A DNA stretch of 23,981 nucleotides, from the IMG/VR virus record IMGVR_UViG_3300043427_000649, positions 1 through 23,981 of that record; one strand, written 5' to 3'. The DNA is from a virus. The notes under the pieces were generated by a model, which saw only the letters and a program-made list of their open reading frames with translations, was not told the DNA's origin and did not search any database. Position numbers and translations under genes: made by a program. This document shows, piece after piece, positions 1 to 23,981 of this stretch. The number at the start of each line of letters is the position of its first letter. Positions within the stretch are counted from its first letter, which is position 1.

Positions 1-4
1 AAAG

Positions 5-2041
5 ATGGCAGATTTAGACCAAAACGAGTACGAGCAGCCATCTCAGGCCGACAAGGACTTGACCGCATTTGTCGTTAACCACTGCGACAAGTGGCGGGAC
101 TACCGAAATGCCAACTTCATGACGTCGTATCTGGAATATGAGCGCATTTTCCGTGGTGAATGGGCAGCAGAAGACAAAACGCGCGAGTCTGAGCGCTCCA
201 GAATCGTGACGCCTGCCACCCAACAGGCTGTAGAGACCAGACACGCTGAAATTCTTGAGGCAATTTTCGGCCAGGGTGAGTTTTTCGACATTCAAGACGA
301 CTTGCAAGACGTCAACGGCAGCCCGTTGGACGTGGGCGTGCTCAAAGCGCAGCTCATGGAGGACTTCAAGCAGGACAAGATCAGAAAAGCGATTGATCAG
401 ATCGAGCTGATGGCCGAAATCTACGGCACGGGCATCGGCGAAATCGTTGTCAAGACGGAAAAGGTGTTCGAGCCCGCAACGCAGGCGATTCCAGGCCAGA
501 TGGGCCAAGCGGCCATCGGCGTGGTGGAAAAAACACGCATCGCCGTGAAGATCATGCCTGTCAACCCCAAGAATTTCTTGTTTGACCCCAACGGCACGAC
601 GATTGACGACTGCATGGGTGTGGCGATTGAGAAGTATGTGGGCATCCACAAGATCGTTGAAGGCATGGAAAACGGCATTTACCGCAAGGTGGATATCGGT
701 TCGGCCTCCGAGGACACTGATCTGGAGCCAACGCAAGAGGTCACGCAGTACCGCGACGAAAAAGTGCTCTTGCTCACGTACTACGGACTGGTTCCGAAGG
801 AGTTGCTGGACGAAGACGCCGATGTAGTCGATCTGTTCCCCGAGGACTCGCAGGCTGACACGTACTCGAACATGGTGGAGGCGATTGTCGTAATCGCCAA
901 CGACGGCGTGCTGCTCAAAGCCGAGGCGAATCCGTACATGATGAACGACCGTCCGGTCATCAGCTACCAAGACGACACTGTACCCAACCGCTTGCTGGGT
1001 CGCGGTACGGTGGAGAAGTCTTACAACATGCAAAAGGCGATTGACGCCCAGGTGCGCAGCCATCTGGACAGTCTGGCGCTGACAACCTCACCCATGATGG
1101 GCATGGACGCCACCCGTCTACCACGCGGCGCACGGTTTGAGGTCAAGCCCGGCAAAGCGTTCATGGTCAACGGCAACCCAGCCGAGATTCTGTACCCGTT
1201 CAAGTTCGGCGAGACGAGTCTGAACAACCTGAACACGGCCAAAGAGTTCGAGCGAATGCTGCTGCAAGCCACTGGCACGCTGGACTCACAGGGTATGGTC
1301 AGCCAAGGCAACCGAGACGGTGCGGGCATGAGCATGGCGGTGGCCACGGTGATCAAGAAGTACAAGCGCACGCTGGTGAACTTCCAAGAGGATTTCTTGA
1401 TCCCGTTCATCAAAAAAGCGGCGTTCCGGTACATGCAGTTCGACCCTGAGCGCTATCCGAGCGTAGACATGAAGTTCGTGCCGACGGCCACGCTGGGCAT
1501 CATCGCCCGTGAGTACGAGCAGCAGCAGTTCATTGGTCTTTTGCAGACGCTGGGGCCAGACACTCCGGTGCTGCCGCTGATCTTGAAGGGCATCTTGAAC
1601 AATTCTAGCCTGACCAACCGCTACGAGCTGATGGCAGCGCTTGACCAGATGAGCCAGCCAGACCCACAAGCGCAAGCAATGCAAGAAGCGCAGCAGCAGT
1701 TGGCCATGCAAGCGGCGCAGGCTCAGATCGCGGTCAGCACAACGCAGGCCGAGCAGAACCGGGCCGAGGCGACCAAGCTGATGACCGAGGCGCAGCTCAT
1801 GCCGCAAGAGGTGCAGGCCAAGGTGATCGCATCGACCACCAAAAACCTGCCTGCTGGCAACGAGTCCAACGAGTTCGACAAGCGTGTGAAAATCGCTGAA
1901 TTGATGCTCAAGGAAGCGGACATCAAGAACAAGAGCAAGATTGTTGAGTTGCAAATGAACAACGCAAAGAACAATGTTGTGGATGTGGAAAACGACTTCC
2001 TCGAAACCTTGAACACGGAGTTGACAAATGGCAATCGATAA
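5..2041 (+). CDS. Portal protein (podovirus type)
   Basis: This 678-residue protein is read as the portal: the dodecameric ring at the capsid vertex through which DNA is packaged and ejected and onto which the tail is built. The N-terminal third fits podoviral portals, with an aromatic Trp/Tyr/Arg-rich start (CDKWRDYRN), then SRIVTPATQQAVETRHAEI and ILEAIFG. The middle holds the NMQKAIDAQVRSHLDSLAL helix. The C-terminus is a long Gln/Ala-rich helical region, roughly residues 545-600, like the barrel of P22-type portals. Length is close to the 650-750 residues usual for such portals. Only four bases precede the ATG, so the ribosome site lies outside the window. It overlaps the fibre gene by 14 bases. 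Terminase is expected just upstream. The family call rests on recalled similarity and on context. Confidence 0.82.
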   Translation: MADLDQNEYEQPSQADKDLTAFVVNHCDKWRDYRNANFMTSYLEYERIFRGEWAAEDKTRESERSRIVTPATQQAVETRHAEILEAIFGQGEFFDIQDDLQDVNGSPLDVGVLKAQLMEDFKQDKIRKAIDQIELMAEIYGTGIGEIVVKTEKVFEPATQAIPGQMGQAAIGVVEKTRIAVKIMPVNPKNFLFDPNGTTIDDCMGVAIEKYVGIHKIVEGMENGIYRKVDIGSASEDTDLEPTQEVTQYRDEKVLLLTYYGLVPKELLDEDADVVDLFPEDSQADTYSNMVEAIVVIANDGVLLKAEANPYMMNDRPVISYQDDTVPNRLLGRGTVEKSYNMQKAIDAQVRSHLDSLALTTSPMMGMDATRLPRGARFEVKPGKAFMVNGNPAEILYPFKFGETSLNNLNTAKEFERMLLQATGTLDSQGMVSQGNRDGAGMSMAVATVIKKYKRTLVNFQEDFLIPFIKKAAFRYMQFDPERYPSVDMKFVPTATLGIIAREYEQQQFIGLLQTLGPDTPVLPLILKGILNNSSLTNRYELMAALDQMSQPDPQAQAMQEAQQQLAMQAAQAQIAVSTTQAEQNRAEATKLMTEAQLMPQEVQAKVIASTTKNLPAGNESNEFDKRVKIAELMLKEADIKNKSKIVELQMNNAKNNVVDVENDFLETLNTELTNGNR

Positions 2042-5000
2042 AATTTTTGAGGGCGCAGCGCTGGACGGCATTGCGGACAACCTGTTCAACTCGGTCAGCA
2101 ACTCGGTCTCAGAGATCAAGGCCATGCAGCAGCGCAAGGCCGCTGAAAACGTGCAGTTGGTGATTCAGGCACTCAAGAAGATCGACAACGACATCCGCGA
2201 GAAGTACGACGGCGTGGCCACGGTGATCGAAAAGCGCGTGGCCACGATCAAAGATGGCCGTAACGGCATCGACGGCAAAGACGGGCGCGACGGCAAGGAC
2301 GGTCGCAATGGCCGTGACGGTGCGCCAGGTGCTCGCGGTATGGACGGCGCTCGCGGCATGGATGGCCAAGACGGTGAAGATGGTGTGTCGGTCACTGAGG
2401 CACACATCGACTTTGATGGCAGCCTGATCATCAGCCTGTCGTCGGGCCGTCAGATCAACGTGGGCGAGGTCGTGGCCCCCGATCTGGCCGAGAAGATCAA
2501 GGTGATCACCAATGGTGGTGGCACTAGTCAAGGCGTGCTGGACACATTGACCAGCCTGCAAAACCAGATCAATGCACTGGTGAGCTTAGGTTCAGTCACC
2601 TACGAGGGCACTTGGAACGCATCAACCAACACACCGACCATTGTGGCGGGCACTGGCGACAAGGGTGAGTATTACGTCGTGTCAGTGGCGGGCAACACCA
2701 GCATTGACGGCGAAACGCTGTGGGGTGTGGGTGACTGGATCATCTTCAACGGCGTGGTGTGGCAAAAGGTTGACGGCGGCAGCACAGGGGACCTCACCTC
2801 ACTGACTGTTAGAGACAACACCATTTTGGGCAGCAGCAACAGCGACACGGTGACCTTCACTGCCCGTATCAACTCAGACTTTGATCCTGCAACAGATAAT
2901 GCCTTTGATTTAGGTCGTGTTGGGCATGAGTGGCGTAATCTGTATCTTGATGGCACGGCTAATATTGACAGCCTGATTGCTGACACAGCGGATATTAACG
3001 GCGGCACGATTGATGGCGCGTCTGTGGGCGCTACAACAGCCTCTACAGGCGCGTTTACTACGCTGACCTCATCGTCTGATGCAACCCTGCATGGCCTCAC
3101 CGTAGGCCGTGGTGCAGGTGCTGTGTCTACCAACACTGCGGTGGGTGCTAGTGCTTTGGCGGCTAATACGACTGGCAGTTTTAATACTGCTTTTGGTCAA
3201 ACCGCTGGGTCAACAATTACCACTGGCACTGAAAACGTGGCTATCGGTCAAGGTTCAATGTCTAATGGAACGGTCACGGGCGATTACAACACCACTGTTG
3301 GAACCTCGTCCACGCGCAACCTGACCAGCGGAGCGTCCAACGTGGCGGTTGGTCATGCCGCGCTTAATGCCACCACCACAGGGGGGAATAACGTAGCCCT
3401 TGGAAAGTCTGCGCTTCAATTAAACACCACAGCATCTAACAACACTGCCGTCGGTTATCAGGCGTCTTATGCAAATACTACAGGCGCATCGAACGTATCG
3501 CTTGGAGCACTCGCTGGTTACACAAACACTACTGGCAACAACAACACAACTCTTGGAAACCAAGCAGGGCAGTCAAATGTCACGGGTTCGCAAAACGTAT
3601 TTGTCGGGTCGGTTGCTGGATTTAACAGCACAGGCTCCAGCAACACTGGTGTTGGATACCAAGCGGTTCGCAATTCCAGCGGAGGGTCAAACGTAGGTGT
3701 TGGTCAGTCTGCGCTTGTAACAAATACCACGGGCGCAAACAATATCGCAGTGGGCAACAACGCACTTGCCGGAAATAGCACAGGCGCGTTTAACACCGCA
3801 ATTGGCGACAGTGCAATGGCGGCAAACACCACTGCAAACGACAACGTAGCAGTTGGACAGTCCGCATTGGATGCCAATACTACTGGCGCAGCCAACGTGG
3901 CTTTGGGTCGTGATGCTTTAGGGGCCAACACTACAGCAAGCTATAACACCGCTGTTGGATACCAATCGGGGTATAGCAATACTACAGGTGCATCCAATCA
4001 GGTTTTTGGCTATCAGGCGCTGTATTCAAACCAAACTGGCAGCAACAACGCTGCATTTGGTACAGGCGCTTTGTACGCAAACACTGCCAGTGATAATGCT
4101 GCATTTGGTTCAGGTGTTACCGCAGTAGCGGGGGGCGCACTTGTTTCAAACACAACTGGAGAACGCAATGCAGCTTTTGGTGGGGGCGCTGCTTCTTCTA
4201 ACACCACGGGCAATTACAACACCGCAATTGGCACTCTTGCATTGAAGTCCAACACCACAGCCTCCGAAAACACTGCTGTTGGTTATCAGGCTTTATATAG
4301 TCAAACAACAGCAGGTACTGGTTCTAACACTGCTTTTGGTCATCAAGCAGGTTACGACACCAACGGTTTTTACAACACCTTCATTGGATACAAATCTGGC
4401 CTGCCTTCTACGGGCAACCAAAACACCTTCATAGGTCATGCTTCTGGCTCGGCAATGACCAGTGGCTCCAAGAACACCATCCTTGGCGTTTACAACGGCA
4501 ACCAAGGTGGCCTCGACATCCGCACTGGCAGCAACTACATCGTGCTGTCTGATGGGGATGGGAACCCGAGGGGGGTTTTTGACAACAATGGGAATTTGTT
4601 GGTTGGGGCGACTAGTACCATAAGCATTTCTGGCGTTTCAACAGGCCATGCTTTTGTTCAAGCGACAGATGGTAGATGGATTACAGGTTTTAGACATTCC
4701 ACAACAGCGACCCCTTGGGGCATTGCTATTGATTATTCTGCTGTTGCACCAAACGACACAAGCAGCCACTTTTTGTTTTGCACTGACAGTGCTGCAACCC
4801 GAGCAGTAATTCGCTCAAATGGTGGTCTTGCTAACTACCAAGGCAACGATGTCAACTTGTCAGACCGCCGAGAGAAGACCAACTTTGCCCCGGCTAAGTC
4901 GTACCTTGAAACCATCTGCGCTATCCCTGTGCAGACCTTTAACTACATCGACCAGAACATGGAAGATGACCCCGGCCTGACGCTTGGTGTTGTGGCTCAA

Positions 5001-5168
5001 GATGTTCAAGCCGTTGCGCCTGAGTTGGTCATGGAAAGCAATTGGGGCAGCAAAGACGACCCCAAGATGCGCCTGTCGATCTACCAGACCGATTTGCAAT
5101 ACGCCTTGATGAAGGCTTTGCAAGAACTCAAAGCAGAATTTGATGCTTACAAGGCGGCACATCCATGA
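2028..5168 (+). CDS. Large modular tail fibre with collagen-like region, 17-residue repeats and S74 chaperone domain
   Basis: This 1046-residue receptor-binding fibre begins inside the portal gene, with GGAG 7 bases before its ATG. Modules in order: an N-terminal helical/coiled-coil segment (about 1-75); Gly-X-Y triplets (77-119); a carbohydrate-binding-like module (about 185-255, motif GDWIIFNGVVWQKV); a short module with DLGRVGHEWRNLYLDG (about 290-315); about 24 repeats of 17 residues, NTTGxxNxAxGxxALxx (about 369-815), like trimeric adhesin head repeats; and a C-terminal intramolecular chaperone (945-1046). The S74 protease signature SDRREK is present, with Ser945 and Lys950 spaced like the catalytic Ser/Lys pair of endosialidase, so the chaperone is expected to cleave itself off after trimer folding. 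The N-terminus lacks the virion-anchor sequence seen in the second fibre, so how it attaches is unclear. The gene directly follows the portal, an unusual place for a fibre. Confidence 0.85.
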   Translation: MAIDKIFEGAALDGIADNLFNSVSNSVSEIKAMQQRKAAENVQLVIQALKKIDNDIREKYDGVATVIEKRVATIKDGRNGIDGKDGRDGKDGRNGRDGAPGARGMDGARGMDGQDGEDGVSVTEAHIDFDGSLIISLSSGRQINVGEVVAPDLAEKIKVITNGGGTSQGVLDTLTSLQNQINALVSLGSVTYEGTWNASTNTPTIVAGTGDKGEYYVVSVAGNTSIDGETLWGVGDWIIFNGVVWQKVDGGSTGDLTSLTVRDNTILGSSNSDTVTFTARINSDFDPATDNAFDLGRVGHEWRNLYLDGTANIDSLIADTADINGGTIDGASVGATTASTGAFTTLTSSSDATLHGLTVGRGAGAVSTNTAVGASALAANTTGSFNTAFGQTAGSTITTGTENVAIGQGSMSNGTVTGDYNTTVGTSSTRNLTSGASNVAVGHAALNATTTGGNNVALGKSALQLNTTASNNTAVGYQASYANTTGASNVSLGALAGYTNTTGNNNTTLGNQAGQSNVTGSQNVFVGSVAGFNSTGSSNTGVGYQAVRNSSGGSNVGVGQSALVTNTTGANNIAVGNNALAGNSTGAFNTAIGDSAMAANTTANDNVAVGQSALDANTTGAANVALGRDALGANTTASYNTAVGYQSGYSNTTGASNQVFGYQALYSNQTGSNNAAFGTGALYANTASDNAAFGSGVTAVAGGALVSNTTGERNAAFGGGAASSNTTGNYNTAIGTLALKSNTTASENTAVGYQALYSQTTAGTGSNTAFGHQAGYDTNGFYNTFIGYKSGLPSTGNQNTFIGHASGSAMTSGSKNTILGVYNGNQGGLDIRTGSNYIVLSDGDGNPRGVFDNNGNLLVGATSTISISGVSTGHAFVQATDGRWITGFRHSTTATPWGIAIDYSAVAPNDTSSHFLFCTDSAATRAVIRSNGGLANYQGNDVNLSDRREKTNFAPAKSYLETICAIPVQTFNYIDQNMEDDPGLTLGVVAQDVQAVAPELVMESNWGSKDDPKMRLSIYQTDLQYALMKALQELKAEFDAYKAAHP
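2256..2384 (+). repeat. Collagen-like Gly-X-Y repeat in fibre 1
   Basis: Fourteen consecutive Gly-X-Y triplets plus a closing Gly (residues 77-119 of the fibre). X and Y are mainly Asp, Lys, Arg, Asn and Met, and only one triplet contains proline. At DNA level it appears as GGC/GGT every third codon. Collagen-like stretches form trimeric rods in phage fibres, which fits a trimer with a C-terminal chaperone. Stability would have to come from Lys/Asp and Arg/Asp ion pairs, since phages mostly lack proline hydroxylation. Confidence 0.9.
3132..4490 (+). repeat. Array of about 24 coding repeats of 51 bases (17 residues) in fibre 1
   Basis: Tandem degenerate repeats with period 17 residues and consensus NTTGxxNxAxGxxALxx. 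Examples are NTTANDNVAVGQSALDA, NTTGAANVALGRDALGA and NTTASYNTAVGYQSGYS, all in register. A few units are longer or shorter, for example near nt 4110-4140 and 4290-4330. The pattern of NxAxG plus Ala/Leu resembles the left-handed beta-roll repeats of trimeric adhesin heads and suggests a long beta-solenoid shaft. Such arrays can change copy number by recombination, giving fibre length variation. Confidence 0.85.
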
Positions 5169-5650
5169 TTACCCAACAACAAGCCTTAGACCTGTTTGAG
5201 TACCGTGATGGAGATTTGCACTGGAAGGTGCGTCCTGCGAACTTGGCTGTCTGTGGAACTGTCGCTGGTTACAAAAACACCAAAGACTCGTATTGGCGAG
5301 TGGTTGTGCAGGGGAAAATGTATTTGAAGCACCGCCTTGTATTTTTGTACCACCACGGCAATTTGCCCAAGTATGTTGACCACATCAACGGCAACCGAGA
5401 AGACAACAGGATTGAAAACTTGCGCTTGGCTACACAAGCTGAAAATGCAAGAAACGCTAAACTTCCACGCCACAACACATCAGGGGTTAAAGGCGTGTGC
5501 AAGCCTAAAAAAGATAAGAACTGGACTTGTTCATTGCGAACAAACAAAAAACTCAAAACTGTTGGTGGGTTCAAAAACAAGGAACTGGCTCAGGAGTTTA
5601 TGGAGTTGTGGCGTGAAATGGCACACGGGCAATTTGCCAATCATGGTTAA
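5165..5650 (+). CDS. HNH homing-type endonuclease with AP2-like C-terminal domain
   Basis: This 161-residue protein fits free-standing phage HNH endonucleases, which nick or cut DNA at or near their own insertion site and spread by repair. The HNH core is HRLVFLYHHG followed by VDHINGNREDNRIENLRLAT, giving the first His, the DHxxG turn and the NxxENL Asn. The C-terminal part (NTSGVKGV, then basic residues and GGFKNKELAQEF) resembles the AP2-like DNA-binding domain often fused to these nucleases. The ATG overlaps the fibre stop codon (ATGA). By hand count nt 5401-5580 is about 41% G+C against about 55-60% for many late genes, consistent with recent insertion. It separates the fibre from its small partner gene, while the second copy of that pair at 13636-15507 has no such insert. 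Confidence 0.9.
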   Translation: MITQQQALDLFEYRDGDLHWKVRPANLAVCGTVAGYKNTKDSYWRVVVQGKMYLKHRLVFLYHHGNLPKYVDHINGNREDNRIENLRLATQAENARNAKLPRHNTSGVKGVCKPKKDKNWTCSLRTNKKLKTVGGFKNKELAQEFMELWREMAHGQFANHG

Positions 5651-5665
5651 CCAAAGGAAACCAAA

Positions 5666-5983
5666 ATGACAACTTTTACCACTACTATTAATTCGATGTA
5701 CACGCTCAACACCCCCGATCCCGGGTACGTTGTGAACGTACTGTGGACAGTGACCGGGGTGGACGGCGACAACACTGCCTCCATCGGCGGCAACACACAG
5801 TTCAGTTCTGCTGACCAAGAGGGCGCATTCGTGCCTTACGAATCGCTGACTGAGGCTCAAGTCTTGGCGTGGATTCCCGCCAACCAGATCGAGAGCGCAC
5901 AAGCCTGCGTGCAGGGCCAGATCGACAGCATGATCACCCCACCTGTCAGCCCACAAAGCACAACTTTGCCTTGGGCAGCTTGA
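5666..5983 (+). CDS. Small fibre-associated protein, copy 1 (unknown function)
   Basis: A 105-residue soluble protein of unknown function. It aligns without gaps to the product of 15196-15507, with about 55 of 103 positions identical by hand count. Shared blocks are MTTFT, GVDGxxTAS, CVQGQI, PPV and a terminal LPW. From memory it belongs to a widespread family of small phage proteins encoded beside fibre genes (I believe DUF7936); that assignment needs a profile search. Here the HNH gene lies between it and the fibre. Location suggests a role in fibre assembly or attachment, but nothing in the sequence proves it. The start is supported by AAAGGA upstream, after a 15-base gap. Confidence 0.75.
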   Translation: MTTFTTTINSMYTLNTPDPGYVVNVLWTVTGVDGDNTASIGGNTQFSSADQEGAFVPYESLTEAQVLAWIPANQIESAQACVQGQIDSMITPPVSPQSTTLPWAA

Positions 5984-5999
5984 TTAGTTGAGGTAACAC

Positions 6000-6179
6000 A
6001 TGACCACCATCGACAAGACTGACGCACGGCTGTCAACGCACGAGGAAGTTTGTGCGATCAGGTACGAGCAGATCAACGCACGGCTCAAGCGTCTTGAACA
6101 CATCATCATGCAAGCTGCTGGCGTCATGATCCTGTCAATGGCGGGGACTATATTTAGCGCCGTGTGGATTCTCAAATGA
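6000..6179 (+). CDS. XhlA-like small membrane-anchored protein, possible holin partner
   Basis: A 59-residue protein with a charged, helical N-terminal half (about 1-35, ending RLKRLEHII) and one hydrophobic C-terminal segment (about 37-57, GVMILSMAGTIFSAVWIL). This layout resembles haemolysin XhlA-type proteins, which sit in lysis cassettes and act with holins; the assignment is by topology and place only. GAGG precedes the ATG by 7 bases. Its stop overlaps the start of the next small gene (ATGA). It is the first of four consecutive membrane-protein genes before the endolysin. Confidence 0.7.
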   Translation: MTTIDKTDARLSTHEEVCAIRYEQINARLKRLEHIIMQAAGVMILSMAGTIFSAVWILK

Positions 6180-6274
6180 AAGACTGGGCCGTCAGTTTCA
6201 TCGCTGCGGTCCTAATTGTTGGATTCATCGTCTACTGTGCCAAAGTTGTAATTTGGGCTTTTTATGTTGGCTGA
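6176..6274 (+). CDS. 32-residue single-pass membrane peptide in lysis cassette
   Basis: A tiny open reading frame, MKDW followed by an almost unbroken hydrophobic segment (residues 5-31, with a single Lys at 23) ending FYVG. It starts on an ATGA overlap with the preceding gene and overlaps the next by 11 bases, which supports translation by coupling. Position between XhlA-like and holin genes suggests a lysis accessory role such as a pinholin- or antiholin-like peptide, but no family is recognised. It is too short for standard gene callers. Confidence 0.55.
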   Translation: MKDWAVSFIAAVLIVGFIVYCAKVVIWAFYVG

Positions 6275-6695
6275 ACTTGCGATTTGCAACGCCGCGTTTT
6301 CCGTGATCAAAGAAACCGTCCAAAACGGCGGCGACATCATGGCCGCTGGCCAGAAGTTGTTTGACTTCTTTGACAACAAAAACGCTATCCAGAAGAAGGC
6401 CAACAGCGGCAACGACATGGAAGCGTTTGCGGCTCTTGAGCAGATCAAGAACAACGAGGCTGAACTCAAGCGCATGATGGTGTACCACGGTCGTGCAGGG
6501 CTTTGGGATGACTGGCTCAAGTTCCAGAAAGAAGCCAAGCAACGGCGTGAGGCTGAGGAAAAGGCTGAGTTTCGCAAGAAGGCTGCACGCAAAGCAAAGA
6601 TTTGGCTTACCCTCATGTGGGCTGCAATTGTGTCTTTGCTGGGTGTTCTCATGACCGTCGGCCTTTGGGTCGTGTCGCAACTGAAAGGAAAGTAA
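6264..6695 (+). CDS. C-tail-anchored coiled-coil protein in lysis cassette
   Basis: A 143-residue protein of unrecognised family. The N-terminal part (1-50) is mildly hydrophobic (MLAELAICNAAFSVIKETV). The middle (50-110) is highly charged and helical (KEAKQRREAEEKAEFRKKAA). A single transmembrane helix lies near the C-terminus (about 111-138, LTLMWAAIVSLLGVLMTVGL) and is followed by a short basic end. The topology predicts a cytoplasmic body held to the inner membrane. It overlaps its upstream neighbour by 11 bases and the holin by one base (TAATG). An antiholin or spanin-like role is possible from the place alone; no lipobox is seen. Confidence 0.7.
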   Translation: MLAELAICNAAFSVIKETVQNGGDIMAAGQKLFDFFDNKNAIQKKANSGNDMEAFAALEQIKNNEAELKRMMVYHGRAGLWDDWLKFQKEAKQRREAEEKAEFRKKAARKAKIWLTLMWAAIVSLLGVLMTVGLWVVSQLKGK

Positions 6696-7198
6696 TGCTG
6701 TCACTCATCTCAACCCTTGGGGGTCTGCTGATCTCTGGCTTACCCAAGCTGCTGGAGTTCTTCCAAAACAAAGCCGACCAAGCGCACGAGTTGCGGCTGG
6801 CGCAGATGCAGACAGAGCGCGAGTTGCAAATGGCTGCCGCTGGTTTCGCAGCCCAAGCTCATATCGAGGAAATCCGCACTGAGCAAGTCGCTATGCAGAC
6901 CCAGGCTGAAATGGTGCAGGGCGCTCAAGACCACGACAAGGCAGTGCTGGAAAAGGCATCCAAATGGGTCGCCAACTACATCGGCACAGTGCGCCCCACG
7001 GTGACGTATATCTTTGTGGCCGAGCTGGTCGCCATCAACGCCTTCCTGTGCTACTACCTGTGGAGTAATCCCGGCCTGATCACCAGCATGGACGATGTGC
7101 TGCGCTACGCCGACATTATTTTCAGCCCTGATGAGATGGCTATGCTTGGCGGAATTATTGGATTTTGGTTCGGAAGTCGTAATTGGAGCAAGAAGTGA
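6695..7198 (+). CDS. Holin, three-transmembrane (gene-transfer-agent type)
   Basis: A 167-residue protein resembling the three-segment holins described for gene transfer agents (family recalled as GTA holin 3TM). Holins open the inner membrane so the endolysin can reach peptidoglycan. A hydrophobic N-terminal helix (about 1-23, STLGGLLISGLPKLLEFF) is followed by a long charged, Gln/Glu-rich helical region (25-95). Then come the signature VRPTVTYIFVAELVAINAF with a transmembrane helix (about 104-125) and a last hydrophobic helix (about 147-160, LGGIIGFWFGSR). The chosen start follows AAAGGAAAG and overlaps the upstream stop (TAATG). A longer in-frame start at 6602 was rejected because it reads through the neighbour. 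It is followed directly by the endolysin gene. Confidence 0.82.
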   Translation: MLSLISTLGGLLISGLPKLLEFFQNKADQAHELRLAQMQTERELQMAAAGFAAQAHIEEIRTEQVAMQTQAEMVQGAQDHDKAVLEKASKWVANYIGTVRPTVTYIFVAELVAINAFLCYYLWSNPGLITSMDDVLRYADIIFSPDEMAMLGGIIGFWFGSRNWSKK

Positions 7199-7698
7199 AA
7201 ACTTCTGATCTAGGCATCCACTTGATGCACGAGTTTGAGGGCTACCGGAATCGCCCATACAAATGCAGTGCAAAAATCTGGACTGTCGGGTGGGGCCACG
7301 CCATGTACGGCGATCAGTTGCGCCTGCCCAACGTGCGAACAGGAACCTACACCGGGATGATCCGCGATGACTACCAACTCAAGCCCGAAGACAACCGGGT
7401 CTGGTCGAAAGAGGAACTGGTTGAGATATTCAAAACTGACCTCGTTTCTTTTGAACGCAGTGTTCTTCGACTTGCTCCCAATCTGGCTGGCCATCAGCGC
7501 AAGTTTGACGCTTGCGTCGCTCTGGCCTTCAATGTAGGCTCGGGCAACTTCCAGCGCAGCACGGTGCGTCAAAAGATTTTGAGGGAAGATTGGGAAGGCG
7601 CTGCCGAGGCGTTCATGTCCTGGTCAAAAGCGGGCGGGAAAGTCCTGCCCGGCCTGGTCAGACGCCGCAAGGCTGAGATTGCACTATTCCTATCGTGA
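7195..7698 (+). CDS. Endolysin, GH24 muramidase (T4/P22 lysozyme type)
   Basis: A 167-residue phage lysozyme that cuts the glycan strands of peptidoglycan. From the GTG start, the catalytic motif E-x8-C-x5-T is seen as Glu15 (HEFEG), Cys24 and Thr30 (TVGWGH), the Cys variant found in P22-like lysozymes. The C-terminal part carries the usual FDACVALAFNVGSGNF and the WSKAGGKVLPGLVRRRKAE signature. No signal peptide or SAR segment is present, so export depends on the holin. GTG at 7195 was chosen over TTG at 7183: GGAG lies 6 bases before it and it overlaps the holin stop as GTGA. Confidence 0.93.
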   Translation: MKTSDLGIHLMHEFEGYRNRPYKCSAKIWTVGWGHAMYGDQLRLPNVRTGTYTGMIRDDYQLKPEDNRVWSKEELVEIFKTDLVSFERSVLRLAPNLAGHQRKFDACVALAFNVGSGNFQRSTVRQKILREDWEGAAEAFMSWSKAGGKVLPGLVRRRKAEIALFLS

Positions 7699-7705
7699 GA
7701 AACAC

Positions 7706-7945
7706 ATGACACATGACCTGCAAAAATACTATGAGGACAGGTTCGACCTGTTCTCCCGCCCAGGCTGGCGCGATTTAATGGAAGACATTGACGTAATGCT
7801 GGAGGCGATGAATAACGTCTCTACCATTGCGGATGAAAAAAGTCTACAATTTCGCAAAGGTGAGATTTCGATATTGATCTGGCTGAAAACCCTGAAAGGG
7901 GTCAGCGAACAGGCGTATGAGGAATTGAATGAAAAGAATGTATGA
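7706..7945 (+). CDS. Hypothetical 79-residue phage protein
   Basis: A small soluble acidic protein (MTHDLQKYYEDRFDLFSRPG..., then WRDLMEDIDVMLEAMN) predicted to be mostly helical. I recognise it only as a type seen in other podovirus-like genomes; no function is known to me. The start at 7706 is preferred over an upstream in-frame ATG at 7679 that would lie inside the endolysin gene. It overlaps the next gene by 17 bases. Position between the endolysin and scaffold genes gives no clear hint of role. Confidence 0.7.
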   Translation: MTHDLQKYYEDRFDLFSRPGWRDLMEDIDVMLEAMNNVSTIADEKSLQFRKGEISILIWLKTLKGVSEQAYEELNEKNV

Positions 7946-8156
7946 ATTTGCCTGCGATTGCGGGCAGCGCACTGAGGCGCTGGTGGATTATGAGACCGCC
8001 AGCGTGCAGTGTGGGTGCGGGGGCACAGCCCACCGCACCATAAGTGCTCCGTCGATTAACTTGGAGGGGTGGTCCGGTCATTTTCCGTCTTCATGGCTGA
8101 AATTTGACCAAAAGCACCGCACCAAGTTAGCGGCAGAGCGCAAAGCCAACGCATAA
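7929..8156 (+). CDS. Zinc-ribbon protein (FmdB-like)
   Basis: A 75-residue protein with a compact N-terminal zinc ribbon: CDCG (Cys9, Cys11) and CGCGG (Cys28, Cys30), with YEFACDCGQRTEALV resembling the FmdB-type regulatory zinc ribbon. The C-terminal part ends in a basic tail (RTKLAAERKANA). GAGGA lies 5 bases before the ATG. Small zinc-ribbon proteins like this are common just upstream of phage head genes, but their function is unknown; nucleic-acid or protein binding is an inference from the fold. Confidence 0.72.
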   Translation: MKRMYEFACDCGQRTEALVDYETASVQCGCGGTAHRTISAPSINLEGWSGHFPSSWLKFDQKHRTKLAAERKANA

Positions 8157-8205
8157 GCAACACCGCCGCGTTGATTCTCCTACAACCTAAAAGGCAGGAA
8201 CCCGT

Positions 8206-8937
8206 ATGTTGATTGAAAATGAACCTGAGTCGCTAGGCGAACTCGAAACTGAAGAAGCCAAGACATCAGAACTTCCTGAGAAATACAGGGCCAAAAGTTT
8301 GGAAGAAGTCGTGCGGATGCACCAAGAAGCTGAAAGGCTGATTGGCAAGCAGGCCCAAGAGGTCGGCGAAGTCCGTAAGTTGGCTGACGAGTTGCTCAAG
8401 CAGAACCTCGGTTCTAAGCAACAACAGACACAAGATGAACCGGAAGTAGATTTTTTTGAGAACCCGCAAAAGGCGGTTCAAGCAACGATTGATAGACACC
8501 CCGATGTTCTCGCAGCCCGGCAAGCCGGACTCGACTTCAAACGGATGCAGATTCAGCAAAAGCTGGCGAAAGACCATCCTGACTACTCCCAAGTGGTCAA
8601 CGATGCTGGTTTCCAAGAGTGGGTGAAATCTTCACCTGTTCGTGTGGGCCTGTACGCCAAAGCCGATGGTGAGTTTGACTATGATTCGGCCAATGAACTG
8701 CTGTCCACATACAAAGAGTTGCGCGGGGTGAAAGCCCAGCAAGCCTCCACTGCTGACAGTGCCTCGCGCACCAAGAGCATGAAGGCAGCGCAAGTTGATG
8801 TCGGCGGAAGCGGCGAGAGTTCCAAACGAGTCTACCGCAGGGCAGACCTGATTCGGCTCAAAATGACCGACCCAGCTCGATACGAGGCGCTGAACGATGA
8901 GATTCTGACGGCGTACTCCGAGGGCCGGGTCCGATGA
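8206..8937 (+). CDS. Scaffolding protein
   Basis: A 243-residue protein placed immediately before the coat gene and read as the internal scaffold that guides procapsid assembly and then leaves. The composition fits: very acidic N-terminus (1-30), helical coiled-coil segment (about 32-70, EEVVRMHQEAERLIGKQAQE), Gln/Asp/Glu-rich linker and a basic C-terminal helix-turn-helix region (about 205-243, YRRADLIRLKMTDPARYEAL), the part that in P22-type scaffolds binds coat protein. GGCAGGA precedes the ATG. The 49-base gap upstream (8157-8205) shows no convincing promoter. Confidence 0.8.
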   Translation: MLIENEPESLGELETEEAKTSELPEKYRAKSLEEVVRMHQEAERLIGKQAQEVGEVRKLADELLKQNLGSKQQQTQDEPEVDFFENPQKAVQATIDRHPDVLAARQAGLDFKRMQIQQKLAKDHPDYSQVVNDAGFQEWVKSSPVRVGLYAKADGEFDYDSANELLSTYKELRGVKAQQASTADSASRTKSMKAAQVDVGGSGESSKRVYRRADLIRLKMTDPARYEALNDEILTAYSEGRVR

Positions 8938-8966
8938 CCTAACTTTTTGATTTTGGAGAATTTAAC

Positions 8967-9908
8967 ATGGCATACCCAACCCCCCAAGTAACGAACACCA
9001 CCGCAGCAACGTTCATCCCCGAGATTTGGAGTGATGAAATCATTGCTGCCTATAAGAAGAACCTCGTCATGGCCAACCTGGTCATGAAGATGAACTTCAA
9101 GGGCAAAAAAGGCGACACGGTTCACATCCCCGCACCTACCCGTGGCAACGCCACTCTTAAGGCAGCATCCACTGCTGTGACTTTGATCGCTGACACCGAG
9201 TCCGAAGTTGTGGTGAGCATCAACCGTCACTTCGAGTACAGCCGATTCATCGAGGACATCACCGAAGCTCAGGCTTTGGCCTCGCTGCGTCAGTTCTACA
9301 CCTCGGACGCTGGTTACGCTTTGGCCCGCGCTGTTGACACCGATCTGATCCAGTTGGGTCGTTCGAGCAACGGCGGCGCTGGCACCAACGCTTACGCCAC
9401 CGGCGCATTTGTTGGTGGTGACGGCACTACCGCTTACGTTGCTGGCAGCAACAACGAAAGCGCATTGACCGATGCAGCCATCCGCCGCACGATCCAGCGC
9501 CTGGACGACAACGACACCCCGATGGACCAGCGTTTCTTTATCATCCCTCCATCCAGCCGTAACACGCTGATGGGCTTGGCTCGCTACACCGAGCAAGCGT
9601 TTGTGGGTGATGGCAACGCTATCCGCAACGGTGAGATCGGCAACCTGTACGGCATCCCCGTGTTCACGACCAGCAACGCTGACACGACCAGTGGCACAGC
9701 CGCAGCTCGTGTGTGCTTGATGGGCCACCGTGACTCGATGGTGTTGGTCGAGCAGATTGGCATCCGTTCGCAGACTCAGTACAAGCAAGACTACCTGTCT
9801 ACCTTGTTCACCAGCGACACACTGTATGGTGTTGCCGCGCTGCGTAACGCTGCCTCCGTGGGCGCAGCCAAGTCTGCATCCATGTTTGCCCTCGTTGTGC
9901 CAGCCTAA
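8967..9908 (+). CDS. Major capsid protein
   Basis: A 313-residue protein read as the main shell protein, with an HK97-type fold expected for this family. Supporting segments are the N-terminal ATFIPEIWSDEI followed by VMKMNFKGKKGDTVHIP, a pattern common to phage coat proteins of this size; the central SINRHFEYSRFIEDITEAQA; and the C-terminal FTSDTLYGVAALRNAASVGA. A clear GGAG lies 8 bases before the ATG. It follows scaffold and precedes a small accessory head protein, the standard order. A G/C-rich hairpin follows the stop codon. Confidence 0.9.
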   Translation: MAYPTPQVTNTTAATFIPEIWSDEIIAAYKKNLVMANLVMKMNFKGKKGDTVHIPAPTRGNATLKAASTAVTLIADTESEVVVSINRHFEYSRFIEDITEAQALASLRQFYTSDAGYALARAVDTDLIQLGRSSNGGAGTNAYATGAFVGGDGTTAYVAGSNNESALTDAAIRRTIQRLDDNDTPMDQRFFIIPPSSRNTLMGLARYTEQAFVGDGNAIRNGEIGNLYGIPVFTTSNADTTSGTAAARVCLMGHRDSMVLVEQIGIRSQTQYKQDYLSTLFTSDTLYGVAALRNAASVGAAKSASMFALVVPA

Positions 9909-9915
9909 CCCCCAC

Positions 9916-9935
9916 ACCCCCCAGAAATGGGGGGT
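9916..9935 (+). terminator. Hairpin after the capsid gene, possible attenuator or mRNA stabiliser
   Basis: A perfect 7-bp stem ACCCCCC/GGGGGGT with a 6-base loop (AGAAAT) begins 8 bases after the capsid stop. The bases that follow (ATTAACTTTAAGG) are A/T-rich but hold no run of T, so a strong intrinsic terminator is unlikely. Partial termination or protection of the capsid mRNA 3' end are alternatives. Confidence 0.55.
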
Positions 9936-9957
9936 ATTAACTTTAAGGAGTTAGATC

Positions 9958-10281
9958 ATGGCTGCTGCATCTGCAATTACTTCCCGTCGCGGGAATGACC
10001 AATTCCGAGGTATCTTTTCTGATACTTGGGCTATCACCTGCACTTTGGACACTGCTGAAATCCTAGACCAAGCTGCAGCTACCGACACTGTGGCGGTTCC
10101 AGGCGTTGTCTTGGGCGATATGGTGATTGGCATGTCGGCTGGCGTGAGCGAGGCGGGGCTTGTTCGCCGCGCCTACGTTTCTGCCGCCAACGTGGTGACC
10201 ATCGCCACGACCAACACAACTGGCGGGGCGGTCAACTTGGCTGCCACGACCGTTAAGTTGGTCATTGGCCGCATGGTGTAA
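9958..10281 (+). CDS. Small head accessory (decoration-like) protein
   Basis: A 107-residue protein, Ala/Thr/Val-rich and predicted to be beta-rich after the first 25 residues (VAVPGVVLGDMVIGMSAGV, VRRAYVSAANVVTIATTN, ending TVKLVIGRMV). Phages often encode a small beta-sandwich protein right after the coat protein that decorates or cements the shell, and this fits in size, place and composition. AAGGAG precedes the ATG by 8 bases. It is flanked on both sides by hairpins, so its message may be dosed separately from its neighbours. No family is firmly recognised. Confidence 0.65.
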   Translation: MAAASAITSRRGNDQFRGIFSDTWAITCTLDTAEILDQAAATDTVAVPGVVLGDMVIGMSAGVSEAGLVRRAYVSAANVVTIATTNTTGGAVNLAATTVKLVIGRMV

Positions 10282-10283
10282 AT

Positions 10284-10307
10284 GAAAGGGGGCTTCGGTC
10301 CCCTTTC
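10284..10307 (+). terminator. UUCG-tetraloop hairpin after the decoration-like gene
   Basis: A 10-bp stem, GAAAGGGGGC/GTCCCCTTTC with one G-T wobble pair, is closed by a C(TTCG)G tetraloop, one of the most stable RNA loops known. It starts 2 bases after the stop codon. Sequence after it (TACTGAAAGAAAAT) has no T-run. A partial terminator, an RNase stop protecting the capsid and decoration messages, or a processing site are all possible. Confidence 0.7.
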
Positions 10308-10322
10308 TACTGAAAGAAAATC

Positions 10323-10532
10323 ATGGCTACATTTCGATGCTTGCAAAGCGGCAACACTGTGACCTTTACACAACAGCATGACATTGACACTATGCGCGGT
10401 CATGCAGGTTATGTTCGGGTCGATGAAAACGGCGAGCTGGTGCAGGTCCAAGAGGCCATCAAAGAATTACCAATGATTGCCTCTGCGCCAGTTAAACGCA
10501 TGGGCAGACCCCGCAAGGCAGTAACCATCTAA
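10323..10532 (+). CDS. Hypothetical 69-residue protein in head region
   Basis: A short protein beginning ATFRCLQSGNTVTFTQQHDI, with YVRVDENGELV in the middle and a basic C-terminal tail KRMGRPRKAV. The tail contains a GRPRK motif resembling an AT-hook, a minor-groove DNA-binding peptide. The body looks like a small beta-domain of the kind found in phage head accessory proteins. GAAAG lies just upstream. No function is recognised; the AT-hook reading is an inference from five residues. Confidence 0.6.
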   Translation: MATFRCLQSGNTVTFTQQHDIDTMRGHAGYVRVDENGELVQVQEAIKELPMIASAPVKRMGRPRKAVTI

Positions 10533-10542
10533 GGAGCACATC

Positions 10543-10689
10543 ATGCCAATGGTCGGAACAAAGAAGTTTGCCTACACACCCAAGGGCAAAAAAGAAGCCA
10601 AAGAGCAGTCGATGAAGTCGGGCAAGCCCGTCAAGTCCATGCCTCTTCGCGGCTCACGCACGGCGACCAACAAAGCCAAGAAAGGTTAA
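10543..10689 (+). CDS. Basic 48-residue micro-protein 1
   Basis: A 48-residue, very basic protein: by hand count 12 Lys, 2 Arg and 2 Glu, a net charge near +12. It starts MPMVGTKKFAYTPKGKKEAK and ends NKAKKG. A good AAGGAG precedes the ATG by 6 bases, which strongly supports translation. Small Lys-rich proteins in this part of podovirus-like genomes are recurrent, but their role is not known to me. DNA binding or neutralising packaged DNA charge is an inference from composition. Confidence 0.68.
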   Translation: MPMVGTKKFAYTPKGKKEAKEQSMKSGKPVKSMPLRGSRTATNKAKKG

Positions 10690-10692
10690 ATA

Positions 10693-10977
10693 ATGGCCGC
10701 CTTAACTGAACCTACCGCACTTCTAACCGATGTTGGGGTTACGGGTGCGTCTCGTGCTGTGCAAGCAGATGCTGGTCAACCAGCGTTCTTGCAAGTTTCA
10801 GGCATTACATCAGCCACTGTTGTGTTGCAAGGTAGTCTTGATGGCACAAATTGGTCAACTCTCGGAACGGCTTTGACCGCTGATGGACTCGTTACGGTTG
10901 CCAATGCTCCTAAGTATTTGCGAGCAAACTGCACGCTTTATGTAAGTGGCACGATCACCGCCAAAATCATGTATTGA
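10693..10977 (+). CDS. Hypothetical beta-rich 94-residue head or accessory protein
   Basis: A small protein whose body (FLQVSGITSATVVLQGSLDG, then LGTALTADGLVTVANAPKYL) reads as alternating beta-strands with a QGSLDGTNW motif. That motif is seen in beta-sandwich domains of phage structural proteins. The last strand ends YVSGTITAKIMY. It starts 3 bases after the preceding stop, with AAAGG upstream. A role as a second decoration or minor virion protein is suggested by the fold and neighbours, not shown. Confidence 0.6.
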   Translation: MAALTEPTALLTDVGVTGASRAVQADAGQPAFLQVSGITSATVVLQGSLDGTNWSTLGTALTADGLVTVANAPKYLRANCTLYVSGTITAKIMY

Positions 10978-10987
10978 GGGGAACCCT

Positions 10988-11134
10988 ATGAAGCCCGGCC
11001 TCTACTCCAACATCGCAGCCAAGAAAGAGCGCATCAAAGCGGGTTCTGGCGAGAAGATGCGCAAGCCCGGCGCTAAGGGCGCTCCAACCGCTGCGGCTTT
11101 CAAGGCTGCGGCTAAGACTGCCAAAAAGAAATGA
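10988..11134 (+). CDS. Basic 48-residue micro-protein 2 with histone-H1-like tail
   Basis: A 48-residue protein with 12 Lys, 2 Arg and 2 Glu, the same length and net charge (about +12) as the product of 10543-10689. It begins MKPGLYSNIAAKKERIKAGS and ends with an Ala/Lys tail AAAFKAAAKTAKKK that resembles a histone H1-type or nucleoid-protein tail. Close relatives with the GLYxNIxAKxxRI and GSGEKMRKPG pattern are, from memory, common in phages and of unknown function. GAGGGG precedes the ATG. Its stop overlaps the next start as ATGA. Confidence 0.72.
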   Translation: MKPGLYSNIAAKKERIKAGSGEKMRKPGAKGAPTAAAFKAAAKTAKKK

Positions 11135-11424
11135 AAACCCCAGCTTGGCAGCGCAAAGAAGGACAATCCAAGACTGGCGGCTTGAATGCCAAGGGTCGGG
11201 CGTCTTATAATGCGTCAACCGGGGGCGATCTCAAAGCCCCCGTGAAGTCGGGCGACAACCCTAGACGGGCCTCCTTCTTAGCACGCATGGGCAATATGCC
11301 TGGGCCTGAGATGAAAGACGGTAAGCCCACCCGGCTACTCTTGTCTCTGAAGGCTTGGGGCGCATCGTCCAAAGAGGATGCTAAGTCCAAAGCCAAAGCG
11401 ATCTCCGCGAGGAACAAGAAATGA
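11131..11424 (+). CDS. Conserved basic phage protein (probable DUF6321)
   Basis: A 97-residue basic protein with the pattern TPAWQRKEGQ, GGLNAKGRASYN, VKSGDNPRRASFLARMGNM and LLLSLKAWGASSKEDAK, which I recall as the domain named DUF6321. The WQRKEG, GGLNAKGR and NPRRxSFLxRM blocks are all present and the length is full. It starts on an ATGA overlap with the preceding basic micro-protein and ends on an ATGA overlap with the adaptor gene, so all three are coupled. Function is unknown; composition suggests nucleic-acid contact. Confidence 0.78.
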   Translation: MKTPAWQRKEGQSKTGGLNAKGRASYNASTGGDLKAPVKSGDNPRRASFLARMGNMPGPEMKDGKPTRLLLSLKAWGASSKEDAKSKAKAISARNKK

Positions 11425-12068
11425 CCTACCTTCAACTGATCAACGATGTGCTGGTACGGCTGCGTGAAACCCAAGTCGCGTCCAACTCAGCAACACCATA
11501 TTCAACATTGATCGGGCGATTCGTCAACGACGCCAAGCGCCAGATTGAGGACTCGTTCAGTTGGAACGTGTTGGGGCAAACGATCACAGTCACCACGACG
11601 CCAGGTACGTACATATACTCTTTGACGGGCGCTGGCCAGAAGTTTCAAGTCATGGATGTGATCAACGTCACAAACTTGACGCAAATGCAAAACATCTCCT
11701 TTGTGGAGATGAACCGTTTTCAGAACTTGTCAGCCCCAGTCTCAGGTCAGCCCAACTACTACGCTTTTGATGGCGTGGATGGTAACGGCGATACCAAGGT
11801 GGTACTGTTCCCACGCCCAGACGGGGTGTACACCATCCCATTCTCGCTGACTGTACCCCAAGCACCTCTCGCAGCGGATAACACATTGGTCCTGGTGTCT
11901 GACGCGCTGGTCGTGCAAAACGCCTACGCACGGGCGCTGGTCGAGCGCGGCGAAGACGGCGGTCTTAATTCATCCGAGGCGTATCAGCTATACCGGGGGA
12001 TGCTGGCTGACCAAATTGCGTTGGAAGGCACCCGTTATCCAGAAAACCAAGAGTTTGTTGCCATATGA
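11421..12068 (+). CDS. Head-tail adaptor (gp4/gp11-like)
   Basis: A 215-residue protein read as the adaptor ring that joins portal to tail in podoviruses (P22 gp4 or T7 gp11 type). It opens with the helical TYLQLINDVLVRLRETQVAS, then IGRFVNDAKRQIEDSFSW, a layout typical of these adaptors. A beta-rich middle with YYAFDG and VVLFPRPDG follows, and a C-terminal helix pair with VVQNAYARALVERGEDGG. The position just before a gp10-like protein supports the call. Both ends are ATGA overlaps with neighbours. The exact subfamily is uncertain. Confidence 0.8.
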   Translation: MTYLQLINDVLVRLRETQVASNSATPYSTLIGRFVNDAKRQIEDSFSWNVLGQTITVTTTPGTYIYSLTGAGQKFQVMDVINVTNLTQMQNISFVEMNRFQNLSAPVSGQPNYYAFDGVDGNGDTKVVLFPRPDGVYTIPFSLTVPQAPLAADNTLVLVSDALVVQNAYARALVERGEDGGLNSSEAYQLYRGMLADQIALEGTRYPENQEFVAI

Positions 12069-13639
12069 GCCAAGCCCTCCAGACTGCTAGTGTCTCAGCG
12101 CCAGGTTTCTTCGGGCTGAACACCCAAGACTCGCCCTTAGACTTGGCGGCTGGTTTTGCACTGGTTGCAAATAATTGCATCATTGACCAGTTCGGTCGTA
12201 TTGGTGCAAGAGAAGGGTTCCGCCGAATCAACGCTTCGTCAGGCGCTTTGGGCGACAACAGCGTCACGGTCATCCATGAGTTGGTGCAAGCTGACGGCGT
12301 GCTGACCATATTGTTTGCAGGCAACAACAAGCTCTTTAAACTCGACGGGTCCAACGCCGTTGTTGAGCTGACGTATGGGGGCGGGGGTACAGCGCCGCTG
12401 ATCACTGCGAACAATTGGCAGTGCGCGTCTCTCAACGGCATAGCCTACTTCTTTCAAGTGGGCTTTGATCCACTGATCTTCGATCCTGCGGTTAGCGCCA
12501 CCACATACCGCAGGGCCAGCGAGAAGGCGGGCGCAACAGGCACACCGCCTCAAGCCAACATTGTTATCTCGGCGTATGGCCGCTTGTGGGCTGCGGACAC
12601 CTCGTCCGATAACGTCACGGTTTTCTTCTCCGACTTGCTTAGCGGGCACAAGTGGACTGGCGGGTCTTCGGGCAGTCTGAACGTCAACACGGTTTGGCCA
12701 AGCGGCGCGGACAACATCACCGGCTTGGCTGCGCACAACAATTTCTTGCTGATCTTTGGTAGCCGTCAGATTCTGGTCTACCAAGGTGCAAACGACCCCA
12801 CTGCTACGTCGCCAGCCGTATTTGCGTTGGCCGATACAGTCAGCGGCATAGGGTGCCTCGCCCGCGACTCGATTCAATCGACTGGCAAGGACGTTTTGTT
12901 CCTGTCTAACTCGGGCGTGCGGTCTTTTGCCCGAACGATCATTGAAAAATCACTGCCTGTTGGCGACATCTCCAAAAACGTCCGCAACGATTTGATACAG
13001 ATTTTGGCGAGCGAGATACCCGCCAACATCAAGTCAGTCTACTCAGAAACCAAGGCGTTCTACTTGCTGACCCTTCCGTCAGTCAACGAGGTGTATTGCT
13101 TTGATACCAGAGTGCAACTGCAAGACGGTTCGTTCCGCGTAACGGTTTGGGATTCCATCCAGCCGTCTGCTTTGCTCTCTCGCCGCAATGGTGACTTGTT
13201 CCTAGGCAAGAGTGGGTTTGTTTGTAAATACGGCACGTATCAAGACCACACCAGTTCTTACCGGTTCATGTATTACACGAACAACGCTGACTTGGGCAAC
13301 CAAAACATCATCAGCATTTTGAAGCAGCTCAAGCTCATCGCAATTGGCGGCAGCAACCAGACGGTCACGATCAAGTACGGCTTTGATTTCGCGGCGAACT
13401 ACCAGTCTGTCAACGTGATTATTCCGACGCAAAGCGTAGCGGAGTACGGCATTGCTGAATTTGGGGCAAACGGCGTGCCGCTGGCCGAGTATGTCGAGGG
13501 CGTAGCGCTGCAAACGCTCTCTGCGCCTGCCTCCGGTAGCGGTAAAATTGTTCAAACTGGATACGAGTCTGACATCAACGGCGCTGCGCTGTCGATCCAG
13601 CGCATCGAAATCCAAAGCAAAGATGGGAAAACATCGTGA
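12065..13639 (+). CDS. Tail hub/nozzle protein, P22 gp10-like stabilisation protein
   Basis: A 524-residue, beta-rich protein with repeated short strands, starting SAPGFFGLNTQDSPLDLAAG and NCIIDQFGRIGAREGFRRI. That opening is characteristic of P22 gp10-type proteins (packaged-DNA stabilisation family), which form the hexameric tail hub below the adaptor. Later blocks are VISAYGRLWAADTSSDNVTV, HNNFLLIFGSRQILVYQG and DVLFLSNSGVRSF, as expected of a beta-propeller. Length is close to gp10. It overlaps the adaptor (ATGA) and the next fibre gene (GTGA). In P22, gp10 holds the tailspikes, so the fibre encoded next is a likely partner. Confidence 0.8.
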   Translation: MSQALQTASVSAPGFFGLNTQDSPLDLAAGFALVANNCIIDQFGRIGAREGFRRINASSGALGDNSVTVIHELVQADGVLTILFAGNNKLFKLDGSNAVVELTYGGGGTAPLITANNWQCASLNGIAYFFQVGFDPLIFDPAVSATTYRRASEKAGATGTPPQANIVISAYGRLWAADTSSDNVTVFFSDLLSGHKWTGGSSGSLNVNTVWPSGADNITGLAAHNNFLLIFGSRQILVYQGANDPTATSPAVFALADTVSGIGCLARDSIQSTGKDVLFLSNSGVRSFARTIIEKSLPVGDISKNVRNDLIQILASEIPANIKSVYSETKAFYLLTLPSVNEVYCFDTRVQLQDGSFRVTVWDSIQPSALLSRRNGDLFLGKSGFVCKYGTYQDHTSSYRFMYYTNNADLGNQNIISILKQLKLIAIGGSNQTVTIKYGFDFAANYQSVNVIIPTQSVAEYGIAEFGANGVPLAEYVEGVALQTLSAPASGSGKIVQTGYESDINGAALSIQRIEIQSKDGKTS

Positions 13640-15186
13640 GTAACTACGTTCAAAGCACCAACTTCGCGACCAAAGATACGTTGCCCACAGGCAACCCACT
13701 CAAGATCGTCAAAGGCACGGAGATCAACGCCGAGTTTGTCAACATCGCCGTAGCGGTCGCAACAAAAGCTGACTTGATCTCGCCAGTGCTGGTCACACCC
13801 GCGCTTGGAACGCCCGTCAGCGGCGTGTTGACCAACTGCACCGGGCTGCCTAGCTCGGGTTTGCTCACAAACTCGCTCACGATTGGCGGCACTGCCATTG
13901 CACTCGGCGCGTCTACCAACGCTCTGGCAAACGACATCACCATCAACGACGTCACAATTGGGCGCGGCGCAACTTCCGAAATCACCAATACCGCATTGGG
14001 TAATGGCACATTAGGCGCAGTAACCACAGCCATTAATTGCACAGCCGTGGGCACTTCAGCACTGTTCAGCAACACAACTGGAGCAAGGAATACGGCGGTC
14101 GGCGTGCGTGCTTTGGTTACAAACACCACCGGCGTCAACAACGTAGCCGTTGGCGTTAGCTCTTTGGATCAAAACTTGAGTGGCCTTTCCAACATTGCTG
14201 TTGGGCGCTCCGCGCTGTTCGATAACACAACAGGGTCCAGCAACGTGGCCATCGGAACAGTTGCCCTGAGCAACAACATTTCCGGCAACTCCAACGTGGC
14301 GATTGGCTTGGATTCGCAGTTCACCAACACCACCAGCACAGGCAACATCGGTATCGGCTTTGCCACGCTGTTCTCAAACAATTCCGGCACGTCTAACATG
14401 GCGATTGGCGGCAGCTCGTTGTACAACAACAACGCGGGCTTCAACAACATCGCCATCGGTGTTGACTCTATGTTTACGAACACCACCGGCGACGGCAACA
14501 TCGCGGTAGGCTATCAGGCCATGTTTGACAACGTGACCGGCAGCCAAAACGTGGCGGTCGGTGTGCAAGCATTGGAAGGCAACATAGGTGCTATCTATAA
14601 CACTGCGGTTGGCTTCCAATCACTTTACGCAAACAACGGCTATGGCAACACGGCCATCGGTCACATAGCGTTGGTTGGCAACACCGGCGGTCAGTCCAAC
14701 GTGGCGATTGGTAAGTCGGCGCTCGGCGCTTGCACTACCGGCTCGGGCAACACGACCATCAACGCGATGAATGGCTCAAGTGTTTACGCGCCTGTCTTTA
14801 ACGTCACCACAGAAAGCAATCGTTTTGTCGCGGGTTCAACTGGTGTGACCAACGCCTATGTTCAAGTGGCTTGGACGGTCGTTTCTGACGCGCGGGACAA
14901 GACCGACTTCGCGCCCGTACCCCACGGCTTGGACTTTGTGACCAAACTCAAGCCTACTACCTATCGGTACAAGCTTAATCGTAGCGACACAGAAGGCCAC
15001 GGCCCGCTGCGCTACGGCTTCAAGGCCCAAGACGTGTTGGAGCTGGAAGGCGACAACCCAGTGATTGTGGACACCGAAGACACTGAAAAGCTCAAGTTCA
15101 ACGATCAGTCGATGATTGCTGTTTTGGTAAACGCCATCCAAGAACTCAAAGCCGAGTTCGACGCTTACAAAGCCACACATCCTTGA
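13636..15186 (+). CDS. Second tail fibre with N-terminal anchor, 17-residue repeats and S74 chaperone domain
   Basis: A 516-residue fibre starting with GTG on a GTGA overlap. The N-terminus (FATKDTLPTGNPLKIVKGTE, then INAEFVNIAVAVATK) matches the virion-anchor sequence common to many podovirus fibres. About 14 repeats of 17 residues (118-374) follow, with the same NTTGxxNxAxGxxAL consensus as fibre 1. The C-terminal S74 domain (417-516) has SDARDK, with Ser417 and Lys422 as the likely self-cleavage pair. Both fibres end in a near-identical QELKAEFDAYKAxHP. It lacks the collagen and carbohydrate-binding modules of fibre 1 and is half as long. It follows the gp10-like hub and precedes the second copy of the small fibre-associated gene. 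Confidence 0.87.
   Translation: MSNYVQSTNFATKDTLPTGNPLKIVKGTEINAEFVNIAVAVATKADLISPVLVTPALGTPVSGVLTNCTGLPSSGLLTNSLTIGGTAIALGASTNALANDITINDVTIGRGATSEITNTALGNGTLGAVTTAINCTAVGTSALFSNTTGARNTAVGVRALVTNTTGVNNVAVGVSSLDQNLSGLSNIAVGRSALFDNTTGSSNVAIGTVALSNNISGNSNVAIGLDSQFTNTTSTGNIGIGFATLFSNNSGTSNMAIGGSSLYNNNAGFNNIAIGVDSMFTNTTGDGNIAVGYQAMFDNVTGSQNVAVGVQALEGNIGAIYNTAVGFQSLYANNGYGNTAIGHIALVGNTGGQSNVAIGKSALGACTTGSGNTTINAMNGSSVYAPVFNVTTESNRFVAGSTGVTNAYVQVAWTVVSDARDKTDFAPVPHGLDFVTKLKPTTYRYKLNRSDTEGHGPLRYGFKAQDVLELEGDNPVIVDTEDTEKLKFNDQSMIAVLVNAIQELKAEFDAYKATHP
13987..14757 (+). repeat. Array of about 14-15 coding repeats of 51 bases in fibre 2
   Basis: Degenerate 17-residue repeats, for example NTTGARNTAVGVRALVT, NTTGVNNVAVGVSSLDQ and NVTGSQNVAVGVQALEG. 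They share period and consensus with the array in fibre 1, although the DNA is more G/C-rich here. One unit near nt 14635 is one residue short. The repeats form the predicted beta-roll shaft between the virion anchor and the S74 domain. Confidence 0.83.
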
Positions 15187-15195
15187 AAGCCATAG

Positions 15196-15507
15196 ATGAC
15201 TACATTCACAGCCAAAATCCTTGCGATGAACACCTTGCAGCAGCCGGGCCCCGATTACGTGGTCAGCATGTTGTGGGAACTCACTGGCGTAGATGGCCAG
15301 CACACCGCGTCTGTACGCGGCACCACGCACTTTGACTCATCTGAGCAGTCTGGGCCAGTGACGCCATATAGCGCGCTGACACCCGAGATCGTCGTGAGCT
15401 GGATTTCGCCGGAAGACATGCTGGTTGCCCAGCAGTGCGTTCAGGGCCAAATCAACACCCTGATCGCGCCGCCTGTTCTGCCGCAAAACACGCCGCTGCC
15501 TTGGTAA
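15196..15507 (+). CDS. Small fibre-associated protein, copy 2 (unknown function)
   Basis: A 103-residue paralogue of the protein at 5666-5983, ungapped and about 53% identical by hand count. The shared MTTFT start, GVDGxxTAS, CVQGQI and terminal LPW define the family. It lies 9 bases after the fibre 2 stop, with only a weak GAAAG before the ATG, so it is probably translated by coupling. Occurrence directly after each S74 fibre argues for a fibre-linked role such as assembly chaperone or collar piece. Each copy may be matched to its own fibre, which would explain why two are kept. Confidence 0.77.
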   Translation: MTTFTAKILAMNTLQQPGPDYVVSMLWELTGVDGQHTASVRGTTHFDSSEQSGPVTPYSALTPEIVVSWISPEDMLVAQQCVQGQINTLIAPPVLPQNTPLPW

Positions 15508-15511
15508 CCTT

Positions 15512-15805
15512 ATGATCACTCATCACTTCAGCGATGGTCTGTACGCCAAGCAAGCGGTTATCCCCGCAGGTACAGCCATTCTGAAGCACACGCATGAGTT
15601 CAGCCATCTGTCGATCCTGGCCGCTGGCAAGGTGGCAGTGATGAAGGGTGATGCGATTGAGGTGATCGAGGCCCCGGCCTGCATAGAGATCAAGGCTGAT
15701 TTGACGCACGGCGTCAAGGCCCTTACAGATTGCGTTTGGTTTTGTATTCACGCCACTGACGAGACTGACCCGTCAAAAGTGGATGACGTTTTGATTGGAG
15801 TTTGA
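15512..15805 (+). CDS. Small cupin-fold protein
   Basis: A 97-residue single-domain cupin. Motif 1 is G-x5-HxH-x3-H-x6-G: Gly20, His26, His28, His32 (where many cupins have Glu) and Gly39. A second-motif His lies at residue 66 (KADLTHGVKAL). These four His could bind a metal, so the fold is likely functional, but no substrate or enzyme class can be assigned. It starts 4 bases after the preceding stop with no clear ribosome site, implying coupling. Its end abuts the first ejection-protein gene. Possible roles are a minor virion protein, a sugar-modifying enzyme or a stabiliser; none is shown. Confidence 0.75.
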   Translation: MITHHFSDGLYAKQAVIPAGTAILKHTHEFSHLSILAAGKVAVMKGDAIEVIEAPACIEIKADLTHGVKALTDCVWFCIHATDETDPSKVDDVLIGV

Positions 15806-15806
15806 T

Positions 15807-16820
15807 ATGCCATTTATCGCAGCAGGCGGCGCGCTTATCGGAGGTCTTCTTCAAGGCCGTTCCGCCCGTAGAGCCGCACAAACACAGGCCGACGCGCAGC
15901 GCGATTCAGCGCGGATGGCGGCTGAAGAAGCTCGGTTCCGACCAGTCGGCATCACGACACGTTTTGGCCGGTCTGACTTTGGGATTGGCCCTGACGGGCG
16001 TGTGTCAAGCGCTGGTTACACGCTCGACCCACAACTTGCGGCCATGCAGGATCGCTTCTTGGGTCTGGCGGGTGGTGGTCTGACGCAAGCCGAAGGCGCG
16101 CAGCAGCAGTTTGCTCCGCTGCAAGGTGCAGCGCAAGGTCTGTTTGGCCTTGGTCAGCAGTATTTGGCGCAGTCTCCCCAAGAGGCCGCGCAGCAGTTCA
16201 TGTCGCAGCAGCAGAACCTTTTGGCCCCTAGCCGTGAGCGTCAGTTGTCGCAACTGCAAAACCGAATGTTCAACACAGGTCGTCAAGGTCTGGCTGTTGG
16301 CGCTACTGGCGCGCGCCCTGGCGGCGGTGCAGGTCTCGGTGCAGCAAACCCCGAGCTGGAGGCGTACTACAACGCTTTGGCTCAACAGGACGCGCAACTG
16401 GCGGCTGGGGCGCAGCAAGCGGGTATGGAACAGGCCCGATTCGGTGCTGGTTTGTTTGCAACAGGTGGAAACCTGCTTGATCAGGGCTACAGAGGTCAGA
16501 CAGCAGCGCTCGGCCCATATGAAGCGTATTTGCGCAGCGCGGCTGGTTTGGAGACGCTGGGGCAAGCGCCTTTGGACATCGGCGCTCAGTTGGGTGGTCG
16601 TATGGCCAACCCGACAGGTGCGCAGGCGCTCTTACAAGGCGGTATGGGCGCGGCGCAAAGCCAGTTCGCGGCCAACGCCTACAACCCGTTCGCCACAGCG
16701 CTGACAGGCTTGAGCCAGAACAGGCAGTTCACCGGCGCTCTGGCAAACCAGTTTGGTGGTGGCGGTACTTTCCGTGCGGACCCCAACGCGTACGCCTTCG
16801 GCACGCAATCTTGGGAATAA
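15807..16820 (+). CDS. Ejection (internal virion) protein 1
   Basis: A 337-residue protein, Gln/Ala/Gly-rich. A short Gly/Ala-rich hydrophobic N-terminal segment (about 3-17, IAAGGALIGGLLQG) is followed by a helical RSARRAAQTQADAQRD stretch, RPVGITTRFGRSDF, and long helical Gln-rich tracts to the end. It resembles the first of the three P22-type proteins (gp7, gp20, gp16) that leave with the DNA and form a conduit across the cell envelope. ATG at 15807 was chosen over TTG at 15795 because GGAG lies 6 bases ahead of it. It is the first of three such genes in a row. Confidence 0.7.
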   Translation: MPFIAAGGALIGGLLQGRSARRAAQTQADAQRDSARMAAEEARFRPVGITTRFGRSDFGIGPDGRVSSAGYTLDPQLAAMQDRFLGLAGGGLTQAEGAQQQFAPLQGAAQGLFGLGQQYLAQSPQEAAQQFMSQQQNLLAPSRERQLSQLQNRMFNTGRQGLAVGATGARPGGGAGLGAANPELEAYYNALAQQDAQLAAGAQQAGMEQARFGAGLFATGGNLLDQGYRGQTAALGPYEAYLRSAAGLETLGQAPLDIGAQLGGRMANPTGAQALLQGGMGAAQSQFAANAYNPFATALTGLSQNRQFTGALANQFGGGGTFRADPNAYAFGTQSWE

Positions 16821-16830
16821 GGAGTAAGAC

Positions 16831-18222
16831 ATGGCAGAGATTGTTCAATCCTTGTTCGGCGTTTCGCCGGAGATGTACCAACGACAACAGCAAGATCGGG
16901 CTGACGCTCAGGCGTTGCGCTTTGCGCAGCTCGACCCGTTCCAGCAAGCGAACTTCGCCATTGGCCGTGGAGCCAACATGCTGGGCGGCGCAATCGGCGG
17001 CGCGCTCGGTGGCCAAGACCCTGAGTTGCAGCGCATCACGCTGCGCCAGCAGATTGCAAGCCAGATCGACTTTACAGACCCTGCGTCTATCCAGCAAGGC
17101 ATGAACGCTCTGGGTGACGACGTGATGGGTAAACAGCAGTTGGCGCAGATATACCGCCAGCAGCAAGAAAGCGGTGCCCTGATCGCACAGCGTACGGCTG
17201 CGGCCACGCGGGAGCGCGCGCCTACGGGCGATGTCGCGAAAGGAATGCGCGTAAACGAGATAACCCGAGCCCTTCAAACACCTGAGATAAGCGCGCTTGA
17301 GCGTATCGGCTTGGAAGCAGAATTAAACTCACTGAGCCCGGCCAAAGCTAAAGAGCCTACAACCCCTGAAATAACTAACGCTGCTGCTTTTGCCGCTACC
17401 AAGGGTGAGCCCGGCACACCGGCGTACACAGCCGCGTTCCAATCTAAATTTAATGAATTGATTGCACCCAAAGAAGCCAAAGGCCCATCGTTTGGCACGG
17501 ACCGCGAGGCCGTGGCTGCAACAATGTTTGACAACAAAACATATGCGGAATTAACGCCCGCGCAAAAAGCAGAAGTCAACAAAGCCGTCGATGAGTCAAA
17601 AAAATCTGTTGCCGCAGCAGGGGCCCCCCGTTTGCCTGGCGAACCTGTCAAGACCAAAGACTGGATGGACTTCACTCAGAATGTGTTGAGTAAAGACCCG
17701 GTAATGCTTCGCACATCCACCATTCTTTCGGATGCGCCTGCGGCTATTGAGACAATCCGGCTGTCTGCGTCAAACGATATCGCAGCAAATGCTTTGCCTG
17801 GTTCTTTAGCCCGGCTTACTGGTGAGGGTAAAAATATGTCCAACGCCGACGTAGCGCGTTTTGCGCGTACGGGTGGTTTGGACGACCGTTTGGCGCAAGA
17901 CGTCGTAAAGTTTTTCTCAGGTCGGACAACCAACGTGAAAAAAGAACAGGCCGAACGGTTTGCTACGGCGTTGTATCGCGGCGCGTTGATCGAGCGCAGA
18001 AAAAAACTTGTGGACGAATCAGACCAGTACGGTTACTTGGACTCGCCTAACTACAAGATTGCGTTGCGGCAAATCGACGATCAGTTGGCAAGATTTAAGC
18101 TGGCGCCTAAGCCCGGAGCAGCGGATGCGCCTGCGGGCACACCGCCAGCGGGTGGACTTAGCGCTGCCGAACAGGCTGAGTTAGATCAACTTCGCTCACG
18201 TTACAGAAGGAATCCACAATGA
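16831..18222 (+). CDS. Ejection (internal virion) protein 2
   Basis: A 463-residue helical protein. The N-terminus (MAEIVQSLFGVSPEMYQRQQ) leads into a Gly/Ala zipper, about residues 45-61 (GRGANMLGGAIGGALGG), of the kind that packs in membranes. The rest is charged and helical, with an Ala/Pro-rich low-complexity end (about 425-450, GAADAPAGTPPAGG). GGAG precedes the ATG. It overlaps the next gene by 4 bases (ATGA). Family identity is inferred from position after a gp10-like hub and fibre, from size, and from the small-residue membrane segment. No catalytic motif such as a lytic transglycosylase was found. Confidence 0.66.
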   Translation: MAEIVQSLFGVSPEMYQRQQQDRADAQALRFAQLDPFQQANFAIGRGANMLGGAIGGALGGQDPELQRITLRQQIASQIDFTDPASIQQGMNALGDDVMGKQQLAQIYRQQQESGALIAQRTAAATRERAPTGDVAKGMRVNEITRALQTPEISALERIGLEAELNSLSPAKAKEPTTPEITNAAAFAATKGEPGTPAYTAAFQSKFNELIAPKEAKGPSFGTDREAVAATMFDNKTYAELTPAQKAEVNKAVDESKKSVAAAGAPRLPGEPVKTKDWMDFTQNVLSKDPVMLRTSTILSDAPAAIETIRLSASNDIAANALPGSLARLTGEGKNMSNADVARFARTGGLDDRLAQDVVKFFSGRTTNVKKEQAERFATALYRGALIERRKKLVDESDQYGYLDSPNYKIALRQIDDQLARFKLAPKPGAADAPAGTPPAGGLSAAEQAELDQLRSRYRRNPQ

Positions 18223-20921
18223 CGCCTCGTGAAGAATTAGAAGCGCTGCGCCGGATGGCCGAGCTTGAGGCAAAAGCAGCTCCTCCGACGCGTGAACAAC
18301 TCATAAGCCAAATCCCCACCACGGGCGCTCCGACAGCGCCGCAACCACGCCCTGCCACAAGCATGGGTGAATACTTGCGTACGATGGCGGCGCGGGGGCT
18401 GACAGCGGATGTTGCACGGTTGACCTCAGGCAGTGCAGCTCAAACAGGGACGTTTGCGGGCGCGTTTCCGACACAACCTGAATTGGAAGAATTCACAACA
18501 CCAAACATCCAGCGTCGCATGGGCGTTGACGTTGACTTGCGCCCTGCAACCACTACGCAACGTATGCTAGGTGCGGGAGTTGAGGCCGTGGCATCCCCCC
18601 TTAACTTATTTGGCCTTCCAGCCACTGGCCCCGCGCGAGCAGCAGTAGCAGCGGGGGCTGCGGCGGCCGGTGTTGGCGGTGAGTTTGGTGGTGAAGTTGG
18701 CGGGCAAGTCGCTGGCGTGCCTGGCCAAGTCACTGGCGGTATTCTTTTTGCGCTGGCGTCCGGCGGCGGCGCGGTCAAAGGCGTGGAGTCGCTTTTGAGC
18801 CGGGGTAAGGGCGTTGACCTCAAGGACTTCAATGTAGAAGACTTGGCTGGGATAGAAGGCAGCTCGGTTGCAAAGGATTTGGTCGAGAAAGCCTTGGCTG
18901 CGGACCCCGGTCTGAATGCGCGGCTGTTAGACATCAAGAAAAAGGTTGATTTCGTTGGTGGCCAAAGCGGCGTTCTAGCCAGCGGCGGTATAGACAATAA
19001 AGTGTTTCGCAGCGCATTGACCAAACTTGCGCAAAGCGACGAGAAGATTGGCAGTGAACTGCAAAAAATCTACACAGATTTGCAGACAGCCGTCCGCAAT
19101 AAGGCCACGGAGCTGTACCCACAGCCGAGCAGTACGTTGCCAAGCGCGGGTAAAGCCGCAGCAGCCGCCGAAATCGACTTCAACAAGCGGCTTGGCGCTA
19201 TCGCTGCGCAACAGGCCAAGCTAACGCAATCGCTTGATTTGGGCGGTGCCCCCGTTGAGTTGGGTAAGTCAATCCAAAACCTGACGCTTGCACAAGAAGC
19301 GGCAGCGCGGAGCGCCTTGTCGCCCGACTACAACAGCGTCAAAAAGCAGGCGTCGGCTATGGGCGCAATCTTGCCTGCTGCGCAAACGCAGTCCTTGCTG
19401 GACACTGCCAAGGACTTGTTCATGCAAGACCCTTGGGGTCGTCAATCCAGTTTGCTCAAGCTGGTGGAAAAACAGTCTGGCGAATTTGAAAAGCTGCGCG
19501 GGCGTGCAGCGCCAGTTTCTACAGGCCAGACGCTGCCGTCGGTCACTGGCGACTTATCTGCTGGCTTAGATATCACCAGTTTGGATTCGCTCAAGCGCCG
19601 TGTGGCCGAAGACATCCGCACGGTCAAGTCCGACAGCACTCGCGACAAATTGGTCCTGTTGCAGCAGCGCGTTGACGACGCCCTCAATCAAGTGCAAAAC
19701 AGTAGCGGCGACGTAAGAGTTAATTTCCGTGGCCAGCCAACTACCTTTGGCAACGCCATGCAGCAGCTTGATCTGGACTACTACAACAAGGTAGGCATCC
19801 CGTTCAAAGACGCCGATGCGGTGCAGAAGATCGGCGCTCAAGAATACGCCGAGCGCATTGCACCTCAGTTGGCGGGTAGCCCCACGTCCATGTCGCAGTT
19901 CTTGCGCATAGCAGGCGACGAGGGCGTTCCTTTAGCCGAGAAAGCTGTGATGTCCAAGCTGTACACGCAGTCTTTGGGTAAAGACGGGTACATTGACCCG
20001 ATGAAGCTGGATGCGCTGTTAACCAAAACAAGCAACAACGGCGGGTACAGCGACATCTTGACGCAACTGCCGGATTTGCAGAATAGGCTGACTGACGCAA
20101 CCCAACGCGCCGACTTCCTGTCATCGCAGCGCGTTGCTATCGACGACGCTGCCAAAGCGGAGCGTGTGCGTATCGGCGACAGTTTCTTGGCCGACTACGA
20201 CCGAGGCGGCGTTGAGGCAATAACAGCCCGCATGTTGGGTGCCAACGGCATAGGCTATCAAGCCAAGTTTATGAACGACTTAAAAAAGTTGTCGCCGGAT
20301 GACCAGACCAACGCAACGCTCGCTGTGCGCAACGCAATGGTCACCAAAATGCTGGACAGCAAAAACCCGTTTGAGTTCTTGAACAAGAACAAAACGGCGT
20401 ACACCAAAATGTTTGGTAAGTCGCACGTTGACAACTTGGCTGCGATGGCCGATGTCCAGCGATTGGCGACCAAAATCGACGTTGAGCGCTTGCCTCTAAA
20501 CGATGTTGCCATTAAGCAAATGTCGGCGATGCAGCGCCTTCTTGGTGGCGTAGACCCCAAGCAAGTGTCGGCTATCGCAGTCAATCAGATTTCCAGCGTG
20601 TTCAACAAGGGCTTCCGAATTGCGGCTTTGATTGGCCAGCAAAACATTGACCAGGCCACAAGAGAGGCACAGCGCAAGCTGTTCATGGACCCGAACGGTC
20701 TTGATAGCACAGTCAAAGCGACAACGCGCTTGATCAGTAAAAAAGGTCAAGAGGTCGATTTGAAATCGCTTATCAAACCCGATGACTTATCCAACGTAGC
20801 CAGCTCATTGGGCATGAGCGTGCTGCGATCGGGTTATTTGGGCGGCTCTGTTGCAGCGTCCGAAAGCGAAGTGATGCCCGAAGAGACTGGCGATTTCTAC
20901 CAGTACACGCCACAAGAGTAA
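18219..20921 (+). CDS. Ejection (internal virion) protein 3, large
   Basis: A 900-residue protein, the largest of the three ejection candidates and probably the P22 gp16-type or T7 gp16-type partner. A charged N-terminus (1-35) and an N-terminal region ending near residue 110 precede a long Gly/Ala/Val-rich stretch (about 110-195, with AAVAAGAAAAGVGG and GGILFALASGGGAV) suited to membrane insertion. The rest is helical and charged, with coiled-coil-like parts. The C-terminus ends acidic (SESEVMPEETGDF). I looked for a lytic transglycosylase motif and saw none. It starts on an ATGA overlap with GAAGGA upstream and is the last gene of the late block, three bases from the oppositely oriented gene. 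Confidence 0.68.
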   Translation: MTPREELEALRRMAELEAKAAPPTREQLISQIPTTGAPTAPQPRPATSMGEYLRTMAARGLTADVARLTSGSAAQTGTFAGAFPTQPELEEFTTPNIQRRMGVDVDLRPATTTQRMLGAGVEAVASPLNLFGLPATGPARAAVAAGAAAAGVGGEFGGEVGGQVAGVPGQVTGGILFALASGGGAVKGVESLLSRGKGVDLKDFNVEDLAGIEGSSVAKDLVEKALAADPGLNARLLDIKKKVDFVGGQSGVLASGGIDNKVFRSALTKLAQSDEKIGSELQKIYTDLQTAVRNKATELYPQPSSTLPSAGKAAAAAEIDFNKRLGAIAAQQAKLTQSLDLGGAPVELGKSIQNLTLAQEAAARSALSPDYNSVKKQASAMGAILPAAQTQSLLDTAKDLFMQDPWGRQSSLLKLVEKQSGEFEKLRGRAAPVSTGQTLPSVTGDLSAGLDITSLDSLKRRVAEDIRTVKSDSTRDKLVLLQQRVDDALNQVQNSSGDVRVNFRGQPTTFGNAMQQLDLDYYNKVGIPFKDADAVQKIGAQEYAERIAPQLAGSPTSMSQFLRIAGDEGVPLAEKAVMSKLYTQSLGKDGYIDPMKLDALLTKTSNNGGYSDILTQLPDLQNRLTDATQRADFLSSQRVAIDDAAKAERVRIGDSFLADYDRGGVEAITARMLGANGIGYQAKFMNDLKKLSPDDQTNATLAVRNAMVTKMLDSKNPFEFLNKNKTAYTKMFGKSHVDNLAAMADVQRLATKIDVERLPLNDVAIKQMSAMQRLLGGVDPKQVSAIAVNQISSVFNKGFRIAALIGQQNIDQATREAQRKLFMDPNGLDSTVKATTRLISKKGQEVDLKSLIKPDDLSNVASSLGMSVLRSGYLGGSVAASESEVMPEETGDFYQYTPQE

Positions 20922-20974
20922 GCGTCACAGCCGTCCCTTGGGCACCTCGTGCTTATTCAGGAACGGCTTGACGC
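20922..20974. repeat. Imperfect inverted repeat at the convergent junction, possible two-way terminator
   Basis: GCGTCACAGCCGT at 20922-20934 pairs with ACGGCTTGACGC at 20963-20974: a 12-bp stem with one bulged base and a 28-base loop that holds a further GCAC/GTGC pairing (20942-20952). It starts right after the stop of the last late gene and covers the stop of the facing gene. No T-run follows on either strand, so factor-independent termination is unproven. It lies partly within coding sequence. Confidence 0.4.
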
Positions 20975-21104
20975 CGGGCTTGGCTCGGCTGTAGATGCCA
21001 AAGGCTTTGTAATCAGTGCTAGGGGCCACGCCCTTGGCTCTGAACGCAACATCTTGCAAGAAGATGCTCGGGCGTGGGTCTTTCTTCCAATCAAACGGGC
21101 TCAT
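20925..21104 (-). CDS. Hypothetical 59-residue protein, last gene of the leftward block
   Basis: A small basic protein (MSPFDWKKDPRPSIFLQDVA, later TDYKAFGIYSRAKPG and a KGRL end). Its ATG overlaps the stop of the gene before it as ATGA, and the reading frame fills the space to the convergent junction exactly, which supports it as real. No family is recognised. It ends three bases from the stop of the last late gene, so its transcript would run into antisense of the ejection gene unless it is terminated. Confidence 0.62.
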   Translation of the reverse strand: MSPFDWKKDPRPSIFLQDVAFRAKGVAPSTDYKAFGIYSRAKPGVKPFLNKHEVPKGRL

Positions 21105-21565
21105 ACAGTCTCCACAATAGGACGCGATTTCTTAAGGCGCACAGTTTCAGTTACAAACTCCATCGCCGTCTCCAACTGCTTGACCGTTACGGTCTCCAGT
21201 TGAGCGTCGTGTATCTCCATCGCCAGGTTTAGGGCCGTCAGCTCGTCACCGCGCACGATAAAGCGGCTCTTCAGACCACGGCGAGCGAGCGTGAGCAGCG
21301 CGTCTTGCGCCGCTCGCAGCTCGGGCATCCAGTCGCTTCCAACACCCTGCCGGGCAAGCGCCTCGGCGATGTTGAGCGCAGCGATGATGATGTCGATCTC
21401 AACTCGCGTCGCAGTGCCTAGCCGCAGCGTGTTCATCGCGTCGTGGTTGCGTATCTTAATCGTGGCGCTGGCGCTGACATCTTCCACACGCCGTAGGCCC
21501 GACTGCACCCAGGCCATGTTGTCTAGGCGCACGCCTTTGGGCTTGTACTTGCTGCGCTTTCTCAT
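21101..21565 (-). CDS. Conserved hypothetical phage protein, 154 residues
   Basis: A soluble protein with a basic start (MRKRSKYKPKGVRLDNMAWV), a helical middle (IIIAALNIAEALARQGVGSD, then ELRAAQDALLTLARRG), an LTALNLAMEIHDAQLE block and the end RPIVETV. I recall close relatives in many proteobacterial phages, none with known function. The Met at 21565 was preferred over one five codons upstream because it forms the ATGA overlap used throughout this block. It is the largest complete gene here, so it may be the most useful handle for identifying the phage group. Confidence 0.78.
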   Translation of the reverse strand: MRKRSKYKPKGVRLDNMAWVQSGLRRVEDVSASATIKIRNHDAMNTLRLGTATRVEIDIIIAALNIAEALARQGVGSDWMPELRAAQDALLTLARRGLKSRFIVRGDELTALNLAMEIHDAQLETVTVKQLETAMEFVTETVRLKKSRPIVETV

Positions 21566-21732
21566 GACAGCGACTTCCATTTGCTCTTGGGCTCGTTAGC
21601 CCTCTCCACGTAGAAGTGGATCAGGAAGTTGAACACCTGCGAGTAGCTCATGACGATGCCCGTGTCAGCGGCCAGCCGGTCACGTATCTTGTCGATGTCG
21701 TTGCTCACGGGTATGGTGACGCGTTTGGTCAT
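21562..21732 (-). CDS. Ribbon-helix-helix-like DNA-binding protein, 56 residues
   Basis: The sequence reads as one short strand (KRVTIPVSN), a helix (DIDKIRDRLAADTGIV) and a second helix (SYSQVFNFLIHFYVERAN). That is the Arc/MetJ-type ribbon-helix-helix plan, in which a dimer inserts a two-stranded sheet into the DNA major groove. Length is typical of such phage repressors. A strong GGAGGAG lies 7 bases before the chosen ATG at 21732; a longer in-frame start at 21846 was rejected. It could regulate this leftward operon, but no operator was identified. Fold assignment is by pattern only. Confidence 0.66.
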   Translation of the reverse strand: MTKRVTIPVSNDIDKIRDRLAADTGIVMSYSQVFNFLIHFYVERANEPKSKWKSLS

Positions 21733-21806
21733 TTCTTGCTCCTCCAAAACGCCCACACGTACACGGCAGTGTGAGCAATGCCGATCAGCCACATCCACCA
21801 AGTCAT
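21729..21806 (-). CDS. 25-residue Trp-rich membrane peptide
   Basis: A tiny reading frame with five Trp in 25 residues: MTWWMWLIGIAHTAV, then YVWAF and a WRSKK end. This is one hydrophobic helix with a basic C-terminus, expected to insert in the inner membrane with the basic end inside. It begins at an ATGA overlap, has GGGGGA upstream, and ends at an ATGA overlap with the RHH-like gene, so it fills the space between neighbours exactly. Function is unknown; host-directed membrane peptides are common in early phage operons. Confidence 0.55.
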   Translation of the reverse strand: MTWWMWLIGIAHTAVYVWAFWRSKK

Positions 21807-22087
21807 GTGTTCCCCCTGTTTCGGATGGCATCACCCCATGTGCCACCGCCCTCTTTCAAAATGTGGTCAACAAACTTCGCGCACACCTCACGCTCGGCTG
21901 CCAACGCATCGGTCAGGATGTTGACCTGTCGCTCCATTGCTTCCATCTCGGCAGGCCATGAGTTGCGCTCATCAGCACGGACAAGGGCTTCAAAGGCTTT
22001 GAGCACTACTGTGCTGTCGCACCAAATGTCGCGGATGCCTGTAAAGTTAAAGCCAGCCTCACGGGCCATGTCTATCGTGTCTCTCAT
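21803..22087 (-). CDS. Hypothetical helical/coiled-coil protein, 94 residues
   Basis: An acidic helical protein starting MRDTIDMAREAGFNFTGI, with a conserved-looking coiled-coil core EMEAMERQVNILTDALAAER and an end EGGGTWGDAIRNRGN. The NILTDALAAER stretch is similar to EILSDALAESR in the gene at 22490-22711, suggesting a shared motif. The ATG at 22087 is used because it overlaps the upstream stop as ATGA; an in-frame Met at 22120 was rejected. No function is recognised. Confidence 0.68.
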   Translation of the reverse strand: MRDTIDMAREAGFNFTGIRDIWCDSTVVLKAFEALVRADERNSWPAEMEAMERQVNILTDALAAEREVCAKFVDHILKEGGGTWGDAIRNRGNT

Positions 22088-22290
22088 GGCTTCATCCCCC
22101 TCAACATCTCTGCCCTGCAATCGTTCCAGCCTTGGATGTACTGGGGATGCTCGGGCGCGTGACGGAACAGGGCATCAGGGACTGCTGGCTGTGCTTTGAG
22201 TGCCGCCAGTTCTTTGCCCATCGCTTCGCAGTTCGGGCAGTAGCAAGACTGCACAGGTGCTGGCTGTGCGGGTGGGAAGGGCCAGCTCAT
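22084..22290 (-). CDS. Hypothetical Cys-motif protein, 68 residues
   Basis: A small protein with a Pro-rich start (SWPFPPAQPAPVQ), then CYCPNCEAMGKELAALKAQP. Three Cys in CxCPxC could help bind a metal, though a fourth ligand is not obvious (Cys or His further along, near HAPEHPQY). The end is QGWNDCRAEMLRGMKP. The start at 22290 follows GGGGGTGG and makes an ATGA overlap; the upstream in-frame Met at 22347 was rejected. Similar proteins occur in other phages as far as I recall, without known function. Confidence 0.66.
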   Translation of the reverse strand: MSWPFPPAQPAPVQSCYCPNCEAMGKELAALKAQPAVPDALFRHAPEHPQYIQGWNDCRAEMLRGMKP

Positions 22291-22493
22291 GCCACCCCCA
22301 ACGAGATGGTGAATGGGGACAGCCAGCCGACAAGCGCCCAAATACATCCGGCAACAGCAGCAAAGACATACGACAGTTGGCTAAGGCCACCTCTGAATGA
22401 CAGCTCGCCAAAGATGACGGATACAGCCGCAGCCGTAACGTAAAGAGCGCAAGCGGTAAGCGCCAGAAAACCAATGATTGCAAGTGCTGTCAT
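22287..22493 (-). CDS. Two-pass membrane protein, 68 residues
   Basis: A hydrophobic protein with two predicted membrane helices: about residues 3-29 (ALAIIGFLALTACALYVTAA) and 40-61 (LSYVFAAVAGCIWALVGWL), joined by a short FGELSFRGG loop. GGAGA precedes the ATG. Both ends overlap neighbours by ATGA. Topology resembles small holin-like or host-takeover membrane proteins, but nothing more specific can be said. Confidence 0.66.
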   Translation of the reverse strand: MTALAIIGFLALTACALYVTAAAVSVIFGELSFRGGLSQLSYVFAAVAGCIWALVGWLSPFTISLGVA

Positions 22494-22711
22494 GCTTTCT
22501 CCACTCGGCCAATCAACCCCACAGGCTCATAGTCCAGCCCCAACTCTCTGGCGTTCTCTGCCTTCTTGTCGAGGGCGGCGTTTACCTTCAACGCTGCAAC
22601 TTCACGCCGTGACTCAGCCAGTGCATCACTCAGGATTTCCACTTGTCTGTTGGTTGCCTCAAGTTCAGCTTGCAGCACGGCGACCAGCTTTAGTAATTCG
22701 TCTTTGGTCAT
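22490..22711 (-). CDS. Hypothetical coiled-coil protein, 73 residues
   Basis: A helical protein from MTKDELLKLVAVLQAELEAT to EILSDALAESRREVAALKVN, a likely coiled coil over about residues 3-45, ending GLDYEPVGLIGRVEKA. The motif EILSDALAESR is close to NILTDALAAER in the gene at 21803-22087. The ATG at 22711 overlaps the upstream peptide stop (ATGA); GGGGGTGG lies ahead of it. No family is recognised. Confidence 0.66.
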   Translation of the reverse strand: MTKDELLKLVAVLQAELEATNRQVEILSDALAESRREVAALKVNAALDKKAENARELGLDYEPVGLIGRVEKA

Positions 22712-22797
22712 ACCACCCCCGCCAGCCACCACAGGCCATAAATGATTGACACAGACACTGCCGCTGATGCCAGTAAGCAGGCAATTAAGATTTTCAT
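22708..22797 (-). CDS. 29-residue membrane peptide
   Basis: A short hydrophobic peptide (MKILIACLLASAAVSVSIIY, then GLWWLAGVV). The first 20 residues resemble a signal peptide or a single membrane helix, with a Cys at position 7 in a partly lipobox-like setting. GAGGATC precedes the ATG. It overlaps neighbours by ATGA at both ends. Function is unknown; it is below normal gene-calling length. Confidence 0.52.
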   Translation of the reverse strand: MKILIACLLASAAVSVSIIYGLWWLAGVV

Positions 22798-22883
22798 TTG
22801 ATGATCCTCATAAACGCGCCGCATCGGGCGCACTTGTAAATGGGCTGGCCCTCAACGGGCTCCCACATGTGTTGGCAATTCAT
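22794..22883 (-). CDS. 29-residue zinc-ribbon peptide
   Basis: A tiny protein with Cys3-x-His5 and Cys18-x2-Cys21 (MNCQHMWEPV ... YKCARCGAF), a complete four-ligand set for one zinc ion, ending in a basic MRIIK. A strong GGAGGT lies 5 bases ahead of the ATG. Both ends overlap neighbours (ATGA). Such minimal knuckles often bind proteins or nucleic acid; the target is unknown. Confidence 0.6.
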   Translation of the reverse strand: MNCQHMWEPVEGQPIYKCARCGAFMRIIK

Positions 22884-23038
22884 TTGTACCTCCGCAGCGG
22901 CTCGACCTTCTTCTCTGGCGGTGGCGGTGTCATCTTCTCGGACGGTGGGGTCCAGCCCCACTTGCGCCAGGTGGCCTGAACGTCAGCCCCGCTGCTCCAC
23001 TTGAATTCCTTGTTTGGTACTGATGGGTAAACTTTCAT
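22880..23038 (-). CDS. Hypothetical 52-residue Pro-rich protein
   Basis: A small basic protein with an aromatic N-terminal part (MKVYPSVPNKEFKWSSGADV, then ATWRKWGW) and a Pro/Lys-rich tail (TPPSEKMTPPPPEKKVEPLR). AAGGAG precedes the ATG by 7 bases. Its start lies 56 bases inside the preceding gene, one of only two junctions here that are not ATGA. The tail looks unstructured. No family is recognised. Confidence 0.6.
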   Translation of the reverse strand: MKVYPSVPNKEFKWSSGADVQATWRKWGWTPPSEKMTPPPPEKKVEPLRRYK

Positions 23039-23198
23039 GATTTGCTCCTTCGATTACTAAGTGCCGGTAGGCACGGATTGCTGTCTTCAAGTCTGCACGC
23101 AGACTCTCGATCAGCTCGTCTTGCTCAGACAACCGCTTGGCAGCGTCTTGGGCAAACTTCGCCAGGTTGTGCGCTTCCCACGCCTGAAACCTGTTCAT
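22983..23198 (-). CDS. Hypothetical helical protein, 71 residues
   Basis: A helical protein (MNRFQAWEAHNLAKFAQDAA, later SEQDELIESLRADLKTAIRA), with a C-terminal stretch EGANHESLPISTKQG. The ribosome site is weak, and initiation likely depends on the ATGA overlap with the upstream gene. The last 56 bases overlap the next gene in another frame. Function is unknown; it may be a coiled-coil adaptor or regulator. Confidence 0.62.
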   Translation of the reverse strand: MNRFQAWEAHNLAKFAQDAAKRLSEQDELIESLRADLKTAIRAYRHLVIEGANHESLPISTKQGIQVEQRG

Positions 23199-23386
23199 GC
23201 TTTGGTGGCCAGCGCCAGCAGCTCGGCCCTCTCTCTGGCCACGCGCAGCGTGTTGTAGCGCTGGTGCAGGCGCTCGATGATCTTGACGCGGCGCTCGCCT
23301 GCCATCTCATCATCGAGCAGCGCCTTGACCTTGGCCTCTGGCATCGCCGCCAGCACGTCGTTAAGACTTCGCCATGTGTACTTCAA
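23195..23386 (-). CDS. Conserved hypothetical protein, 63 residues, TTG start
   Basis: A small protein reading KYTWRSLNDVLAAMPEAKVK, then GERRVKIIERLHQRYNTLRV, which I recall as a recurrent pattern in early regions of proteobacterial phages with no known function. The start is judged to be TTG at 23386, with GGAG 7 bases ahead. A longer TTG start at 23407 has no ribosome site. It overlaps the upstream gene by 26 bases and the downstream one by ATGA. Many callers would miss the TTG. Confidence 0.68.
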   Translation of the reverse strand: MKYTWRSLNDVLAAMPEAKVKALLDDEMAGERRVKIIERLHQRYNTLRVARERAELLALATKA

Positions 23387-23522
23387 TTTTCTTCTCCAGT
23401 TGTTCAATTAGCTTGGTCGTGCGGGCGTGTGAGCGCTGCGCTGCGTTGAGCTGCCGCGTCTTGTGCCGCAGCTCCGACTTGGCCGCTCGCAGTTTGGCTT
23501 TCCATTGGTCGATGCGTTTCAT
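23361..23522 (-). CDS. Hypothetical basic coiled-coil protein, 53 residues
   Basis: A very basic helical protein (MKRIDQWKAKLRAAKSELRH, then TRQLNAAQRSHAR and IEQLEKKIEVHMAKS) with heptad-like spacing over most of its length. It starts at an ATGA overlap with the acidic gene upstream. The ribosome site is poor, which fits coupled translation. It ends 26 bases inside the next gene. The pairing of a basic coiled coil with an adjacent acidic protein is noted but no function is assigned. Confidence 0.6.
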   Translation of the reverse strand: MKRIDQWKAKLRAAKSELRHKTRQLNAAQRSHARTTKLIEQLEKKIEVHMAKS

Positions 23523-23848
23523 AGTTTTTCCAAAGTATCTATCTGATCAATAATCCATTGGCAATCTTTACGCAAAGCCGCAAACAAGGGCGCGCTTTTT
23601 GCGGTGATGGCTTTATCGCCGCAGGTATGCAAATCAAACGTGTCGTTGTAGACATCCTTGAGCTTTATATGGACCGCCAGCGAGACATCTAACGGTGTGT
23701 TCCAAATTAAATTCAATGTTTCTATCGCGTCTTCAAAATCACCCTCACATTGGTTTGACGTGTAGACGCAAAACTTAAAGTCGCCGTTTTCATCAACGTC
23801 CTCGGGTAGTATTGATTCGTCTATTTCAAGTTCAATCATTTTTTTCAT
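23519..23848 (-). CDS. Acidic 109-residue protein from an A+T-rich gene
   Basis: A soluble acidic protein: by hand count about 23 Asp/Glu against about 10 Lys/Arg, with the acid packed in the first 45 residues (ELEIDESILPEDVDENGDF, EGDFEDAIE). GGAGG lies 7-8 bases before the ATG. G+C of nt 23521-23820 is about 43% by hand count, against about 66% at 23221-23340, so the gene looks recently acquired. It overlaps the helicase stop and the next start by ATGA. No family is recognised. Small acidic early proteins can mimic DNA or inhibit host enzymes; this is only a candidate. Confidence 0.72.
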   Translation of the reverse strand: MKKMIELEIDESILPEDVDENGDFKFCVYTSNQCEGDFEDAIETLNLIWNTPLDVSLAVHIKLKDVYNDTFDLHTCGDKAITAKSAPLFAALRKDCQWIIDQIDTLEKL

Positions 23849-23981
23849 TTAAGTGCCTCCAAGGCGATTTGAGAAAGGGATAGCTTGTCGTGCAGTGAGC
23901 GCCAGATTTTCTCATCGACGGTCTTGTCGGTCAGAAATACGTAGCACCACACGTCATGCCGCTGGCCGCTACGATGCAAGC
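23845..23981 (-). CDS. SNF2-family helicase, C-terminal fragment (cut by window edge)
   Basis: The 44 residues present read LHRSGQRHDVWCYVFLTDKT, then VDEKIWRSLHDKLSLSQIAL and the end. HRSGQ is the end of helicase motif VI (QxxxRxHRxGQ) of SNF2-type superfamily 2 ATPases, and the following VWCYVFLTDKTVDEKIW matches the strand and helix that follow it. Such proteins are common in phage replication blocks, where they remodel or translocate on double-stranded DNA. The gene continues beyond base 23981, so start and length are unknown. A stop in another frame at 23849 was rejected because this frame matches the family and ends in an ATGA overlap. Confidence 0.83.
   Translation of the reverse strand, partial: LHRSGQRHDVWCYVFLTDKTVDEKIWRSLHDKLSLSQIALEALK

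Follow-up and report, generated by a model that had tools for sequence, protein, structure and literature searches.

Neither free-standing homing genes nor fibre mosaicism is new to phage biology. SegF and SegG of the T-even phages are encoded by free-standing genes, have their cleavage sites in neighbouring genes (56 for SegF and 32 for SegG) and co-convert the flanks (PMC2988022). The Xanthomonas phages Xp10, OP1 and Xop411 carry free-standing HNN-AP2 genes for which a role in fibre changes has been speculated; these genes are scattered without conserved flanks, and the enzymes were judged to be sequence-independent (PMC2248197). IPA-HNH nucleases and other homing endonuclease genes (HEGs) are found at the boundaries of genetic exchange, mostly beside genes for polymerase, ribonucleotide reductase and terminase, and HEG islands have been described as segments of more than 10 kb with high identity that are bracketed by two HEGs (Barth et al. 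2023, PMC10448857). In lactococcal Skunavirus, I-HmuI-like HNH genes cluster by insertion site and some show marker exclusion, with replacement of the target as the assumed model of resistance (PMC12724721).

The locus described here belongs to a freshwater tailed phage, a virus of bacteria whose portal and adaptor match SU10 families. The window that we analysed is the whole record of 23,981 bases, and it holds two modules in which a tail fibre gene is associated with a small gene of the DUF7936 family. In one of them an HNH nuclease gene lies in between. As with SegF and SegG, the ORF lies between conserved genes, and the slot, the empty sites and the linked flank found here fit that precedent; unlike those GIY-YIG enzymes with their replication-gene neighbours, however, the nuclease is probably of the HNN-AP2 kind, its neighbour is a fibre-linked gene and its target is inferred. 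It shares with the enzymes of Xp10, OP1 and Xop411 an HNN motif, a putative C-terminal AP2 region and a free-standing gene, theirs occurring in fibre-variable phages, but here one slot has been used repeatedly. Like IPA-HNH, it is an HNH nuclease gene, with a putative AP2 region, next to phage genes, at the edge of an apparently exchanged block. This stands in contrast to HEG islands, since there is a single HEG at the border of fibre and small gene (one relative alone, L092, has HNH genes on both sides), the HNH gene matches only itself within the window, and the shared block is 1.2 kb long. The I-HmuI-like HNHs of Skunavirus differ again, being of another subfamily and mostly located in the early region. 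It is thus already known that HEGs lie near exchange boundaries (PMC10448857) and that HNN-AP2 genes occur in fibre-variable phages (PMC2248197). What is new is a recurrent, precisely placed HNH slot that goes with DUF7936 irrespective of the fibre. The mobile gene is of an ordinary kind but its location is informative: an HNH gene that tracks a fibre-linked small gene, whatever fibre lies upstream, amounts to a natural experiment in which both filled and empty alleles are available. The predicted target is moreover short (about 90 bp), which offers a direct route to asking whether homing genes help to swap receptor-binding modules.

Organisation of the two fibre modules

The features of the window are collected in Table 1, in which, as throughout, numbers with the prefix L are our handles for loci in other contigs.

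Table 1. Fibre modules of the window and the features discussed in the text.
Feature	Position	Strand	Description
Tail fibre 1	2028..5168	+	1046 aa; PF13884 1.6e-12, PF01391 2.2e-7
Block of S74 end of fibre 1, HNH and DUF7936-a	4733..5974	+	76% DNA identity to L060/L090
HNH endonuclease (HNN type, free-standing)	5165..5650	+	161 aa; C-terminal AP2-like region; PF13392 1.7e-18, phrog_99 2.7e-58
DUF7936-a, directly behind HNH	5666..5983	+	105 aa; PF25590 2.8e-16
First 84 nt of DUF7936-a	5666..5749	+	HNH-linked across phages; putative homing target region or co-conversion tract
Tail fibre 2	13636..15186	+	516 aa; S74 domain aa 417-469; PF13884 9.9e-11
DUF7936-b, directly behind fibre 2	15196..15507	+	103 aa; PF25590 9.1e-11

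Fibre 1 has a conserved N-terminus (76-85% identical among phages with a related portal), a collagen-like tract at residues 77-119 and a C-terminal S74 domain at residues 945-1001. The S74 chaperone domain (PF13884, Peptidase_S74) is C-terminal and above cut-off in both fibres, and the final residues of fibre 1, QELKAEFDAYKAAHP, are nearly the same as those of fibre 2, QELKAEFDAYKATHP. At the first junction the fibre stop codon (TGA, 5166-5168) overlaps the HNH start codon (ATG, 5165) as ATGA, and 15 nt separate the end of the HNH gene from the start of DUF7936-a. The second junction is uninterrupted, with a gap of 9 nt between the fibre stop and DUF7936-b. The coordinates and gene order thus agree with the original prediction, which had placed an HNH/AP2-type gene between the first fibre and its small gene and had put the second small gene 9 bases beyond the fibre stop. 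Behind DUF7936-b, at 15512-15805, is a gene for a small cupin-like protein whose PHROG profile matches are a tail fibre adhesin and a short tail fibre protein; this gene keeps its place beside DUF7936-b in L082-L085.

The two small proteins had been proposed to be paralogues with about 53% identity. BLASTP gives exactly this value, over 103 aa and the full length, without gaps (E = 3e-39), and profile comparison places both in a single family: they score 60.5 and 42.8 bits against PF25590 (DUF7936; curated cut-off 27), and both match phrog_7802. The AlphaFold2 model of DUF7936-a (pLDDT 91) has a b-b-b-a-a order of elements. A fold search with this model found nothing in the PDB at E < 0.001, and in a viral library its matches at that threshold were DUF7936 or unnamed proteins only; our literature search found no paper that names DUF7936. 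Because these genes are always placed behind fibre or fibre-linked genes, a fibre-associated role is suggested. In five loci (L008, L028, L038, L044 and L064) DUF7936-type genes stand in tandem, one immediately after the other, the second copy often being very divergent.

A putative homing endonuclease of the HNN-AP2 kind

The nuclease scores 66.4 bits against PF13392 (HNH_3; cut-off 24.8), matches the HNH endonuclease family phrog_99 and has a sequence match to the solved homing endonuclease I-HmuI (1u3e, E = 8.5e-4). Its catalytic motif is intact, with D72, H73, N81 and N85 invariant across 40 relatives. The evidence for an AP2 domain is weaker in sequence (PF00847, E = 0.033, below cut-off). 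The AlphaFold2 model (pLDDT 92) has its top PDB match in WRINKLED1, an AP2 protein, with a probability of 1.00 but an E-value of only 0.09, and other AP2 structures rank below it, also with weak E-values. A search of NCBIfam gave no match for the HNH or for either DUF7936 protein, and promoter and terminator scans around the HNH gene were at chance level. The gene is an ORF of its own between two intact ORFs, outside any intron or intein. In our view this is probably a free-standing homing gene with the HNN-AP2 architecture, whose product is predicted to cleave DNA.

The G+C content of the HNH gene had been put at about 41%, which is too low: the computed value is 45.5%, low but only mildly so beside the S74 part of fibre 1 (51%) and DUF7936-a (56%). 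The slot HNHs of relatives range from 0.33 to 0.51. Since the difference is mild and the composition of slot HNHs is variable, we dropped low G+C as a proof of recent arrival. In one of these relatives (L073:6113-6619) the first 23 HNH residues are common to the L053 and L059 HNHs and the remainder is different, a pattern suggesting that domains or ends have been shuffled between slot HNHs.

Probable module exchange rather than duplication

The original prediction explained the two modules by an old duplication within the genome, followed by homing of the HNH gene into one copy. That both modules consist of an S74 end and a DUF7936 gene, with DUF7936 proteins 53% identical and nearly identical fibre ends, would be expected under this scheme, but the relationships of the individual parts tell against it. 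The fibre N-termini are unrelated, and the S74 domains are 37% identical to one another as against 81% between fibre 1 and L060/L090 and 57-59% between fibre 2 and L024/L037/L049. The ending QELKAEFDAYKxxHP is common in other phages. DUF7936-b is 76% identical to the slot-2 copies in L082-L085 and groups with them on the tree (99% support), whereas DUF7936-a is placed elsewhere. The latter is up to 88% identical to copies in other phages; it shares 80%, 79% and 74% identity with the slot-2 copies of L013, L022 and L047, respectively, but only 28-41% with the slot-1 copies of relatives that share the portal. The two modules are therefore not each other's closest relatives. Taken as a recent event within this genome, duplication is refuted by the closer kin that each module has elsewhere; we rejected it on the fibre and DUF7936 relationships, and as a general account we regard it as highly improbable.

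Swapping of modules between phages probably explains the pattern better. L060/L090 belong to a single contig (IMGVR_UViG_3300034121_000407), which has the block at 4733-5974 in common with the window as a unit; no portal related to that of the window was found on that contig. Together, fibre 1's S74 end, the HNH gene and DUF7936-a look like a block that was swapped in. Separately, the lysis region of the window (6687-7691) has 83% DNA identity to L005, with an endolysin that is 96% identical in protein. No related portal was found on L005, a 66-kb contig whose DUF7936 gene is also among the closest. The exchanged segment may extend beyond the fibre end.

Filled and empty slots

We compared the slot in front of 122 distinct DUF7936 genes collected by scans of viral contigs, all of the loci being metagenome contigs. 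About 100 of the roughly 120 distinct genes have another gene directly in front and no HNH. An HNH gene immediately precedes 18 of them, which we count as 17 distinct loci, on various backbones, because L086 is a near-identical record of the window virus (99.87% over 6.3 kb). In L086 (5355-5672) the DUF7936 frame is broken near the middle, through either sequencing error or decay. All six contigs with an HNH 80-100% identical to that of the window have it in the DUF7936 slot, and a DUF-based scan, unselected for HNH, found the gene at 6 of 80 loci. More distant HNH relatives are found in part in the DUF7936 slot, while many have unrelated neighbours, exonuclease- and terminase-like ORFs among them. 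The DUF7936 slot is used by several HNH lineages (40-55% identical), and in most loci the gap is between -4 and 15 nt, such that the two genes overlap or almost touch. In relatives with a portal 83-91% identical (L134, L137, L138, L143 and L144/L145), fibre 1 is followed by DUF7936 without an HNH. The comparison of junctions across relatives that had been proposed thus turned up both states, and it could have gone against a mobile gene if all relatives had carried the HNH in the same place with matching composition; most have none in the slot. A divergent DUF7936 gene in L092 (2278-3591) is flanked by HNH genes on both sides, which belong to different sublineages (41 and 50% identical to the window HNH).

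So constant an adjacency, with genes overlapping or nearly so, might instead mean that HNH and DUF7936 form a functional pair, for example a nuclease with its partner or regulator, and not a parasite and its target. We find this hard to credit given that some 100 of the 120 distinct DUF7936 genes lack a preceding HNH, that many other relatives of the HNH lie beside unrelated genes and that the HNH shows no linkage to the DUF7936 body (see below).

The clearest filled and empty alleles are those of L073 and L013, whose upstream sequences share 98% identity across 50 bp and 97% across 100 bp. This identity stops exactly at the ATG, the start codon of the HNH gene in L073 occupying the position of the DUF7936 start codon in L013, and the two are collinear again downstream (75-78%). 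Two further pairs of this type, L053/L013 and L087/L026, match more loosely.

To follow the mobility of the nuclease we used a tree of the DNA of DUF7936 codons 29-105 (the gene body) with 11 HNH-bearing rows, which are few and of which four (L053, L055, L059 and L233) represent one lineage. The HNH label needs 10 changes for these 11 rows, in line with random placement (mean of 10.7 after shuffling), and no fewer than 8 are demanded by well supported branches, although such counts do not tell gain from loss. AU tests reject a single clade of those DUFs that follow the 80-100%-identical HNHs (p = 1e-4), as well as a single clade of all HNH-bearing DUF7936 rows (p = 2e-4). From these tests and the scatter on the tree, nearly the same nuclease stands before unrelated DUF7936 bodies. 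One could imagine that the HNH gene has long been inherited vertically at its place before DUF7936 and has been lost from most lineages, and both the neutrality of the parsimony counts and the use of the slot by several HNH lineages would be compatible with this. It would, however, demand at least 8 separate losses if there was no recombination. HNHs that are 80-86% identical precede DUF7936 bodies that form no clade (AU p = 1e-4), the portal relatives lack the gene, and a related portal was found on none of six other tested contigs with 80-100%-identical or nearest slot HNHs, these contigs being fragments. We judge long residence to be quite improbable. The high identity of the HNHs and their scattered DUF7936 hosts favour gain of the HNH gene, or recombination just behind it, over loss, and with the fixed slot and empty alleles this is in keeping with the homing into the junction that had originally been envisaged.

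Linkage to the start of DUF7936

Within DUF7936 the first 84 nt stand apart from the gene body. Here the HNH label is clustered, with 5 changes against 10.6 after shuffling, a count as low being reached in none of 500 shuffles. Between HNH-bearing and HNH-free alleles the 5′ identity is flat, at 0.66-0.67, for body identities from 0.6 to 0.97, while among pairs of HNH-free alleles it climbs from 0.67 to 0.83 with body identity; the 3′ end shows no such effect. Collapsed to 8 lineages, the effect has a one-sided p of 0.0005 to 0.009, a range that depends on the number of neighbours averaged and moves with the choice of nearest neighbour. We use these lineage-collapsed values because a test on a smaller set overstated the effect for L087, whose 5′ divergence vanished once L013 became its nearest relative in the larger set. 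These two alleles, with and without HNH respectively, are similar along the whole gene (0.88 / 0.89), and the 5′ effect is thus not universal. Co-inheritance with the HNH, an indirect and moderate signal, extends to the 5′ 84 nt and not to the body. The pattern is moderate evidence for the trace expected of a co-conversion tract or a protected target, and as the first 84 nt or so are HNH-linked and the remainder is not, the most likely target is the DUF7936 5′ end, in the first 90 nt or so of HNH-free alleles. The divergence of this end could also have arisen as the translation start adapted to a different neighbour upstream.

It had been suggested that the nuclease may cut near the fibre 3′ end or the small gene. 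The linkage described above favours the latter, at its 5′ end, and the variety of upstream genes disfavours the former. Among HNH-bearing loci the upstream gene encodes an S74 fibre in 7 of 16 cases (55 of 100 in HNH-free loci), a phrog_6228-like small protein in 5 of 16 (19 of 100) and another product in 4 of 16 (26 of 100). A target in the 3′ end of the S74 fibre, with DUF7936 as a mere bystander, would suit a junction that adjoins both genes, and several HNH-associated fibres (those of the window, L223 and L224) do share the ending FDAYKxxHP. It nevertheless appears unlikely to us: 9 of the 16 classifiable HNH-bearing loci have something other than an S74 fibre upstream, the upstream classes are similar regardless of HNH status, and where the window resembles L087 and L091 the match begins inside the HNH gene and spans DUF7936 but excludes the fibre.

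Proposed mechanism

Our preferred reading is that of an intronless HNN-AP2 homing gene at the start of DUF7936 with its target in the 5′ part of that gene, and we assign a probability of about 0.8 to this account taken as a whole, including the identification of the nuclease. The HNH gene is inserted immediately 5′ of the DUF7936 start codon. In a mixed infection its product would cut or nick within the first 90 nt or so of an HNH-free DUF7936 allele, and repair from the HNH-bearing genome would copy the HNH gene together with the adjoining DUF7936 5′ end, which in its altered form would then escape cutting. Whether the upstream gene encodes an S74 fibre or another small protein would be irrelevant to targeting. 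Since repair must run through the upstream border, however, fibre ends could be exchanged as a by-product, and it is possible in this way that the nuclease helps to spread fibre modules.

A bolder version, which we offer tentatively and think rather doubtful, is that several HNH lineages have made the DUF7936 start a standing recombination hotspot. As DUF7936 follows very different fibre ends, repair would be forced through the fibre border, and repeated cutting would drive freshwater phages to shuffle their receptor-binding tips with one another. With respect to the hosts of these phages, the sole DUF7936 relatives in a collection of bacterial genomes (L360, L361 and L362) are in betaproteobacterial MAGs, one of them Limnohabitans, a placement that gives a weak hint of freshwater Burkholderiales as hosts.

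Follow-up and report, generated by a model that had tools for sequence, protein, structure and literature searches.

The window analyzed here, a stretch of 23,981 nucleotides of phage sequence resembling that of lake-water phages, contains a leftward block of 15 tiny genes (g1 to g15, positions 20925-23848) joined mostly by ATGA stop/start overlaps. Comparison with related loci shows, at the level of sequence, that these ATGA joints are boundaries of gene gain, loss and swap. The best explanation, and a probable one, is that the block consists of accessory phage genes whose ATGA joints serve both expression and gene exchange. The small accessory genes would be read from one leftward message, and a ribosome finishing one gene would find itself at the start codon of the following gene. 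Each ATGA-to-ATGA unit comes with a start and a stop of its own as well as the A that begins the ATG of the gene after it, and can therefore be inserted after any gene ending in ATGA with neither neighbor damaged. The joints thus look like a translation relay and, at the same time, like the seams along which a set of genes is exchanged.

Organization of the gene chain

The chain is preceded by a helicase gene and meets the virion operon head-on, stop to stop, at 20921/20925. The window genome is a 24-kb fragment with an SU10/P22-like portal, and the part further upstream lies outside it. The 3' end of the helicase gene (g0, 23845-23979, minus strand, as are all genes of the chain) is cut by the window end, has its stop within the first ATGA and has a homologous 3' end in 10 other loci. 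It is probably of the SNF2 type, judging from its sequence and from phage DSL-LC05, in which a gene annotated as an SNF2 helicase precedes the chain.

Recomputed coordinates bore out the layout given in an earlier note on this DNA. Thirteen of the 15 junctions are exact four-base ATGA overlaps, every one at the position claimed, with the lower coordinates of the tetramers at 21101, 21562, 21729, 21803, 22084, 22287, 22490, 22708, 22794, 22880, 23195, 23519 and 23845. The two remaining overlaps measure 56 nt (g4/g5) and, provided that g3 starts at the TTG at 23386, 26 nt (g2/g3), and the three smallest frames reported there are g12 (25 codons), g6 (29 codons) and g7 (29 codons). The longest run in the window comprises 11 consecutive ATGA links (frames of at least 20 codons), which is tied for second among 119 loci; L049 has 13 links. 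Across the 119 regions, 666 ATGA-to-ATGA frames lie on the block strand versus 43 on the opposite strand. A four-base overlap alone is ordinary, as structural genes of the window also overlap by four bases (5165, 11421, 12065 and 18219).

Conservation differs widely along the chain. Among 198 loci searched, g2 (53 aa, 23361-23522) has homologs in 11, none with stops, and g3 (about 63 aa, 23195-23386) likewise in 11; the g3 frame is kept in 9 of 9 relatives examined, with the start in L026 being an ATG one codon further in. The g4 gene (71 aa, 22983-23198) is at least 80% covered in 6 of the 198 loci, with an internal stop in one of them (L033), and g5 (52 aa, 22880-23038), which has AAGGAG upstream of its ATG, occurs in 21 loci without stops. 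Coverage of at least 80% was also found for g10 (68 aa, 22084-22290) in 6 loci and for g11 (94 aa, 21803-22087) in 19, the latter without stops; the C-terminal module of g10 is also found in other proteins. The homologs of g8 (73 aa, 22490-22711, coiled-coil-like by eye) are partial and mosaic, with 2 of 18 matches covering at least 80%. For g9 (68 aa, 22287-22493), a membrane protein by composition, as for g1, no homolog was found among the 198 loci. Toward the end of the chain, g13 (56 aa, 21562-21732, ribbon-helix-helix-like by eye) occurs in 8 loci without stops, and the final gene, g15 (59 aa, 20925-21104), in 43, two of which have a stop close to the end. The most conserved member is g14 (154 aa, 21101-21565), at least 80% covered in 106 loci, 80 of which had been retrieved using g14, with a stop in two.

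Gene exchange at the ATGA joints

Individual cases illustrate exchange at the joints. The g1 gene (109 aa, 23519-23848), bounded by ATGA at both ends, is an exact 326-nt insertion at the ATGA following the helicase gene. Its site is empty in 8 other loci; in one of these, L041, the arms are 98% and 97% identical and the breakpoint lies on ATGA. What comes directly after the helicase 3' end is g2 in 9 of 11 loci, g1 in the window and g12 in L127, always at ATGA. The 78-nt cassette of g12 (25 aa, 21729-21806), a tryptophan-rich probable membrane peptide, is 95-96% identical at the DNA level in three other contigs, where its 60-nt flanks are 15-37% identical, and the similarity ends at ATGA on both sides. 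The g12 family is present in 5 loci, with 5 upstream and 4 downstream contexts, and that of g7 in 4 loci, where the upstream and the downstream neighborhoods each come in 3 versions.

Breakpoints were located in pairs of filled and empty sites. Of 55 candidates, 40 were examined and 15 were skipped because of gaps or contig ends; 16 passed the arm criterion, and 14 of these 16 break on ATGA versus 0.11 expected. Insertions among relatives were detected blind to the seams: in 35 of 73 a seam ATGA marks both ends and in 49 at least one, with a chance expectation of about 3% for one end. About half (38) thus lack a seam ATGA at one end or both, and in 4 of the 73 the 5' end falls on a non-seam ATGA; exchange within genes occurs too. 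These two procedures replaced a joined-flank search for empty sites, which gave 55 matches at the true border and, with the border shifted, 38-59 at 15 or 30 nt and 2-14 at 48-75 nt; small shifts could not be told from the true border in this way, since the threshold tolerates a brief mismatched segment.

The ends of DNA similarity follow the seams as well. Within 3 nt of a seam ATGA lie 93 of 603 starts and 104 of 636 ends (null 1.8%), and at other ATGA words 22 and 30, respectively (null 2.8%), all counts leaving out every stretch that touches a retrieval anchor. The seam counts share ancestry, as only 47 different contexts underlie the 201 seam ends. When the lambdoid nin comparison is included, similarity ends amount to 16-21% at seams, 3.7-10.4% at short-gap gene junctions and 1.8% at random positions. 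Short-gap junctions thus gather similarity ends too, which means that the effect is in part one of gene boundaries generally.

In a rival model, recombination is random everywhere and the survivors are filtered only for intact reading frames, the ATGA joints being exchange boundaries merely because they are gapless gene boundaries. Such a model, stated in the available text of PMC3233612, is a serious contender with a little less than an even chance of being right. It agrees with the same pattern in lambdoid nin regions, where short-gap junctions are enriched as well, and with the joints having no sequence motif beyond a purine-rich Shine-Dalgarno region. It fits less well with similarity ends being about 1.7 to 4.4 times commoner at seam ATGA than at short-gap junctions, as measured with a crude junction list.

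Targeted exchange through short shared stretches at the joints, a model that the accessible portions of PMC3233612 and PMC3029335 describe for some phages, appears rather unlikely here. The youngest events do share such stretches, of 14 nt at the joint in L127/L113 and of 5 nt immediately before ATGA in L166/L174, and a context such as gcaaggagcaacacATGA recurs before g6 copies. Against this, events bounded by seams on both sides share mostly 4-7 nt, and upstream of the joints the information content is low and nowhere exceeds 0.36 bit per position. At the level of sequence motifs, no dedicated recombination site was seen at the joints, which in this respect are unlike those of an integron cassette array, with its conserved recombination-site motif. 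It is improbable, though conceivable, that the joints are true gene-capture hot spots and that lake phages share a pool of cassettes (25-150 codons) pluggable at any joint; if so, the block would be an integron-like shuffling array in which a stop/start overlap replaces the recombinase site as the connector. Under the preferred explanation, in which the joints serve both expression and exchange, the most likely route would be that recombination occasionally takes place across very short identical stretches (about 4-14 nt) and that selection keeps those recombinants in which the coupled genes are intact. The chain offers a dense natural data set on why mosaic borders match gene borders, that is, on targeted exchange versus selection after random exchange.

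Coding capacity of the smallest frames

The earlier note held that even the smallest frames are translated, which comparison supports for g6 (29 aa, 22794-22883) and g12; for g7 (29 aa, 22708-22797, with one transmembrane-like stretch by eye), the evidence of selection is weak. Purifying selection, proposed there as a check, acts on g6, with a pN/pS of 0.20 (29 alleles; 1.67 and 1.61 in the two shifted frames), and on g12, with 0.13 (4 alleles; shifted frames 3.6 and 1.08). There is little sign of it in g7, with 0.67 (3 alleles; shifted frames 1.19 and 0.64). Relatives with the small frames broken or lost but the larger genes kept had been named as evidence against translation. Internal stops are absent from all 81 g6, 9 g7 and 11 g12 homologs with at least 80% coverage, the g7 homologs coming from 9 of the 198 loci. 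Loss is frequent, but it affects whole units, whose place is taken by different genes with ATGA borders; this favors accessory genes over noise.

It is very improbable that the small frames are spurious, that is, that they happen to be open between larger coupled genes and that base composition accounts for the ATGA words. A random 25-codon frame readily stays open, and support from relatives is weak or absent for g7, g1 and g9. When the block was randomized 2000 times with a first-order Markov model, however, the longest ATGA-linked run never exceeded 4, compared with the 11 consecutive links observed. The pN/pS values of g6 and g12 also speak against chance, as does the g12 protein, which is identical in L109, L113 and L127, where the DNA differs from the window by silent changes alone. 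The spurious reading is already contradicted for g6 and g12 and may still apply to g7.

The exchange of intact units at the joints suggests that the micro-genes are functional, being kept as protein sequences while individually dispensable. Genes of 25-30 codons are too short for usual annotation, and the prediction that many would be missed by it holds true in two GenBank relatives; what makes them recognizable as real is that they move as whole units whose seams are fixed. This provides a search rule for other phages, namely ATGA-to-ATGA frames occurring in several contexts.

Translation at the joints

Re-initiation of ribosomes along the whole message, as suggested earlier, is plausible from the termination-reinitiation tests published for other overlapping gene pairs (PMC6728339 and PMC10666635). 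A Shine-Dalgarno core is present at 7 of the 13 joints and precedes 619 of 1274 seams versus 256 of 1992 other ATGA; it would often sit beside the joint, within the final codons of the preceding gene. The joints resemble the published pairs in their 4-nt overlap, which is one of the two lengths (4 or 1 nt) typical of termination-reinitiation pairs, and in a Shine-Dalgarno contribution that differs from gene to gene. They differ from them in forming a chain of 11 consecutive, putatively coupled links.

Comparison with known systems

Kroger and Hobom (1982, as cited in PMC8022706) described the nin region of phage lambda as a chain of interlinked genes, and in lambda J02459 the annotated stretch ending with Q contains seven overlaps of 4 nt. 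Gene sets of lambdoid nin regions exchange at joints, for example, through a 524-nt methyltransferase gene insertion after ninB, and exchange ends are enriched at seams. The window chain is similarly composed of small co-directional accessory genes with many ATGA overlaps and exchange at the joints. It differs in having genes down to 25 codons and ATGA at 13 of 15 joints, in belonging to a phage with an SU10/P22-like portal and, as far as the fragment reaches, in following a helicase gene and running head-on into the virion operon, whereas the nin region lies between replication genes and the late antiterminator Q. No Nin family (NinB, NinG, NinH and others) was found among PHROGs with g1, g3, g4, g8-g11 and g13-g15 or in Pfam and NCBIfam scans of 10 chain proteins each, g1 and g12 each having been scanned against one library only. 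Since lambdoid nin regions behave alike, the block can be regarded as a miniaturized version of an interlinked chain combined with mosaicism at gene boundaries.

In the mycobacteriophages Gumball and Troll4, module borders lie at start codons, and PMC3233612 debates the two exchange models considered above. DNA similarity breaks off at gene starts there as in the window, where, unlike in that pair, the borders fall on a shared stop/start tetramer and the units are as short as 78 nt. Exchange at ATGA joints is not named in the titles or abstract openings of the mainly open-access literature searched.

Protein families of the chain

No chain member scanned (10 proteins each) matched a Pfam or NCBIfam family above the cut-off, and g6 and g13 are among the proteins without such a match. 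Matches to PHROGs were found for g14 (PHROG_20828, E=4.5e-8) and, more weakly, for other members, including g9 (PHROG_15422, E=1.1e-4, residues 4-65) and g10 (PHROG_5117, E=0.0012).

The widespread g6 micro-protein, with the pattern CxH-x-W-E ... Y-x-C-x2-C, was found at 74 distinct sites, 71 of which start and 61 of which end with ATGA. Residues C4, H6, W8, E9, Y17, C19 and C22 are invariant in 53 sequences; the invariance of the ligands is partly built in because the sequences were gathered by tblastn or via a pattern containing C4, H6, C19 and C22. In favor of the preferred explanation of the joints, A is kept as the first base of codon 2 in 71 of the 74 sites even though the amino acid encoded there may be T, S, N or I. 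The g6 protein is a probable zinc knuckle, with C4, H6, C19 and C22 as the four candidate Cys/His ligands. The pattern was not found in the genome-contig database, and similarity to zinc proteins in solved structures is weak and non-significant. The CxH...CxxC micro-protein is a candidate family for function studies.

The predicted model of g14 has six helices (pLDDT 86.7) and matched no solved fold at E below 1. Relatives of g14 occur in one Rhodoferax and one Verrucomicrobiota metagenome bin, and the two disagree on the host.

A Chain of Genes Joined by ATGA

The window is a virus record of 23,981 bases, with no further sequence in its own genome. On its minus strand, fifteen frames (g1–g15) follow the 3′ end of a putative SNF2-type helicase gene and extend from 23845, where the helicase ends, down to 20925. 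The ATGA-linked chain described in the earlier note is real: 13 of 13 ATGA overlaps are exact, and the remaining two junctions overlap by 26 nt (g2/g3, with a TTG start for g3) and 56 nt (g4/g5). Since the longest run of linked frames in the window comprises 11 ATGA, against a maximum of 4 in 2000 Markov copies of the block, the chain is not a product of chance. It meets the rightward virion operon stop to stop at 20921–20925, with three bases between.

At each joint, or seam, the upstream stop overlaps the next start, and ribosomes would be relayed from gene to gene there, aided by Shine–Dalgarno cores. Such a core lies upstream of 619 of 1274 seams vs. 256 of 1992 other ATGA. It accompanies 7 of the 13 window joints, and the last codons of g6 themselves provide it (GAGG before ATCATCAAATGA). 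In published tests, coupling was strict for 13 of 14 overlapping gene pairs (PMC6728339), and distance had a strong influence (PMC10666635).

Related Loci

Most of the 197 loci compared came from four scans of viral contigs, using the neighbouring 900-aa protein (27 loci), g14 (109 loci, 80 kept) and short nucleotide patterns of g12 (22 loci) and g6 (65 stretches); GenBank phages added three, and the window itself is L108. Seam statistics rest on a dereplicated set of 119 regions (494 kb, window included), taken from 144 that contain an anchor. Known phages are distant, with a g14 homologue in two records and a close g6 in one, DSL-LC05 from Dishui Lake. Two phage relatives, L211 and L212, match equally at 57%; the metagenome bins that contain them carry the names Verrucomicrobiota and Rhodoferax, and at least one of these bins probably contains a stray phage contig.

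Evidence on the Small Frames

The 29-codon g6 was found at 74 distinct sites by the residue pattern C.H.W...[YF].C..C, starting at ATGA in 71 and ending in ATGA (61), GTGA (6) or TTGA (1). At 71 of the 74, residue 2 is T, S, N or I, every one from a codon beginning with the A that the overlap requires; among the window's 16 structural genes with an ATG start, 8 have this A. The claim that even the smallest frames are genes is supported for g6, with a pN/pS of 0.20 (29 alleles of 30 codons, picked as ATGA-to-ATGA frames, so that the constancy of their last base carries no independent weight), and for the 25-codon g12, with 0.13 (4 alleles) and an unchanged protein in L109, L113 and L127. For g7 (29 codons, a family of 4 loci) it is unproven, because the pN/pS of 0.67 (3 alleles) is no better than the 0.64 of one shifted frame. 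Stop-broken small frames were also looked for in relatives, and no internal stop occurs in the 81, 9 and 11 homologues of g6, g7 and g12 with at least 80% coverage among 198 loci; at the same coverage, homologues of g4, g14 and g15 have 1, 2 and 2. This comparison calls for caution, since retrieval by the g6 and g12 patterns demanded 23 and 18 matching bases in the respective genes. By these sequence comparisons, small proteins of the chain are shown to be conserved.

With C4, H6, C19 and C22 invariant, g6 resembles a zinc knuckle. Judged by eye, three of the proteins (g7, g9 and g12) resemble membrane peptides, and g13 resembles a ribbon-helix-helix protein. A 30-aa g6 homologue (OR003940.1, 10522–10614) is labelled DNA-directed RNA polymerase in GenBank; no basis for this label was found, and the name needs caution. 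As the earlier note expected, chain genes have been missed by annotation in two GenBank relatives: a 36-codon frame of DSL-LC05 (L195, 4084–4193), ATGA-joined to the 30-aa gene, has no annotation, and no feature is annotated under the g14 homologue of MW202484.

Exchange of Genes at the Joints

Single cases show that genes are gained, lost and swapped at ATGA joints. The g12 cassette, 78 nt exactly from ATGA to ATGA, shares 95–96% DNA identity with three contigs, vs. 15–37% over the 60 nt on each side. Of 11 loci with the helicase end, 9 have g2 next to it; in the window its neighbour is g1, and in L127 it is g12. In L041, which lacks g1, the helicase ATGA runs directly into g2; the arms are 98% and 97% identical, the filled/empty breakpoint interval is the ATGA plus two bases, and the empty site is present in eight loci.

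The same is seen in bulk. Local similarity stretches with an identity of 85% or higher and a length of 60 or more were counted after discarding any that touched a retrieval anchor. A seam ATGA is no more than 3 nt away from 93 of their 603 starts and 104 of their 636 ends (null 1.8%, maximum 3.5%). Without the anchor filter, the shares are 17.2% of 989 starts and 19.5% of 1038 ends. At non-seam ATGA there are 22/603 and 30/636 (null 2.8%). Of 1274 seams, 207 bear a similarity end; for short-gap junctions the count is 30 of 821 and for random points 103 of 5950. Stricter definitions give 17–21% of seams vs. 8–10% of short-gap junctions. Seam-blind detection found 73 distinct insertions, 35 with a seam ATGA at both ends and 49 at either end; the 5′ end fell on a non-seam ATGA in 4, and a random 5′ point is expected on a seam in 3.3%. 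ATGA-to-ATGA frames form 99 families in at least two loci, and 262 are singletons. Members of the g6 family, from 42 loci, stand in 30 contexts on the upstream side and 24 on the downstream side; for the g12 family, from 5 loci, the figures are 5 and 4. All counts of this kind are raised by shared ancestry: 47 distinct contexts account for 201 seam ends.

Proteins that otherwise differ (window g8 and g10; L032, L049, L079, L101, L026, L039) share short peptide modules, among them ALDKKAENARELGLDYEP and HPQYIQGWNDCRAEMLRG, which suggests that exchange also occurs within genes. In DSL-LC05 (L195:3928–3998), the initial codons of a glutaredoxin-like gene, a 77–79 aa cassette in 8 other loci, lead into an AAGGAGCAACACATGA joint; this looks like a cassette shortened by exchange just before the Shine–Dalgarno region.

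Known Phages and Origin of the Pattern

The closest known system is the nin region, described in a paper on phage L as tightly packed in all lambdoid phages, with numerous ATGA motifs (PMC8022706); lambda has seven 4-nt overlaps in the annotated stretch up to Q. Thirteen lambdoid stretches treated identically have a similarity end at 43 of 142 seams vs. 5 of 47 short-gap junctions. Of their 9 insertions, 2 have seams at both ends and 4 at either end. Exchange at ATGA joints thus extends beyond the lake phages. A literature search covering titles and abstract openings found no published statement of this.

Selection would retain only those exchanges that leave the joint intact; the recombination process itself may also prefer ATGA joints. 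For mycobacteriophages, two papers describe mosaic borders at start codons and two competing models (PMC3233612; PMC3029335).

Other Features of the Window

Two long fibre-like proteins (2028–5168 and 13636–15186) carry many NTAVG/NVAIG-type repeats and similar C-terminal ends (RREKTNFAP/ARDKTDFAP), with similar small genes (MTTFT...; 5666–5983 and 15196–15507) coming after them, one behind each. Together they look like a duplicated two-gene tail-fibre set. Between the fibre genes, a probable HNH-type endonuclease, recognized by eye (5165–5650), overlaps the fibre gene by 4 nt at its start.
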